Source: Streptomyces sp. NBC_01689 (GTDB lineage Bacteria; Actinomycetota; Actinomycetes; Streptomycetales; Streptomycetaceae). Taken from it: a stretch of 64,000 nucleotides of DNA. The notes below the pieces were generated by a model. It saw only the letters and a program-made list of their open reading frames with translations, ran no database searches and was not told where the DNA came from. Made by a program: the position numbers and the translations under genes. Shown one piece after another: positions 1 through 64,000 of the stretch. The DNA lies in contig NZ_CP109592.1 of NCBI RefSeq assembly GCF_036250675.1, positions 1,922,001-1,986,000 of the forward strand, in the 5' to 3' direction. The number at the start of each line of letters is the position of its first letter. Position 1 is the first letter of the stretch.

Positions 1-1
1 G

Positions 2-124
2 CGCGAGGTCCGCGAGGAGCTGGGTCTGGACGGCGACCCGGTGGCCGCGTACCACCGTTCCGGATGGGCGGGGAAGACCGCCGCCGAGCGGGTGGGCGGA
101 CAGCAGGCCGGCTGGGGGGCCTGA
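2..124 (+). CDS. rhaI: L-rhamnose isomerase, C-terminal end (partial)
   Basis: The window opens inside this gene; only the last 40 codons are visible, ending in TGA. The visible tail carries AAYHRSGW and ends GGQQAGWGA, the ending I recall for Streptomyces L-rhamnose isomerases of the Pseudomonas-type RhaI family (recalled, not searched). The enzyme interconverts L-rhamnose and L-rhamnulose in the cytoplasm. The next genes encode the kinase and aldolase of the same pathway on the same strand, which supports the call. Everything upstream, including catalytic metal ligands, is outside the window. Confidence 0.75.
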   Translation, partial: REVREELGLDGDPVAAYHRSGWAGKTAAERVGGQQAGWGA

Positions 125-224
125 CGGCACTCCCGGGTCCGGCGGTCGGCCCCGGCGGACCGCGGGCCCCGAGGCCCGGCCGTACCGCCGCCCGGTCCCC
201 GCCGGGCGCGCCGCAGCACTCGCG

Positions 225-279
225 TCTCCTCTCCCTCCTCTCCCTCCTCTCCTTCCTCTTCCTCCGCTCCTCTTTCTCT
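225..279 (+). other. Pyrimidine tract in the leader of the aldolase gene
   Basis: Fifty-four of 55 bases are C or T on the coding strand; the only purine is G266. The tract ends just before the AAGGA ribosome-binding site at 280-284. The rest of the 168-base gap between rhaI and the aldolase gene is ordinary GC-rich sequence with no clear promoter. Such a C/U-rich unstructured leader could be a rut-like or ribosome-standby element; that is inference. Confidence 0.5.
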
Positions 280-292
280 AAGGACCAGGACC

Positions 293-2332
293 ATGGCACC
301 CCATCCCGAAGCCGCCGCACTGCTGGCCCGGTCGCACCGGCTCGGCGCCGACCCCCGCAACACCAACTACGCGGGCGGCAACACGTCCGCGAAGGGCACC
401 GGAACCGATCCCGTGACCGGTGGCGACGTCGAGCTGATGTGGGTGAAGGGGTCGGGCGGCGACCTCGGCACGCTGACCGGGGCCGGGCTCGCCGTCCTGC
501 GGCTGGACCGGCTGCGGGCCATGACGGAGATCTACCCCGGTGTGGAGCGCGAGGACGAGATGGTCGCCGCGTTCGACTACTGCCTGCACGGCAAGGGCGG
601 CGCGGCCCCGTCCATCGACACCGCGATGCACGGCCTGGTGGACGCCGCCCACGTCGACCACCTGCACCCCGACTCCGGCATCGCGCTGGCCTGCGCGGCC
701 GACGGCGAGAAGCTGACCGCCGACTGCTTCGGCGACACCGTGGTCTGGGTGCCCTGGCGCCGTCCGGGCTTCCAGCTCGGCCTCGACATCGCGGCCGTCA
801 AGCGGGCCAACCCGCGGGCGATCGGCTGTGTGCTGGGCGGCCACGGCATCACCGCCTGGGGGGACACCGCCGAGGAGTGCGAGCGCAACTCGCTGCACAT
901 CATCAGGACCGCCGAGACGTTCCTCGCCGACCGCGGCAGGCCGGAACCCTTCGGACCGGTCCTCGAGGGCTGGACGGCCCTCCCGGCGGCCGAGCGCCGC
1001 GAACGCGCGGCGGCCCTCGCGCCGTACGTCCGGGCGCTGGCCTCCCAGGACCGCGCGCAGGTCGGGCACTTCACCGACACCGACGTCGTCCTCGACTTCC
1101 TCGCGCGCGCCGAGCACCCGCGGCTCGCCGCTCTCGGCACCTCCTGCCCCGACCACTTCCTGCGCACCAAGGTCAGGCCGCTCGTCCTCGACCTCCCGCC
1201 GGCCACCGGGCCGGCCGAGGCGATCGCCCGGCTGAAGGAATTGCACGGCGCGTACCGCGAGGAGTACGCGGCCTATTACCACCGCCACGCCGACGCCGAC
1301 TCCCCCGCGATGCGCGGCGCGGACCCCGCGATCGTGCTCGTCCCCGGGGTCGGCATGTTCTCCTTCGGCAAGGACAAGCAGACCGCTCGCGTCGCCGGTG
1401 AGTTCTACGTCAACGCGATCAACGTGATGCGGGGAGCCGAGGCCGTCTCCACGTACGCGCCGATCGAGGAGTCGGAGAAGTTCCGCATCGAGTACTGGGC
1501 GCTGGAGGAGGCCAAGCTCCAGCGGCTGCCCCGGCCCAAGCCGCTCGCCACCCGGGTGGCGCTGGTGACGGGCGCGGGCAGCGGGATCGGCAGGGCGATC
1601 GCCGAGCGGCTGGTGGCCGAGGGCGCCTGCGTGGTCGTCGCCGACCTGAACACGGAGAACGCCGTCGCCGTCGCCACGGCGCTGGGCGGTCCCGACAAGG
1701 CCGTCGCCGTCACCGTCGACGTGACCTCCGAGGAGCAGATCGCCGAGGCCTTCCGGGCAGCGGTGCTCGCCTTCGGCGGGGTCGACCTGGTGGTCAACAA
1801 CGCGGGCATCTCGATCTCCAAGCCGCTGCTGGAGACCACCGCGAAGGACTGGGACCTCCAGCACGACATCATGGCCCGCGGCTCCTTCCTGGTCTCCCGC
1901 GAGGCGGCCCGGGTGATGATCCGTCAGGAACTGGGCGGCGACATCGTCTACATCGCCTCCAAGAACTCGGTCTTCGCCGGCCCGAACAACATCGCCTACT
2001 CCGCGACCAAGGCCGACCAGGCCCACCAGGTCCGGCTGCTGGCGGCCGAGCTGGGCGAGCACGGCATCCGGGTCAACGGGGTCAACCCGGACGGGGTGGT
2101 GCGCGGTTCGGGCATCTTCGCGGGCGGCTGGGGCGCCCAGCGCGCGGCCACCTACGGGATCGAGGAGGAGAAGCTCGGCGAGTTCTACGCCCAGCGGACC
2201 ATCCTCAAGCGGGAGGTGCTGCCCGAGCACGTCGCGAACGCGGTCTTCGCGCTGACCGGCGGGGACCTCACCCACACCACCGGTCTGCACGTCCCGGTCG
2301 ACGCCGGTGTCGCGGCGGCGTTCCTGCGATGA
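293..2332 (+). CDS. rhaEW: Bifunctional rhamnulose-1-phosphate aldolase / short-chain dehydrogenase
   Basis: A 679-aa cytoplasmic fusion enzyme. The N-terminal two thirds is a class II aldolase-type domain (NTNYAGGNTSAK near residue 22; histidines in HVDHLHPDS near residue 119). The C-terminal third is a short-chain dehydrogenase with the NAD motif TGAGSGIG near residue 427, the NNAG motif and the catalytic YSATK. In this family the aldolase splits L-rhamnulose-1-phosphate to DHAP and L-lactaldehyde, and the dehydrogenase half oxidises lactaldehyde to L-lactate. The start is supported by AAGGA 8 bases upstream. It overlaps the kinase by ATGA. The lactate-oxidising lutABC genes follow on the same strand, fitting lactate as product. 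Confidence 0.92.
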   Translation: MAPHPEAAALLARSHRLGADPRNTNYAGGNTSAKGTGTDPVTGGDVELMWVKGSGGDLGTLTGAGLAVLRLDRLRAMTEIYPGVEREDEMVAAFDYCLHGKGGAAPSIDTAMHGLVDAAHVDHLHPDSGIALACAADGEKLTADCFGDTVVWVPWRRPGFQLGLDIAAVKRANPRAIGCVLGGHGITAWGDTAEECERNSLHIIRTAETFLADRGRPEPFGPVLEGWTALPAAERRERAAALAPYVRALASQDRAQVGHFTDTDVVLDFLARAEHPRLAALGTSCPDHFLRTKVRPLVLDLPPATGPAEAIARLKELHGAYREEYAAYYHRHADADSPAMRGADPAIVLVPGVGMFSFGKDKQTARVAGEFYVNAINVMRGAEAVSTYAPIEESEKFRIEYWALEEAKLQRLPRPKPLATRVALVTGAGSGIGRAIAERLVAEGACVVVADLNTENAVAVATALGGPDKAVAVTVDVTSEEQIAEAFRAAVLAFGGVDLVVNNAGISISKPLLETTAKDWDLQHDIMARGSFLVSREAARVMIRQELGGDIVYIASKNSVFAGPNNIAYSATKADQAHQVRLLAAELGEHGIRVNGVNPDGVVRGSGIFAGGWGAQRAATYGIEEEKLGEFYAQRTILKREVLPEHVANAVFALTGGDLTHTTGLHVPVDAGVAAAFLR

Positions 2333-3777
2333 GCGAGCACCACCGGACCTTCGCCGCGGTCGACCTCGGCGCGTCCAGCGGGCGCGTCATGGTCGGCCGC
2401 GTCGGTCCCGAGGCACTCGGCCTGACCGAGGCCCACCGCTTCCCCAACCGGCCGGTGCGGCTCCCCGAGGGGCTCCGCTGGGACATCCTGTCGCTGTACG
2501 CGGGGGTCCTCGACGGACTGCGCGCCGCCGGACCGGTCGACTCCGTCGGCATCGACAGCTGGGCCGTGGACTACGGGCTGCTGGACGCCGACGGGGCACT
2601 GCTCGGCAACCCCGTGCACTACCGCGACGACCGTACCGAGGGTGTCGCGGAGCAGGTGTGGGACACGGTGCCCGCCGCCGAGCTGTACGCGGCGACCGGG
2701 CTCCAGTACGCGCCGTTCAACACGCTCTACCAGCTCATGGCCGCCCGCTCGACGGCCCAGTTCGCCCACGCCGAACGGCTGTTGCTCATCCCCGACCTGC
2801 TGGTCTACTGGCTGACGGGTGAGGCGGGCACCGAGCTGACCAACGCCTCCACCACCCAGCTGATCGACCCGCGGACGCGCACCTGGGCGTATGGCCTCGC
2901 GGAGCGGCTCGGCATCGACCTGAGACTGTTCGCGCCGCTGCGCCGGCCGGGCGACCCGGCCGGCCTCCTGACGCCCCGGGTGCTGGAGGAGACCGGGCTG
3001 ACCGGCCCGGTCCCGGTCACGACCGTCGGCTCGCACGACACCGCCTCCGCGGTCGCCGCCGTACCCGCCACCGGCGAACACTTCGCCTACATCTGCACCG
3101 GCACCTGGTCCCTGGCGGGCCTGGAACTCACCGCGCCGGTCCTCACGGAGGCGAGCCGTACGGCCAACTTCACCAACGAACTGGGCCTGGACGGCACGGT
3201 GCGCCATCTGCGCAACATCATGGGACTGTGGCTGCTCCAGGAGTGCCTGCGCGAGTGGGACCACCCCGATCTCGGCGAACTGCTGCGCGCCGCCGCCGAG
3301 ATCCCCTCGCTGCGGTCCGTCGTGGACGCGGGCGACGCCGCCTTCCTCGCTCCCGGCCGGATGCCGGCCCGGATCGCCGACGCCTGCCGCGCGTCGGGGC
3401 AGCCGGTGCCCGCGTCGCCCGCCGAGATCACCCGCTGCATCCTCGACTCCCTCGCGCTCGCCCACCGCCGGGCGGTCGCCGACGCGCAGGAACTCGCCGA
3501 CCACCCGGTCGACGTCGTGCACATCGTCGGCGGCGGCACCCGGAACGAACTGCTCTGCCAACTGACAGCCGACGCCTGTGGGTTGCCGGTGGTCGCGGGC
3601 CCGGCGGAGGCCGCGGCGCTCGGCAACGTCCTGGTCCAGGCGCGGGCCGCCGGACTGGTCGGCGACCGTACGTCGATGCGCCGGCTCGTCGCCCGGACCC
3701 AGCCCCTGCGGCGGTACGAGCCCCGGGGCGGCACGGCCGTCTGGCGCGCCGCGCAGGACCGGCTCGTCCGTCCGTGA
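2329..3777 (+). CDS. rhaB: Rhamnulokinase
   Basis: A 482-aa FGGY-type sugar kinase that phosphorylates L-rhamnulose at O-1. The N-terminal phosphate-binding segment is AVDLGASSGRVM (residues about 8-19), typical of rhamnulokinases. VGSHDTASAV near residue 233 and HIVGGGTRN near residue 399 are the conserved C-terminal FGGY motifs (GSHD substrate region and adenosine-binding GGG). The start codon overlaps the aldolase stop in ATGA, implying translational coupling. Length is normal for the family. Confidence 0.93.
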   Translation: MSEHHRTFAAVDLGASSGRVMVGRVGPEALGLTEAHRFPNRPVRLPEGLRWDILSLYAGVLDGLRAAGPVDSVGIDSWAVDYGLLDADGALLGNPVHYRDDRTEGVAEQVWDTVPAAELYAATGLQYAPFNTLYQLMAARSTAQFAHAERLLLIPDLLVYWLTGEAGTELTNASTTQLIDPRTRTWAYGLAERLGIDLRLFAPLRRPGDPAGLLTPRVLEETGLTGPVPVTTVGSHDTASAVAAVPATGEHFAYICTGTWSLAGLELTAPVLTEASRTANFTNELGLDGTVRHLRNIMGLWLLQECLREWDHPDLGELLRAAAEIPSLRSVVDAGDAAFLAPGRMPARIADACRASGQPVPASPAEITRCILDSLALAHRRAVADAQELADHPVDVVHIVGGGTRNELLCQLTADACGLPVVAGPAEAAALGNVLVQARAAGLVGDRTSMRRLVARTQPLRRYEPRGGTAVWRAAQDRLVRP

Positions 3778-3842
3778 GCAGCGGCTCACCCGACTCCCTG
3801 AGCAAGGACTCCCCTGACGCCCGCCCGCCGCGTACTCTGCTT

Positions 3843-3853
3843 TCATCCGATGA
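3843..3853. promoter_or_regulatory. Perfect inverted repeat, probable LutR-type operator
   Basis: The sequence reads TCATC-C-GATGA, a perfect 5-1-5 inverted repeat 19 bases upstream of the lutA start. It equals the TCATC-N-GATGA consensus I recall for the GntR-family lactate regulator LutR of Bacillus. A possible -10 (TACTCT, 3833-3838) lies immediately upstream, so the repeat would cover the start of transcription, as expected for repression. No regulator gene is visible within the window. Confidence 0.6.
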
Positions 3854-3872
3854 TCGATTCCTAGGAGCCGCG

Positions 3873-4628
3873 ATGCGTGTCGCTCTGTTCCTGACCTGTG
3901 TCAACGACACGCTCTATCCGGACACCGGCCGCGCTGTGGTGAAACTCCTGACCAGGCTGGGCGTCGAGGTCGACTTCCCGATGGCCCAGACCTGCTGTGG
4001 CCAGGCGCACTACAACACCGGGTACCGGCATCAGGCAGAGCCCCTGGCCCGTCATTTCTCCGATGTCTTCGGCGAGTACGAGGCCATCGTGACGCCCTCC
4101 GGCTCCTGCGCCACGATGGTGCGGGAGCTCTATCCCCGGATGGGCGAGCGGGCCAGGGCCGAAGGCCGCGGGGACACCCTCACGGCCACCCTCGCCCCGG
4201 TCGTGCCGAAGACGTACGAACTGACCGAGTTCCTGGTGGACGTGCTGGGCGTGACGGACGTCGGCGCGTACTACCCGCACACCGTGACGTACCACCCCAC
4301 CTGTCACGGACTGCGCGGTCTGGGGCTCGGGGACCGGCCGCGGCGGCTGCTCCAGGCCGTCAGGGGTCTCGAACTGCGTGAACTGCCCGGCGCCGACGAG
4401 TGCTGCGGCTTCGGCGGCACCTTCGCCGTCAAGAACCCCGACGTCTCCGCGGCGATGGGCGCCGACAAGGTGCGCAACGCCGAGTCGACCGGCGCGGACG
4501 TCCTGTGCGCCGCCGACAACTCCTGTCTGATGCACATCGGCGGCACGATGACCCGGCTGCGCACGGACCTGCGGCCGGTCCACATCGCGGAGATCCTCGC
4601 GAGCACGGAAGGAGACCCGCGCGCATGA
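3873..4628 (+). CDS. lutA: Lactate utilization protein A, (Fe-S) oxidoreductase
   Basis: A 251-aa cytoplasmic protein with two CCG (cysteine-rich) domains: TCCGQAH near residue 37 and ECCGFGG near residue 176, with paired cysteines upstream (PSGSC; PTCHG). This is the YkgE/LutA/GlcF-like architecture. LutABC together oxidise L-lactate to pyruvate. The ATG is preceded by AGGAG (3863-3867) with good spacing. The open frame extends much further upstream across rhaB, but that part is a shadow of the kinase gene. The stop overlaps lutB in ATGA. Confidence 0.9.
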   Translation: MRVALFLTCVNDTLYPDTGRAVVKLLTRLGVEVDFPMAQTCCGQAHYNTGYRHQAEPLARHFSDVFGEYEAIVTPSGSCATMVRELYPRMGERARAEGRGDTLTATLAPVVPKTYELTEFLVDVLGVTDVGAYYPHTVTYHPTCHGLRGLGLGDRPRRLLQAVRGLELRELPGADECCGFGGTFAVKNPDVSAAMGADKVRNAESTGADVLCAADNSCLMHIGGTMTRLRTDLRPVHIAEILASTEGDPRA

Positions 4629-6112
4629 GCGGCACCTTCGTCGGCATGCCGGCCTTCCCCGAGGCCGCCCGTGAGGCGGTCGGCAACCCCACCCTGCGGG
4701 GCAACCTCCGCCACGCCACCCACACGATCCGCGCCAAGCGCGCCGTCGCCGTGTCCGAACTCGACGACTGGGCGGCCCTGCGCGAGGCCGGCAAGCAGAT
4801 CAAGGACCACACACTCCGTCATCTCGACCGCTACCTCGTGCAGTTGGAGGAGTCCGTCACCGCCGCCGGCGGCGTCGTGCACTGGGCGGCCGACGCGGAC
4901 GAGGCCAACCGGATCGTCGTCGGGCTCGTCAGGGCGACCGGGGAGAGCGAGGTCGTCAAGGTCAAGTCGATGGCCACCCAGGAGATCGGTCTCAACGAAG
5001 CCCTGGAGGCCGCGGGCATCCACGCCTACGAGACCGATCTCGCCGAGCTCATCGTGCAGTTGGGCAAGGACCGTCCCTCGCACATCCTGGTCCCCGCCAT
5101 CCACCGCAACCGTGGCGAGATCCGCGAGATCTTCGCCCGTGAGATGAGCGAGTGGGGTCGCCCGGCGCCCGAGAACCTCACCGACACACCCGCCGAACTG
5201 GCCGAGGCCGCCCGGCTGCATCTGCGCGAGAAGTTCCTGCGCGCCAAGGTCGGCATCTCCGGCGCCAATTTCATGGTCGCCGAGACCGGCACGCTGATGG
5301 TGGTGGAGTCCGAGGGCAACGGCCGGATGTGCCTGACCCTGCCCGAGACGCTGATCTCGGTCGTCGGCATCGAGAAGACCGTGCCGACCTGGCGGGACCT
5401 GGAGGTCTTCCTGCAGACCCTGCCCCGCTCCTCGACCGCCGAGCGCATGAACCCGTACACCTCGATGTGGACGGGCACCACGGACTCCGGCGCGGCGGAC
5501 GGCCCGCGGACCTTCCACCTGGTCCTGGTCGACAACGGCCGCACCGACACGCTCGCCGACGAGGTCGGCCGCCAGGCGCTGCGCTGCATCCGCTGCTCGG
5601 CCTGTCTCAACGTCTGCCCGGTGTACGAGCGGGCCGGCGGCCACGCGTACGGCTCGGTCTACCCCGGCCCGATCGGCGCGATCCTCAGCCCCCAGCTCCG
5701 GGGCACCGGGAGCGAGATCGACGCCTCCCTTCCGTACGCCTCCTCCTTGTGCGGTGCCTGCTACGAGGTCTGCCCGGTCGCCATCGACATCCCGGAGGTC
5801 CTCGTGCACCTGCGCGAACGGATCGCCGAGGGGGGCCAGGTGACGCGGCAGGGCAACAAGGCGGTCCTCAAGCCCGCCAAGGGACATGCCGCCGAGCGGG
5901 CCGCCATGCGCGCGGCGCGCTGGGCGTTCGGTCACCCCGGCGCGCTGCGCACCGGCCAGCGGCTGGCGTCCCGGACACGCCGTTTCCATCCGCGCACCCT
6001 GCCCGGACCCGGCCGGGCGTGGAGCGCCACCCGGGACCTCCCGGCGGTGCCCGCGGAACCGTTCCGCGACTGGTGGCAGCGGACCCGAGGCGGAAAGGAC
6101 GTACCGAAGTGA
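4625..6112 (+). CDS. lutB: Lactate utilization protein B, iron-sulfur protein
   Basis: A 495-aa protein. The N-terminal ~300 residues form the LUD domain and include ISGANFMVAETGTL (about residues 214-227). A two-cluster ferredoxin module follows: CIRCSACLNVCP near residue 321 and CGACYEVCP near residue 376. It is the electron-transferring subunit of the LutABC lactate oxidase. The start is fixed by the ATGA overlap with lutA. The C-terminal tail ends in a basic, Trp-rich stretch (RDWWQRTRGG). Start and stop overlaps with both neighbours indicate one operon. Confidence 0.92.
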   Translation: MSGTFVGMPAFPEAAREAVGNPTLRGNLRHATHTIRAKRAVAVSELDDWAALREAGKQIKDHTLRHLDRYLVQLEESVTAAGGVVHWAADADEANRIVVGLVRATGESEVVKVKSMATQEIGLNEALEAAGIHAYETDLAELIVQLGKDRPSHILVPAIHRNRGEIREIFAREMSEWGRPAPENLTDTPAELAEAARLHLREKFLRAKVGISGANFMVAETGTLMVVESEGNGRMCLTLPETLISVVGIEKTVPTWRDLEVFLQTLPRSSTAERMNPYTSMWTGTTDSGAADGPRTFHLVLVDNGRTDTLADEVGRQALRCIRCSACLNVCPVYERAGGHAYGSVYPGPIGAILSPQLRGTGSEIDASLPYASSLCGACYEVCPVAIDIPEVLVHLRERIAEGGQVTRQGNKAVLKPAKGHAAERAAMRAARWAFGHPGALRTGQRLASRTRRFHPRTLPGPGRAWSATRDLPAVPAEPFRDWWQRTRGGKDVPK

Positions 6113-6756
6113 GCAGCAGGGACCTGATCCTGGGGCGGGTGCGACGCGCGCTCGCCGACGTCCCCCGGAACGACACGCCGTACGAGCAGGCCGTGCAGCG
6201 GGAGTACCGGCGCGAGCACGGCGACCGGAGCACGGCGCGGACGGTGGACCTGCTGGCGGAGAACCTGGCGGACTACCGGGCCCTCGTGCACCGCTGCGCG
6301 GCCGGCGACCTGGCGAGGACCGTCGCCGGACTGCTCGACGCGCACGGCTCGGCCTCGGTCGTGGTACCGGCCGGCCTGGACGGGACATGGCTCGCCGAGA
6401 CCGAGGTGACGCGTGTGCCGGACCGCGCCGAGGACACCACGGCCGCGCTGGACCGGGTCGACAGCGTGGTCACCGGGTGCGCGCTGGCGATCGCCGAGAC
6501 GGGCACCCTGGTGCTGGACGGCGGGCCCGACCAGGGCCGCCGCCGGATCACGCTCGTCCCCGACCACCACATCTGTGTCGTCCGGGTCCCTGGACAGGTC
6601 GTCGCCTCCGTGCCGCAGGCCCTGGAACGCCTCGACCCGGCCCGCCCGCTGACCTGGATCTCCGGCCCGTCGGCGACCAGCGACATCGAACTCGACCGGG
6701 TCGAGGGGGTGCACGGGCCCCGCACCCTGGAGGTGGTGCTGGTGAGCGAGGAGTGA
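6109..6756 (+). CDS. lutC: Lactate utilization protein C
   Basis: A 215-aa LUD-domain protein, third component of the L-lactate oxidising system. ALAIAETGTLVLDGG (about residues 124-138) is the family core. The GTG start overlaps the lutB stop in GTGA, and AAAGGA lies 9-14 bases upstream. It ends 22 bases before the next gene, an ABC transporter ATPase with an unrelated role, so the rhamnose-lactate module probably ends here. No hairpin terminator is visible in that short gap. Confidence 0.88.
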   Translation: MSSRDLILGRVRRALADVPRNDTPYEQAVQREYRREHGDRSTARTVDLLAENLADYRALVHRCAAGDLARTVAGLLDAHGSASVVVPAGLDGTWLAETEVTRVPDRAEDTTAALDRVDSVVTGCALAIAETGTLVLDGGPDQGRRRITLVPDHHICVVRVPGQVVASVPQALERLDPARPLTWISGPSATSDIELDRVEGVHGPRTLEVVLVSEE

Positions 6757-6778
6757 CCCACGCGGTTAGCGTGAGGAG

Positions 6779-7933
6779 ATGATCCGGTTCGAACAGGTCA
6801 CCAAGCGCTATCCGGACGGCACCACGGCCGTGGACGGCCTCTCGTTCGAGGTCGCGGAGGGTGAACTCGTGACGCTCGTGGGCCCGTCGGGCTGCGGCAA
6901 GACGACGACCATGATGATGGTGAACCGTCTGATCGAACCGACCGCGGGCCGGATCCTCGTGGACGGCGAGGACGTCGCCGCGGTCGACCCGGTCCGGCTG
7001 CGCCGCCGGATCGGGTACGTCATCCAGCAGGTCGGGCTGTTCCCGCACCGGACCGTCCTCGACAACACGGCGACGGTCCCGACGCTGGTCGGCTGGAAGC
7101 GGGCGAAGGCCCGGGCCCGCGCCGCCGAGCTGCTCGACCTGGTGGGTCTGGACCCCACGACGTACGGGTCCCGCTATCCGGACCAGCTGTCCGGCGGTCA
7201 GCGCCAGCGGGTCGGAGTGGCGCGGGCGCTCGCGGCGGACCCGCCCGTCCTGCTGATGGACGAACCCTTCGGGGCGGTCGACCCCGTGGTCCGCGAGCAG
7301 TTGCAGGACGAGTTCCTGCGGATGCAGGCGTCGGTGCGCAAGACGGTGCTGCTCGTCACGCACGACATCGAGGAGGCGGTCCGGCTCGGCGACCGCATCG
7401 CGGTGTACGGGCAGGGCCGCATCGAGCAGTTCGACACGCCGGGGGCCGTCCTGGGCACGCCGGCCACGCCGTACGTCGCCGAGTTCGTCGGGGCGGACCG
7501 CGGACTGAAGCGGCTGTCGGTCACCGAGATCGAGCCCGACGACCTGGAACAGCCGCCCGTCGCCCGCATGGACGAGCCCGCCGCGGAGGCCGCCGCGCGG
7601 CTGCGTCCGGGGAACGCCCGCTGGGCCGTGGTGCTCGACGCCGAGGACGATCTGCACGGGTGGGTGGGTGTCGACGAGCTGGCCGGGGGCGGGTCCGTCG
7701 GGGACCACGTCCACCGGATGAACTCGTGGGTCCCGGTGGGCGCACCGCTCAAACAGGCGTTCGGCGTCATGCTCCAGCACGACGCGGGGTGGGTCGCGGT
7801 ACTGGAGGGCGCGCGGTTCCTCGGCGTCCTGACCCCGGCGAAGCTGCACGAGGCCCTGCGGCGCTCGGTGGACGCGGATGCGCGGGGGGTGGGGCGCGGG
7901 GAGGTGACGTTGGACTCCGTCCCCGACAGCTGA
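6779..7933 (+). CDS. Osmoprotectant (glycine betaine/choline) ABC transporter, ATP-binding subunit
   Basis: A 384-aa OpuCA/ProV-like ATPase. Walker A is GPSGCGKT (about residues 37-44), the signature is LSGGQRQR and Walker B is VLLMDEPF. After the ATPase (~240 aa) comes a C-terminal region resembling degenerate CBS repeats (VVLDAEDDLHGWVG; VMLQHDAGWVAVLEG), which in this family senses ionic strength. The start has GAGGAG directly upstream (6773-6778), rather close. The permeases and binding protein are encoded on the opposite strand, convergent, across a 276-base gap; the split is unusual for an opuC set. Confidence 0.88.
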   Translation: MIRFEQVTKRYPDGTTAVDGLSFEVAEGELVTLVGPSGCGKTTTMMMVNRLIEPTAGRILVDGEDVAAVDPVRLRRRIGYVIQQVGLFPHRTVLDNTATVPTLVGWKRAKARARAAELLDLVGLDPTTYGSRYPDQLSGGQRQRVGVARALAADPPVLLMDEPFGAVDPVVREQLQDEFLRMQASVRKTVLLVTHDIEEAVRLGDRIAVYGQGRIEQFDTPGAVLGTPATPYVAEFVGADRGLKRLSVTEIEPDDLEQPPVARMDEPAAEAAARLRPGNARWAVVLDAEDDLHGWVGVDELAGGGSVGDHVHRMNSWVPVGAPLKQAFGVMLQHDAGWVAVLEGARFLGVLTPAKLHEALRRSVDADARGVGRGEVTLDSVPDS

Positions 7934-7999
7934 GCGGTGTCGCTCCGCTGGGTTGGGGGGTGAGGGGGTGGGGTGAGGGGGTGGGGTCGGGTGCGGGTG

Positions 8000-8161
8000 G
8001 GTGGGGGTTGCGCGCGCCGTTCCCCGCGCCCCTTACGGGGCGTCTGCGGGCGGCGGTGGTGAGAGGTGTGCGCATCCCCGGCGGGATTCCACTGCCGGTA
8101 GGTGGGGGTTGCGCGCGCCGTTCCCCGCGCCCCTTACGGGGCGTCTGCGGGCGGCGGTGGT
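8000..8161. repeat. Two identical 61-base direct repeats with hairpin cores
   Basis: Bases 8000-8060 and 8101-8161 are identical, separated by a 40-base spacer. Each copy holds CGCCCC-TTAC-GGGGCG (stems 8027-8042 and 8128-8143), a 6-bp hairpin. They lie between convergent genes, so they may act as a bidirectional terminator. A very similar GC-rich module with GTTCCCCGCGCCCCT is, as I recall, abundant in Streptomyces intergenic regions. The stretch before it (7934-7999) is G-rich with a short GTGAGGGGGTGGG duplication and no gene. Confidence 0.85.
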
Positions 8162-8209
8162 ACGGCGTGGGCGCATCCGGTGGAGTTCGCCCGTCGTACC
8201 GTGGATCGC

Positions 8210-9154
8210 TCACGTCGGTCGTTTCAGCAGGCCCTTCTCCTTCAGGTAGGTGCGCGCGACGTCCTCCGGGAGCCGTCGCCAGCTGTCCACCTGCTGGTTC
8301 ATCGCGGCCAGGTCCGCCGTCGTGAGCACGCCGTTGAGCGCGCCGAGTGCCTTGGTGACGCGCTCGCTGCCCGCGCGCGAGCGGTTGACGACCGGCACGA
8401 TGTAGTCGGCGTTCTGCAGGTGCTTGTCGTCGGCGAGCAGCACGAGCCCGAACTCGCCCAGGGTCGCGTCCGTCGTCGTGGTGAGGACCATCTGGTCCCG
8501 GCCGCTCTGCACCGCCTTCTTCGCCTGGGTGGTGCCGACGCCCTTCGGATCGACCGCGGTGACGTCGATGCCGTACGTCTTGCGCAGCCCCGGTTCGCAG
8601 TACGGCCGCTTGACGCACTCGTCGCCCGCGGCGAGCCGCACCTTCAGTCCGGACGCGCCGAGATCGCTGAGGGTCTTCAGCCGGTGCTGCCGGGCGTACG
8701 CCCCGGTCACGGCGAAGGCGTTCTGGTCGACGGCCCTGCCGGGGGCGAGGACGGTGAGGCCGCGGGGCGCGGCGAGCGACCGCAGCGCCTTCATGGTGGC
8801 GGTGAGGTCGGGCGAGCCGACCGGTGGCGCGTCGGGCCCGTGGGCCTTGGCGTCGAGCCAGTCCGCGAAGGTCGCCGCGTACTCCGGGACGACGTCGATC
8901 TGACCGGACTCCAGGGCGGGTTCGTAGAGTTCCCGGTTGGCGACCGTGAGCATGGAGGTCCTGTACCCGGCCTGCCTCAGCAGCAGGGAATACATCTGGG
9001 CCAGCAGGTCGCTCTCGGTGAAACCGGCCGAGCCGACGGTCAGATGTCTGCTGTCACCGGGAGGCGCGGTGACGGCGTCGCGGTTCTCCAGCGAGGGGCC
9101 GGTGGCGCACCCGGCGAGCAGGAGCATCCCCGCGAGGGCGGTGCACCCCTTCAT
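8210..9154 (-). CDS. Osmoprotectant-binding lipoprotein of the ABC transporter
   Basis: A 314-aa secreted lipoprotein. A short signal peptide ends in the lipobox LLAGC (Cys at residue 16). The mature part is an OpuAC-type substrate-binding domain, beginning after the DSRHLTVGSAGFTESDLLAQ region. It should capture betaine, choline or a related solute outside the membrane. Its start overlaps the stop of the upstream permease (ATGA), making it the last gene of a three-gene operon. The convergent gene at 6779-7933 supplies the ATPase. Confidence 0.87.
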   Translation of the reverse strand: MKGCTALAGMLLLAGCATGPSLENRDAVTAPPGDSRHLTVGSAGFTESDLLAQMYSLLLRQAGYRTSMLTVANRELYEPALESGQIDVVPEYAATFADWLDAKAHGPDAPPVGSPDLTATMKALRSLAAPRGLTVLAPGRAVDQNAFAVTGAYARQHRLKTLSDLGASGLKVRLAAGDECVKRPYCEPGLRKTYGIDVTAVDPKGVGTTQAKKAVQSGRDQMVLTTTTDATLGEFGLVLLADDKHLQNADYIVPVVNRSRAGSERVTKALGALNGVLTTADLAAMNQQVDSWRRLPEDVARTYLKEKGLLKRPT

Positions 9155-9822
9155 CGGCGGCCTCTGGCCAGGCGTGGCGCGAGCCGCTCGGCGGTCTCGA
9201 AGATCCCCTCGACGATCAGCGCGAACCCGGCGACCAGGACGGCGCCGGCGACGACCTGCGGGGTGCTCGCCAGGTTGAATCCCGCGGTGATGATCCGGCC
9301 GAGCCCGCCGCCGCCGGCGAGCGCGGCGATGGTGGCCGTCGCGACCAGCTGGACGGCGGCGATCCGCACGCCGTTCATCACCATCGGGAGCGCGAGGGGC
9401 AGTTCGACCCGGAACAGCGTCTGCCGCCCGGTCATCCCCATCCCGCGGGCCGCCCGCACCACGCTGCGGTCGACCTCGCGCATGCCGACGTACGCGTTGG
9501 TGAGCAGCGGCGGGACGGCGAACAGGACCAGCGCCACGACCGTGGGCCCCTCGCCGTACCGGCCGAGCGGGGTGAGCAGCAGGAGGACGAGGACGGCGAA
9601 GGTGGGGACGGCCCGGCCGACGTTGGAGATGTTGACCGCGAGCGCGCCGCCCTTGCCGAGATGGCCGAGGACGAGGGCGACGGGCAGCGCGATCAGGCAG
9701 CTGACGACCAGACAGACGGCGGTGAGGACGAGATGCTGGGCGAGGCGGTGCCAGACGCCGTCGTCGCCCGTCCAGTGCGCCGGGTCGGTGAGCCAGTGCC
9801 AGGCCTCGGCCAGGGTGTTCAT
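9151..9822 (-). CDS. Osmoprotectant ABC transporter permease (second)
   Basis: A 223-aa inner-membrane permease of the OpuCB/OpuCD type. About five hydrophobic segments are visible, with the EAA-like loop RAARGMGMTGRQTLFRVELP near residue 130 that contacts the ATPase. The start ATG is set by the ATGA overlap with the preceding permease; the frame stays open upstream but that part is antisense to nothing and lacks the family sequence. It is a paralogue of the neighbouring permease and the two probably form a heterodimer. Confidence 0.88.
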   Translation of the reverse strand: MNTLAEAWHWLTDPAHWTGDDGVWHRLAQHLVLTAVCLVVSCLIALPVALVLGHLGKGGALAVNISNVGRAVPTFAVLVLLLLTPLGRYGEGPTVVALVLFAVPPLLTNAYVGMREVDRSVVRAARGMGMTGRQTLFRVELPLALPMVMNGVRIAAVQLVATATIAALAGGGGLGRIITAGFNLASTPQVVAGAVLVAGFALIVEGIFETAERLAPRLARGRR

Positions 9823-10499
9823 CCGCGGGACCCCCGGGTCCAGGGGGTGATGAGCCACTGCAGTCCGAGCAGCAGGAGGTCGGCGGCGACGGCGATGACG
9901 ACGCACAGTACGGACGCGGTGAGGACCTGTGCCTTGAAGTACGTGTTCATGCCCGCGTAGATGAGGTTTCCGAGGCCTCCGAAGCCGACGATCGCGCCGA
10001 CCGTCACCAGCGAGACCGCCGACACCGTGGCGATCCGCAGTCCGGCCATCGCGGCGGGCACGGCGAGCGGCAGTTCCACGGTGAGCAGCAGCCGGACGGG
10101 CCCGTAGCCCAGACCGCGCGCGGCCTGCCGGGTCTCCTCGGGGACGGCGCGCAGACCGGCGAGGACGTTCCGTACGAGAAGGGTCAGCGAGTACAGGACG
10201 AGGCCGGCGACGACGAGTGCCGCGGAGAGTCCGTACACGGGCAGGAGCAGCGAGAACATCGCCAGGGACGGGACGGTGTAGAGGACGGTGGTCACCGCCA
10301 GGACCGGTCCCGCGGCCCAGCCCCAGCGCCGGGCGAGAACGGCCAGCGGCACCGCGACGACGAGTCCCAGCAGGACGGCGACCACCGTGAGCTGCAGGTG
10401 CTGGACGACGGCGTCCAGGAGGATCTGGCGGCGGGTGCTCAGATACGCGCCGCAGATCCACTCGTTGCGCGCGAGGCAGTCGTCCGGAGGCGCCGTCAT
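9819..10499 (-). CDS. Osmoprotectant ABC transporter permease (first)
   Basis: A 226-aa binding-protein-dependent transport permease. It has hydrophobic helices around residues 30-50 and 60-90 and the loop RQAARGLGYGPVRLLLTVELP near residue 120. The family ending FGGLGNLIYAG is present near residue 165. The ATG at 10499 was preferred because the residues before it look non-coding. As the first gene of the minus-strand operon its promoter should lie in 10500-10947, but I could not identify convincing boxes there. Confidence 0.87.
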   Translation of the reverse strand: MTAPPDDCLARNEWICGAYLSTRRQILLDAVVQHLQLTVVAVLLGLVVAVPLAVLARRWGWAAGPVLAVTTVLYTVPSLAMFSLLLPVYGLSAALVVAGLVLYSLTLLVRNVLAGLRAVPEETRQAARGLGYGPVRLLLTVELPLAVPAAMAGLRIATVSAVSLVTVGAIVGFGGLGNLIYAGMNTYFKAQVLTASVLCVVIAVAADLLLLGLQWLITPWTRGSRG

Positions 10500-10947
10500 C
10501 TGTCCATTGCAGCGGGCGGGCAGGGGGGCGGCGCGTTCTGGTGACCCGTACGGGGTGCCGCCGGACGGACGCGCGGACGACGGTTCCGGGCCCGGCGCCG
10601 GGGCCGGCCGGTATCGGGCGGAATGCGGCGGCCCGATGCGCGGTAAGGCCCTTTCCGTCCGCGTGACCGGTCTTCCGGTGGATATGCGGGGGCCGCCGGA
10701 ATGGCTCCCCGGAATGGCCGCGGACGCGCGAGAATTCCGGACGGCGGCCCGTCCGGCCGGTCGGCCCGAATGTGTTTGGATCGAGCCCACCCAGGTAGTT
10801 CGAAGAGAGGCGGCCCGCTGGCCAACCATTCCCGGGAGGGTTCGGCAGTGAGCCCGCCCCCCGGCCGCCCGGACGGGGCGACCCCCCGGACGGCCGGGCA
10901 GGACCGTGCCGATCCGGCGGCCCCGCGCCAACGGGCTCCGGCCACGT
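10500..10947. other. Intergenic region between permease and sigma-factor genes
   Basis: About 450 bases without a supportable gene. It should contain the promoter of the minus-strand transporter operon. A loose SigB-like arrangement (GTTT at about 10773 and GGTAG 16 bases on) sits on the plus strand, where no gene follows. I see no clear hairpin terminator for the sigma-factor gene. Confidence 0.5.
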
Positions 10948-11742
10948 CTACGCCGCCTCGGCGAGCAGCTGCTCGCGCAGGGTGCTGCAGCAGGTGCTGA
11001 GCAGCCGCGAGACGTGCATCTGCGAGATCCCGAGCTGCTCCGCGATGCCGAGCTGGGTCATGCCGCGGAAGTAGCGCAGATAGAGGATGGTGCGCTCGCG
11101 TTCCGGCAGGCCGCGCAGCGCGGGTTTGACCGCCTCGCGGTCGATGACCAGGTCGAATCCGGTCTCCGGCGCGCCCAGCGTGTCCGCCAGTGTGCAGCCG
11201 TCGTCCTCGCCGGGCAGCTCGGCGTCCAGCGAGAGGGTCGCGAAGCAGTCCAGCGCTTCGAGCCCCAGGCGTACGTCGTCCTCGTCCAGGTGGGCGCACG
11301 CGCCGATCTCGGCCACGGTGGGCTGTCGGCCCGGGGTGGTCTGGGAGAGCTCCCTGAGCGCGGTACGCACCCTGGCCCGCACTTCCTGGACGCGGCGCGG
11401 AACGTGCAACATCCACATATGGTCGCGGAAGTGCCGCTTGATCTCGCCGGTGACGGTCGGGACGGCGTAGCTCTCGAAAGCGTTGCCCCGGGCGGGGTCG
11501 TAGCGGTCGACGGCTTTGACCAGGCCCAGCGCCGCGACCTGCACGAGGTCCTCGACGGCCTCTCCCCTGCCGCGGTACCGGCCGGCGACCCGCTGCGCCA
11601 TGGGCAGCCACGCCCGGACGATCTCGTCGCGCAGCGCCTCCCGCTCGGGCCCGTCGGGCAGCCGGGCGAGCCGGACGAAGGCCTCGCCGGTGTCGGGGGC
11701 GTCGTCGTGCGGATGATGCCTCGTGCTGACCGTGGTGTGCAT
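10948..11742 (-). CDS. SigB/SigF-family RNA polymerase sigma factor
   Basis: A 264-aa alternative sigma factor of the stress/differentiation type. Region 2 is visible as EDLVQVAALGLVKAVDRYDP followed by FESYAVPTVTGEIKRHFRD, the SigB/SigF hallmark. Region 3 follows, and the C-terminal region 4 helix-turn-helix reads GMTQLGIAEQLGISQMHVSRLL. The ATG at 11742 gives the usual length; a GTG at 11751 is an alternative. No anti-sigma or anti-anti-sigma gene is adjacent, so control must come from elsewhere. A promoter matching this sigma class lies about 135 bases upstream. Confidence 0.9.
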   Translation of the reverse strand: MHTTVSTRHHPHDDAPDTGEAFVRLARLPDGPEREALRDEIVRAWLPMAQRVAGRYRGRGEAVEDLVQVAALGLVKAVDRYDPARGNAFESYAVPTVTGEIKRHFRDHMWMLHVPRRVQEVRARVRTALRELSQTTPGRQPTVAEIGACAHLDEDDVRLGLEALDCFATLSLDAELPGEDDGCTLADTLGAPETGFDLVIDREAVKPALRGLPERERTILYLRYFRGMTQLGIAEQLGISQMHVSRLLSTCCSTLREQLLAEAA

Positions 11743-11876
11743 GGCGCTCACCGCTCCCTCAGGGCTACTGACGGCAGTCCATGGGAGTGGGCGCACACCG
11801 GCGGACGGGGCACACCCGCGATCTGGCGGACCAGCTCCCACGGACGTGCCTCCTGTCCGAAGCACTGTGACTTAAA

Positions 11877-11901
11877 TTACCCTATTTCGGTCATCCGGAA
11901 C
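11877..11901 (-). promoter_or_regulatory. SigB-type promoter of the sigma-factor gene
   Basis: Read on the minus strand, GTTC (11898-11901) is followed after 15 bases by GGGTAA (11877-11882). This matches the Streptomyces SigB-class promoter pattern (GTTT-like -35, 14-16 bases, GGGTA -10). It points toward the sigma gene, which predicts autoregulation. The transcript would carry a leader of about 125 bases. Bases 11902-12109 beyond it hold nothing I can name. Confidence 0.6.
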
Positions 11902-12109
11902 CTCTGGATTCCTTAAAGTGACGCCGGGCAGCCGGGCGACGCTGGAGCGTAGGGAATCGGCCGCCGAATTCGCCCGCGGATTTCCGTCCGGCCCCTTCGT
12001 CCGCCGCCCGCGCCGGTCGCACTCCGGCACTTCTCCCTCCGGAATTTCACGGTCGCGTATTCCCGTGGACGGGCGGAAAGCCGGCTCGGGAAACCCGCCG
12101 GAACACGGC

Positions 12110-12140
12110 GGGAGGCGGCGGGACCCGCCCGCCGCCTCCC
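12110..12140. terminator. Strong hairpin downstream of hypE
   Basis: Arms 12110-12122 and 12128-12140 are perfectly complementary (13 bp, all but one pair G-C after the A-T) with a 5-base loop. It lies 25 bases beyond the hypE stop on the minus strand. There is no U-tract, as is common for Streptomyces terminators. Confidence 0.7.
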
Positions 12141-12164
12141 GTGCCGTGCTCCGGCCGACGGGTG

Positions 12165-13253
12165 TCAGCAGATCCGCGGCAGCTGCTCCCCGATCGGCAG
12201 GTCGACCACCCTTGTGCCGCCCAGTCCCGTGCGCGCCACCACCATGCCGGGGTGGTCGGCCACCACCTCGCCGATGACCGCCGATCCGGCGCCCAGCGGG
12301 TGCGCCCGCATCGCGTCGAGCACGGCGTCGGCGTGCTCGCGGGGCACGAAGGCCACCAACTTGCCCTCGTTCGCGACATACAGGGGGTCGAGCCCCAGTA
12401 CCGCGCACGCGTTGGCGACCGCGGGCGGGACCGGGACCTCGCGCTCCCGGACGACGACCCCGGTGCCCGAGGCCGAGGCGATCTCGTTCAGGGAGGCCGC
12501 GAGTCCACCCCTGGTGGGGTCGCGCAGCACGTGCAGGTCCGGGGTGACCGCGAGCATGGCGTCCACCAGACCGCCGAGCGCCGCGCAGTCGCTCTCGATC
12601 TCCACCCCGAACTCCAGGCCCTCCCGGACGCTCATGACGGCCACGCCGTGCACACCGATCGCACCGCTGACCATCACGACGTCGCCGGGCACCACCCGCT
12701 GCGCCCGCAGGTCCACGCCCGACGGGACGAGCCCGATCCCGGCCGTGTTGATGTAGATCCCGTCTCCATGGCCTGACTCCACCACCTTGGTGTCACCGGT
12801 CGCGATCTCCACGCCCGCGGTGCGCGCCGCGGCACCGAGCGCCTCGGCCACCCGGGCGACGGTCTCCATCTCGACCCCCTCCTCCAGGATGAAGCCACAG
12901 GAGAGATAGGCGGCCCGGGCACCGCTCATGGCGAGGTCGTTGACGGTGCCGTTGACCGCGAGGTCACCGATGCTGCCGCCGGGGAAGAACAGCGGCCGCA
13001 CCACGAACGAGTCGGTGGAGAAGGCCATCCGCACACCGCCGAGCGTCACGGCCGCGGAATCACCCATCTGGGCGAGGACGCTGCCGCCGAACGCGGGCGC
13101 GAAGACGTGCTGGACGAGTTCGGCGGAGAGCGCCCCGCCCCCGCCGTGCCCCATGACGACACGGGGCTGGTCGCGCAGCGGGGCCGGGCAGGTCCAGGCC
13201 GCCGGGTCGAGGACGGGCATCCGCACGTCGGTGGTCTCCGTGGTGTCAGACAA
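12165..13253 (-). CDS. hypE: Hydrogenase maturation protein HypE (carbamoyl dehydratase)
   Basis: A 362-aa AIR-synthase/PurM-fold protein that dehydrates the carbamoyl group transferred by HypF onto its C-terminal cysteine, giving the cyanide ligand of the Ni-Fe site. The C-terminus is the obligatory PRIC, and the glycine-rich GHGGGGALS lies near residue 35. A TTG start at 13253 is proposed because GGGAGG sits 9 bases upstream and it overlaps the hypD stop; an ATG at 13220 (351 aa) is the alternative. It is the last gene of the hydrogenase run and is followed by a strong hairpin. Confidence 0.93.
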
Positions 13254-14370
13254 CGGGGGTCGCCTCCCGGGCGGCGGGGGTGAGGTCCAGCCGCCGGTAG
13301 AGGTAGTACGCGGCGCAGGCGCCCTCGCTGGAGACCATGGTGGCTCCGAGCGGGGTGCGGGGGGTGCAGAGGGTTCCGAACGCCTCGCACTCGTGCGGCT
13401 TGAGCAGGCCCTGGAGGACCTCGCCGCTGCGGCATTCGGCCGGTTCCCGGGTCTGGATGCCGTCGACCGAGAAGCGGTGCTCGGCGTCGTGGTCACGGTA
13501 CTTGGCGGACAGCCGCCACCCGCTGTCGGGAATCACGCCGATCCCGCGCCACGCCCGGTCGGTGACCTCGAAGACGTCCTCCAGCATGGCCCGTGCCGCC
13601 GTGTTCCCCTCCGGGCGTACGGCACGGGGGTAGGCGTTGTCGACCGTGTGCTCGCCGCGCTCCAGCTGGGTCACGGTCCGCCGGACGCCTTCGAGGATGT
13701 CCAGCGGCTCGAATCCGGTGACCACGATCGGCACCCGGAAGCGCTCCGCGAGTTCCGGGTACTCCTCCACGCCCATGACGCTGCACACGTGCCCGGCCGC
13801 CAGGAAGCCCTGGACCCGGCAGCTCGGGGACCGCATGATCGCCTCGATGGCCGGAGGCACCCGCACGTGCGAGACCAGCAGGCTGAAGTTCCTGATGCCG
13901 AGCCTGCGGGCCTGGTACACCGTCATGGCGTTGGGCGGCGCGGTCGTCTCGAACCCGATGCCGAAGAAGACCACCTCGCGGTCCGGGTTCCGCTGGGCGA
14001 TCCGCAGGGCGTCGAGGGGCGAGTAGACGACCCGCACATCCCCGCCCGCTCCCCGTACCTGGAACAGGTCGCGTCCGGTGCCGGGCACCCGGAGCATGTC
14101 GCCGAAGGAACAGAAGATCACCCCGGGGCGGGAGGCGATCTCCAGCGCCTTGTCGATCACCTCCAGCGGCGTGACGCACACCGGACAGCCGGGGCCGTGG
14201 ATCAACTCCACCTTTTCCGGCAGGAGTTGATCGATGCCGTGCCGGATGATGGTGTGCGTCTGGCCGCCGCAGACCTCCATCAGCGCCCAGGGCCTCGTCA
14301 CTGTGGAGTGGATGTCGTCGAGCAGCCGGCGCGCCAGCTCCGGGTCCTGGAACTCGTCGATGTACTTCAC
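13246..14370 (-). CDS. hypD: Hydrogenase maturation protein HypD
   Basis: A 374-aa iron-sulfur scaffold protein on which, with HypC, the Fe(CN)2CO unit is assembled. Conserved motifs include EVCGGQTH (about residue 31), [10 protein letters not shown] (about residue 57), FGIGFETT and the C-terminal cysteines ([18 protein letters not shown]) that bind the [4Fe-4S] cluster. The GTG start overlaps the hypC stop in GTGA. Length and motifs are normal. Confidence 0.95.
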
Positions 14371-14675
14371 CGCCGGGCCCCCTCTCCCTCGGGCGGCAGG
14401 GTCCCGGCCGCCTCCGCGGCCAGGTCCCAGGGATCGCCGAACTCCTCCTGCAGCATGCCGAGGGTGGCGAACAGTTCCAGCGTCTGCTTCGCCGACTCCT
14501 CGTCCAGCCGCTGCAGCGCGAATCCGACGTGGACGATGGCGTACTCGCCGACCTGGAGGTCGGGCAGGTACTCCAGGCAGACCTCCTTGACCACGCCGCC
14601 GAAGTCGACGTTGGCCATCCGGGTACCGTCGCGTTCCTCGATGTCCAGCACTCTGCCGGGTACCGCCAGGCACAT
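14367..14675 (-). CDS. hypC: Hydrogenase assembly chaperone HypC/HybG
   Basis: A 102-aa OB-fold chaperone beginning with the diagnostic MCLAVPG; Cys2 is the residue that carries the iron intermediate and contacts HypD and the large-subunit precursor. [16 protein letters not shown] is the conserved core. The C-terminal ~25 residues ([14 protein letters not shown] on) are longer than in E. coli HypC. It is separated from hypF by 62 bases that include an 18-base perfect palindrome of C and G (14708-14725). Confidence 0.95.
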
Positions 14676-14737
14676 GGGCCTCTCCTCGCTGTGGGTCGTA
14701 CGTCGTCGCCCGGGCCGGCCCGGGCCGGGCCGGGTCG

Positions 14738-17188
14738 TCAGTCGGTGGCCCCGCTCCGTTCCTCGGCACGGGCGGCCACCATCAGCTGGCCCAGGGCCAG
14801 GCCGCCGTCCCCCGGCGGCACCAGGTGGTGGCGCAGCACCGTGAAGCCGTCCGGGCGCAGGGCCGCCGCGCAGGCCGCGGAGAGCAGGGAGTTGGCGAAG
14901 ACACCGCCGGTCAGAGCGACCGTGTCCACGCCGTGCCGCTCCCGTGCCAGCCCGCAGATCCGGTGGACGAGTCCGGCGACGGCCCGGTGGAAGCGGGCCG
15001 CGACCATGCCCGGGGCCACGCCCGCGCGCAGATCGCCGACGATCGCCGTGAACAGGGGTGCCGGGTCGGCCAGCAGGGGCGCCGGGACGGACACGGTGGC
15101 CTGGCGCGGGGCGCCGCCGCCCGGCCCGACGGTCCGCTCCGACGGCGCGCTTCGCACGGCGAACCCGTACGCTCCGGTGTCCCCCGCGGGCGCCGTCAGC
15201 GCGGCGGCCTCCAACTCGGCCGCGGCCTGGGCCTCGTAGCCGGAGCGGTGGCAGACGCCGGTCAGGGAGGCGACGGCGTCGAAGAGCCGGCCCATGCTGG
15301 AGGTGAGCGCGCAGTTCAGGTCACGCTCCAACTGCCGTGCCAGTACCCGGCGTTCGTCGGGAGGGCAGGCGGACGTGCAGGCCAGGTCCCCGGACCAGTC
15401 GATCCCGGCCGCCCGCAGATGCGCGAGCGCCATCCGGTACGGCCGGTGCACGGCGGCGTCCCCGCCGGGCAGTTGGACATAGGCCAGGTGCCCGAACCGT
15501 ACGAAGCCGTCGTAGTCCGCGAGCAGGAACTCGCCGCCCCACACCGCTCCGTCGTCGCCGTACCCCGTGCCGTCGAAGGCGACGCCGAGCACCGGTACGG
15601 AGCCGTCGAGTCCCGCCTCGGCCATCGCGGCGGCGACATGGGCGTGGTGGTGCTGGACCCGTACGACGGGCCGTCCCGCCGCGTTCCGCGCGGCCCAGCG
15701 GGCGGAGCGGTATCCGGGATGCCGGTCCGCGGCCAGCAGTCCGGCCCGCACCGGCGTGATCGACTCCAGTTGGCCGACCGCCCGCTCGAATGCGTGCTGG
15801 GTGGCCAGGTCGTCCATGTCGCCGATGTGGGCGGACAGCCAGGCGCGCCGGCCCTCGCCGAGACAGAACGTGTTCTTGAGGTCGCCGCCGACGGCGAGGG
15901 CCGGACGTACCGGCACCGGCAGGGTCAGCGGCAGCGGCGCGTAGCCGCGGGCTCGGCGCACCATGAGCGGCTCGCCGTCGCACACCCTCAGCACCGAGTC
16001 GTCGCAGGGCACGTGGATCGGCCGGTCGTGGGTGAGCCAGGCGTCAGCCAGGTGCGCGAGCCGCCGCAGCGCCTCCCCGTCGTCGGTGACGATCGGCTCG
16101 CCCGAGACGTTGCCGCTGGTCATGACCAGCAGTCGGGGCCCGTCGGCGTCGCCGGGCAGACCGAGGAGGAGGTGGTGCAGGGAGGTGTACGGAAGCATCA
16201 CCCCGAGGTCGGGGCTGCCGGGGGCGACGGAGTCGGACGGCCAGGGGGCGTGCGCGACGGGCGCGGTCCCGGCGCGGCGCAGCAGCACGATGGGACGGGT
16301 GGGGCCGGTGAGCAGACCGCGTTCCTCGGTGCCGAGGCGCACGAGGTGCGCGAGGTCGTCGAGGCCGCGGGCCATGACCGCGAACGGCTTGTCGCCCCGG
16401 GCCTTCCGGCGGCGCAGCAGGGCGACGGCGCCGTGGTTCGTGGCGTCGCAGGCCAGGTGGTAGCCGCCCAGTCCCTTGACCGCGAGGACCGCGCCGTCCG
16501 TCAGCAGCCTGCGGGCCTCGGCGACCGGATCGTTCCCCGTGACCGGCCGGGGCGGGCCGGTGTCGCCCGGCCGCGGCACGAGCAGCCGCAGCCGGGGACC
16601 GCAGGCCGGGCACGCGACGGGCTGTGCGTGGAAGCGCCGGTCGGCGGGGTCGGCGTACTCCCGCGCGCAGTCGGGGCACATCGGGAAGCCGGCCATCGTG
16701 GTGTGGGCGCGGTCGTAGGGCAGACCGGTGACGATGGTGAACCGGGGTCCGCAGTGGGTGCAGTTGACGAAGGGGTGGCGGTGGCGCCGGTCGGCGGGGT
16801 CGGCGAGCTCCCGCAGGCACGCCGCGCAGGTGGCGGTGTCCGGCGGGATCAGCGTCCGGGCCGGGCCGTCCGTGCGGGAGGCGAGGATGCTGAACGTGGT
16901 GTCGCCGGTGGCGGGCATCTCCTCGTGGTCGACGGAGTCCACCCGGGCCAGTGGCGGTGCGTGTACGGCGACACCGTCGCAGAACCGGGCGACGGCCTCG
17001 GGCGCGCCCTCGACCTCGGCGATGACGCCTTCCGGGGTGTTGGTCACGTGTCCGCGCAGGTCCAGGCCGGTGGCGAGGGTGTAGACGTAGGGACGGAATC
17101 CGACGCCCTGCACCACGCCCCGTACGAGGACCCGTCGGCGTGACGGCGTCCGGTCGAGGGCGGCGGCGGGGGAACGTGGTTCGCTCAC
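14738..17188 (-). CDS. hypF: Carbamoyltransferase HypF
   Basis: An 816-aa multidomain protein that makes the carbamoyl group for the cyanide ligands from carbamoyl phosphate and ATP. In order: an acylphosphatase-like domain ([15 protein letters not shown], about residue 22), two zinc fingers built of four CxxC pairs (CAACL; CTHCG; CPDCA; CPACG), a YrdC-like domain ([11 protein letters not shown]), and a Kae1-like transferase domain with the metal-binding HHHAHVAA. The GTG start overlaps the hypB stop in GTGA. Length matches the family. Confidence 0.95.
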
Positions 17189-17964
17189 GAGGGGGAGTGC
17201 GCCATGGCGCCGGTGCCGTCGGGGTGCTCGTGGACGTGCGGGCGGGCCGCGGCTCCGGCGTGCGCGGGGGTGTCCGTCCGGTGGGCCATCACGGGGTTGT
17301 GCGCGGGGGCGCCGTCCGCGGCCGCGAGCGCCCGGTCGAGCAGGGTCCCGATCCCGGTGTCCCGGCGGACCGAGGTCAGGACCACCTCGACGCCCGGGTT
17401 GACGCGTTCGACGTGGGCGCGGAACGCCGCCTCGTCGAACTCCACGGCCTCGGCGATGTCGGTCTTGGTGACGACGACCAGGTGCGCGAGACCGAAGGCG
17501 GTGGGGTACTTGAGGGGCTTGTCCTCGCCCTCCGTGACGGAGGCGAGGACGACGCGGAGGGTCTCCCCCAGGTCGTAGGAGGCCGGACAGACGAGGTTGC
17601 CGACGTTCTCGACGAACAGCAGCCGGGTGCGGTCGGGCAGCCAGCCCTCCACGTGACGGCGGAGCATCCCGGCCTCCAGGTGGCACAGCCCGTCGGTGAG
17701 GACCTGCTTGACCGGGACGCCCGCGCGCGCGAGCCGTCGCGCGTCGTTCTCGGTGGCGAGGTCGGCGGTGAGCGCCGCGACCGGCACGGACCGCCGCCGG
17801 GCCAGCTCCAGTTCACGTTCCAGCAGGGCCGTCTTGCCGCTGCCGGGGCTGGAGAGCAGATTGACGACGGTGGTGCCGCGGGCGGCCAGTTCCGCGCGCA
17901 GGGTGCGCGCGCTCTCGTCGTTCTTGGCGAGTACGGCTTGCTGCAGGTCGACCACACGGCACAT
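17185..17964 (-). CDS. hypB: Hydrogenase nickel-incorporation GTPase HypB
   Basis: A 259-aa G3E-class GTPase that delivers nickel to the large subunit. The P-loop is SSPGSGKTAL (about residue 38), DGLCHLEAGML carries the Cys-His nickel/zinc site, VENVGNLVCP is switch II and TKTD the G4 motif. The N-terminus MCRVV lacks the E. coli CxxCGC nickel site. A histidine-containing tail (AHNPVMAHRTDTPAHAG, then PHVHEHP) is at the C-terminus rather than the more usual N-terminus. The gap to hypA is only 3 bases. Confidence 0.94.
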   Translation of the reverse strand: MCRVVDLQQAVLAKNDESARTLRAELAARGTTVVNLLSSPGSGKTALLERELELARRRSVPVAALTADLATENDARRLARAGVPVKQVLTDGLCHLEAGMLRRHVEGWLPDRTRLLFVENVGNLVCPASYDLGETLRVVLASVTEGEDKPLKYPTAFGLAHLVVVTKTDIAEAVEFDEAAFRAHVERVNPGVEVVLTSVRRDTGIGTLLDRALAAADGAPAHNPVMAHRTDTPAHAGAAARPHVHEHPDGTGAMAHSPS

Positions 17965-17967
17965 GGT

Positions 17968-18363
17968 TCAGCGCTCCTCGGGGATCGGTTCGCGGAGGTG
18001 CGCGTGCGTGGGGCCGTCCTCCCACTGCACGCTGAGAATCTGCAGTTCGCGGCCCGCCGGCAGGTCGGTACCGGCTCCGCCGCAGCGCGGGCAGGTCAGC
18101 AGGGGCGGCATGCCGACGGCCCATTCGTGGGCGCAGGGCGCGCAGCGGGCCCGTCCGGGCACCGTCTCGGTGACCAGTTCGGCGCCTTCGAGCAGGGTGC
18201 CGGCGCAGGCCAGTTCGAAGCAGAAGGAGAGGGAGTCGGGTACGACACCGGCGAGTTCGCCCACCTGGAGCCGTACCGAGCGTACGGCCGTGACGTCGCC
18301 GGCCCGTTCCGCCGCCTCTTCCACCTGGCCGATCACGGCCAGCGCGATGGACATCTCGTGCAT
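17968..18363 (-). CDS. hypA: Hydrogenase nickel-insertion protein HypA
   Basis: A 131-aa metallochaperone that works with HypB. It begins MHEMSIA, where His2 is the nickel ligand, and holds a structural zinc site of two CxxC pairs (RCAPCAHEW and TCPRCGG). Length is slightly above E. coli HypA because of a C-terminal extension. About 230 bases separate it from the next upstream gene. That gap (18364-18595) contains no gene I can support and may hold an internal promoter for the hyp genes. Confidence 0.94.
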   Translation of the reverse strand: MHEMSIALAVIGQVEEAAERAGDVTAVRSVRLQVGELAGVVPDSLSFCFELACAGTLLEGAELVTETVPGRARCAPCAHEWAVGMPPLLTCPRCGGAGTDLPAGRELQILSVQWEDGPTHAHLREPIPEER

Positions 18364-18595
18364 CGGTCTCCGTCCTGGCAGGGGCCGGTCCGCGCCGGTC
18401 GCCGCCGGTCGTCCGCCCGTGCAGGGCCCTTGAGGGCGGGGCGTCCACCGCCCTCATTACAGGGGAGGCGCCCGGGGGCGGCGGCCCGCCGCGCCGTCGC
18501 CGCCCGGCCGGGTAAGCCGTTCGCCGCAACGGTCCGGCGTGCTCCGGCGCGCGCCGTCGGCCGCCCGGCGCTCGCCCGGCCGGGAGGGCGCCGGC

Positions 18596-18700
18596 TCACA
18601 TGCTGCGCATCCTCAGGTAGCGCCTGATGTCGGGCAGGGACTGCACGAGGACGGCGGCGAGGGCGGCGGCCACGACGCCGCCGACGAGGGTCTTGATCAT
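18596..18700 (-). CDS. 34-aa hydrophobic small protein (DUF6893-like)
   Basis: Starts ATG ATC AAG; the product begins MIKTLVGGVVAAALAAV, one hydrophobic helix, and continues into the basic tail DIRRYLRMRSM. An ideal ribosome-binding site (GGAGAG, 6 bases from the ATG) precedes it. It lies between the protease gene and hypA on the same strand, 15 bases after the protease stop. I recall short proteins of this form (annotated DUF6893) beside actinobacterial hydrogenase genes. It is probably a single-span membrane protein, perhaps tying the enzyme or its maturation to the membrane; that role is inference. Confidence 0.72.
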   Translation of the reverse strand: MIKTLVGGVVAAALAAVLVQSLPDIRRYLRMRSM

Positions 18701-18715
18701 CGTTCTCTCCTCACT

Positions 18716-19276
18716 TCACTTCGCGGCTTCGCCGGCCGTGGCCCGCGGCGCGGACTCTCCCGGCTCGTCGGTCCGCAGCAACTCTTCGATCAGCCGGACG
18801 GCCTCGGGTACGGCGGCGGCGACCGGCGGGCTGAGGCCGATCCCCTCCTCCACCGAGGCCGGTTCGCAGCCGAGCACCAGCGTGCGCCGGGGCGGCTCTC
18901 CGCCCGTCCCGGCGCAGAGGGTCCCGAGCAGCGCGAGCACGGTGTCGGGGGTCATACGGTGCCCGTCCAGGACCGCGCCCGGCGGCGCGTCCGGTCCCGG
19001 TCCGTCGGGTTCGATGACGTAGAGGGTGCCGGGGGCCTCGCCGCGCGCGGTGGCGTCGACCAGGATCAGGGTGTCGTAGCCGTCCAGGACCTGGTACGCG
19101 AGATGGACTCCGCGTACGCCGATGTCCACGACCTCGACGTGCGCGGGCAGATCCACCCCGGTCAGGGCGCGTACGGTCTCGACGCCGAATCCGTCGTCGC
19201 CGAGGAAGACGTTCCCGATGCCGGCGACGAGGACCTTGCCGCGCGGCGCGCGGGACCGGTCGGGGACGGCACTCAT
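18716..19276 (-). CDS. Hydrogenase maturation protease
   Basis: A 186-aa HyaD/HycI-type endopeptidase that removes the C-terminal peptide of the large subunit after nickel insertion. GIGNVFLGDDGFG (about residue 20) contains the conserved nickel-sensing acid, and VDIGVRGVHLAY and LVDATARGEAPGTL follow. The start overlaps the preceding gene by ATGA. The C-terminal 15 residues are disordered-looking. Confidence 0.92.
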   Translation of the reverse strand: MSAVPDRSRAPRGKVLVAGIGNVFLGDDGFGVETVRALTGVDLPAHVEVVDIGVRGVHLAYQVLDGYDTLILVDATARGEAPGTLYVIEPDGPGPDAPPGAVLDGHRMTPDTVLALLGTLCAGTGGEPPRRTLVLGCEPASVEEGIGLSPPVAAAVPEAVRLIEELLRTDEPGESAPRATAGEAAK

Positions 19277-20703
19277 GAGCCGGCCTCCAGCGGGGTGACC
19301 TCGTCCGGCTGGAAGTACAGGAAACGGCCCTGTTCGCGGCGGATGTCGGCGCCCGGATCGTCCTCGACCGTCACCGCGAGGTGCACCCCGCCGTCCACGT
19401 CGTGCAGCACGGCCTCGACCCGGGCGGCGCGTCCGGCCAGGAACAGGTCCTGGGCGTCGGTGCGTCGCAGGCCGGGCCGCAGCACCACCCGGCTGCCCGC
19501 GCCCAGCGGGTGTCCGTCGACGACGACCCGGTCCTGTGCCGGGTCGAATCCGGCGTCGCTCGCCGGGTCCCACCACGGGGTGTCCGGTCGCGGTACGCCG
19601 AACTCGTCGGGGAAACCGTCCCCCGCGGGGGACGGGGCCTCTCCGGTCACCTCGCGCAGACCGCGCACGGCACCGTGCAGGCGTTCCAGGACCTCGGGGG
19701 GCATCGAGTCCGCGAGGTCGATCACCGCGGCGGCCCGCTCGTCGGTTCCACGTGCCTCGCGTTTCTCCTCGTCGGTGAGGGCGGCGGTGCGCAAGGCGAG
19801 GATCTCGTCGATCTCGGTGGCGTCGTACAGCGCTCCGGGGCTCTCCGGGGCGATGGCCGGGTGGTCCTCCAGGATGATCGGTGAGGAGAGCACCACGTCG
19901 GCGCGGCCGGGTTCGCCCGCCAGTACCGGCCAGGTGTGCAGGTTGCGGCAGGCCGCGACCGCGCCCTTCGCCCACTCGGGGGGATCCGTCATCGAGAGGA
20001 ACGACCCGGCGCTCAGCCCCATGAGGAGGTGGGCGGCGACCAGGGAGCGCGGCAGCGCCGCGTCCCGGTCGGCGGCCGCGCCGTCCGTGGGGGTCCAGGT
20101 GCTGGTGTTCTCCACGACGGCGGTCAGGCGCAGCACCCGGTAGGGACCGTCGAGTTCGCGGGCCGACAGCCGCAGGGCGCCGGCGGTCTCCTCGTAGCGG
20201 CGGACCACGCGGCCCACCGGGCGCCCGGTCTCGTCGAGCACGGGCTCGGTGTCCTCGGCGGCGGCGCGGCCGAAGGGGACCGTGACGCCGTCACCGAGGA
20301 GGTCGCCGACCCGCACGACGGCCTCGACGCGTTCCTCCGTGCCCTCGTCCCAGGGGACCAGGATCCGGTCCTCCAGCCGGAGTTCGGGGACCGTGTCGAA
20401 ACCCCCGTCGGGGCGTGCCCGCTGGACCGTCCGCCGCCGGGCGCGCAGGAAGCGCAGCTCGACCGCGAGGGTGGCGTCCGCCCTGGGTTCCATCAGGCAT
20501 TCGGTGTGCTGGAAGTCGTGCTCCTCGGTCGCGGCGCCCCAGCCGGGCGGCACGAGCACGCCGAACTGCCAGCGCAGCCGGTTCTTGGCGGCGGAGGCCC
20601 GGTACGGATAGAGCACATAGCCCTCGAAGAGGACGGCGTCGGCGACCTGCCGGGCGAGGGCGAGACGTGCCTCGGTCTCCGGGGCGAACGCGGTCACGCT
20701 CAC
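19273..20703 (-). CDS. Hydrogenase-cluster protein of unknown function (476 aa)
   Basis: A soluble-looking 476-aa protein I cannot assign to a family with known function. It starts at GTG overlapping the next gene (GTGA) and is GTGA/ATGA-coupled on both sides, so it is made together with the hydrogenase. Visible features: FEGYVLYPYRAS near residue 25, HDFQHTECLM near 65, ENTSTWTP near 185 and HLLMGLSAGSFLSMTDPPEW near 210. No signal peptide, membrane span, P-loop or cysteine cluster is present. It may be a structural or assembly partner of the large hydrogenase complex. Confidence 0.7.
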   Translation of the reverse strand: MSVTAFAPETEARLALARQVADAVLFEGYVLYPYRASAAKNRLRWQFGVLVPPGWGAATEEHDFQHTECLMEPRADATLAVELRFLRARRRTVQRARPDGGFDTVPELRLEDRILVPWDEGTEERVEAVVRVGDLLGDGVTVPFGRAAAEDTEPVLDETGRPVGRVVRRYEETAGALRLSARELDGPYRVLRLTAVVENTSTWTPTDGAAADRDAALPRSLVAAHLLMGLSAGSFLSMTDPPEWAKGAVAACRNLHTWPVLAGEPGRADVVLSSPIILEDHPAIAPESPGALYDATEIDEILALRTAALTDEEKREARGTDERAAAVIDLADSMPPEVLERLHGAVRGLREVTGEAPSPAGDGFPDEFGVPRPDTPWWDPASDAGFDPAQDRVVVDGHPLGAGSRVVLRPGLRRTDAQDLFLAGRAARVEAVLHDVDGGVHLAVTVEDDPGADIRREQGRFLYFQPDEVTPLEAGS

Positions 20704-21392
20704 GGAGCGGTCCTTCCGGTGATGCGGGTGAGGGTGGAAACCGCCGGGGGTGCGCCGGCGGCCGCGTCGGTGTCCCCGTCGAGCAGGGCCCGTACGGTCG
20801 CGTCCCAGGACGGCAGCGCCCTGCGGGAGCGGAAGGCGAGCAGGTCGTCCATGGTGTGGCGGGGCAGCCTGATCCAGCCGCAGCCGGGGAAGTGCTGTTC
20901 GACCATCTCCCGCCAGGTCGCGACGGGCATCCGGCAGACGGCCTCGCGGTCCCAGGGGACGGGCTCGACGCGGAAGCCGCCCGCTCCGGTGAACGCAGTG
21001 CCGGAGAAGAGCAGCAGGAGGGGCACCTCGCCGTCGGTGAGCGCGTCGAAGTAGCGGGTCGCGGCGATGTCCATGTCGTAGGTGCAGGGCACGACGAGGT
21101 CCGCCTCGGTCTCCCCGGTGAAGGCGGGGACCATGAGCGGCACCTGTGCGAACTGCAGCGGCTGGAGGGTGGTGCCCCAGCGGGACCGCTCTCCGAAGAG
21201 GTCGGCGAGCGCGTCGGCCTCCTCGGGCCCGTAGCCGCGCCGGGCGGGTTCGATGCGGATCTGGCAGCGCAGTGCGACGGCGTGCACCGGTTCGTCGCCG
21301 GAGGCGGTGATCCGCAGCCGCAGGACGAGGGTCGGTCCGGCGGCGAACCGGTCGGCGCGCACGCCGGTGCAGGTGAAGGAGAACTCCGTCAC
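20700..21392 (-). CDS. Hydrogenase-cluster protein, DUF6084-like
   Basis: A 230-aa protein beginning VTEFSFTCTGVRADRF with a GTG start. The N-terminal half looks like an immunoglobulin/beta-sandwich fold (alternating hydrophobic strands through LVLRLRITAS and HAVALRCQIRIEP). CTYDMDIAATRYFDAL and PLLLLFSGTAF follow. I associate it with the DUF6084 family found beside group 1h hydrogenases (recall). Start and stop overlaps (GTGA) couple it to both neighbours. No catalytic motif is visible. Confidence 0.65.
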   Translation of the reverse strand: MTEFSFTCTGVRADRFAAGPTLVLRLRITASGDEPVHAVALRCQIRIEPARRGYGPEEADALADLFGERSRWGTTLQPLQFAQVPLMVPAFTGETEADLVVPCTYDMDIAATRYFDALTDGEVPLLLLFSGTAFTGAGGFRVEPVPWDREAVCRMPVATWREMVEQHFPGCGWIRLPRHTMDDLLAFRSRRALPSWDATVRALLDGDTDAAAGAPPAVSTLTRITGRTAP

Positions 21393-22048
21393 GGGCGGCT
21401 CTCCTCCCCCACGTCCCGGGCGCGTTCCCGCACCCGTGCGAAGAAGGTGTCCAGGGCCGCGCGGGCCTCCGCTCCCCCGTCGAAGCCCTGCCACAACAGG
21501 CGCATCCGGCCGACGAGTTCGTAGCAGATGTCGACGGGTACGAGGACGCACTCGACGCGGCCGTCGACGCGGCGCAGCAGGAGTGCCTCCACGTCGGGTT
21601 CGAGCAGCGCGGCGAGCCGGCTGCCGCCCAGGACGGTCTTCCAGACGGCCGGGTCGAGTTCGCTCTCGGTCGCCCCGGCCGGGCTCGGGTAGAGGGCCAC
21701 GAGCCGGTCGAGCGCCGCGTTGCGGAAGAAGAAGGCGACGCCGACCGGGATCTGCAGGGCTTCCCAGGCGCCGTCGTCGAGCGCGTGGTCCGGGTCGGTG
21801 AGGTACCGGTCCGGTACCGCGCGGAAGCGGCCCGCGGCGGCGGCGCCCGGCTGCTGCATGAGCAGGGCGCAGGGGAGGCAGGCGCAGACGATGGCCCGCT
21901 GCTCGGTGTCGACGAGGTGGCGGTGGTGTGCCTCGTCGACCGCCGTCGCGCACAGTCCGCACCGCTCCGGCCGCGGTTCACGACCGGTCAGGAACCTGCG
22001 CAGGCCCGGCCCCCGGGTGGCCGGGCGCGCGCCGGTGGGGGTGCTCAC
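21389..22048 (-). CDS. Hydrogenase-cluster protein, DUF5947-like
   Basis: A 219-aa protein from a GTG start. It has a probable metal-binding N-terminus: CGLCATAVDEAHHRH (Cys and His near residues 30-43) followed by CACLPCALL (near residue 54), four to five cysteines in all. The middle is hydrophobic (IPVGVAFFFRNAALDRLVALYPSP) and the C-terminus includes LWQGFDGGAEARAALDTFF. I associate it with the DUF5947 family of hydrogenase gene clusters (recall). The function could be iron-sulfur or zinc binding in maturation or electron transfer; this is inference. Confidence 0.65.
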   Translation of the reverse strand: MSTPTGARPATRGPGLRRFLTGREPRPERCGLCATAVDEAHHRHLVDTEQRAIVCACLPCALLMQQPGAAAAGRFRAVPDRYLTDPDHALDDGAWEALQIPVGVAFFFRNAALDRLVALYPSPAGATESELDPAVWKTVLGGSRLAALLEPDVEALLLRRVDGRVECVLVPVDICYELVGRMRLLWQGFDGGAEARAALDTFFARVRERARDVGEESRP

Positions 22049-22647
22049 GCGGACTTCGCCGGTGCCGGGCGGCCGGCGGTCCGGCGGTCCGGGCCGAGAC
22101 CGATCTGGAGCAGCGGGGGCTCCCCCGGTGCGCCGTCGGACCGCACCTCGACGGCGGTGACCTCGGGTGCGAAGCAGGCGAGCGCGTCCTCGGCGGCCTG
22201 TCGCGCGGTGGTCCCGTTCGCGGCGCAGCCGCAGCCGCCGCCCGCCGCCGCGGCGGACCGGAGGGTGAGGGTTCCGGTCGTCTCGTCGAAGTCCACGGCG
22301 TCCAGCTCGTGTTCGCGCACGGTGTCGAGGGCGCGGGCGATCCGGGTCGCCCGGTCCTCGGGGTGCAGGTCGTGCAGGACGAGAAGGCTCGCGACCAGTT
22401 CGTCGCCGAGCAGCGGCGCGACCGGGTCGCTCTGCGCGCGGCGGTTCCCCGGCGCGGAGAGCAGCTGGAGCACCCGGGCCAGTCCGGCCCCGTAGAAGTC
22501 CATCAGGGCCTGCACCAGTTCCTCGGCGGCGGCGCGGACGGCCGGGTCGCCGGTGGCGGCGAGCCGGTCGAGGACGTCCTCGATCCGCAGCCCGGTCTGT
22601 ACGGCGTTCGCCGGGTGCGTCGCCCCGGCCGCCGGTGCCCCGGTCAT
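22045..22647 (-). CDS. NifU-like protein of the hydrogenase cluster
   Basis: A 200-aa protein whose C-terminal ~90 residues resemble the NifU/NfuA scaffold domain: HELDAVDFDETTGTLTL, then GGCGCAANG and ARQAAEDALACFAPEVTAVEV. The usual CxxC is replaced by a C-x-C arrangement, so cluster binding may differ from classical NifU. NifU-like genes are a known companion of group 5/1h hydrogenase genes. Coupled by overlaps to hhyL upstream (ATGA) and the DUF5947-like gene downstream (GTGA). Confidence 0.75.
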   Translation of the reverse strand: MTGAPAAGATHPANAVQTGLRIEDVLDRLAATGDPAVRAAAEELVQALMDFYGAGLARVLQLLSAPGNRRAQSDPVAPLLGDELVASLLVLHDLHPEDRATRIARALDTVREHELDAVDFDETTGTLTLRSAAAAGGGCGCAANGTTARQAAEDALACFAPEVTAVEVRSDGAPGEPPLLQIGLGPDRRTAGRPAPAKSA

Positions 22648-24428
22648 CCGCCCAGTCCGCTCAGGCCGGTGGGCATGTGCATCTTCTGCACGGTCTTGCC
22701 GCCGCCCACGTACATGTGGACACCGCAGGGCAGGCAGGGGTCGAAGCTGCGGACCGCGCGCATGATGTCGATGCCCTTGAAGTTCTCCGGGGAGTTCTCC
22801 TCGAAGATCGGGGTGTTCTGCACGGCGTCCTCGTACGGGCCGGGGGTGCCGAAGGTGTCCCGGGTGCTGGCGTTCCAGGGGGTGGGCGGGTACGGGTGGT
22901 AGTTGGCGATCTTGCCGTCGCGGATCACCATGTGGTGGGAGAGGACACCGCGGACCGCCTCGGTGAAGCCGACGCCGATGGCCTCGTCGGGCACCTCGAA
23001 CTTCTCCCAGGTCTGGGTGCGTCCGGCGCGGACCTCCTCCAGGGCCTTCTCCGCGAAGTGCAGCGCGACGGCGGCGGTGTAGGCCTGGAAGTAGGTGCGG
23101 GCGCGGTTGCGCTCCAGCGCGTTGCTCCAGCGCGGGATCTTCCACTCGAAGGTGGTCTCGGGCTTCGTCATCGTGCGGGGCAGGTTGATGACGACGCTGT
23201 GTCCGGTGGCCTTGACGTAGCCGGTGTCGACGAGACCGGACAGGGCGGTGGACCACAGGCGGGCGATGGGGCCGCCGCCGGTGTCCAGGGCGAGGTGGTC
23301 CTTGCCGTCGAACCAGCGGGGGGACATGACCCAGCTGTACTTGTCGTCGAAGTTCCGCTTCTGCGGGGCCGGGATGGTGTGCTGGTTCCACGGGTGCCGC
23401 GGGTCGACCGGGTTGCCGAGCGGGTCGTGGGTGACGAACTGCTCCTGGCCCTGCCAGTCCTCGTAGTAGGAACTGCCCAGCAGGATGCGCAGGCCGAGGT
23501 TGATCTCGGTGAGGTCGTTGGTGACGAGTTTGCCGTCGACGACGATGCCGGGGGTGACGAACATCCGCCGGCCCCAGTCCGTCATGTTGGCGTAGGTGAA
23601 GTCGCAGTACTCGGGGTCGTTGAGCGCGCCCCAGCAGCCGAGCAGGACGCGCCGGCGCCCCACTTCCTCGTAGCCGGGCAGGGCCTCGTAGAAGAAGTCG
23701 AAGAGGTCGTCGTGCAGGGGGACGACGCGCTTCATGAACTCCACGTAGCGCGTCAGCCGGCTGAGGTAGTCGGTGAAGAGCTGCACGGAGGCGATGGTGC
23801 CGACGCCGCCCGGGTAGAGCGTGGAGGGGTGCACATGGCGCCCCTCCATCAGGCAGAACATCTCGCGGGTGTACCGGCTCACCTGGAGGGCCTCGCGGTA
23901 GAACTCGCCCTCGAGGGGGTTCAGGGACCGCATGATGTCGGCGATGGTGCGGTAGCCGTGCTCCCCGGCGTGCGGTGCCTCGGTGCGCTCGGCGAGTTCG
24001 AGGACACCGGGGTTGGTCTCCTTGACCATCTTCTCGCAGTAGTCGACCCCGACCAGGTTCTCCTGGAAGATGTTGTGGTCGAACATGTACTCGGCGGACT
24101 CGCCGAGGTTGATGATCCACTCCCCGAGGTGCGGGGGCTTCACGCCGTACGCCATGTTCTGCGCGTACACCGAACAGGTCGCGTGGTTGTCGCCGCAGAT
24201 CCCGCAGATGCGGCTGGTGATGAAGTGCGCGTCGCGGGGGTCCTTGCCCCGCATGAAGACGCTGTACCCGCGGAAGACGGACGAGGTGCTGTAGCACTCC
24301 GCGACGCGCTTCTGCTTGAAGTCGATCTTCGTGTGGATGCCCAGGCTGCCCACGATCCGGGTGATCGGGTCCCAGGCCATCTCCATCAGGCCGCTACCGT
24401 CGCCGGCCGCCTTCGTCTTCGGTGCCAT
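22644..24428 (-). CDS. hhyL: [NiFe] hydrogenase large subunit, group 1h (group 5)
   Basis: A 594-aa catalytic subunit. The two metal-binding motifs are RICGICGDNHATC (L1, about residue 74) and DPCLPCGVHMY (L2, about residue 568); the four cysteines bind Ni and Fe. A 23-residue C-terminal peptide after the L2 histidine, ending in LSGLGG, should be removed by the protease encoded downstream. These motifs are of the actinobacterial high-affinity type that oxidises atmospheric H2. No signal sequence is present, so the core is cytoplasmic. It lies 81 bases after the small subunit. Confidence 0.95.
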   Translation of the reverse strand: MAPKTKAAGDGSGLMEMAWDPITRIVGSLGIHTKIDFKQKRVAECYSTSSVFRGYSVFMRGKDPRDAHFITSRICGICGDNHATCSVYAQNMAYGVKPPHLGEWIINLGESAEYMFDHNIFQENLVGVDYCEKMVKETNPGVLELAERTEAPHAGEHGYRTIADIMRSLNPLEGEFYREALQVSRYTREMFCLMEGRHVHPSTLYPGGVGTIASVQLFTDYLSRLTRYVEFMKRVVPLHDDLFDFFYEALPGYEEVGRRRVLLGCWGALNDPEYCDFTYANMTDWGRRMFVTPGIVVDGKLVTNDLTEINLGLRILLGSSYYEDWQGQEQFVTHDPLGNPVDPRHPWNQHTIPAPQKRNFDDKYSWVMSPRWFDGKDHLALDTGGGPIARLWSTALSGLVDTGYVKATGHSVVINLPRTMTKPETTFEWKIPRWSNALERNRARTYFQAYTAAVALHFAEKALEEVRAGRTQTWEKFEVPDEAIGVGFTEAVRGVLSHHMVIRDGKIANYHPYPPTPWNASTRDTFGTPGPYEDAVQNTPIFEENSPENFKGIDIMRAVRSFDPCLPCGVHMYVGGGKTVQKMHMPTGLSGLGG

Positions 24429-24509
24429 CGTCTGTGTCGTGCCCTTCTTCGCGCGGGTGGTCCGGGAGGGGTGGCCGGGGTGGGGGTACGTGTCAGGTGG
24501 AGCGGTCGG

Positions 24510-25598
24510 TCACCACGGCGGCCGGTATCCGGTGGTGATCTTGTCCCCGGTGTGGCGCCACTTCGGCTCCTTGTCGACGGTCTGGGTCGTGAGGGTCCGC
24601 AGCCTGCGGACCACCGCGCCGTAGGCGCCGCTGGCCTTGGTGGACAGCTTCGCGCCGGGGGGTTCGTCCATGAACGGCATGAACTTGTCCGGGAACCCGG
24701 GCATGGTGCAGGCGATGCAGATGCCGCCGACGTTCGGGCAGCCGCCGATGCCGTTCATCCAGCCACGCTTGGGCACGTTGCACTTCACGACCGGGCCCCA
24801 ACAGCCGAGCTTCACCAGGCACTTGGGCGAGTCGTAGGTGGTCGCGAACTCGCCCTGCTCGTAGTAGCCCGCCCGGTCGCAGCCCTCGTGCACGGTGGCA
24901 CCGAACAGCCACGCGGGGCGCAGCTTGTCGTCGAGGGGGATCATCGGGGCGGAACCGGCCGCCTGGTACAGCAGGTAGGTGAGCGTCTCGGCGAAGTTGT
25001 CCGGCTGGATGGGGCAGCCGGGGACGCACACGATGGGGATGCCGGCGTGCGACGTCCAGTCCCAGCCGAGGTAGTCGGGCAGGCCCATCGCGCCGGTCGG
25101 GTTGCCGGCCATGGCGTGGATGCCGCCGTAGGTGGCGCAGGTGCCGATGGCGACGACGGCCAGCGCCTTGGGCGCGAGCCGGTCGATCCACTCGCTGGTC
25201 GTGATGGGCTGACCGGTCGCCGGGTCGTCGCCGAAGCCCGACCAGTAGCCCTCGGGCTTGATCGACTCGTTGGGGATGGATCCCTCGACGACCAGCACGA
25301 ACGGGTCGATCTCGCCCCGCTCCCCCTTGAAGAACCACTCGATGAACGTGTCCGCGCCGCCGACCGGACCGCACTCGAAGTCGATGAGGGGCCAGTGGAC
25401 GGCGATCTTCGGCAGCCCCGGCAGATCGCTGAGGGCGATCTGCTCGATGCTCGGCTGCATCGCGGCCGTCAGCGCGACCGAGTCTCCGTCGCAGCTCAGC
25501 CCCGCGTTGATCCAGAGGATGTGGATCGTGGGGGTCTCGTCGGCAGGCGCACCACCGGCGTCCGTGGCGCCGGCCGTGCTCGGCGTCGTCGCTGTCAT
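24510..25598 (-). CDS. hhyS: [NiFe] hydrogenase small subunit, group 1h (group 5)
   Basis: A 362-aa iron-sulfur subunit. It has no Tat signal. The proximal-cluster motif reads INAGLSCDGDSVAL (about residue 36): the second cysteine of the usual CxxC is aspartate, giving the three-Cys/one-Asp ligation described for actinobacterial-type hydrogenases. Later cysteine groups (IGTCATYGG; VCVPGCPI; HEGCDRAGYYEQG; KLGCWGPVVKCN; GGCPNVGGICIACTMPGFPDKF) bind the remaining clusters. The ATG at 25598 has GAGGAGG upstream and overlaps the stop of a 29-codon upstream frame. First structural gene of the operon. Confidence 0.94.
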   Translation of the reverse strand: MTATTPSTAGATDAGGAPADETPTIHILWINAGLSCDGDSVALTAAMQPSIEQIALSDLPGLPKIAVHWPLIDFECGPVGGADTFIEWFFKGERGEIDPFVLVVEGSIPNESIKPEGYWSGFGDDPATGQPITTSEWIDRLAPKALAVVAIGTCATYGGIHAMAGNPTGAMGLPDYLGWDWTSHAGIPIVCVPGCPIQPDNFAETLTYLLYQAAGSAPMIPLDDKLRPAWLFGATVHEGCDRAGYYEQGEFATTYDSPKCLVKLGCWGPVVKCNVPKRGWMNGIGGCPNVGGICIACTMPGFPDKFMPFMDEPPGAKLSTKASGAYGAVVRRLRTLTTQTVDKEPKWRHTGDKITTGYRPPW

Positions 25599-25684
25599 GG
25601 GACCGCCTCCTCGGGGAGGTGAGGAATGGCATCCCCCGGGCGGACGAAAGCCCTTTCGGGGATGAAAGCGTTCAATTCGACCAT
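25595..25684 (-). CDS. Possible 29-aa leader ORF coupled to hhyS
   Basis: ATG at 25684 opens a 29-codon frame (begins MVELNAFIPERAF, ends HLPEEAVP) whose TGA overlaps the hhyS ATG in ATGA. The hhyS ribosome-binding site lies within its last codons, so translation of the leader could control hhyS expression. The predicted start has only a weak AAGAGAT upstream. Its residues are not obviously structured. It may be a regulatory leader or chance; comparison across species would tell. Confidence 0.4.
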   Translation of the reverse strand: MVELNAFIPERAFVRPGDAIPHLPEEAVP

Positions 25685-26197
25685 CAGATCTCTTGGTACC
25701 ACCCCTTCGGCCGCGATGGGATGCGATGACCGTCCGTTCCGGTGACGGGCCCCGTCCGGACCGGTCCGGACGGGGCGGGCGGCGAAGGCGCCCGCGAGCC
25801 GTGCCGGACACGGTGTTCGGGCCCGTCCCGGCGTCCGGGGCCGGCACCCCTGCCGGGTCGACTGCGATGGTCGGACACGGCGCCCGGCGCACCCCGGGCG
25901 ACAGGCGGCGGGGTCACCCGAAAGCGGGGGCCTCACGGCCACCCGGCGGCGGGCGGACGGGTGGGGCGGGGGCTACGGGTGCGGCGGGGCAGGAGGTCTA
26001 CGGGTGCGGCGGGGGCGGGCGCGGGCGGGCGGCACGGGGGCGCCCGACGGCTGGAAACGGAGGGGAGGGCCGGGGGCGGAGGGGGCTGGGGCGGAGGGCC
26101 GGGGGCCGGGCAGGGCGGGACCGGGGACGGGGACGGGGACGGACAGCACCGTGAAGCCGGGGTCGGCCACGGGCCGGGGACCAGGGGCGGAGGCGGC
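25685..26197. other. Intergenic region with G-rich strand and short repeats
   Basis: Over 500 bases between the hydrogenase operon and the GTPase gene, both minus strand; the hydrogenase promoter should lie at its left end but no clear boxes are seen. From about 25940 to 26160 the plus strand is extremely G-rich. A 17-base sequence starting CTACGGGTGCGG occurs twice (25973-25989, 25998-26014). GGGGAC is repeated three times at 26123-26140. Several runs of four or five Gs could form quadruplexes. No gene is supported. Confidence 0.6.
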
Positions 26198-26989
26198 TCA
26201 GAAGCTGGGGACGTGGGACAGCAGGGTCACCAGCCGCTCGGCGGGGGCGAACAGCGGTTCCAGGCGTTCGTACTCGGCGGCCTTGTCCGCCGGGGCGAGA
26301 GCGCGTCCGGGGGTGAGCGCGGCGTGGAGGGCGAGGCCGCGCCCGACGATGGCGTGGTGCAGGATCCACAGGACCGGGACGGTCACGCCCGCGGGCTCGC
26401 GCCCGCAGGCGACCAGGGCGACCGCACCGCGCAGGTTCTCGGTCACCGCGACCTTCGCGATCACGTCCTGGAAGGGTGCGAGCAGCGAGTCGAGCGGGGA
26501 GGGCGCACCCGCCCCGGACGCGAGGCGGTCGCACTTGGTGAAGACCAGCACGAGCGGGGTCAGCCGCCCGTCGCGCCCGGCGAGGGCCCCCTGCGCCACG
26601 GCGGCCATGCGATGCAGGTCGGCGCGGTACCGGTCGTCACCGAGCAGGCGGGGCGCGTCGGCGAACAGCATGATCCCGTCCGCGCGGGCCAGACCGGGGA
26701 GCAGCCCCACACCGGTCTCTCCCGCGCCGTACCGGTGGTCCCGCCAGCGCACCGGCAGCACGGCGCGCCCCCGGTGATGGAGCACCAGCTCCAGGACCTC
26801 CCGCCGCCGCCCCGCGCCCGGGCTGCGCCCCCGCAGCACCTCCTCGGCCGCCGAGGTGAGTTCCTCGTGCAGGGACGCCTCCCGCGCACAGAGCCCGAAG
26901 CCCTGGATGCCGTCACGCATCGCCGCGTACATCAGCGCCAGGTAGCTGTCCTTCCCGACCCCGCCGGGTCCGAGCATCACGATATCCAT
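26198..26989 (-). CDS. TRAFAC-type GTPase with altered P-loop
   Basis: A 263-aa cytoplasmic P-loop protein. It begins MDIVMLGPGGVGKDSYLALMY: the Walker A is GxxxxGK followed by Asp-Ser rather than Ser/Thr. A G4-like TKCD lies near residue 150. DGIMLFADAPRLLG (near residue 105) fits the switch/strand region. The sequence resembles small GTPases (DO-GTPase type) described in NTP-dependent conflict systems; this is recall, not a search. AAGGAG five bases from the ATG supports the start. It is divergent from the Crp/Fnr gene, sharing a 253-base control region. Confidence 0.6.
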   Translation of the reverse strand: MDIVMLGPGGVGKDSYLALMYAAMRDGIQGFGLCAREASLHEELTSAAEEVLRGRSPGAGRRREVLELVLHHRGRAVLPVRWRDHRYGAGETGVGLLPGLARADGIMLFADAPRLLGDDRYRADLHRMAAVAQGALAGRDGRLTPLVLVFTKCDRLASGAGAPSPLDSLLAPFQDVIAKVAVTENLRGAVALVACGREPAGVTVPVLWILHHAIVGRGLALHAALTPGRALAPADKAAEYERLEPLFAPAERLVTLLSHVPSF

Positions 26990-27115
26990 AAGGCTCCTTC
27001 GGCTGGCACGCGGGCGGCCGGGCCATGGTCGCGGAGCGAACCGGGCAAGAACCGGTCAGGTGACCGGTTGCCTGGACAAGGCATGACGAGTCGCGACACC
27101 ACGAGGGGAATACGT

Positions 27116-27139
27116 ACACTCTTTCGACCTCAAGAGTGT
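27116..27139. promoter_or_regulatory. Perfect inverted repeat between divergent GTPase and Crp/Fnr genes
   Basis: ACACTCTT, 8 spacer bases, AAGAGTGT: perfect 8-bp arms. It lies centrally in the 253-base divergent region, with a further half-like AACTCTT at 27162-27168. GGAATACGT immediately precedes it (27107-27115) and recurs before the next operon. It is a good candidate operator for the adjacent Crp/Fnr-family regulator, though it does not match the E. coli CRP consensus. A hairpin function cannot be excluded. Confidence 0.5.
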
Positions 27140-27242
27140 TCTGTCCATCTGATTCACCGACAACTCTTTTGTGCGCTAAGTTCCTCGCACCGGCTCACCG
27201 GTCCGTGCACGAGGCGGACGGTGTCGACCGAGGGGGGACCAT

Positions 27243-28130
27243 ATGCGCGACCACATTCATCCCGGCCCCACGAGCCACTCGACGCCCTCGAGTCGCTGGC
27301 CGCAGGGGACACTCATGGCCAATCTGTCGCCCGACGACCGGGACGCGCTGCTGCGGCAGGGCCGTGTCGTGCGGTACGAGACCGGCGACGTACTCATCCG
27401 CGAAGGCGGGCCGGAAACCACCGTGCTGCTGCTCACCGACGGCTGCGTCAAGGTCGTCGGTGCCGTCGAGGACGGGGGCACGGTACTGCTCGCCCTCCGG
27501 GTGCGGGGCGAACTGGTCGGTGAGGTCTCGGCTTTGGACGGGCAGCCGCGCTCGGCCACCGTGATCGCCGCCCGCCCCACCGTCACCCGCACCCTCACCA
27601 GTACCGTCTTCCTCGCCTTCCTCCGGGAGAGCCGGGACGCGGCGGAGGTCGTGCAGAGATCCGTGGCGGGCAAACTGCGCGGCGCCACCCGCCACCGCAT
27701 CGACACCAGCGGCGGCACGGCCACCGTCCGGCTGGCCCGCACCCTGGACAACCTCGTCCGCAGCTACGCGCGCGCCGTGCCCGAGGGGCTGCGGATCGAC
27801 GTACCGCTCAGCCACACGGACCTCGCGGCGCTCGCCGGGATCTCCGACGCGAGCGTGCAGCGGGCGCTGCGCAGTCTGCGGGCCGCCGGGGCGGTGACGA
27901 CCAAGTACCGCGGGGTCGTCATCCGTGAGCCGGACATCCTGCGGGCCATCGCCTCCCAGAGCGGCTGGCCCGCGGCCGACCCCGGTGCGCTGCCGGGCGT
28001 CCCCACCCCCCGCGCGCCCCGGCCGCCCCGTCCCAAGCGGGCACCGCTCGAACCGCCCGCGCCGCACGTGGAGTCGGCCACCCGTCTCGCCGCGCCGGCC
28101 GGCGGCACACCGCTGTCCGAGGCCGGCTGA
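27243..28130 (+). CDS. Crp/Fnr-family transcriptional regulator
   Basis: A 295-aa regulator. The cyclic-nucleotide-binding beta-roll spans about residues 25-140 (YETGDVLIREGG, then RVRGELVGEVSALDGQPRSATV). The C-terminal Crp-type winged helix reads LSHTDLAALAGISDASVQRALRSL (near residue 205). There is no N-terminal cysteine cluster, so it is not an FNR-type oxygen sensor. The last ~60 residues are Pro/Arg-rich and disordered. The start has AGGGGGG a few bases upstream. It probably controls the operon that begins 183 bases downstream and/or the divergent GTPase. Confidence 0.85.
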   Translation: MRDHIHPGPTSHSTPSSRWPQGTLMANLSPDDRDALLRQGRVVRYETGDVLIREGGPETTVLLLTDGCVKVVGAVEDGGTVLLALRVRGELVGEVSALDGQPRSATVIAARPTVTRTLTSTVFLAFLRESRDAAEVVQRSVAGKLRGATRHRIDTSGGTATVRLARTLDNLVRSYARAVPEGLRIDVPLSHTDLAALAGISDASVQRALRSLRAAGAVTTKYRGVVIREPDILRAIASQSGWPAADPGALPGVPTPRAPRPPRPKRAPLEPPAPHVESATRLAAPAGGTPLSEAG

Positions 28131-28210
28131 TCCACCCGGTCCGCCGGGCCTGATGCCGGGAGCGGACCGGGTCGCCGGCCCGGGTCTCCGGCCCGGCGGA
28201 CCGCGCCTGA

Positions 28211-28240
28211 AGGTGAATACGTCAGCGGAATACGTCACCT
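28211..28240. promoter_or_regulatory. Nested direct and inverted repeat upstream of the membrane-apparatus operon
   Basis: GAATACGTCA occurs twice (28215-28224 and 28228-28237, 13-base period). The block is bounded by perfect arms AGGTGA (28211-28216) and TCACCT (28235-28240). GGAATACGT also stands before the Crp/Fnr gene. The block lies 74 bases before the GTG of the first operon gene, a plausible regulator binding site for the adjacent Crp/Fnr protein. Confidence 0.5.
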
Positions 28241-28313
28241 GACCGAATCTCGCCGCAGCGACGCGCCGACAGTGGCCCGGTGACAACCGGCCACTTACGG
28301 GGGGTGGTGTGCT

Positions 28314-30245
28314 GTGAGGCTGTTCCGGCTCGTTCCGCACCGGAGGCGAGGACGCGCACCCGCGCAGCCTCCGGCACCGGGTCCCACTCATCGCGAACCG
28401 GCCTCTTTGTCGTCGGAGTTGGCCGATCTGGCGGGGCATCCGAGACTGGCCAGGCACAGCGCGGCGTTACGCGATCTGGCGGACGCGGTCAGCAGTGGCC
28501 GCGGCCTGGAGGTGTGGGCGGGCGGCAGCCTCGTCGCCGCCTACGGAGGGCCCGACGCGCTCGGCGACGGCCCCGCCGAGACGGGCGACCGGGCACGCCG
28601 CCTCGGGCTGCTGCCCACCGCGCTCGTCTTCGTGCCCCTGCTGATCACCTGGTTCGGACTGGGCGCGGCCGCCTGGGCCAACCAGCGCATGGACGACTCC
28701 GGCGGACGGTCCGAGGGTTCCTTCCTGACCCTGTGGCAACAGGGCTTCGACGGACATCTGTGGCCGTTCCTCCGTTTCGACATGATGGCGGTCTGGACGG
28801 TGCTGGCACTCGCCGCGCTGGCCACCACCACCATGCTGCGCCACCGCTGGGAGGAGCGGGACGAGCGCGAACGTCTGGTGCTCTCCCAGCGGCTGTCCGG
28901 AGCGCTCGCCCAGACCGAGGCCCTCGCGATCCGTGCGGCCGCCACCTCGCCCCGCCGGTTCACCGAGGAACTGCAGGGCGCGGCCGAGGAGTTGCACACG
29001 CTCCTCGGCCGCGCCGCCGACGTCCAGGAGGGCGCGCGCCGGGCCGTGGCCCAGGCGGACGGAGCGACCGACCGCACCGTGACGGCCCTGGCCTCGCTCG
29101 ACTCGGCACTCGTCGTCCTGCGCGCCGGAGCCTCCGAGGCGCGCGAGGCCACCCGGGGCGCGTCCACCGCCGCGGGACAGGTCGCCCAGGGCGCGGAGAT
29201 GCTCGCGAGCGGGGTGGCCGCGTCCGTGGCGGCGCTGCGCGAGACGGTCGGCGAGGCGGGAAAGGTCGCCGCCGAACACATCGGCGCGGCCGGCACGGCC
29301 GTCGCCGACCGCTTCGACGCGGTCACCTCGGCCGCCGAACTGCGCGGGTCCGCCGTGGCCGACCACGCCACCGAATCCATGGAGCGGATCCGGGACGAGG
29401 CCAGGGAGACCCTGGAGAGAACGCGGGCGTCCCTGGACGAGTCGGCCCGGCTCCTCGCCACCACCGTGCAGGGACTGGACCGCACGCTCACCACGCTGCC
29501 CACCGCCCTGGAGGGTTCGGCCGCCGAGGGAGCAGACCGTATCGGCATGGCGTACGACATGGCGGTCACCGCCCTCGCCGCCTCGCTGCGCCAGGAGGTG
29601 CGCGAGGTCTCCGCCGAACTCGCCGACCGCATCGACCAGTTGCACACCGTCGTCGAAGGACAGCGAGCCGTCCAACGGGACCTCGGCGGCGGTCAGGAGC
29701 GGATGAGTGAACTGCTCCACGCCGCCACGGCCGAGTTCGAGCGGGCGCTGCGCCGCGTCACGGACGGCCTCGACGAGGCGGGACGCTCCGTCATCCACGG
29801 AACGGCCGAACTCGACGCGGCCACTGAGAAGTTGCGACGTACGACGGACGGCTTCCGGGCCTCCGCGGGCCCGATGTCCGATCCAGCTCCCGAGCCCGGT
29901 CCGGAGGCCGGCGTCGGCCCGGGCTCCGAAGTGCCGCACCGCAGGCCCGCGCATCCCATGCCCCCGGCCTACGGAACCCATCCGTTCGGCGCTCCGGGTC
30001 CGGATGCCCGGCCCCGGCCCCCGCTCGGCGACCCGCACGACGCCACGCGCACCCGTGTGCCCGGACCCGTCCCCGCACCCGCCCCTCCCTCCGCGTCCGC
30101 CACCGTGCCCGCCACCCTGCCCGTGGATCCCGAACCCGCGACCGCCCCCGAACCGGCCGACACCCTGGAGAGCCCGTCGACGCACCGGCTGCGCCGACCC
30201 GTGCCGAGCGATGCCGGGGACCAGCGGCGGGAGGGAACGCGGTGA
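28314..30245 (+). CDS. Two-TM coiled-coil membrane protein, MotA/ZorA-like position
   Basis: A 643-aa protein. After ~95 soluble residues come two hydrophobic segments (LLPTALVFVPLLITWFGLG near 100-118 and MMAVWTVLALAALATTTML near 157-175). A ~350-residue Ala/Glu/Thr-rich coiled coil follows (repeats like AREATRGASTAAGQVAQGAE), then a Pro-rich tail. The layout, membrane pair plus long cytoplasmic coiled coil directly before a MotB/ZorB-like gene, resembles ZorA/MotA-type stator proteins, but only two spans are clear and sequence identity is not obvious. Stop overlaps the next start (GTGA). Confidence 0.55.
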   Translation: MRLFRLVPHRRRGRAPAQPPAPGPTHREPASLSSELADLAGHPRLARHSAALRDLADAVSSGRGLEVWAGGSLVAAYGGPDALGDGPAETGDRARRLGLLPTALVFVPLLITWFGLGAAAWANQRMDDSGGRSEGSFLTLWQQGFDGHLWPFLRFDMMAVWTVLALAALATTTMLRHRWEERDERERLVLSQRLSGALAQTEALAIRAAATSPRRFTEELQGAAEELHTLLGRAADVQEGARRAVAQADGATDRTVTALASLDSALVVLRAGASEAREATRGASTAAGQVAQGAEMLASGVAASVAALRETVGEAGKVAAEHIGAAGTAVADRFDAVTSAAELRGSAVADHATESMERIRDEARETLERTRASLDESARLLATTVQGLDRTLTTLPTALEGSAAEGADRIGMAYDMAVTALAASLRQEVREVSAELADRIDQLHTVVEGQRAVQRDLGGGQERMSELLHAATAEFERALRRVTDGLDEAGRSVIHGTAELDAATEKLRRTTDGFRASAGPMSDPAPEPGPEAGVGPGSEVPHRRPAHPMPPAYGTHPFGAPGPDARPRPPLGDPHDATRTRVPGPVPAPAPPSASATVPATLPVDPEPATAPEPADTLESPSTHRLRRPVPSDAGDQRREGTR

Positions 30246-30823
30246 CCCGCCGGCCGGGACGCGCCACGGTGCCGTACCTCGCGGGGTGGCTGTTCGCGGA
30301 CGTGCTGCTGGTGATCGTGCTGGTGGTGCTGGGAGGCGAACAGACCCCGCACGACCGGACGGCGGCGCGGGACCCGTCGCCCGCGGCGGCGCCGACCCGC
30401 ACCGCACGGCCGACGGCGACGCCGGAACCGGCCCCGAGCCCCACCTCGACGCGACGGGCCGGGACGGCCGGGCTCGACCCGGCGACCCGGTCGATCACCG
30501 TGCACACGGACGCGGACGCCCTGGTCGCGGGCTCGAAGGCCGCGAAGGCGGATCTGGAGCGCCAGGTCTCCGACGGGATCGGACGGTTCAAGGGGCGGAC
30601 CGCGGCCTTCGTCATGGTCTTCGGGACGGTCCACGGCGTGGGGGGAGCCGTCGACAGCGGGCGCAGCGACGCGTACGCCACCGCGGTGGCCCGGCTGCTG
30701 CCGAGAACCGCCCCCGCCTTCTTCCCGCCGTACTCGGAGAAGATCATCCGCGGCTACCACGACAGCAGCGGCGACATCGGCTCGGGCACGGCCCGGATCG
30801 AGCTCTTCTTCCTCCTGCGGTGA
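30242..30823 (+). CDS. MotB/ZorB-like protein with degenerate OmpA-type domain
   Basis: A 193-aa single-span protein. The N-terminal membrane helix GWLFADVLLVIVLVVLG (about residues 13-29) carries one aspartate, the hallmark of MotB/ZorB stator helices that take part in ion flow. A Pro/Thr linker (residues ~40-75) follows. The C-terminal ~100 residues resemble an OmpA/MotB peptidoglycan-binding fold: FVMVFGTVHG, then SGRSDAYATAVARLLP, ending ARIELFFLL. The start overlaps the preceding gene by GTGA, so the two are probably made as a pair. Confidence 0.6.
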   Translation: MTRRPGRATVPYLAGWLFADVLLVIVLVVLGGEQTPHDRTAARDPSPAAAPTRTARPTATPEPAPSPTSTRRAGTAGLDPATRSITVHTDADALVAGSKAAKADLERQVSDGIGRFKGRTAAFVMVFGTVHGVGGAVDSGRSDAYATAVARLLPRTAPAFFPPYSEKIIRGYHDSSGDIGSGTARIELFFLLR

Positions 30824-30975
30824 ACTCCTCCCCCCGACCCGGTTTCCTCCCCCGTCCCTGATCCGAGCACCCGGACCGGCGACCCGGCCCGCCCGACCGG
30901 CCCGCGCCGAGCCACCCGTACGGCGCGCGCGGTTCGCAGCGCACCCACCCACAGCCCAACGGAGCGTGGAGCATC

Positions 30976-33624
30976 GTGACCGTCTTCAAGAAGAACCCGA
31001 GCCTCTCGGAGCTGCGTGAGTTCACCCAGCAGACCCTGACCATGCTCAGTGAGCAGACCCTCCCGGACACACCCGAGGCGTACGAGTCCCGCGACCGGAT
31101 CCAGTCGCTCGCGGCCGAGCTCGACGCCCGGCTGAACGCACCGGTCACCATCGGGGTGGTCGGCGAGTACTCCGTCGGCAAGTCCCTGCTCCTCGGCACC
31201 GTGCTGGGCAAGCCCGACCTGCTGCCGGTGGAGGCGGGACCGAGCACCGGCAACATCACCGTCCTGGAACTGTCGCGCGGCGAACCTGGCCGGCCGACCA
31301 CCGCCGCCGAGAACACGGACGTCGCCTTCCTCACCGAGAAGCAGCTCGCCGCCTGTGTGGGCGCGGTCCTCGACGACCTGGTCCGCGTGCTGGACGAACG
31401 GCACCCCCAGCTCGGCGCGGGCGCCGCGCTCGCCGGCTACAACCCGGTGACCGATCCACGGGGTTGGGCCCCCTTCGAGGCGTGGTACCCGAAGCTGTGG
31501 CCCGCGGCCGGCGGACCGGTCTCCTACGAGGCGATCGGCGCCGGGCACCGGGACGCCGTCACCGAGCTGTGCCGGATCCGCGACGCGGCGCTCAGCCAGC
31601 GCGACCTGCTCGGCACCTCGGTCGGGGTGTCCCGCGAAGCCGTCGGCGCGGCGCTGGTCCTCGGCGCCGCCCAGCGCACCCCCGAGACCCCGCCCAAACG
31701 GGTCGTGCGGCCCTTCGACACCGGTCAGTTGAAGAACACCGACACCGAGGCCGCCGCGGAGGCGCTGCGCCGCGCGTTCCCGCTGGTCGAGAAGGTGACA
31801 CTGCGGGTGGAGGTCTCCCCCGACCACTGGGACCTGTCCGGGCTGATCTCGCAGGACACCGCGGTACGGCTGCTGGACTTCCCGGGCATCAACGCGGCCG
31901 GCTCGTACGGCCGCGACACCTTCCTCAGCCGCCGCGAACTGGTGTCCGTGCACACCATCCTGCTGGTCATCAGCGCCGTACGCGCCGAGTCGAAGGGCGC
32001 CTCGACGTTCTGGGACATGCTCACCGAGGACGGCCGGGAGCCGCAGGCCCTGGCCAGCGCGGCCCTCGTCGCGGCGAACGCCTTCGACCTCGCCAAGCCG
32101 CCCGCGCTGCACGACGTACCCGAAGGCCCCCTGCCCCTGAGGCAGTTGCTGTCGCACTCCGCCGAGGTCAACGGCGTGCACGTGTACGGGAACAAGTTCG
32201 TGCACCATCGCGAGGACGGCATCGTGGCCGTCTCCTCGATCGCCGGCATCCGCGCGCATCAACTCCCCTACACGGAGGCCTCCCCGGAGACCAGGGAACG
32301 CATCCACAAGGCACTGGCGGACCTCGACCCGCCGGGCGCCGAACGCTGGGAGAAGATCGCCGACCGGCTGCGCCGTGCCGACGAGACCAACCCCTGGACG
32401 GACCGGCTGCGCGCCTACGACAACGACGGCGGGATCCAGCGGCTGCGCCTGCTGATCGACCACCACGTACGCCGTCACGGACTGGACCAGAAGCTGGAGC
32501 GGGCGCGCGGCTCGCACCGCAGGCTGTGGCGGGAACTGAGCCTGCTGCAGCGCCAGGTCCACCGGGCGGCGGGCGGCGACCAGCCCGAGGAGTACCGCGA
32601 ACTGGCGCAGAGACTGGGCGAGTTCCGCGCTCTGCTCGATCTGATGCTGCCCACGCTGTACCGGCTCAGCAGCCCCGTGCCGCGAGGCACCGGGTCCGAC
32701 GACGCCTCGTACGCAGCCGAACTCGGCGGACGGCCGCCCCGCCGGGAGGAGATCGCGGACTCGGTGCGCGACGACGTCTTCGACTGGCGGGAGTGGCAGG
32801 AACTGCTGGGCCGCGCCGAGCGGGACCGCAACCACCTCGTCCCGCGCAGCGAACCGCCCGCCCAGGGCGGAATCGACCAGCTGGTGCGGCCCGGCCGGAC
32901 CTCCGCCGTCGCGGCGGAGGCGCCCGGTGGTGAGGAGTCGGCCGATGTCACGATGACCTTCCTGGACAAGTTCCGCACGCTCGTCGACCGGCGCGCGGGC
33001 GAGGAACACGATCAGCTGCGCGTCTGGTTCGACCAGTGGGCGGCCTACTGGCAGGGCGAGTTCGGACCGCTGCGGGAGTGGATGGCGGACCCGGCCACCG
33101 ACGCTCTGCTCAACGACCTGTTCACCCGGCTGCGCGGCAGCGCGCACCGGGCCGACATCCAGCTGAACCACCTGTGGACGGCACTGAACCCGACGCACGC
33201 GCGACAACGGGTCGGGGAACTGGCGTCGGTGCCCGGTCCTACACCCGCCGACCAGGAGAACCGCTTCCCGATGCGCTCTCCGCACGCGCTGCCCTGGGAC
33301 CACCGCATGCCCCGGCTGGAGGACCAGCGCTCCGAGGAACGCGAACGGCACCCGCTCCTGGTGGTGCAGATGCGCCAGCACACCGCGGACGCCGCGGCCC
33401 GGCTCGTCACCGAACACCTCGGCCGCACCCTCGCCCTGATCGAGAAGGACCTGGTCGCCCTGTACTCGAAGACCGTGGAGTACCTGCCCCGGGAGAACGA
33501 GGTGCGCGCGCCGCGCAAGCCTCTCGGAGCGGACCCGCACTCCGGCGAAGAGGGCGCCGGTGCCACGGAGGTGCCGGTCGAAGAGCCCATCGACATCCTG
33601 ATCCGAGCCTGGAGCGAAGACTGA
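30976..33624 (+). CDS. Dynamin-like GTPase, SrfC-like
   Basis: An 882-aa protein with a complete dynamin-type GTPase head. G1 is GEYSVGKSLL (about residues 61-70), G2 region PSTGNIT, G3 LDFPGINAAG near residue 302, and the G4 region ANAFDLAKP near 370. The C-terminal ~500 residues are predicted helical (stalk/effector) with charged coiled-coil-like stretches. The protein lacks a signal peptide or obvious TM, so it is peripheral or cytoplasmic. It sits directly before an actin/Hsp70-fold partner, as srfC sits by srfB in enterobacterial srfABC clusters (recalled). GTG start with GGAG upstream; next gene starts after 1 base. Confidence 0.72.
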   Translation: MTVFKKNPSLSELREFTQQTLTMLSEQTLPDTPEAYESRDRIQSLAAELDARLNAPVTIGVVGEYSVGKSLLLGTVLGKPDLLPVEAGPSTGNITVLELSRGEPGRPTTAAENTDVAFLTEKQLAACVGAVLDDLVRVLDERHPQLGAGAALAGYNPVTDPRGWAPFEAWYPKLWPAAGGPVSYEAIGAGHRDAVTELCRIRDAALSQRDLLGTSVGVSREAVGAALVLGAAQRTPETPPKRVVRPFDTGQLKNTDTEAAAEALRRAFPLVEKVTLRVEVSPDHWDLSGLISQDTAVRLLDFPGINAAGSYGRDTFLSRRELVSVHTILLVISAVRAESKGASTFWDMLTEDGREPQALASAALVAANAFDLAKPPALHDVPEGPLPLRQLLSHSAEVNGVHVYGNKFVHHREDGIVAVSSIAGIRAHQLPYTEASPETRERIHKALADLDPPGAERWEKIADRLRRADETNPWTDRLRAYDNDGGIQRLRLLIDHHVRRHGLDQKLERARGSHRRLWRELSLLQRQVHRAAGGDQPEEYRELAQRLGEFRALLDLMLPTLYRLSSPVPRGTGSDDASYAAELGGRPPRREEIADSVRDDVFDWREWQELLGRAERDRNHLVPRSEPPAQGGIDQLVRPGRTSAVAAEAPGGEESADVTMTFLDKFRTLVDRRAGEEHDQLRVWFDQWAAYWQGEFGPLREWMADPATDALLNDLFTRLRGSAHRADIQLNHLWTALNPTHARQRVGELASVPGPTPADQENRFPMRSPHALPWDHRMPRLEDQRSEERERHPLLVVQMRQHTADAAARLVTEHLGRTLALIEKDLVALYSKTVEYLPRENEVRAPRKPLGADPHSGEEGAGATEVPVEEPIDILIRAWSED

Positions 33625-33625
33625 C

Positions 33626-36600
33626 ATGAGCACCGAGCTGACCATCTCCTTCCGCGCCCCGCACGCCGATCCGGCCTCGGGTGTCGTGCCGTTGGGCCGC
33701 CGGCACTTCCGCCTCCACACGGGTCCCGAGGGCACGGCGCTGCCCGAGGTCGTCCTGGAGCAGGAGGGCACCGGCGGCAGCCGCATGGTGACTGTGCACC
33801 TGCCCGCCCGGATCGAGGTCATCACCCCCAGCGGCGGCCTCGTACCGGCGCAGCTGGCGCAGGCGCTGGCCGACTGCTGGGTGCCGCAGCAGTACACGTC
33901 GATCACCGTGGAGGGACCGCGCACCCTGTCCCAGGACACCCTGCTGCCCACGGCGCTGGTGCACCCCCCGTCCGCTCCACCGGCCGCCGCCGGCGACGAA
34001 CCGCTGCGGCTGGACGTGCACTGGAGCGTCGACTACGCGTCGGTCGAGCACGCGGGCACCGCCCACGGCAGCGTCATGCTGGAGTTCGCGCCGCTGGGCG
34101 AGGAGCCCTCGGTGGCACCGCGGCCGGAGGACGACGACGAGTTCCTGACACTGCGCGACATCACCGGCAGCACGCACGAACACGAGTTCATCGTGGTCGA
34201 CTTCGGGACGACGGCCTCCACCGCCACCCTGCACGACCCGACCCGGATCAGGGCACAGCTGGTCGATCCGGCCCAGGCCCGTTCCCTGACCGGCCTGTTG
34301 ACGGACCTGCTCGCGCCGCCCGCCGACGCCCCGGCGGAATGGCGCAAGGAGGTCGACGCGCTGCTGACCGGCCCGGTCGCGCTGCCCCGCAGGAACGTCG
34401 AGGTGACGGGCGCCGAGGCACTGGCCCGGCTCGGCGACCCCGATGTCGCCGACGCGCTGATGCTCCGTGTCGAGGCCCTCCGCGAGCAGGCCGGCCCAGA
34501 ACTGCGGCGCTGGCTCAACCGGCGGCTCCACGCGGGCTACGCAGAGGTCATCGGCACCCCGCCGCTGAACCGCCACGCCCTGCGGGCCGTCGAGTACCCG
34601 GACGACTCGGGCCGCCTCACCACGGCCCCGGCCAGCGCGCTGCGCGAGGTCGAGTACGCGGAGGGCACGGTGCCCGAGCATCCCCGCGACCGTGGCTTCG
34701 TGCTGTGCGGCAACGGGCCCGAGGGGGTGCCCGGTGTCGAGGGGCTGACGGGCATCAAGCGGGCGGCCCTGCAGCTCACCCCGGAGCCGGTGGCGGACTC
34801 CGACATGTCAGCCGACCATCTGGCGCAGCACATGTACCTGTTGCTGGTGGACGGCGCCGAACAGACCACCTACAACCCGGCGCTGAACACGATCAGCCGG
34901 ATGGCGACGGTCGTCGTCACGTATCCGACGACGATCCTGCCCGAGGTCAAGGAGAAGCTGGAGAAGCTGGTACGCACGGCGCTCGGCGGCCCGCGCGTCG
35001 TCATGGACTTCGACGAGGGTCTCGCGGCCGGGCTGTACTTCCTCATGGGCGATCTCACCGACAACCTCAACGCGGGCCTGGAGTCGCTGCGCGCCCGCTG
35101 CCGACGGGTCGGTGACAAGCCGCCGACATGGCAGCGGATCATGCTGGTGATCGACATCGGGGGCGGCACCACCGACATCGCGCTGCTGCGGCTGACCCTC
35201 GTCGACCAGACACCCGACCTCGGCGACGACCAGGAGTTCGTGGCGGGCCGGGACTACCGGCTGGAGCCCGAACTGCTGGGCTCCACCGGGCACGAACGGC
35301 TCGGCGGCGACCTGCTGACCCTCCAGGTCCTCTACTGGATCAAGGCCCGGCTGGTGGATGAACTGAGCCTGCAGGAACCGTCGTTCGGCGAGGAGTCGGC
35401 CGACGACGGCGAAGGCGGCGGGCTCGACGCACCGGGCCGGCGCGGGGACGTACCGCGGCGCGCGTACGCCGACGCGGTGGCCGAGCGCGCGGCCGACGAA
35501 CTGGACACGATCGTCTCGCCCGAGGTCCGTGCGGTTCTCTCGGAGGCGCTGCCCACGGACTGGGCGGGGATCACCGACCCGGCCGAACGGGACGCGCGCA
35601 GAACCCGGTTCGAGCTGCTGTGGAGGCTCGCCGAGCTCAAGAAGCGTGAACTCAGCGCGCGTGGCGCCGGGGACGCCGTGCTGGAGCCGGAGCGGGTGGC
35701 CGACATCCTGAACGCGGGGCCGAACCACCGGCTGGGCACGGTGCAGGGTCAGATCACCCTGGACGCCGGGCAGTTCGCCAAGCTCGTGCAGCCGGTGCTG
35801 CGACGGGCCGCCTCGCTCGGCGCCGACCTCGTGCGCGGCTCGTTCCGCCGGGCCCATGAGGAGAACGAGGAACGGCGCGCGAAGGGTCTCCCTGAGCTGC
35901 CCGAACCGCTGCTCGACCAGGTGGTGCTGTCGGGACGTACCAGCCGCATGGCCCAACTCGAGGGTGAGGTCCGGGCGGTGCTGCGGCAGAAGGGCGCGGA
36001 CGGCGGCGACGGTCTCGGATGGCACAAGAACACCGAGTTGTCGGCCGAGGTGAAGTACGCCAAGCAGGTCACCTCGCTGGGCGCGGCCTGGGCCCATTCG
36101 GTGCGCAACGTCGCGGGACAGGTCGAGCACGACCGCGTCGACGGCGGGCGCGCCGGTGCCACCATCCGGCTCAGCGATCTGGACATCAGGCTCCAGGGGC
36201 TGTTCTCCAGCCTGCCGTGCGACTTCGGGCCACGCGGTCACATGGACCGGGTCACACCGCTGCTGCGGGCCGGCGACCCCTACGTCGAACTCGACACCTC
36301 CGGACGGCTCGGGGTCCGTACCGGCTGGAACGCGCTCAGCCGCACCCTGTCGATCCACCGCTACCTCGGCTCCGGCGACTCCCTGCAGTGGGGTGCCTTC
36401 GATCTCGCCCTGGCCGCGAGCGCGGAGGGCTTCGCACCGGCCCGGTCGGTGTGGCGGCCGCCCAGCGGCAGCCGGCGCGGTGTGCGGTACCAGATCGAGA
36501 TGGACAACCGGCTCGTGCCGTACATCCTGCTCTGCAACGGCCCCGCCCATCTGCTCGTCGACGGACCCTCGGTCCCGCTGCACGGGGCGGCACCCGGGCT

Positions 36601-37114
36601 GGTCTTCGACGCCGACCTGCCGGGCTGTTCGGTGCCCGGCCGCGTCTGCGTCGACGCGGGCACGGACGAGCACGGCGTACGGCGACTGGTGGAGGTGTTC
36701 CCTCCGACCTCACCCGACCTGGCCGGCGACGCGGTCGTGTCCGCAGAGGGCTATCTGCCGGAGTCCTTCCACCCCACTCTCGACCTGCACGACCCGCCGG
36801 TACCCGGGCGCGTCGCCGCGATCCCGGTGCCGCCCACGGACGTGAACAACACCTTCACCTACGAGTTCTTCCTGGACCGCGGCGACGGGGCGCCGGTCTT
36901 CCTCGGGTATCTCCCCGCCGTCCAGGACGGCCGGCACCACGCCACGCTGGACGCCCACGGCCAACTCCGCGTGCACCGCGGCCTCGTGCCGTACCTGCCC
37001 GCCGAGAAGCTGCGCCAGGTGGAGGAGGTTCCCGGCCGGGTGCTGCGTCTGCGGATGGACCCGCCCACCAACAAGCTGAACCACCACTGGGATCCCAACA
37101 GCGGGAGGCACTGA
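33626..37114 (+). CDS. Actin/Hsp70-fold ATPase, SrfB-like
   Basis: A 1162-aa cytoplasmic protein. The ASKHA-fold phosphate motifs are clear: VVDFGTTASTATL (about residues 190-202) and VIDIGGGTTDIALL (about 508-521), with an adenosine motif VVLSGRTSRMAQLEGEV near residue 767. The N-terminal ~180 residues and C-terminal ~350 residues are extra domains; the tail has beta-rich stretches (YLPESFHPTLDLHDPPVPG). Length and position next to a dynamin-like gene resemble SrfB of the srfABC clusters. It may polymerise or act as a nucleotide-switched scaffold. The stop overlaps the next start (TGATG). Confidence 0.72.
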   Translation: MSTELTISFRAPHADPASGVVPLGRRHFRLHTGPEGTALPEVVLEQEGTGGSRMVTVHLPARIEVITPSGGLVPAQLAQALADCWVPQQYTSITVEGPRTLSQDTLLPTALVHPPSAPPAAAGDEPLRLDVHWSVDYASVEHAGTAHGSVMLEFAPLGEEPSVAPRPEDDDEFLTLRDITGSTHEHEFIVVDFGTTASTATLHDPTRIRAQLVDPAQARSLTGLLTDLLAPPADAPAEWRKEVDALLTGPVALPRRNVEVTGAEALARLGDPDVADALMLRVEALREQAGPELRRWLNRRLHAGYAEVIGTPPLNRHALRAVEYPDDSGRLTTAPASALREVEYAEGTVPEHPRDRGFVLCGNGPEGVPGVEGLTGIKRAALQLTPEPVADSDMSADHLAQHMYLLLVDGAEQTTYNPALNTISRMATVVVTYPTTILPEVKEKLEKLVRTALGGPRVVMDFDEGLAAGLYFLMGDLTDNLNAGLESLRARCRRVGDKPPTWQRIMLVIDIGGGTTDIALLRLTLVDQTPDLGDDQEFVAGRDYRLEPELLGSTGHERLGGDLLTLQVLYWIKARLVDELSLQEPSFGEESADDGEGGGLDAPGRRGDVPRRAYADAVAERAADELDTIVSPEVRAVLSEALPTDWAGITDPAERDARRTRFELLWRLAELKKRELSARGAGDAVLEPERVADILNAGPNHRLGTVQGQITLDAGQFAKLVQPVLRRAASLGADLVRGSFRRAHEENEERRAKGLPELPEPLLDQVVLSGRTSRMAQLEGEVRAVLRQKGADGGDGLGWHKNTELSAEVKYAKQVTSLGAAWAHSVRNVAGQVEHDRVDGGRAGATIRLSDLDIRLQGLFSSLPCDFGPRGHMDRVTPLLRAGDPYVELDTSGRLGVRTGWNALSRTLSIHRYLGSGDSLQWGAFDLALAASAEGFAPARSVWRPPSGSRRGVRYQIEMDNRLVPYILLCNGPAHLLVDGPSVPLHGAAPGLVFDADLPGCSVPGRVCVDAGTDEHGVRRLVEVFPPTSPDLAGDAVVSAEGYLPESFHPTLDLHDPPVPGRVAAIPVPPTDVNNTFTYEFFLDRGDGAPVFLGYLPAVQDGRHHATLDAHGQLRVHRGLVPYLPAEKLRQVEEVPGRVLRLRMDPPTNKLNHHWDPNSGRH

Positions 37115-39048
37115 TGACCGACGCCCACGACCGGGAGCCGGGAGACGCGCTCGCGCTCCGGCTCGGTGCCTTCGCCGAGGCCGCAACCGCCGTACTGGAT
37201 TCGCCCTCCCGGTGCGGACAGGCGCTGTTCGATGCACTCCACGAGTTCTGGCAGGCTCTCCAGAACGTCCCCGGCCATCTGCCTCCCTACCGGGACGATC
37301 GGCGCGAGGTCGTCGAACGCTTCGTGGAGGCGCGCACCCAACTGGGGTGGGCCCTGAGCGAGGCGTCGGCGCTCGCGGCGGCCCCGCACGGCCGCCGTCC
37401 CGAGGAGGACGGCACACCGGCCCCGCACGGACCCGAGGTCGGGACCGATCCCGAGGACGGTGGGGACGGACCCGAAATCGGGAACGAAGCCCGTCGCCCG
37501 GCGCGGGACGAGGACAGGGCCGGGGACGGGGCCGAGGTCGACGGACAGGGAACGGGCTCGGGCTCGGGCGGGCGAGCCGGCGGGACCGACGAGGGCCAGT
37601 CCGCCGAGGACAACGGCACGGACGCCGGGACGGAACCGCCCGGAAGGGATCAGGCCGCCGGCTTCCCGTCATCAGCCGCGGACGGGGTGGGGAGTCCCGG
37701 GCCGTCGAAGGTTCCGGAGACCCCGGTGGCGTCGGTGACCCCCGAGGCGCCGGAGGTGGCGGAGCCGTCCAGGACACCAGGAACAGCGGACGAGGTGGAT
37801 CAGGGAAATCCAGGAGCTCCGACAGGCGACGGGGTTCCTGAGGCGCCGGAAACTCCTGGGACGCGGGGAATTCCTGAGGTGCGGGGAATTCCTGAGGTGC
37901 CGGGAGTTCCGGACGCGCCGGTGATTCCCCCGAAGCCGTCGGTGCCGCCGCGCCGACCCGACTCCACGCAAGCGGTCCTCGCCCCCGCGGAGTCAGGGGG
38001 CCGTCGGTCGGCGCCGGGCACGTCGCCCGGTTCCCCGCCCGGCTCCAGCGCGGCGCCTGTGGAGCCGCTGGCCGACTTCGCGACCGCGCTGGAACGGCTG
38101 GAGTCGGAGCTCAGGAGCGAACAGATCCGCTACCTCCCCCCGCCGGCGCCGCCGCGCCGGGACGACCGCGACGCGGACGCCGCCGAGCTCGTCGGGCGGA
38201 TCTGGCGGCGTGTCCACATGGCCCTGCTGCGGCTGCCCCACGACGTGGCGGCGGAGTGGCGTACGACGACGGCGGCCCAGGCCTCCCTCGCGGGGCTCGC
38301 GGCACCCGACGAGGAGGTCGGCGACCCCGACGTGATCGTCCCCGGGCTGCCGGACGGCCTGCACGGCGCGGAGCGGCTGCCGCTGGACCTCGCCGACCTG
38401 CCGGCCGCCGCCGCGGCCGTCGACGCCAAGTTCCACCGGTACCTGGGACTCGGGGCCGCGGAGATCGGGGCCCTTCCGCCCGGCGATCCCCGCCCCGCCT
38501 GGGCGGTGCGCGCGGCCCAGGCCGAACGGCTGGCCGCGCTCGACCCCGAACTCCACGTCGCGCTCCTGCACGACCACCAGCCGGGCAGCCTCGCCGAGCA
38601 GGAGCACCGGGACAAGTACGAGCGCCGGCTGGCCTCGCTGCTGCGCACCGCGGGACAGGGACTGGACGCGAAGATGGCGTGGACGCGGGAGAACCGGCTG
38701 GGTGCCGCCCACAACCTGGACATGGTGCTGGGCGGTCTGGTCCACAAACGCCCCGCCGCACCGGAGAGTTGGTGGTACCAGTGGCGCACCCGGGTCTCCC
38801 GGATCCTGATCCCGCTCGCCGAGGACGCCAACTACGAGGTGATCTTCCGGCCGTTGGAGGATCTGCGCCGGGACTTCGCCGCGGAGTACACGATCGCCGA
38901 GACCGTGAAGGGGGTCGCCGGGGCCGGCGAACCCGAGGTGCAGTGGGTGGTGTGGACGGCGTTGCGACGGAAGAAGAACGCCGCCTACGGACCCAACAGG
39001 CACAAGGGGCGGGTCGTCGTACGCCCCGCCGAACCCACCCGGCGGTGA
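37114..39048 (+). CDS. Linker-rich protein of the SrfBC-type operon, unknown function
   Basis: A 644-aa protein. Residues 1-85 are helical (LRLGAFAEAATAVLD, then DALHEFWQALQNVPG). Residues ~90-330 are low-complexity Gly/Pro/Asp/Glu, including a tandem GIPEV repeat. The C-terminal ~310 residues form a conserved-looking helical domain (SESWWYQWRTRVSRILIPL is the flavour: PESWWYQWRTRV is visible near residue 549, then PLAEDANYEVIFRPLEDLRRDF). It may occupy the place of SrfA in srfABC-type clusters, but I see no sequence proof. Start overlaps the SrfB-like stop. Confidence 0.55.
   Translation: MTDAHDREPGDALALRLGAFAEAATAVLDSPSRCGQALFDALHEFWQALQNVPGHLPPYRDDRREVVERFVEARTQLGWALSEASALAAAPHGRRPEEDGTPAPHGPEVGTDPEDGGDGPEIGNEARRPARDEDRAGDGAEVDGQGTGSGSGGRAGGTDEGQSAEDNGTDAGTEPPGRDQAAGFPSSAADGVGSPGPSKVPETPVASVTPEAPEVAEPSRTPGTADEVDQGNPGAPTGDGVPEAPETPGTRGIPEVRGIPEVPGVPDAPVIPPKPSVPPRRPDSTQAVLAPAESGGRRSAPGTSPGSPPGSSAAPVEPLADFATALERLESELRSEQIRYLPPPAPPRRDDRDADAAELVGRIWRRVHMALLRLPHDVAAEWRTTTAAQASLAGLAAPDEEVGDPDVIVPGLPDGLHGAERLPLDLADLPAAAAAVDAKFHRYLGLGAAEIGALPPGDPRPAWAVRAAQAERLAALDPELHVALLHDHQPGSLAEQEHRDKYERRLASLLRTAGQGLDAKMAWTRENRLGAAHNLDMVLGGLVHKRPAAPESWWYQWRTRVSRILIPLAEDANYEVIFRPLEDLRRDFAAEYTIAETVKGVAGAGEPEVQWVVWTALRRKKNAAYGPNRHKGRVVVRPAEPTRR
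37863..37898 (+). repeat. Tandem 18-base repeat inside the linker-rich gene
   Basis: Two perfect copies of an 18-base unit (GCGGGGAATTCCTGAGGT), followed by a degenerate third, encode the RGIPEVRGIPEV region. The unit is visibly more AT-rich than its surroundings. Repeat number could vary among strains. Confidence 0.85.
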
Positions 39049-39051
39049 ACG

Positions 39052-40509
39052 ATGGCCCCGCAGGGTGGCACACCCCGCGCGCCCGTGGCACGGCCCGCCG
39101 CCTCGGGTCCGTCCGCCCGTGCTCCGGGCGCCGTGTCGGCGGCCCGGCTGCTCGGTGCCTGTTGGACCGGGCGTGCGAACGGCCTCTCCCCGCAGGTGGT
39201 GGCGGACCTCGCCGCGTCCTGCGCCGCGGCCGACGGCAGCGCTCGTCCGGAGCCGCCGGTGTTCCGGGTGGCCGTCCTGCGCACCGGGACGGCCGCCGCA
39301 GGTCTCGTTCCCCTGCTCACCGGGGTCCGGCTGCCCGAACCCCCGGCGGCGACGGACCTCGTACCGCTTCTCTACGCCCATGAGCCCACGGCGGTGACCG
39401 AGTTGCGGATCACCGAGGGATGTCGGCGGGCTCTCGACCGGCTGGCCCGGCAGCTCCTGCGGGACACCTCCGCGCGGGGCACGCCACCCGGCCCCGGGGC
39501 GGACCGGCACGGGACGGTCACCTGGCTGCGGATCCGCGCCGAGCAGGGGCGGGACCGTTTCTTCGCGACGCGCTGGACGGGCCGGGACACCGTCGCCCGG
39601 GCCTGGCGGCGTGTCCAGGACGTGACGGCGTCGGGCACCGGGTTCACGCCCCGCACCACCACGCCGGATTCGGCCGACGGAGCGGACGGACCGGCGACGC
39701 TGTCCGCCGCCTTCGCGGGCGCCCCCCTTCCCTGGCCCCCGGCCGGCGACCGTGTGCGTGACGGGCTGCGCGTGACGGTCACGGACGTTCCCGTACCGGC
39801 GACGGGCGCCCCCGCTCCGTACGCCCATGAGGTCCTGGAGTCCGCGCACCTGGTGCTGGCCGCCGCGCCGCATGCCGGACTCGCGGGCCGGGAACCGCTG
39901 TCCGCCGGTTTTCGTGAACTGCTCGCGGGTTCGACGGGTGGTCCGTGCCGAGCGCCCATGGTTCTCGTGTCCTGCGTACCGGAACACGACGGCGCCGACT
40001 TCCTGCCCGGTCTGGCCGGCTGGCTGCGCGGCGTCCTGCCGCACACCGTCGGGCCGTTCACTCGTGGTCTGCCCGTGCACGCGGTCTCCGTACCGCGGGC
40101 CGAGGAGGCCCTGCGTGTCCTGCTGCTCCCGGTGGACCGTGCCGCGCCCGCCCGGGCTCGGGCCGAGGAGCAGTGGGCCGCGAGCGGGCTGCGCACCCTG
40201 TGCGCCCGGGTCCTCGAGCCCGCGCTGCGGGACGCGCCGACCACCGTGGCGCGGCTCGCCGCCCGGCGTCTCCGGGCGGCCCTGCACGACATCCGGCTCG
40301 ACGGGTCCGACGTCCGGCCCGGCACGGGCCGTGCGTCGTCGGCGGCCGGGGTGCTCGCCTCCGAGGTGCCGGCCCGGCAACTCTGGGACGAGCTGGACCG
40401 GTTCGCCGCGGTGCCGCTGGCGCGGCGAACCGTACGACGGCCGTTCCCGGCCCCCGGACCGGACGACCACCCACAGGACGCGCGTTCACGAGGAGACGGC
40501 GCACCATGA
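39052..40509 (+). CDS. Dynamin-like pseudo-GTPase
   Basis: A 485-aa protein. Residues ~70-115 line up with a dynamin-family G1 segment: FRVAVLRTGTAAAGLVPLL, then GVRLPEPPAATDLVPLL. In dynamins this is V-x-V-x-G-x4-GKS-x-LL with LP and a G2 threonine; here the GKS is AAG, so phosphate binding should be lost. The G3-like segment is VTVTDVPVPATG (DxxG missing its glycine), then ESAHLVLAAAPHAGL. The G4-like MVLVSCVPEHDG lacks NKxD. The pattern suggests a catalytically dead partner of the true dynamin-like GTPase upstream. It overlaps the next gene by ATGA and follows the previous one by 3 bases. Confidence 0.6.
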   Translation: MAPQGGTPRAPVARPAASGPSARAPGAVSAARLLGACWTGRANGLSPQVVADLAASCAAADGSARPEPPVFRVAVLRTGTAAAGLVPLLTGVRLPEPPAATDLVPLLYAHEPTAVTELRITEGCRRALDRLARQLLRDTSARGTPPGPGADRHGTVTWLRIRAEQGRDRFFATRWTGRDTVARAWRRVQDVTASGTGFTPRTTTPDSADGADGPATLSAAFAGAPLPWPPAGDRVRDGLRVTVTDVPVPATGAPAPYAHEVLESAHLVLAAAPHAGLAGREPLSAGFRELLAGSTGGPCRAPMVLVSCVPEHDGADFLPGLAGWLRGVLPHTVGPFTRGLPVHAVSVPRAEEALRVLLLPVDRAAPARARAEEQWAASGLRTLCARVLEPALRDAPTTVARLAARRLRAALHDIRLDGSDVRPGTGRASSAAGVLASEVPARQLWDELDRFAAVPLARRTVRRPFPAPGPDDHPQDARSRGDGAP

Positions 40510-41852
40510 CCTCCACCACCTGGCTGATCACCCTTCTCGTCCTGTCGCTGGCGGGGAACGCCGTACTCGCCCTCCGGGCGTCGCGGACAGGCCGCACCAC
40601 GCCGCCGTCGGCACCCGTCGTCACCGCGTCGGCGGAGTCGTCCGGGACGGACGACGGACACCGGCACTCGACGTCGGCGTGGGATGCCGTGCGCCGGGAA
40701 GTGACGGCGGCACACGAACTGCTGCGCGGCCGCGACCTCGAACTGTCGCGGGTGAGAGCACTGTTGAAGGACACACAGGAGAAGTCCGCGACCGCCGCCC
40801 TGCAGCCCGCGGGAGTGCGGCAGGAACTGCACGCCGCGCGGCAGCGGTTGCGGGCCCTGGAGGGTGAGGTGCGTGATCTGGCGCGGGAGCGGGACGACGC
40901 GCGGTCCGACGCGGACGGTCTGAAACGGCGCCTCGCCGAGGCGGAGGCCGAGGGCGGTACGCCGCTCGGTCCGGACGCGCTGTCCCCGGCGGTCCCCCGG
41001 CGGCTGCCGCTCGGCCGGGACGCGACGTCGGACAGCAGTGTCGACGGCGCGGACCTCGGACCGCTCGTCGTCCGGGCCGCGTCGGTGCGCGGCGACCGGG
41101 CCCGGCGCGAGGGGGAGCACCGGCGCGAGGCGTTCCTGCTGAGGTTCGTCGAGGAGATCCGGACACCGACGCTGCTCAGCGCGGTGGCGGCCGGGGTCCC
41201 GCACGGACGGTGGTCGCAGTCCGCGGCCGACCGGGCATGCCGCAACCTCGCCGCGCAGATGGCCCGTTACGGGGACACGCTGGGCCATCAGCTCTACCGG
41301 CCGTCCGGCCCGGACGACGATCCGACCGGGCTGCTGCGGACGGCGTTGCAGGGGGTGGCGCACTCCATGCGGCTGGTCACGCGCGGGGAGGGGCCGGGCG
41401 GCGAGCCGGACGACGCCGCGATCGGGGTGGCGCTGACGGGGCTGCTCTCGCGTCTGGGCGACAGCCGGCAGCGGGAACACCTGGCCTTCGGGATCGGCGA
41501 CGGTGCGCTGATGATGCTGCGGGACGGGGTCTGGAGCAGTGTGTTCACGCCCGGCGACACGGCCGCCGAGCGCGGATCACTGCTGCCCGCCGCCGCCCGG
41601 CGGGTGCGCTGCGCCCGTCTGACCACCCGCCCGGGCGACCTGCTGGCCCTGTGCAGTTCCTCCCTCGCGGAACTGCTGGCGCACCCCGAGGCCGGGGACT
41701 GGTTCGCCGCCCGCTGGGCGGGGCGCCGGCCTCATCTGACCTCGTTCCTCTCGGAGGTGAACGTACCGGTGCGGTCTCCCGGAGGTGACAGGACCGTCGT
41801 CTGCCTCTGGGACTTCGGGGACGCCCGGGACACCCCGCCCACGGATTCCTGA
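40506..41852 (+). CDS. Membrane-anchored coiled-coil PP2C-like pseudo-phosphatase
   Basis: A 448-aa protein. One N-terminal membrane span (TWLITLLVLSLAGNAVLAL, about residues 5-23), a coiled coil (about residues 65-150, LHAARQRLRALEGEVRDL), then a PP2C-like domain. The PP2C motifs are recognisable but lack the metal-binding acids: RREAFLL where RQDAF is usual, AAGVPHGRWSQSAAD where ADGxGSAxxS is usual, and LALCSSSLAE where LLCTDGLAE is usual. GGDRTVVCLW keeps one Asp. FGIGDGALMMLRDG is conserved. It is probably an inactive sensor or scaffold. Last gene of the operon; its stop lies in a terminator hairpin. Confidence 0.65.
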   Translation: MTSTTWLITLLVLSLAGNAVLALRASRTGRTTPPSAPVVTASAESSGTDDGHRHSTSAWDAVRREVTAAHELLRGRDLELSRVRALLKDTQEKSATAALQPAGVRQELHAARQRLRALEGEVRDLARERDDARSDADGLKRRLAEAEAEGGTPLGPDALSPAVPRRLPLGRDATSDSSVDGADLGPLVVRAASVRGDRARREGEHRREAFLLRFVEEIRTPTLLSAVAAGVPHGRWSQSAADRACRNLAAQMARYGDTLGHQLYRPSGPDDDPTGLLRTALQGVAHSMRLVTRGEGPGGEPDDAAIGVALTGLLSRLGDSRQREHLAFGIGDGALMMLRDGVWSSVFTPGDTAAERGSLLPAAARRVRCARLTTRPGDLLALCSSSLAELLAHPEAGDWFAARWAGRRPHLTSFLSEVNVPVRSPGGDRTVVCLWDFGDARDTPPTDS

Positions 41853-41883
41853 CCCGGACGGGAGCGCGTTCCCGCCCGGGTCA
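41850..41883. terminator. Terminator hairpin overlapping the operon stop codon
   Basis: A near-perfect 16-bp stem with a short loop: TGACCCGGACGGG on the left pairs with CCCGCCCGGGTCA on the right (two mismatches). The left arm begins with the TGA stop of the pseudo-phosphatase gene. It separates the plus-strand operon from the convergent broken PASTA gene. Confidence 0.65.
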
Positions 41884-41930
41884 GGAGCGGTGCGGCGGCG
41901 CCGGGCGGGGGGGTGCTGCCGGACTCGCCG

Positions 41931-42623
41931 TCACTCGCAGATCCGCGGCGGGGCCGGCTTCTTGCCGAGGGTGATCGATACCGTGGAACCCGGCGGGCCC
42001 GGGGTGCCGGCCCCGGGGTTCTGGCTCCGCACCCGGTCGACGCTGTCGCAGTCCACCGTGGTGCTCACCGTGCCCAGCGCGTAGCCCGCCGCGGTGACGG
42101 CCAGGCTCGCCTGTGCCCGGGTGTCACCCCGCACGTCCGGGACCACGGTCACGCCGGTCACCGAAGCGGTGACGGACGCCAGGTGCCGGCTGTAACCGGT
42201 GTCCGAGGACAGGTCGACCACGGTCATGTCTCAGGTGACGCTGCCGGTCGACCCGATGAGCACCGACCTGGCCCCGCCCCCGTCGGGGAAGTCGGTGGTG
42301 CCCGGGTCGAATCCGGGCCCGCTGATCACGAGTGCGTCCTCGGCACCGCAGGCGATGCCGTCGGCGCCCCACCGCACCACGGCGTTCTGTCCGTAGACCA
42401 CGGGTGACGGCGTGACGGAGATCTGGCCCGTCGCGCCCACCGCGCACTGCAGGCCCGGATCGTCGGCGTACGCGGGTGTCACCGCGAAGGCGGTCGCCAG
42501 GACGGCGATCGCCGTCAGCAGGGCCGCCCTGGGGGAGCGCCTCAGCCGTGCGGCGGCGGCCCGCGGCAGGGACGCTCGCCCGGCGGGCCGTCGGCGGCCC
42601 GGCAGTACTGGTTGTGCCCTCAT
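41931..42623 (-). pseudogene. Secreted PASTA-domain protein interrupted by an in-frame TGA
   Basis: The frame starts at ATG 42623 with GGAGA upstream and encodes a long Arg-rich n-region, a signal peptide ([19 protein letters not shown]) and a beta-sandwich-like domain. At 42231-42233 a TGA interrupts the frame after GSTGSV-T. The same frame continues directly (D-MTVVDLSSDTGYSRHLASV) and ends with a PASTA-like domain (VTVVPDVRGDTRAQASLAV, then DRVRSQNPGAGTPGPPGS) and PRICE. Replacing TGA by TGG (Trp) restores a 230-aa protein, so a single-base nonsense change or sequencing error is likely. Function unknown; PASTA domains bind cell-wall fragments. Confidence 0.7.
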
Positions 42624-42848
42624 CCGACCGTCTCCGGAATCTTCCGCCGGGTGCCGCTCCCGGCCGTGCGTTCGCACGGCCTTCGGTCGGCCTCGACCGC
42701 CGGACAGCCTTGTGCGGCGGCACGGCCCTGTCGCCTCGCGGTCCGGTCAGCGGACCGGGGCGGCCCCGGCGTCCCCGTCGTCCGCCCGGACACACCCCGA
42801 CGCGGCCCTCGACGGCCCCGTCCCGACGCGTGATCCAGTGAACGGCCC

Positions 42849-42854
42849 TAGGCT
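42849..42854 (+). promoter_or_regulatory. Probable -10 box of the flavoprotein gene (leaderless transcript)
   Basis: TAGGCT stands 7 bases before the ATG at 42862, so transcription would begin at or beside the start codon. No ribosome-binding site is present in that gap. No convincing -35 was found. Confidence 0.4.
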
Positions 42855-42861
42855 GGCCGCC

Positions 42862-44262
42862 ATGAGCGCACACTTTGACGTGGTGGTCCTGGGCGCCGGC
42901 CCGGGTGGATATGTCGCGGCGATCAGGGCCGCCCAGCTCGGGCTCCGCACGGCGATCGTCGAGGAGAAGTACTGGGGCGGAGTGTGCCTCAACGTGGGCT
43001 GCATCCCGTCCAAGGCGCTGCTGCGCAACGCGGAGCTCGCCCACATCTTCACCCAGGAGGCCAGGACCTTCGGCATCCGGGTGAACGGGGAGGTCACCTT
43101 CGACTACGGCGCGGCCTTCACCCGCAGCCGCAAGGTGGCGGACGGGCGCGTCAAGGGCGTCCACTACCTGATGAAGAAGAACGAGATCACCCAGTACACC
43201 GGCCGCGGCGTCTTCAGCGACGACCACACCCTGCGGGTCGACCTCGCCGACGGCGGCACGGAGACCCTCACGTTCGACCACTGCGTCATCGCCGCCGGCG
43301 CCACCACGAAACTGCTGCCGAACACCTCGCTCAGCGAGCGGGTGGTGACGTACGAGGAGCAGATCCTGGCCGACACGCTGCCGCGGAGCATCATCATCGC
43401 GGGCGCGGGTGCCATCGGGGTCGAGTTCGCGTACGTCCTGCACAACTACGGTGTCGAGGTCACCCTCGTCGAGTTCCTCGACCGTATCGTCCCGTTGGAG
43501 GACGAGGAGGTCTCCGCGGAGCTGACCCGCCGCTACAAGCGGCTCGGCATCAACGTGCTGACCTCCACCCGCGTCGAGGCGATCAACGATTCGGGTGACT
43601 CGGTCAAGGTGATGGTGACCACGGGCGGTCAGCGTCAGACGCTCCAGGCCGACAAGGTGATGCAGGCGATCGGCTTCCAGCCGCGCGTGGCGGGCTACGG
43701 GCTGGAGAACACCGGGGTCCGGCTCACCGACCGCGGGGCGATCGACATCGACGGGCGGTGCCGCACGAGCGTCCCGCACATCTACGCCATCGGTGACGTG
43801 ACGGCGAAGCTGATGCTCGCGCACGCGGCCGAGGCGATGGGCATCGTGGCGGCCGAGACGATCGCCGACGCGGAGACCATGGAACTCGACTACGTCATGA
43901 TCCCGCGCGCGACCTACTGTCAGCCGCAGATCGCCAGCTTCGGCTGGACCGAGGCGCAGGCCCGCGAGAGGGGCTTCGACGTGCGGGTCGCGAAGTTCCC
44001 GTTCACCGCCAACGGCAAGTCGCACGGCCTGGGCGACACCGCGGGCTTCGTGAAGATCCTCAGTGACGCCCGGCACGGTGAACTCCTCGGCGCCCATCTG
44101 ATCGGCCCCGAGGTCACCGAACTCCTGCCGGAGCTGACACTCGCCCAGCAGTGGGATCTGACCGTCCATGAGGTCGCCCGCAACGTGCACGGCCACCCGA
44201 CGCTCGGCGAGGCGGTCAAGGAGGCCGTCCACGGCCTGGCGGGCCACATGATCAACATGTGA
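42862..44262 (+). CDS. lpdA: Dihydrolipoyl dehydrogenase-like flavoprotein
   Basis: A 466-aa class I pyridine-nucleotide disulfide oxidoreductase. N-terminal FAD motif [10 protein letters not shown] (about residue 10), redox-active disulfide [13 protein letters not shown] (about 40-52), NAD-binding [13 protein letters not shown] (about 180), second FAD motif YAIGDV, and C-terminal [13 protein letters not shown] with the catalytic His-Glu pair. It would reoxidise lipoamide in 2-oxoacid dehydrogenase or glycine-cleavage complexes, although no partner subunits are nearby. Closely related paralogues (mycothione reductase-like or LpdA) cannot be excluded. Apparently monocistronic with a hairpin downstream. 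Confidence 0.88.
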
Positions 44263-44336
44263 CCCGAGCGCCCGGCCGCCGACCCGCTCTCCCCCGCGGC
44301 GGGCAGGCGGTGGCAGGTCCCGGAAACCGGACCGTA

Positions 44337-44371
44337 CCTGGGGCGGGATGTCCTGCGCATCTCGCCCCAGG
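44337..44371. terminator. Bidirectional terminator between lpdA and the GH16 gene
   Basis: CCTGGGGCG pairs with CGCCCCAGG and, through one G-T pair, continues as GATG/CATC: a 14-bp stem with a 7-base loop. An outer pair of arms (GGTCCCGG 44316-44323, CCGGGACC 44390-44397) can enclose it. It lies between convergent genes. Confidence 0.75.
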
Positions 44372-44403
44372 GCCCGGCGGCCGGTCGGACCGGGACCGCT
44401 CCG

Positions 44404-46578
<2,175 letters not shown>

Positions 46579-46607
46579 GGCGTCTCCTGTGGTTGGTCGC
46601 CGAACGA

Positions 46608-46619
46608 GAGAGCGCTCTC
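46608..46619. promoter_or_regulatory. LacI-family-type palindrome before the GH16 gene
   Basis: GAGAGCGCTCTC, a perfect 12-base palindrome 29 bases upstream of the GTG. The AGCGCT core is typical of Streptomyces LacI-family sugar regulators, while the flanks differ from the CebR box. A one-mismatch copy lies in the same position before the secreted hydrolase gene at 60602-61546. Confidence 0.6.
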
Positions 46620-46929
46620 CGGATGACTGATGGTTACGGCCTTGTTGCTGACACGTCAAGGCTGTGAACGGAATCGGGCGGCCGGCTTTCCCCGGTCCGG
46701 GTATGCCTTCAAAAAGTGAAGGCCGCTGAGCTGTCAGGACCCTGCGTGCCCGTTATGTCCTCGCGGGCCGGTGAACCGCTGAACACGGCCGTCGGCCGGG
46801 CCCCGACGCGCCCCGAGGGCCGGATCCGGCGCCCTGCGGGCGACCGCCGCCCCCGCGATTCCCCCGTCTCGGCCGTGCGCCGCGACACGTCATGACGGGA
46901 CCCGGTCCGTCCGCCATGAACGGCGTGAG

Positions 46930-46953
46930 GGCCGGGGCGGCGACGCCCCGGCC
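46930..46953. terminator. Hairpin terminator downstream of the GH6 gene
   Basis: Arms GGCCGGGGC (46930-46938) and GCCCCGGCC (46945-46953) form a perfect 9-bp stem with a 6-base loop, 20 bases beyond the TAG of the GH6 gene. The rest of the gap to the GH16 gene (46620-46929) shows no gene. Confidence 0.7.
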
Positions 46954-46973
46954 CTCCGTCCGTTCCGCCCTCT

Positions 46974-49106
46974 CTACGGCTCGGTGCCCCAGACGAGGGT
47001 GCCCGCCACGTACACGGTCACCTTGGGAGCGTCCGCGTAGGAGCTGTTGGCGCCCCGGCTGTAGTCGTCCGACTCGTCGAAGTTCGACCAGTCCGACTTG
47101 GCCATGCGCAACTGCAGCTCTCCGCTGTCGGCTCCGGCGGCCAGCGAACCGGAGGTGAAGCCCACCTCCAGATAGTGGTCCGCGCCCGTGCGGCCCGGAG
47201 ACACGGTGCCGACCGAGGTCTTCACCGTGGAGCAGCCGAGCTGTGCCCAATCGCAGAAGGTCTGGTAACCGGCGGCCGAGGACTCCCCGGTGAACCAGTA
47301 ACGGATGGTCACCTTGGACAGATCGGCCGCGGCGGAACCGCCGTTGACGAGCTTGAGGCCCGGCCTGATCCCGTTGTCACCCGTGGCGGAGTCGTTGTTC
47401 TTGTACTGGGCCTTGAGGCCCGGCGTGCCTCCTCCGCCGCCCGAGGCCTTGGTGGTGGCGGACACCGCCGTGGACGCGGCCGAGACGTTGCCGGCCGCGT
47501 CCTTGGCCCTGACGGTGTACGTGTAGGTGGTGGACGCGGCGAGACCGCTGTCGGTGTACGACGTGGTGGTGGCGGTGCCGACCTTGGTGCCGTTGCGGTA
47601 GACGTCGTACCCGGTGACGGCGGTGTTGTCCGTGGACGCGCTCCAGCTCAGGGTGGCGCTGCTGCTCGTCGTGGAGCCGACCGCGAGGCCACCGGGAACG
47701 GTCGGGGCCTGCGTGTCACCGCCACCGCCGCCCGAACCGCTCAGCGGCGGGTTGGCGTTGGCGAGCAGTTGGCGGAACTGGGCGGAGAACCAGTGCCCGG
47801 CGAGCGGGGAGTTGGGCAGTGCGCCGGTGAGGTTGTTCCCGTTCCGCGCGTTCCCCGTGTACGTGGGGTCGCACATCCTGTCGAAGCCCTTGCCCTCGTC
47901 GTTGTCGACGGCCTGGCTGGCCCCGTCCGACTCCCCCGGCGGCTTGGCCCACACATAGGCGTCGATGCCCGTGTCGGGTGCGGTCGCCGGGCGTTCACCG
48001 AGGCCCGCCCCGCTCTGGTTGCACCAGTTGCCCGCGTGGATGCGCCGGTCGATGCGGCCGCCGTCCACATAGGCGTCGACGCTCGTCGTCGGACCGGGTC
48101 CGGTCGGCCTCGCCGAACCGCCCCAGCCATTGCGCGAGGTGTCGACCAGCATGCCGATACCGGCGTCGAAGCCCTGCGCGACGAGTGCGGTGCGCAGCCC
48201 TTGCGCGTACGAGCTCTCGTCGTCGTACTGGTTCCAGTCGATCCACTTGGACTGGCGCACCGTCTGACCGTTCACCGTGTCCGTCACCTTGACGTACGGC
48301 TCTTTGGTGGCGGAGTAGTTGGCGGTGTTGACGATGAAGCCCGTCACGTCGTTCACGGTGGCGCCACCCGTGGTGGCGGCCTTCTTGAACTCCTGTGCGG
48401 CCGGGGTGAGATTGCTGTCCCAGCCGAGCCAGCCGTGGTGGCCCGCGTCGATGTAGTTGTACGCGTTGGGCAGTGCGCCGAGCTTGTGCAGGGCGTAGCC
48501 GACGCCCTTCTCGTAGTTGCCGTTCGCCTTCATCGTGGCGCACTGGGGCGTGGACCCCGCGGTGCCGCCCGCGTTGGTCACGAGGTTGGGCAGCGAGTCG
48601 GGCTCGATGAGGTTGACGATCCGCAGGCTCGCGTAGGCGGGGTCGGCGAGGATCGCGGCGATCGGGTCGATGTAGTCGCTCTGGTAGGTGGCCAGATCGT
48701 CGGGGCCGAGTTCGCCGTTGGAGGCGAGGGCCGCGCAGTCCCTGCCCGGCAGGTCGTAGATGACCAGCTGGACGAGGTTGGCGCCCTGGGCCTTCGCCGC
48801 GTCGAGGTGCGCCTTCAGACCTCGGGCGTCGGCGGTGCCCTGGATCGCGGCCATCCGGTCCAGCCAGACGAACGTGGGCTGGTCGGAGACGGCCGAACCG
48901 CCCGGCTCGGCCGCCGCCCTGGCCGACCAGTCGGGGTTCACGTACGCCTTCGCTCCGACATAGGGGTTGTCGAGTTTGGCGGCTCCGGTCGCGGTGGTCG
49001 GGAGGGCGGTGACGGACAGCGCCCCGATGAGGGCGCCGACGGCGAGAGCGGCGGTCCGCTTCGGTCCGCTTCGGCGCGACGTGGAGTCGGGTCTACGGGA
49101 AGGCAT
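46974..49106 (-). CDS. Secreted GH6 cellulase/cellobiohydrolase with FN3 and CBM3
   Basis: A 710-aa exported enzyme. The Arg-rich n-region and signal peptide end near TATGA (residue ~42). The GH6 catalytic domain follows (about 45-450): VIYDLPGRDCAA with the proton-donor Asp, IEPDSLPN, YIDAGHHGWLGW and the late AYVWAKPPGESDG. A Gly-rich linker, a fibronectin III domain (about 465-550) and a C-terminal CBM3 cellulose-binding module (561-710, PGLKAQYKNND start) follow. It should release cellobiose from crystalline cellulose. ATG has AGGAG 8 bases upstream. A CebR-type box lies 283 bases upstream. Confidence 0.93.
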   Translation of the reverse strand: MPSRRPDSTSRRSGPKRTAALAVGALIGALSVTALPTTATGAAKLDNPYVGAKAYVNPDWSARAAAEPGGSAVSDQPTFVWLDRMAAIQGTADARGLKAHLDAAKAQGANLVQLVIYDLPGRDCAALASNGELGPDDLATYQSDYIDPIAAILADPAYASLRIVNLIEPDSLPNLVTNAGGTAGSTPQCATMKANGNYEKGVGYALHKLGALPNAYNYIDAGHHGWLGWDSNLTPAAQEFKKAATTGGATVNDVTGFIVNTANYSATKEPYVKVTDTVNGQTVRQSKWIDWNQYDDESSYAQGLRTALVAQGFDAGIGMLVDTSRNGWGGSARPTGPGPTTSVDAYVDGGRIDRRIHAGNWCNQSGAGLGERPATAPDTGIDAYVWAKPPGESDGASQAVDNDEGKGFDRMCDPTYTGNARNGNNLTGALPNSPLAGHWFSAQFRQLLANANPPLSGSGGGGGDTQAPTVPGGLAVGSTTSSSATLSWSASTDNTAVTGYDVYRNGTKVGTATTTSYTDSGLAASTTYTYTVRAKDAAGNVSAASTAVSATTKASGGGGGTPGLKAQYKNNDSATGDNGIRPGLKLVNGGSAAADLSKVTIRYWFTGESSAAGYQTFCDWAQLGCSTVKTSVGTVSPGRTGADHYLEVGFTSGSLAAGADSGELQLRMAKSDWSNFDESDDYSRGANSSYADAPKVTVYVAGTLVWGTEP

Positions 49107-49388
49107 CGGTCATCTCCTGGGGAGAGCGGGCGGGTGCGGTCGGTGTGCGGGCTCGCCGGCGGTCGGCCGGTGTGCCGCGTCCGGGCACGCCGGGCGGCAG
49201 TCCGCCGGACGGGTGCTCCGTGCGGGCACGACGAAGGTGCGACCGTGCGCGTCGCACGAGGTGGAACTGAGAGGCCGCCGAACAGGAGCGCGCCGCGGCG
49301 TCGTCCGGGCGGGGGCCCGGCGTTCTCGTCGTCGCGCGCGGACGGTGCCCGGTCGCTGAGTGGACGGCGGGGACGGGGGCACCGCATG

Positions 49389-49402
49389 TGGGAGCGCTCC
49401 CA
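49389..49402. promoter_or_regulatory. Perfect CebR operator, GH6 side
   Basis: TGGGAGCGCTCCCA, identical to the established 14-bp CebR palindrome of Streptomyces (cellobiose-released repression of cellulolysis genes). It is 283 bases from the GH6 start, in the 759-base divergent gap to the GH5 gene. The distance implies a long GH6 leader or an upstream promoter. Confidence 0.85.
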
Positions 49403-49457
49403 AGGTGCGGGGCCCGGAGCGTGGATGTCAACACCCCTGTCGAAACACGGCCACTGA

Positions 49458-51686
<2,229 letters not shown>

Positions 51687-51805
51687 GTCGCCCGGATCCG
51701 TCCCGTCCGGACCGCGGCACGCCGCACGGCGCCTCGCCGTGGGGTGGCCCGCGGCCGGGCGGGACGCGACGCCCTCCTCACCTTGACGCATCCCGAAGGA
51801 GTCCG

Positions 51806-51880
51806 GGTACCCGCGTCCAGATCTGGGACTGCTACGGCGGGGGCGGCACCCAGCCGAACCAGGTGTGGAGCATCCGCTGA
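51806..51880 (+). pseudogene. C-terminal remnant of a ricin-type lectin (CBM13) domain
   Basis: An in-frame stretch reads GTRVQIWDCYGGGGTQPNQVW-SIR and then TGA. GTxVQIWDCxGxxxQxW is the last repeat of a ricin-B/CBM13 domain. No matching domain or start lies upstream; the preceding residues of that frame show no similarity. It is therefore the tail of a lost carbohydrate-active gene, sitting between the GH5 and beta-helix genes. Confidence 0.7.
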
Positions 51881-51986
51881 GACGAGGCGGCACGTCGATC
51901 GGACCGCGAGACCCTGTCCACCCCGTGGAACGGCCCGGAACGGAATGGAACGCCCAACTCCCCGGGTGGTGACGCGGAACGGCACG

Positions 51987-52014
51987 GGCCGCGCGCTCTT
52001 GAGGGCGCGCGGCC
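51987..52014. terminator. Hairpin upstream of the beta-helix gene
   Basis: GGCCGCGCGC (51987-51996) and GCGCGCGGCC (52005-52014) form a perfect 10-bp stem with an 8-base loop. It is 53 bases before the next start codon. It could be the old terminator of the decayed lectin gene or a leader structure. Confidence 0.5.
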
Positions 52015-52067
52015 TCGACCGGGCCGGCTCCACCGATTCAGCAGTCGAGTCGAGAACCGGGACAGGG

Positions 52068-53402
52068 ATGAACATTTCGAGAATGAGCCGGCTGTTCGCG
52101 GTGGCCGGGGCCCTGGTGGCCTCGCTGGCCGTGTCCGGGGGCACCGCGTCGGCCCGTGTGCCCGCGGGAGCCTTCGACCGCGCGGCCGACGCGCAGAGTT
52201 TCAGCATCACGGCCGACGACCAGCAGAACCAGTTCGTCCAGGCGGTCGGGACCCCCGGCGCGACGGTGCTGATCGCGGGGACGGTGAATCTCGACCTGAG
52301 CGGCTGGTCGGCGATACCCGTGGCACCGGGGGTCCGGATCATCGGTGACCGCACGGTCGTCGCGAGGGGGCCGCGGATCTTCACGACGACGTTCCCGCGC
52401 ACCCTGCTCACCGTCGGGGACGGCAACGGCGGCACCGCGGACCATGTACGGATCAGCGGGATCAGGTTCGACGGCGGGGAGCCGATGGACCCCGGGGCGT
52501 CCGTGGGCACCACGGACGCCGACGGGATCGACATCTGGTCCAGCCAGAACGTGGAGATCGACCACGACGAGTTCGCCCGATGGCGCGGCGCCGCGATCGC
52601 CGTGCAGGATCCCGGCAACCGGATCGACCGGGCCGACGCCGGCACCGTGTGGGTGCACGACAACTACATCCATGACAACCAGCACCCCACCATGAACGGC
52701 ATCGAGGACGCGTTCGGCAGCCACCACGGTGCCGGATACGGGGTGTCCCTGAACAACGGCGCCTACGCTCTCATCGAGAGGAACGAGTTCCAGGCCAACC
52801 GTCACTCGGTCACCGGAGACGGCCGGCCCGGCACCGGGTACCTCGTGTACCGGAACCTCATGGAGTCCCCCGGGCTCGGCTTCTCGCTGCTGGGCTGGGA
52901 CCACTACGAGCACCTCATCGACATGCACGGCCGCGGGGACTGCTCCAACTACCAGTGCGGACCGGCGGGCGAGTACGCCGACATCGCCTACAACTCCTTC
53001 CCGTCCACCAGCTCGACCGAGATCAAACTGCGCGGTACACCCTCGGTCGGGTTCGACGTCGAGAACAACGTCTTCGCCCACACCGTCCGGTGGTCCACCA
53101 CGTTCACCAACGGTGCGCTGGACCAGACCGAGACCGGGCTGCACGACAACGGCGGGAACGTCCTCGGGGCCAACCGGGACAACCAGCGCACGTGTGACTT
53201 CGACGGCGACGGCGTCGACGACCCCTTCATGACCACCGGCGTGACCTGGTGGTACGCCACCAGCGCCGGGGACCAGCACTGGGTGTACCTCAACCAGTCG
53301 CACGAACGCATCGCCGACCTCCGGTTCCGCGACGTCGACGGCGACGGTCTGTGCGACGTCACCTCGGTCAACGACGGCAGGGTCTACTACACCCGCCGCT
53401 GA
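52068..53402 (+). CDS. Secreted right-handed beta-helix protein (polysaccharide lyase-like) with Ca-binding C-terminal repeats
   Basis: A 444-aa exported protein. Signal peptide about residues 1-28 (LFAVAGALVASLAVSGGTASA). The middle is a parallel beta-helix like pectate lyases (VRISGIRFDGG, DADGIDIWSSQNVEIDHDEF, VWVHDNYIHDN, ALIERNEFQANRHSVTG). The C-terminal ~65 residues carry two DxDxDG calcium-binding loops (DFDGDGVDD, DVDGDGLCD) of FG-GAP/VCBS type. Placement after two cellulases suggests plant-polymer degradation, but the substrate is not evident and PL1 catalytic residues could not be confirmed. Confidence 0.75.
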   Translation: MNISRMSRLFAVAGALVASLAVSGGTASARVPAGAFDRAADAQSFSITADDQQNQFVQAVGTPGATVLIAGTVNLDLSGWSAIPVAPGVRIIGDRTVVARGPRIFTTTFPRTLLTVGDGNGGTADHVRISGIRFDGGEPMDPGASVGTTDADGIDIWSSQNVEIDHDEFARWRGAAIAVQDPGNRIDRADAGTVWVHDNYIHDNQHPTMNGIEDAFGSHHGAGYGVSLNNGAYALIERNEFQANRHSVTGDGRPGTGYLVYRNLMESPGLGFSLLGWDHYEHLIDMHGRGDCSNYQCGPAGEYADIAYNSFPSTSSTEIKLRGTPSVGFDVENNVFAHTVRWSTTFTNGALDQTETGLHDNGGNVLGANRDNQRTCDFDGDGVDDPFMTTGVTWWYATSAGDQHWVYLNQSHERIADLRFRDVDGDGLCDVTSVNDGRVYYTRR

Positions 53403-53578
53403 CCCGACGGCACGACGCGCCCCCGCACCGCTCGGCGAGGGTCCGGGCGGTGCCGGTCACCGGGCCACGCCCCGTGACCGGCTCCGGCGGCAGGGGCCGC
53501 GGCGCGTCCGTCGTGGCTCGTGCCGCTCGGGTGACCCGGGCCCTCGCCCCGCCACGCGGGTGCGGTAAGAAGTCCGGT

Positions 53579-54175
53579 GTGAACGACCAGACCCGACCCG
53601 CGACCGTTCGTGTGTTCATCGCCCTCGCCCCGCCCGACCACGCGAAGGAGGAACTCGCCCGGGAGCTGCGTCCCGCCTACGGCACCCATCCCCGGATGCG
53701 GTGGAACCGGATCGAGGACTGGCACATCACCCTGGCGTTCCTCGGAGAGCTGCCGACCGGGCACGTGCCGCTGCTGCGGCCCCCGCTCGCCGGTCTCGCG
53801 GCCGGCCGGCGGCCCCTGTGTCTGGCCGTGCGCGGCAGCGGGACCTTCGACGACCGCGTGCTGTGGAGCGGGATCGACGGAGACCTCGACGCACTGCACA
53901 CACTCGCCGCCGATGTGCGCACCACCGTCAGGAACTGCGGGATCACCTTCGAGGAACGGCCCCTGCGCCCTCATCTGACGCTGGCCCGTGCCCCCCGGGG
54001 CGACCGGTCCTCGGCAGAGGAGATCGCCGGAGGGCTGGCCGGGTTCAGCGGCCGTGGATGGCCCGCCGGGCGTCTGCACCTGGTCGGCAGCAACGCCGGA
54101 CGCGGCCACGGGCCGATCCACTACCGCGACATCGACGCGTGGGACTTCGGCGACAGAGGCGGCGCCGGATCCTGA
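53579..54175 (+). CDS. thpR: RNA 2',3'-cyclic phosphodiesterase (2H family)
   Basis: A 198-aa cytoplasmic 2H phosphoesterase, formerly called 2'-5' RNA ligase. Two catalytic HxTx motifs are present: HITLAFLGEL (about residue 48) and HLTLARAP (about residue 133). It opens RNA 2',3'-cyclic phosphates. The GTG at 53579 fits the family N-terminus (VRVFIALAPPDHAKEEL). It stands alone, with no operon partner. Confidence 0.88.
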   Translation: MNDQTRPATVRVFIALAPPDHAKEELARELRPAYGTHPRMRWNRIEDWHITLAFLGELPTGHVPLLRPPLAGLAAGRRPLCLAVRGSGTFDDRVLWSGIDGDLDALHTLAADVRTTVRNCGITFEERPLRPHLTLARAPRGDRSSAEEIAGGLAGFSGRGWPAGRLHLVGSNAGRGHGPIHYRDIDAWDFGDRGGAGS

Positions 54176-54672
54176 ACGGACCGGCACCGACCGCCTGGTG
54201 GTACGGAATCACTCCGGCCGCCGCCCCCGCTCCGGAACTCCCGGGGCGCGCAGGGTGGAGCGGGTGCGGGGACACGGCCGGTCGGGCCCGGTGCGGGGGC
54301 GCCGCCGCGGTCCGCGCCGGGCCGAGGGGGTCATCGGCAAGTGGTGGCGAAGCCGTCACCTGCCAGCGTCGCGCAGCGGTGAGCCGACCCGCCGGTGAGG
54401 ACGGGGGATCGGGTGAGGGCCGCCGCGCACACCGGTGGCCTCACCTCATGGCTCCCCACGACGCCGGGTCGACGACGCCGGTCACGAGTCCGTCCGCGGG
54501 AAGCGCCGGGTCACGCTGGGCGATCAGTCGGACACAGTGGGCGTCCCGGACTCGGCGAACGGTACCGGCTGATAATGGGGGTGCCTTCGCGGCCCGGTGG
54601 CGGCCCATGGTTTTGTTGAGGGCCGTCGGCGGACCCCGCCCACGGACAGGAGACCCGCAGGGGAAGTGAGGT
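54176..54672. other. Intergenic region before the deoxynucleoside kinase gene
   Basis: About 500 bases with no supportable gene. GATAAT at 54571-54576 is a likely -10 for the kinase gene, giving a leader of about 90 bases; no good -35 is visible. No terminator or repeat was recognised. Confidence 0.45.
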
Positions 54673-55335
54673 ATGTCGGTGATCGTCGTCGGAGGCATGA
54701 TCGGGATCGGCAAGACGAGCGTTGCCGAACTGCTTGCCGAGGAACTGGGCAGCAAGGTCTTCTACGAGAGCGTGGACGACAATCCGATCCTTCCGCTGTT
54801 CTACACGGCGAGCCCCGAGGAGATCCAGGCCAAGCGCTACCCCTTCCTGCTCCAGCTCTACTTCCTGCGGACCCGGTTCGCCTCGATCAAGGAGGCGTAC
54901 AAGCAGGGCGACAACGTGCTCGACCGGTCCATCTACGAGGACTGGTACTTCGCCAAGGTCAATCACGACCTGGGCAGGATCAGCGCCCTGGAGATGCAGG
55001 TCTACGAGGGACTGCTCGACGAGATGATGCACGAGATCGAGGGCCTGCCCTACCGCAAGGCGCCCGACCTCATGGTCTACCTCAAGGCGGACTTCGAGAC
55101 GGTGCTGAACCGCATCGGGCTGCGGGGCCGTGATTTCGAACAGGACGAGACCCTCGTCGAGTACTACCGAACGCTGTGGGCCGGCTACGACGAGTGGGTG
55201 CACAAGCACTACTCGGCCAGCGAGGTCCTCGTCATCGACATGAACAACACGGATGTGGTGAACAGCCCCGAGGACGCGGCCCGCGTGGCGCGCCAGGTCA
55301 AGGACGCTCTCGCGGAGGGCGGGCGCCGCGCCTGA
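54673..55335 (+). CDS. Deoxynucleoside kinase (deoxyadenosine/deoxyguanosine type)
   Basis: A 220-aa nucleoside salvage enzyme of the dNK family. P-loop VGGMIGIGKTSVAE (about residues 6-19), the FYESVDDNP motif near 30 and the DRSIYEDWYF (DRS) motif near 94 are all present, as is the lid arginine region GLRGRDFEQDE near 150. It phosphorylates deoxyribonucleosides with ATP. AAGTGAGGT precedes the ATG. It is the only gene of its transcription unit. Confidence 0.9.
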   Translation: MSVIVVGGMIGIGKTSVAELLAEELGSKVFYESVDDNPILPLFYTASPEEIQAKRYPFLLQLYFLRTRFASIKEAYKQGDNVLDRSIYEDWYFAKVNHDLGRISALEMQVYEGLLDEMMHEIEGLPYRKAPDLMVYLKADFETVLNRIGLRGRDFEQDETLVEYYRTLWAGYDEWVHKHYSASEVLVIDMNNTDVVNSPEDAARVARQVKDALAEGGRRA

Positions 55336-55384
55336 GACCGGGTCCCGCGAGGGTGCGCCCGGCGACGGGATCGTCAGGACCGTC

Positions 55385-56236
55385 TCAGGGACGGTACGCC
55401 GCTGTCGCGATCTCGACGAACGACCGGATCAACGGGTTGGAGTCACCCTCGTTCCACACCGCCACCACCCTGCTCGGCGCCATGTCGGCCAACGGCACCA
55501 CCGCCAACTCCGGGGGCAGGTCGTGTCCGAGCGGCGCCACACCGATCGTGCCGTTCCACAACACGGCCTGCAGGCACTCCTGGACGACACGCACCACCGG
55601 GCCCTCCCGCGGCTCACCGCCGTTCCAGTACGACTGCCAGATCGGGTCGGTCCCCCGCGGGAACTGGAACCAGCGGCGGTCGCCCAGGTCGGCCCGCCGC
55701 AACAGGCCGCGGCGGGCCAGCGGGTCGTCGGCGCGCAGGACCACGCCCACCGGATCGGAGCGCAACTCACGTACCGTCAGGGCGGTCTCGTCGAACGGCG
55801 CCCGGGTCAGGGCGACATCGACCAGTCCGGCGCGCAGCCCGCAGGTCGGATCGGTCAGGTCGGTGTCGCGGATGCGGACGTCGGTATCGGGGTGGCTCCG
55901 GCGGTAGGCGGCCGCCAGCCTGGCCGCTCCCGGGTCGGTACCGTCGCCCAGGATGCCGACGGTGAGAGTCGCGACGTCGGCCCTCGCGGTCACGCGGGCG
56001 AGGACGTGGTCGGCCTGATCGAGCAGGGCCCGCGCCTCGTCGAGCAGGACCGCGCCCACCGGGGTGAGCGTGACGCCGAGAGGAGAGCGGTCCAGCAGCC
56101 GGGCGCCGAACTCGGCCTCCAACTGCTTGATCGCCCGGCTCAGCGGCGGCTGGCTCATGTGCAGCCGAGTGGCGGCCCGGCCGAAGTGGAGTTCCTCGGC
56201 GACCGCCACGAAGTAGCGCAGGGTACGTAGCTCCAC
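55385..56236 (-). CDS. LysR-family transcriptional regulator
   Basis: A 283-aa LTTR. The N-terminal winged helix is LRTLRYFVAVAEELHFGRAATRLHMSQP-type (residues 3-30 region), followed by LSRAIKQLEAEFGARLLDRS; the co-inducer domain follows (LTVGILGDG on). Start GTG at 56236. It is divergent from a DoxX-family gene, and an LTTR box lies 10 bases upstream of its start, so it probably controls both itself and that neighbour. Confidence 0.9.
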   Translation of the reverse strand: MELRTLRYFVAVAEELHFGRAATRLHMSQPPLSRAIKQLEAEFGARLLDRSPLGVTLTPVGAVLLDEARALLDQADHVLARVTARADVATLTVGILGDGTDPGAARLAAAYRRSHPDTDVRIRDTDLTDPTCGLRAGLVDVALTRAPFDETALTVRELRSDPVGVVLRADDPLARRGLLRRADLGDRRWFQFPRGTDPIWQSYWNGGEPREGPVVRVVQECLQAVLWNGTIGVAPLGHDLPPELAVVPLADMAPSRVVAVWNEGDSNPLIRSFVEIATAAYRP

Positions 56237-56245
56237 GCGGCGACC

Positions 56246-56260
56246 ATACCCAGAAGGTAT
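56246..56260. promoter_or_regulatory. LysR-type operator (ATAC-N7-GTAT)
   Basis: ATACC-CAGAA-GGTAT is a perfect inverted repeat. It fits both T-N11-A and the ATAC-N7-GTAT form known for LTTRs such as BenM/CatM. It lies between the LysR gene and the divergent small ORF/DoxX gene. Confidence 0.7.
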
Positions 56261-56316
56261 CGGCCTCGCGGAACAGGTCTTGGACAGTCGCGTGCCCCCG
56301 GCGGTGCACTGAGGTC

Positions 56317-56445
56317 ATGCCGGAAGCAGCCGAGACCGGCGCAGCACACGCCGACCCCGCCGTACCGGTGGCCGGTCCCGAGGCCGGCGCCCGGGTGATG
56401 GGCCGCTGCGCCGCACCCGCCGCAGACCACGAACGGAAATCATGA
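56317..56445 (+). CDS. Possible 42-aa ORF coupled to the DoxX gene
   Basis: ATG at 56317 opens 42 codons (begins MPEAAETGAAHADP, ends AADHERKS) whose TGA overlaps the DoxX ATG in ATGA. GAGG lies only 2 bases before the ATG, too close for a good ribosome-binding site. The DoxX gene has no clear site of its own, so coupling is plausible. Otherwise it may be chance. Confidence 0.3.
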   Translation: MPEAAETGAAHADPAVPVAGPEAGARVMGRCAAPAADHERKS

Positions 56446-56804
56446 TCATCGCGTACTGGATCGTCGCCGGCACCCTCGCTCTCTTCTACCTCTACGCGGG
56501 CGCGCTCAAGGCGGTCCGCAGCCGGGACCGGCTCCGCCCGATGATGGCCTGGGTCGATCGCATGCCCCTGCCCGCCGTCCGAGCGCTGGGGGCGATCGAG
56601 ATGCTCGGCGCGACCGGACTCGTCCTGCCGCCCCTGACCGGCATCGCCCCTTGGTTGGCACCGGCAGCGGCCATCGGGTTCCTGCTCCTGCAAGCCGGGG
56701 CGATCGTCGTCCACCTGACCGGCGAGGACCGCCGGACGGCGCTCAACCTGGTCCTCGTCGCCACCTCCGCGGTGACCATCTGGCTTGCCGCGGTGTGGTG
56801 GTGA
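56442..56804 (+). CDS. DoxX-family membrane protein
   Basis: A 120-aa four-helix integral membrane protein. Hydrophobic segments lie near residues 3-22, 45-65, 70-90 and 98-118. GALKAV, RALGAIEMLGATGLVLP and VVHLTGED are typical of the DoxX/DoxX-like (PF13564) group. Its function is unknown; family members have been linked to redox stress. It is divergent from the LysR regulator across an LTTR box. Confidence 0.82.
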   Translation: MIIAYWIVAGTLALFYLYAGALKAVRSRDRLRPMMAWVDRMPLPAVRALGAIEMLGATGLVLPPLTGIAPWLAPAAAIGFLLLQAGAIVVHLTGEDRRTALNLVLVATSAVTIWLAAVWW

Positions 56805-56964
56805 CGCACCGCTCTCGAAGCGCGGACGGGACCAGGAGCCGAACTCCCCTCACCACAGCGCCGGCTACCGCCACTCCCCGTCGGGACGGCCCGTCCACGG
56901 GCCCGGGGAGGCGGCCGCGGGGGTGCGGGTACGGGGGTTCGGCGCCCGTGAGTGAATAGGCGGC

Positions 56965-57660
56965 ATGCTTTCCGACTTCGCACACGACCACGACGGTGAG
57001 CGGCTCCGCGGTGTGTACGGCGGTGATCCTTCCCGGGTGACCGCCGTGGTACTGCACGGCGCGGGTGCCGGCAGCACGGAGCGACTGCTGCCGGTGGTGG
57101 AGGAGTTCGTGACCCAGGGCTGCCGAGGGATCGCCTTCGACTTCTCCGGGCAGGGCGACAGCACCGGAAGCCTTGCCGAGTCGAGCCTGCGGCGGCGGTG
57201 CGGACAGGCCGTCTCGGTGATCGACGCGTACGCGGGGGCCGACGGGCCGTTGGTCCTGGTGGGGTTCAGCATGAGCGGGCAGACGGTCGCCGATCTCGTG
57301 CGGCACTACGGGGCCCGGGTGACGGCGCTGGGCCTGTGCGCGCCCGCCGTGTACGCGGCCGCCGCGTGGGACGTGCCTTTCGGGCAGGGTGAAGGCCGGT
57401 TCAGCGGGATCCTCCGGCGGCCGGACAGCTGGCGTGCGGCGCCCGCGCTTCAGGTGCTGCGGGCGTTCGAGGGCCGGGCGGTACTGGCCGTGCCCGGCAC
57501 CGACGCGGTGATCCCTTCGGGGGTGACCGAGGCCGTGGAGGACGCGCTCACCATGTGCGCGCGGTACACGCGGTTCGATCTTCCGCACGCGCAGCACCAG
57601 TTTGGCTGTGGCTGCGCGATCACGGTGACGACCGGCGGGCGTTCGTGGCGGCGGTGCTGA
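56965..57660 (+). CDS. Alpha/beta hydrolase, apparently frameshifted near its end
   Basis: A 231-aa serine hydrolase-like protein. LHGAGAGSTERL (about residue 30) provides the oxyanion region, GFSMSGQT (about 100) the nucleophile elbow, and LPHAQHQF carries the likely catalytic His. After that His the reading becomes unlike coding sequence (GCGCAITVTTGG). A different frame from 57603 reads WLWLRDHGDDRRAFVAAVL and ends in TAG at 57699-57701. One missing base near 57600-57603 (a TTT run) would give a natural 245-aa protein. Either a real frameshift or a sequence error. Confidence 0.7.
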   Translation: MLSDFAHDHDGERLRGVYGGDPSRVTAVVLHGAGAGSTERLLPVVEEFVTQGCRGIAFDFSGQGDSTGSLAESSLRRRCGQAVSVIDAYAGADGPLVLVGFSMSGQTVADLVRHYGARVTALGLCAPAVYAAAAWDVPFGQGEGRFSGILRRPDSWRAAPALQVLRAFEGRAVLAVPGTDAVIPSGVTEAVEDALTMCARYTRFDLPHAQHQFGCGCAITVTTGGRSWRRC

Positions 57661-57796
57661 CCGGCCTCGACGACCACGGCCGGTCGGCGACGCACGCGTA
57701 GGTGGCCGAACGGCTCGGCGACGGACGTCCGGTCACCCACGCGCGTCCCGGTCCGGCGGATCAATCGACCGACATCGCCCGAAGGAGGCGTACCCA

Positions 57797-58492
57797 TTGG
57801 CCGCCGTGGTGCTCGTTCATGGCCTGTATCACCGCCCCGGGCACTTCGCCCTGGTGGCGGAACCCTTGCGGAGCGCGGGAATCGAGGTGGCCGTACCCGA
57901 ACTCCACCAGGGCTCGTTGTCCGCCGACACCGCCGCGGTCCAGGCTGTCGTCGACTCGCTGCCGGAGCCCGCGATCGTGCTCGGCCACTCCTACGGCGGA
58001 TCAGTGATCACCGGCCTGCGCGGGGCGCGGCACCTGGTCTATCTGGCGGCCTTCACACCCGATGCCGGTGAGAGCGCGGCCGGCCTGGGCGGTGCGACCG
58101 CGCAGCTCCAGGACGCGATCGACACCGAGCCCGACGGCTGGACCAGCCTGCACCCCGGCCGGGCCGCCGACGTCCTCTACGGCGACTGCTCCGAAGCTCG
58201 CGCCGCCTGGGCGGTCGGCCTGCTCCGTGCACAGGCCCCCGGCTGCGGGCGGGGCGTCCCGGACCGCCACGGCTGGAAACACACTCCCTCCACCTACGTC
58301 GTCTGCACGCGGGACCGGGCCGTCGACCCGCTCCTCCAGCGGAAGCTGGCCTCGCGCTGCACGGACGTACGCGAGTGGCGGACAGGCCACTCCCCGTTCG
58401 TCGGACAGCCCGATCTCGTGGTCGGGCTCCTGCGGGAGCTTGCCGCCGAGCCTCAGCCACGGCTCGACGGACCTGTCACAAACCGTAGTTGA
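57797..58492 (+). CDS. Alpha/beta hydrolase
   Basis: A 231-aa cytoplasmic hydrolase of the pimeloyl-ACP esterase-like fold. HGLYHRPGHF (about residue 8), nucleophile elbow GHSYGGSV (about residue 63) and late His in TGHSPFVGQP (about residue 197). It starts at TTG; an almost ideal AAGGAGG lies 9 bases upstream and the frame has no better start. It follows the preceding hydrolase by about 95-135 bases. The substrate is unknown. Confidence 0.82.
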   Translation: MAAVVLVHGLYHRPGHFALVAEPLRSAGIEVAVPELHQGSLSADTAAVQAVVDSLPEPAIVLGHSYGGSVITGLRGARHLVYLAAFTPDAGESAAGLGGATAQLQDAIDTEPDGWTSLHPGRAADVLYGDCSEARAAWAVGLLRAQAPGCGRGVPDRHGWKHTPSTYVVCTRDRAVDPLLQRKLASRCTDVREWRTGHSPFVGQPDLVVGLLRELAAEPQPRLDGPVTNRS

Positions 58493-58609
58493 CATCGCGG
58501 GGGGGGCGGCCACGCGACGGCGCACCCCCCGCTCGCGTTCCAGGACACCGATCCCGTCGGCCCCTCGGTCCCGGCGGCCCTCCGGTCGGTCGTCGAGTCC
58601 CCTGAGTCC

Positions 58610-58900
58610 TCAACCGGCCCTGGACATCGAGCTGTCCCGGGCTTCTTCCAGTACGGAGAGCCAGGAGGCGACGTTCGGTCTGCGCCGCAGCAGAAGCCTG
58701 CGCTCACGCTCGGTCATGCCGCCCCACACCCCGAACTCGATCCGCTCGTCCAGCGCTTCGGCCAGACACTCGGTGCGCACCGGACACTGCATGCAGATCA
58801 TTTTCGCCCGCTTCTGGCGCGGACTGTCCGCGAACAGATCGTCCGCATCGGAGCTGCCGCAGGCGGAGCTCTCTCTCCAGTCGGTCTTCGTACTCGTCAT
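58610..58900 (-). CDS. WhiB-family iron-sulfur transcriptional regulator
   Basis: A 96-aa WhiB-like protein. Four cysteines (SSACGSS; ICMQCPVRTECLAEAL) bind a [4Fe-4S] cluster, and the GVWGGMTERERR motif follows. Basic residues (LLLRRRP) form the DNA-contact tail. The ATG at 58900 has GGGAGGG 5-6 bases upstream. Such proteins act with the principal sigma factor in redox or developmental control. It is divergent from the aldo/keto reductase gene across 569 bases. Confidence 0.92.
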   Translation of the reverse strand: MTSTKTDWRESSACGSSDADDLFADSPRQKRAKMICMQCPVRTECLAEALDERIEFGVWGGMTERERRLLLRRRPNVASWLSVLEEARDSSMSRAG

Positions 58901-59364
58901 GACGTCCCTCCCACGGCCGAGCGAGCTGATGACGCTGCTGCAGGTTGCCGTACCGATCCAGTCCCCGGACCGTGCGTGCCGTCCCGCTCCGCCCTTCCCC
59001 GACGCGGCGCCGTCGTCCCGCACCCCACCCGCGAAGCGCGGCTCCGTCCGGCACCTCGGCCCGTTCTTCACCGTCCAACCGGATATACGCAACGCGACCC
59101 GCTTCCTCTCAGACCCGGCGGAGACCGTCCGTGACCGGGTGCCCGGCGGACCTCCGTCGGCACGGTGTGCCGTGCGTCGCCGGGCGCGATGACCACCGCG
59201 CCGGGCGCGCCGTCCGCCTGGGCGTGGACCGACGCGTGGACACAGCCCACGGCCGCCCCGTGGGGATGGATCTCCCGCCGCCTCCGAGGCCCAGGCCGCG
59301 CCCACTGCAAGTCCGCGCCTGTCCGGTGCGAGGAAGCAGGTCCCGGACCAAAGCCTCCGGACCT
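58901..59364. other. Intergenic region between WhiB-like and aldo/keto reductase genes
   Basis: No gene is supported here. The WhiB-like promoter must lie on the minus strand but I could not fix its boxes; a TATATC-like element near 59083-59088 is a weak candidate. Confidence 0.4.
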
Positions 59365-59394
59365 TTGACTCTCCCCCTCCGAGCGACCTAGGTT
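59365..59394 (+). promoter_or_regulatory. Housekeeping-type promoter of the aldo/keto reductase gene
   Basis: TTGACT (59365-59370), 18-base spacer, TAGGTT (59389-59394): close to the vegetative sigma consensus. Transcription should start near 59401, about 70 bases before the ATG. Confidence 0.7.
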
Positions 59395-59401
59395 CCTTCT
59401 A

Positions 59402-59416
59402 GTCGACCGGTCGGTC
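59402..59416. promoter_or_regulatory. Operator-like palindrome at the transcription start
   Basis: GACCGGTC (59405-59412) within GTCGACCGGTCGGTC, overlapping the predicted start site of the promoter above. The shape and position suit a TetR-family repressor; no regulator gene is next to it. Confidence 0.5.
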
Positions 59417-59469
59417 AGTGTCGCTCGGCCGCGACGTCCCTCGGCTCCGACACGAAAGCAGAACCCGGC

Positions 59470-60444
59470 ATGCGCACCACCACTCTGGGCACCCACGGAC
59501 CACGGATCGGCGTCATCGGTCTGGGCGCGATGGGAATGAGTTTCGCCTACGACATGGTCACCCCGCGTGACGAAGCGACCTCCGTCTCCGTCATCCACCA
59601 GGCCCTCGACCTGGGCACGACCCTGATCGACACCTCCGACGTCTACGGCCCGTACACCAACGAGGAACTCCTCGGCCGGGCCCTGACCGGCCGACGCGAC
59701 GGAGCGGTGATCGCCACCAAGGTCGGCCTGGAGTCCATGGACCCCACCGGCGGTCCCGGCGGTTCCCCGCTGGTCAGGCCCAACGGCCGGCCCGAGCACG
59801 TCCGCGCCGCCATCGACGGCAGCCTGCGCCGCCTGGGCACCGACCACATCGATCTCTACCAACTCCACCGTGTCGACCCCGAGGTCCCGATCGAGGAGAC
59901 CTGGGGTGCGATGGCCGAGTCGGTCACGGCCGGCAAGGCGCTCCGCCTGGGCCTGTCCGAGGTCACCGTCGAGCAGATCCGGCGCGCCCAGGCCGTACAC
60001 GCGGTCACAATCGTGCAGTCCGAGTTCTCCCTGTGGACCCGCGACGTCCAGGCCGCGGTCCTGCCGTACTGCGAGGAGCACGGCATCGGCTTCCTGCCGT
60101 ACTCCCCGCTGGGCCGCGGCTTCCTCGTCGGCCGGTTCACCTCCTTCGGCGACCTGCCCGAGAACGACCAGCGGCGTCGCCTGCCCCGCTTCCAGCAGGA
60201 CAACCTGCGGGCCAACCTGGACATCGCGGCGAAGGTCCGCGAGGTCGCCGACCGGATCGGCGCCACTCCCGCGCAGGTGGCCCTCGCGTGGCTCGCCGCT
60301 CAGGGCCCCTACGTCGTCCCCATCCCCGGTACCAAGACCCCGAAGTACCTCGCCGACAACGCGGGCGCCGCGGACGTCCGGCTCTCCCCGGCCGACCTCG
60401 CCGATCTCGACGCCATCCAGGCTCCCGTCGGCGCCCGGTACTGA
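59470..60444 (+). CDS. Aldo/keto reductase
   Basis: A 324-aa NADPH-dependent oxidoreductase of the AKR13-like type. The catalytic tetrad is visible: Asp and Tyr in DTSDVYGPYTNEEL (about residues 50-63), Lys in IATKVGL, His in LYQLHRVD. The C-terminal cofactor site includes PIPGTKTPKYLADNAGA. It starts RTTTLGTHGPRIGVIGLGAMGM. The gene has its own strong promoter with a likely repressor site and a clean terminator, so it forms a regulated single-gene unit. The substrate is unknown. Confidence 0.92.
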   Translation: MRTTTLGTHGPRIGVIGLGAMGMSFAYDMVTPRDEATSVSVIHQALDLGTTLIDTSDVYGPYTNEELLGRALTGRRDGAVIATKVGLESMDPTGGPGGSPLVRPNGRPEHVRAAIDGSLRRLGTDHIDLYQLHRVDPEVPIEETWGAMAESVTAGKALRLGLSEVTVEQIRRAQAVHAVTIVQSEFSLWTRDVQAAVLPYCEEHGIGFLPYSPLGRGFLVGRFTSFGDLPENDQRRRLPRFQQDNLRANLDIAAKVREVADRIGATPAQVALAWLAAQGPYVVPIPGTKTPKYLADNAGAADVRLSPADLADLDAIQAPVGARY

Positions 60445-60483
60445 CGGGCAGTCCCCGGCGCCACCGGGCGACAAGCGACAACG

Positions 60484-60520
60484 ACCATGAGGGCGCGGCA
60501 TGTTGCCGCGCCCTCATGGT
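60484..60520. terminator. Bidirectional terminator with 17-bp perfect stem
   Basis: Arms 60484-60500 and 60504-60520 pair completely around a 3-base loop. It lies between the convergent aldo/keto reductase and secreted hydrolase genes and should serve both. Confidence 0.85.
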
Positions 60521-60601
60521 GTGCCGTGCCTCAAGGCGATGTGGCCCTACCGGGTGCACCCCCGACCGCGCCGTGCGGTACCGGTACGGCTTCGCGGGTG
60601 G

Positions 60602-61546
60602 TCAGGGCTTGGCCGAGTACACGACCCCGGCCAGGTTCCGGGCCGCGGAGCCCCAGACCTGGTTGTAGAGCGAGTCGTCGACTCCCCATGTGTACAGCAG
60701 GTAGGCGGTGGTGATTCCCCGGGTGAGCCTCTGCTGGACGGCGCGGCTGAGGGAGCCGCTGTCGCAGCCGATGCCCGAGCTGTCGACGAACCCGCAGTGG
60801 AAGCCCCCGGTGATGACGCGGAGTTGGGTGGGCGAGGGCTTCGCGTCGTACATCTTCTGCTGGTTCCCGGCGACGCCGGCGATGCTGTCCGCGCTTCCTC
60901 CCACGTACTGGGCGGGCATGCTCAGGGTGCCGGACGCGGTGACGGCGGAGGGGTCGGTCTCGGCGGCCGCCAGGGTGGAGACGGCTTTGACGGCGCTGTT
61001 GCGACCGGCCGCCAGCAGGGCGGCGCCACCGCCCATCGAGTGGCCCGACAGACCGAGTCGTGCCGTGTCCACGGCACCCGCGAAGCGCGAACCGCCGGTG
61101 GAGTTCTGCGCGGTCAGCCAGGTGAGCGAGGCGTTGAGGTCGTCGGCGAAACCCGAGTGGCTGGGGAAGAGGCCGGCTTGGGACTTCGGGGCGACCGTGA
61201 TGACGCCCCAGGAGGCGTAGTGCGTGAGCAGGCTCTCGTACTTGGAGATGTCCTGGAAGAACCCGTGGCCGAACGCGAGTCCGGGGTGCGGTCCGGCGGC
61301 CACGGGCGCATCGGCTCCGGCGGTCGTCCCGGGGTACCAGACGCGGGCGGCGAACGAACGGCCCGCCGCGGACACCGTCAGATCGGTGTGGGCCACGGCG
61401 AACGGCCCGGCGCTCGAGGGATCCACCGCCGCGGCGGTGGACGGTGCGGGAGTGGCCGCGGTCGCGGCGGAGGGGACGGCGAACGCGACCGCGAGCGTCA
61501 GCGGGATCGCCGGCACGGACACGGTCCGCAGGAGTCGACGGAACAC
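60602..61546 (-). CDS. Secreted alpha/beta hydrolase (PETase/cutinase-lipase-like)
   Basis: A 314-aa exported serine hydrolase. Signal peptide about 1-32 (VPAIPLTLAVAFAVPSAATA). GLSGHSMGGGAAL carries the nucleophile Ser, ETDPSAV and the GGFHCGFVDSSG region carry the likely Asp and His, and cysteines near the end could form a disulfide (FHCGF; GIGCDSG). The fold resembles chlorophyllase/PET-hydrolase-like lipases. GTG start with AAGGTGA upstream. A GAGAACGCTCTC operator-like sequence lies 27 bases before the start. Confidence 0.82.
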   Translation of the reverse strand: MFRRLLRTVSVPAIPLTLAVAFAVPSAATAATPAPSTAAAVDPSSAGPFAVAHTDLTVSAAGRSFAARVWYPGTTAGADAPVAAGPHPGLAFGHGFFQDISKYESLLTHYASWGVITVAPKSQAGLFPSHSGFADDLNASLTWLTAQNSTGGSRFAGAVDTARLGLSGHSMGGGAALLAAGRNSAVKAVSTLAAAETDPSAVTASGTLSMPAQYVGGSADSIAGVAGNQQKMYDAKPSPTQLRVITGGFHCGFVDSSGIGCDSGSLSRAVQQRLTRGITTAYLLYTWGVDDSLYNQVWGSAARNLAGVVYSAKP

Positions 61547-61572
61547 GGGATCACCTTCTCGATGTGGGGGAT

Positions 61573-61584
61573 GAGAACGCTCTC
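61573..61584. promoter_or_regulatory. Operator-like near-palindrome before the secreted hydrolase gene
   Basis: GAGAACGCTCTC differs at one base from the perfect GAGAGCGCTCTC before the GH16 gene and lies at the same distance from its start codon (26-29 bases). The two exported enzymes may share a LacI-family regulator. Confidence 0.5.
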
Positions 61585-61708
61585 TGTCGGTCGGGCCCCT
61601 CGGTGAACTCGCCGGGCCTGCAGCGGGCATGGGCGGAGAACGGGCCGGAGCCCGGCGGGTCGGTGTACGGCCCGCCGCGCACGCGGCCCGGGCACCGGGA
61701 GGGACATC

Positions 61709-61747
61709 GGAGTGAGCGGCCGGTTCAGGGGACCGGCCGCTCACTCC
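61709..61747. terminator. Terminator hairpin overlapping the stop of the decarboxylase-like gene
   Basis: A perfect 16-bp stem (61709-61724 with 61732-61747) around a 7-base loop. The stem includes the TGA at 61741-61743 on the minus strand. It ends the GMC/decarboxylase-like operon. Confidence 0.8.
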
Positions 61748-62382
61748 CCGCCCGTGGGGGGTCCTGTGGTGGTGTCGCCGAACCGGATCCGGAAGTCGCT
61801 CAGTTCGAGGCTGATGACGGGACGGCTGAGGCCCAGCGCCCGCAGGGGGCCGCTGTCCGCCACGGTCCAGTCGGCCCGCGCGAGGGAGAGGTCGGTACGC
61901 GACCGCACCGGGCTGGTCTTCAGCCGTCCGGACAGCGTCTGTGCCACGCGGTAGGACAGGGGCCAGCGGCCGGGCAGTCCCCTGCCGGGACGGAAGGCGG
62001 CGCCGGCCACAAGCCCGTCGCCGGAGCTTGCGGAGGCCCGCAGCCCGTCGGCCCGGTCCAGGCGGAAGGTCGCCATCTCCTTCGGAACGCCCCACAGTTC
62101 GCGGCCGCCGGCCTTCGAGATCTCGCTGTCGACCCAGATGTCGGTGATGCACACGCGGGGGCGGGTCCCGACCCGGACCAGGACCGCCCGGAGCAGTTCG
62201 TTGTACGACAGGACGCTGTCGTTCTCGTAGACGACCCAGGCCGCTCCCACCACACCACGGCCGGCGACGGTGACGGGCCGTGTCCCGAGGGGGACTTGGG
62301 GCAGTGCGTGCCGTGTCACCAGCCACAGCGACAGGTACATCTGCCCGGCCAGCCGCCACGGTTCCTTCGGATAGCCGGTCAC
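61741..62382 (-). CDS. Acetoacetate decarboxylase-like protein
   Basis: A 213-aa protein of the ADC-like superfamily. YPKEPWRLAGQMYLSLWLV at the N-terminus, YNELLRAVLVR (near 60), ITDIWVDSEISKAGGRELWGVPKEMATF (near 77-104) match the family core. The lysine of WGVPKEMA aligns with the conserved ADC lysine region. The GTG start overlaps the stop of the GMC oxidoreductase in GTGA. It probably acts on the same metabolite as that enzyme; the substrate is unknown. Confidence 0.75.
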   Translation of the reverse strand: MTGYPKEPWRLAGQMYLSLWLVTRHALPQVPLGTRPVTVAGRGVVGAAWVVYENDSVLSYNELLRAVLVRVGTRPRVCITDIWVDSEISKAGGRELWGVPKEMATFRLDRADGLRASASSGDGLVAGAAFRPGRGLPGRWPLSYRVAQTLSGRLKTSPVRSRTDLSLARADWTVADSGPLRALGLSRPVISLELSDFRIRFGDTTTGPPTGGE

Positions 62383-64000
62383 CTGGCGTCCTTTCCGGGA
62401 GGGTGCGGACGGAGGGCGGCCGGGGCTCCGGCGGGCACCGCGGGGTGCCGTGGCGGGATCGGGACGACGGTGCGGTAGGGCTCTCCCGGGCCGGGGCGCG
62501 GATCGGGCTCTCCCTTGTTGGGCCACAGGGCGGTGGCCCGCTCGGCGAGGGCGGTGATCGTGAGCGACGGGTTGACACCGGGGTTCGCGGAGATGGTGGA
62601 CCCGTCGATGACGTGCAGACCTGGGTGGCCGTGCAGCCGGTGGTAGGGGTCGACGACGCCGTCGCGCGCGCTGTCGCCGACGGCGCAGCCGCCGATGAGG
62701 TGGCCGGTGGTCGGAATGTCGAAGAGGTCACCCCAGGTTCCGCAGGCCTGCCCGCCGCTCAGCGCGGCGGCCTCGCGCGCCGCGGCGTGGGCCGCGGGTA
62801 TCCACACCGGGCTGGGCGCGCCCTCACCCTGACGGCTGGTCAGCCTGCGACGGCCGAGCGGGGTCCTGCGGGTGTACGTGGTCAGGGAGTTGTCGACGGA
62901 CTGCATCACCAGCAGGACCACGGACTGCTGGGACCAGCGGCGCGGACTGTGCAGTCGCGGCAGGCCGCGCGCGTCGCGGGCCATCGCCGCCAGTCCGAGC
63001 AGCAGCCGTGACCGGCCGGGTACGGGGTCGACGAGTGTCGCGCCGAGCAGTCCCAGCAGATTGCTGCCCCGGCCGTAGCGAACGGGTTCGACCTGTGTGA
63101 CGTCGTCCAGGCGCACGGAGGAGGTGATGGCGACGCCCCTGGTGTAGTCGGCGTCCCTGTCCTTCGAGCGGACGGCCAGCACCGCTTCGGAGTTGGTACG
63201 GGTGAGCCTTCCCAGGCGGGGTGACAGCCGGGGCAGTGAGCCGCGGTCACGCAGCCGGTGCAGCAGCCTCTGGGTCCCCAGGGCGCCCGCGGCGAAGACC
63301 ACGTCCCGGGCCGTGAGGGTCCGTCCGCGGCGCATCGGCAGGGCGCCGGTCCGTACCGAGGTGACGGACCATCCCTCGCCGCATGGGCTGACGTCCGTGA
63401 CGGTGCGGTCCGGGAGGACCACGGCACCCGCCTGTTCGGCGAGGCCCAGGTAGTTCTTCGGGAGGGTGTTCTTGGCGTTGTGCCGGCAGCCCGTCATGCA
63501 CGCACCGCACTGCAGGCAGGCGTCCCGTTCGGGACCCGCGCCGCCGAAGAACGGGTCGGCGGCACGGGTCCCCGGCGGGGTACCGGGCGGGCCGAAGTGG
63601 ACGCCCACGGGGGTGGGACGGAAGGTGTGCTCACGGCCGAGACGGCGGGCGGTGTCCTTGAGCAGCCGGTCGGCCTCGGTGAAGAGGGGGTTGGGGGTCA
63701 CCCCGAGCATGCGGCGGGCCTGCGCGAAGTGGGGGGCGAGTTCGCCCCGCCAGTCGGTGAGCCCGGCCCAGGCCGATTCCCGGTAGAAGGCATCGGGGGG
63801 TTCGTAGAGGGTGTTGGCGTAACCCAGCGAGCCGCCGCCGACACCGGCTCCGGTCAGGACCAGGATGTTGCCGAGCAGGGTCATGCGCAGGATGCCCCGG
63901 CAGCCGAGGCGGGGCGCGAAGAGGTAGTCGCGCACGTGCCAGGAGGTACGGGGGAAGTCCGCGTCGGTGAAACGTCGGCCGGCCTCCAGCACGCCGACCC
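62379..64000 (-). CDS. GMC-type oxidoreductase (cholesterol-oxidase-like), N-terminus outside the window
   Basis: At least 539 codons are visible; the gene runs past the right edge. The visible N-terminal VLEAGRRF is the end of the FAD-binding beta-2 strand, so only the GxGxxG start is missing. VGGGSLGYANTLYEPPD, a cysteine-rich CLQCGACMTGCRHNAKNT (near the middle), GHLIGGCAVGD and the C-terminal NPSLTITALAERA are typical of cholesterol-oxidase-like GMC proteins. It is an FAD-dependent alcohol or steroid oxidase/dehydrogenase and is coupled to the decarboxylase-like gene by GTGA. Confidence 0.85.
   Translation of the reverse strand, partial: VGVLEAGRRFTDADFPRTSWHVRDYLFAPRLGCRGILRMTLLGNILVLTGAGVGGGSLGYANTLYEPPDAFYRESAWAGLTDWRGELAPHFAQARRMLGVTPNPLFTEADRLLKDTARRLGREHTFRPTPVGVHFGPPGTPPGTRAADPFFGGAGPERDACLQCGACMTGCRHNAKNTLPKNYLGLAEQAGAVVLPDRTVTDVSPCGEGWSVTSVRTGALPMRRGRTLTARDVVFAAGALGTQRLLHRLRDRGSLPRLSPRLGRLTRTNSEAVLAVRSKDRDADYTRGVAITSSVRLDDVTQVEPVRYGRGSNLLGLLGATLVDPVPGRSRLLLGLAAMARDARGLPRLHSPRRWSQQSVVLLVMQSVDNSLTTYTRRTPLGRRRLTSRQGEGAPSPVWIPAAHAAAREAAALSGGQACGTWGDLFDIPTTGHLIGGCAVGDSARDGVVDPYHRLHGHPGLHVIDGSTISANPGVNPSLTITALAERATALWPNKGEPDPRPGPGEPYRTVVPIPPRHPAVPAGAPAALRPHPPGKDAR

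Follow-up and report, generated by a model that had tools for sequence, protein, structure and literature searches.

A Streptomyces operon with a putative SrfB-SrfC-related NTPase core in exchangeable genetic surroundings

The analyzed DNA, called the window throughout, is a stretch of 64 kb from Streptomyces sp. NBC_01689. An initial sequence-only reading had claimed seven plus-strand genes, here named A to G. All seven were found at positions 28314-41852, with codon-position GC in agreement with the reading frames (Table 1). Gaps or overlaps of 1-4 bases were observed throughout the block, the sole exception being the 152 bases between B and C. The inverted repeat overlapping the end of G is a possible operon end; it was not among the terminators listed by the terminator scan. 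The Crp/Fnr regulator proposed ahead of the operon was confirmed by two Pfam matches (2e-16 and 2e-13), and in 4 of 22 loci a plus-strand relative of it adjoins the core. For the divergent GTPase proposed further upstream, a divergent P-loop protein (GTP1) is indeed present, while its DO-GTPase2 match is weak (E 0.006, 16.7 bits) and stays under the Pfam cut-off of 27. Among the studied loci, a GTP1 homologue was found in genome G816 only (loci L049 and L102).

Table 1. Genes and features of the gene block (positions in the window)
Feature	Position	Strand	Assignment
GTP1, divergent P-loop protein, 263 aa	26198..26989	-	
Crp/Fnr-type regulator with cyclic-nucleotide-binding domain	27243..28130 (start possibly 27315)	+	Pfam
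A, two hydrophobic segments and long coiled coil	28314..30245	+	
B, one membrane helix and OmpA/MotB-like domain	30242..30823	+	
C, dynamin-like GTPase, SrfC-related	30976..33624	+	
D, actin/Hsp70-fold ATPase, SrfB-related	33626..37114	+	
E, helical core component without known relatives	37114..39048	+	
F, fast-evolving, possibly degenerate P-loop GTPase	39052..40509	+	
G, membrane span, coiled coil and PP2C-like domain without catalytic motifs	40506..41852	+	
Inverted repeat, two 20-nt arms, 90% complementary, overlapping end of G	41847..41886	.	

The GTPase C, the ATPase D and the protein E are the core of the operon. C carries the motifs GxxxxGKS and DFPG together with a Dynamin_N match (E 1.3e-7), as expected for the intact dynamin-type GTPase noted before. 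Dynamin_N was found in all 21 members of its family at E up to 0.1, GxxxxGK[ST] and DxPG in 20 of 21 each, and the closest solved structure is the bacterial dynamin-like protein 2j68 (E 3.4e-10). D contains DFGTT and DIGGGTTD, in agreement with the actin-fold ATPase with DxGTT and DxGGGTTD motifs read from the sequence. E is a lineage-specific core partner; it consists of a helical N-terminal part, a low-confidence linker of about 220 residues and a conserved, mainly helical C-terminal domain with an SWW motif.

Using hhalign, D matched SrfB with a probability of 97.6 (E 3.4e-12, 350 columns), better than Hsp70-like proteins (E 1.1e-10, 119 columns). C matched SrfC with a probability of 96.2 (E 2.2e-9, 92 columns), in the GTPase part only. 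These profiles support the kinship of the actin-fold and dynamin-like pair with SrfB and SrfC suggested earlier, and C and D are, as judged from sequence profiles, homologous to SrfC and SrfB, respectively. At E up to 0.1, the SrfB family PF07520 matched 15 of 20 D-family members, and the SrfC family PF10139 was found in 4 of 21 C members (best 8.9e-4). The D protein of the window scored 21.0 bits against Pfam SrfB, under the curated cut-off of 27.1, and no Pfam match to PF10139 was obtained for its C protein. As in SrfABC loci, the two genes are adjacent, co-directional and of similar size. In contrast, the GTPase gene precedes the ATPase gene here, whereas SrfB is followed by SrfC in Srf loci, and E is unrelated to the SrfA profiles (E 0.19 or worse). 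Comparing A, B, C, D, F and G with these profiles yielded E-values of 0.1 or worse; compared as a single sequence, G hit a SrfA-like protein from Mesorhizobium (E 0.0086), but the signal was gone with profiles (0.16 or worse), and G was rejected as SrfA-like. Relatives of A, B, F and G were absent among the annotated neighbours of the fetched SrfABC loci. Protease or vWA genes accompany the couple at some alphaproteobacterial loci, with trypsin-like genes at 3 of 5 SrfBC loci; no recognised protease was found at the SrfBC loci of Gluconobacter, Rhizobium and two enterobacteria.

Homologues of the core genes were not scattered over unrelated loci, in line with the cohesive apparatus first proposed: C lies upstream of D in all 21 testable actinobacterial loci, and E follows D in 21 of 22. 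D is rare, having been found in 10 of 392 genomes from the genus. Other forms of the core exist in Streptosporangium, Micromonospora, Actinomadura and Kineosporia. Searching 72,556 plasmid records and 50,697 phage records yielded no match to D. The operon is best read as accessory and horizontally spread. Of the testable loci, 12 of 21 carry membrane modules: A/B stands beside the core in 5 and a DUF4407 protein in 7, never both together. Coupled CHAT and caspase genes were found in 2 of 22 loci (L053 and L056); as these are close relatives, the coupling perhaps represents one event. In a tree of D, membrane-type and protease/kinase-type loci separate, and both types occur inside one genus. 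Two loci (L009, L046) have neither a membrane module nor a protease or kinase, and L052 sits in the A/B clade yet lacks A/B. Thus, the core is conserved while its surroundings are exchangeable. The motor-like part does not belong to the core, because A/B is optional; relatives have DUF4407 proteins in its place, or lack it next to CHAT/caspase or kinase-like genes. The combined membrane NTPase apparatus of the sequence-only reading therefore holds for a cohesive, SrfB/SrfC-related block with a MotB/OmpA-like B and a dead PP2C relative, but not for a motor-like A/B pair as part of its core.

Downstream of the core, the two last genes behaved differently. The metal-binding Asp residues of PP2C lie in DG and SDG motifs, both of which are lost in all six G proteins. 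G starts with one hydrophobic segment, followed by a coiled coil and a PP2C-like domain. Its hhalign match to PP2C spans 191 columns (E 2.2e-4, probability 45), compared with 0.089 or worse for seven controls. Judged by these motifs and profiles, G is a pseudo-enzyme, and its description as a membrane-anchored, motif-dead PP2C relative stands. A similar claim for F as a motif-dead dynamin relative was not confirmed: F aligned with C at the DxP strand with E 0.16, while control families reached down to 0.048 and the best of 30 column shuffles 0.18. F is possibly a degenerate P-loop GTPase.

This branch of the operon hence combines an A/B membrane module, the dead PP2C relative G, the fast-evolving F and a cyclic-nucleotide-type regulator. 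We tentatively favour, as possible though not yet probable, an accessory operon that acts as an envelope-linked C-D-E NTPase switch on an unrecognised SrfB-SrfC core, plausibly in defence. A and B would assemble into a membrane complex, its OmpA-like domain lying outside the cell membrane and reporting envelope disturbance. D, an Hsp70-like ATPase, would restrain C and the adaptor E within an inactive complex. Upon a trigger, D may free C, which would assemble on the inner membrane face and reshape, seal or break the membrane; G and F may provide scaffolding or inhibition without catalysis. Sister branches might use this switch to control the CHAT/caspase protease pair or the kinase-like protein instead. 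The likeliest purpose would be to contain attacks on the envelope, by phage or otherwise, in an organism that grows as hyphae, perhaps at the price of one compartment, with direct membrane repair as second-likeliest. Several observations speak against this reading: the weak defence-library matches of the core, the missing D matches in plasmids and phages, the restriction of the CHAT/caspase coupling to two close relatives, the loci L009, L046 and L052 with their missing modules, the lack of measurable MotA/ZorA likeness in A, the different role described for SrfABC, the closeness of D to Hsp70-like proteins, and the SrfBC loci at which no protease was recognised.

Envelope maintenance in place of defence, with C as a membrane-sealing dynamin recruited by stress, D as its chaperone and A/B or DUF4407 as tethers to the damaged envelope, appears rather unlikely. 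The proximity of C to 2j68 and the frequent membrane modules agree with it. Bacterial dynamins are moreover reported in membrane stress and Streptomyces division (PMC6104087). The GTPase domain of C resembles that of BDLP, LeoA and DynA/DynB, but C is accompanied by a SrfB-like ATPase and E, whereas many bacterial dynamins are described as gene pairs (PMC6104087). The rarity within the genus is unlike housekeeping repair, and repair alone hardly accounts for the CHAT/caspase genes in L053 and L056 and the trypsin-like genes by SrfBC.

An ion-driven motor of the Zorya type, in which A/B forms a stator-like channel, Asp20 carries ions and the tail of A drives C-D-E, seems improbable. The architecture itself invites the idea. 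A was correctly read as a two-TM coiled-coil protein, with hydrophobic segments around residues 97-115 and 157-175 plus a long predicted coiled coil. The description of the adjoining B as a MotB-like single-span protein also fits: it is laid out like ZorB, with a single membrane helix containing Asp20 (invariant in 26 of 26 aligned B proteins), a Pro-rich linker and a domain of predicted OmpA/MotB-like fold at about residues 80-193. In Zorya, ZorB D24 and the ZorA tail are reported as important (PMC11890865). The coiled-coil part of A matched ZorA tails with a probability of 91, but coiled coils match one another easily, and the ZorA matches in the defence library were coiled-coil in nature. 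Against MotA/TolQ no match of A was obtained, while ZorA as positive control matched the pooled MotA family with a probability of 93. The membrane segment of A matched ZorA (E 0.022) no better than the DUF4407 negative control (0.031), and no measurable likeness of A to MotA/ZorA emerged. No ZorB profile match was obtained for B, and the GHT motif of all four ZorB proteins is absent from all 26 aligned B proteins; wall binding is therefore doubtful. Among the nine block proteins, PADLOC detected no ZorC, ZorD or ZorE, and 16 of 21 core-bearing loci lack A/B. In contrast to Zorya, the core here is a GTPase/ATPase couple.

A sporulation or hyphal-division accessory operon would fit DynA/DynB of Streptomyces, which act in sporulation septation (PMC6104087), but it is very unlikely given the 10 of 392 genomes and the occurrence of the core in four other genera. 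Hardly credible is an exported virulence or toxin complex targeting other organisms: SrfABC proteins are described as a toxin on insect and mammalian cells, with Xenorhabdus SrfABC reported as cytotoxic, and the kinship of C and D with SrfC and SrfB agrees with the idea, but a SrfA relative was not found here, membrane spans are predicted in A, B and G, both the GTPase and the Hsp70-like ATPase presumably depend on nucleotides inside the cell, and the caspase/CHAT coupling in relatives suits an internal switch.

An extension of the favoured NTPase switch, which we regard as unlikely at present, is that a large, unrecognised class of modular immune or cell-death systems in actinobacteria and proteobacteria has SrfB-SrfC-type couples as its switch, with proteases (caspase/CHAT, trypsin) or membrane machines swapped as output; in the window, the stator-like A/B would trigger a membrane-remodelling dynamin. 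The systems of Kaur et al. 2020 (PMC7159879) are similar in that NTPase switches variously accompany HSP70, peptidases, PP2C, membrane components and catalytically inactive domains, and through the weak DO-GTPase2 match in GTP1. They differ in that the GTPase here is of the dynamin type. The main text of that paper never uses the words "Srf", "dynamin", "CHAT" or "DUF4407", and its GAP1 family had no Pfam match in the nine block proteins. The defence library matched the core only weakly and locally, through LeoA (16.9 bits) in the case of C and PDC-M61B (15.7 bits) in that of D.

SrfB and SrfC are "virulence factors" of unclear function in many records. That their actinobacterial relatives keep a constant core while caspase/CHAT, DUF4407 or MotB-like partners are exchanged offers a testable proposal for the role of the couple, to which some alphaproteobacterial SrfBC loci with trypsin-like or vWA genes add. 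Should the proposal hold, the stator-like membrane module would be coupled to both a dynamin and an Hsp70-like ATPase, an arrangement not found in the literature searched. The swapped membrane and protease modules hint at a class of bacterial machines for defence or cell death that has not been described so far.

The surroundings of the block were compared in 22 actinobacterial loci, the window and 21 others, by a six-frame search with profiles built from the same loci. The dynamin-like GTPase C was found upstream of the actin/Hsp70-fold ATPase D in all 21 loci with sequence there (L051 begins within D), and the helical protein E was found downstream of D in 21 of 22 loci, with a weak match in L011 (8e-4). 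The exception, L048, carries a 452-residue unrecognised frame in its place. This C-D-E core was accompanied by exchangeable partners. The two-span coiled-coil protein A plus the MotB/OmpA-like single-span protein B were present in 5 of 21 loci, a DUF4407 membrane protein in 7 of 21 (Pfam E 6.9e-57 in L021), both together in none. G, the PP2C relative lacking catalytic motifs, was present in 7 of 22 loci, in L052 in the absence of A/B. In L053 and L056, E is followed by a CHAT protein and a caspase, both with His and Cys motifs, joined by 4-base overlaps or a 1-base gap (Pfam for L053: CHAT E 1.5e-47, caspase E 1.2e-16). L057 carries a CHAT gene upstream, in which a pattern search found no His/Cys motifs; the related caspase-type gene of L054 lacks the DAC motif. 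A kinase-like gene was observed after E in L010, L054 and L055 (Pfam APH, above cut-off in L010 only). Profile search of L009 and L046 detected no A/B, DUF4407, G, CHAT/caspase or kinase-like gene. L011 and L052 showed weak CHAT or caspase matches farther away on the minus strand, and L057 one further dynamin-like gene. Coordinates are summarized in the table.

Features of the window and of two related loci
Sequence	Feature	Coordinates	Strand	Remark
Window	NiFe hydrogenase large and small subunit genes	22644-25598	-	adjoin the block on the left
Window	Genes A to G	28314-41852	+	
Window	Inverted repeat	41847-41886		overlaps the end of G
Window	98-residue PASTA-domain protein	41931-42227	-	directly behind the operon, opposite strand
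L021	Crp/Fnr relative of the window's regulator	12435-13139		downstream of E, unlike in the window
L021	Pair of dynamin-like genes	15073-18787		about 2 kb behind the DUF4407-C-D-E-Crp block
L053	Crp/Fnr relative of the window's regulator	89-901		downstream of the caspase gene, unlike in the window

The positions of the seven plus-strand genes proposed in the sequence-only reading were borne out; neighbouring genes overlap or are spaced by 1 to 4 bases, apart from a single gap of 152 bases. Upstream of them a Crp/Fnr regulator and, further out, a divergent P-loop protein were found. The inverted repeat may mark the operon end; it was not in the output of the terminator scan. In five relatives without the block, the sequence common with the window ends at 25539-25628. 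In another genome, G816, the window's order of P-loop protein, regulator, A, B and C is retained in a different setting, the first two genes being separated by about 1.7 kb of other sequence. Thus, the region between about 26.2 and 41.9 kb behaves as one unit.

At genus level, D as query hit 10 of 392 genomes, at family level 3 of 150 and at phylum level 2 of 296; a profile search at class level yielded 8 of 394. The window's own genome is counted each time. The protein search gave at least 38 D proteins among the candidates sharing most words (organisms named: Streptomyces, Streptacidiphilus, Kitasatospora, Actinoplanes) and 41 B proteins (organisms named: Streptomyces or Kitasatospora). Matched by eye, 10 of the 41 B clusters pair with a D cluster by an equally long longest contig, as expected if B and D lie together. 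In a midpoint-rooted tree of 22 D proteins, a branch with support 100/99 separates 14 DUF4407 or A/B/G loci from the 8 others, the window's genus being represented on both sides, and the A/B/G clade (100/100) sits among DUF4407 loci (fork support 89/92). This topology suggests that the system moved between lineages and that A/B replaced DUF4407. As L053 and L056 are close relatives, their CHAT/caspase pair may go back to a single event.

For the comparison with SrfABC, SrfA, SrfB and SrfC profiles were built from seven plasmid loci out of nine stretches taken. D matched SrfB (probability 98, E 3.4e-12, 350 columns), and C matched SrfC in its GTPase part (probability 96, E 2.2e-9, 92 columns). 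Three other dynamins matched SrfC far less well than C did (E 0.0047). As D also matched Hsp70-like proteins (E 1.1e-10, 119 columns), the margin in favour of SrfB is moderate. When the actinobacterial families were otherwise compared with the Srf profiles, including E versus SrfA, no E value was better than 0.057; the two SrfA subgroups matched each other with E 1.6e-15. In Xenorhabdus, SrfA, SrfB and SrfC are described as forming one complex (PMC6950479). Two enterobacterial loci contained only SrfA-B-C among otherwise ordinary neighbours. Of 5 distinct alphaproteobacterial loci, 3 have trypsin-like genes upstream of the SrfA-like gene (Mesorhizobium japonicum, Methylobacterium, Cereibacter) and 2 have downstream vWA genes (Gluconobacter and, below the Pfam cut-off, Cereibacter); no protease was recognised among the genes scanned at the Rhizobium and Gluconobacter SrfBC loci. 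Among these plasmid-borne SrfBC loci, those with the trypsin-like protease genes are L134, L138 and L139, and those with vWA and ABC-type genes L139 and L140. In the gammaproteobacterial L012-L018, D profiles matched two neighbouring genes (one in L013) of about 610-660 and 920-950 residues, which we infer to be Hsp70-like.

The MotA/B-like pair of the sequence-only reading stood in part. The layout of A/B resembles ZorA/ZorB of Zorya, for which the ZorB Asp, peptidoglycan binding by ZorB and the ZorA tail all matter, according to PMC11890865. However, profile comparison of A with MotA/TolQ gave no match, and its membrane segment matched ZorA (E 0.022) no better than the DUF4407 control (0.031); by the same method, ZorA found the pooled MotA family with probability 93. 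Profile comparison of B with ZorB found no match, and the aligned B proteins lack the GHT motif shared by the four ZorB proteins. Accordingly, A/B may work like a stator, but membership in the ZorA/ZorB family is unproven and wall binding by B is doubtful. Two different ZorA/ZorB pairs, about 4.6 kb apart, were noticed on one contig (L093).

Literature searches within a coverage that leaves out most subscription papers found no paper for SrfB, SrfC and dynamin or for ZorA, ZorB, dynamin and Streptomyces, and nothing related for dynamin with CHAT, caspase, SrfB or DUF4407. For SrfB and SrfC together with phage defence and GTPase, 67 papers matched, and the 12 listed of them contain neither SrfB nor SrfC. 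The words Srf, dynamin and DUF4407 are absent from the main text of PMC7159879 (Kaur et al., 2020) and of the related PMC8195603. Patchy presence, the suggested transfer between lineages, an inactive enzyme relative and exchange with protease modules are features that the system has in common with the NTP-dependent conflict systems described by Kaur et al. (2020). Membrane repair instead of defence is the main rival explanation. The comparisons establish the core and its modularity. On these grounds we propose an envelope-linked switch system, most likely defensive, for which we infer trigger, order of steps and purpose.
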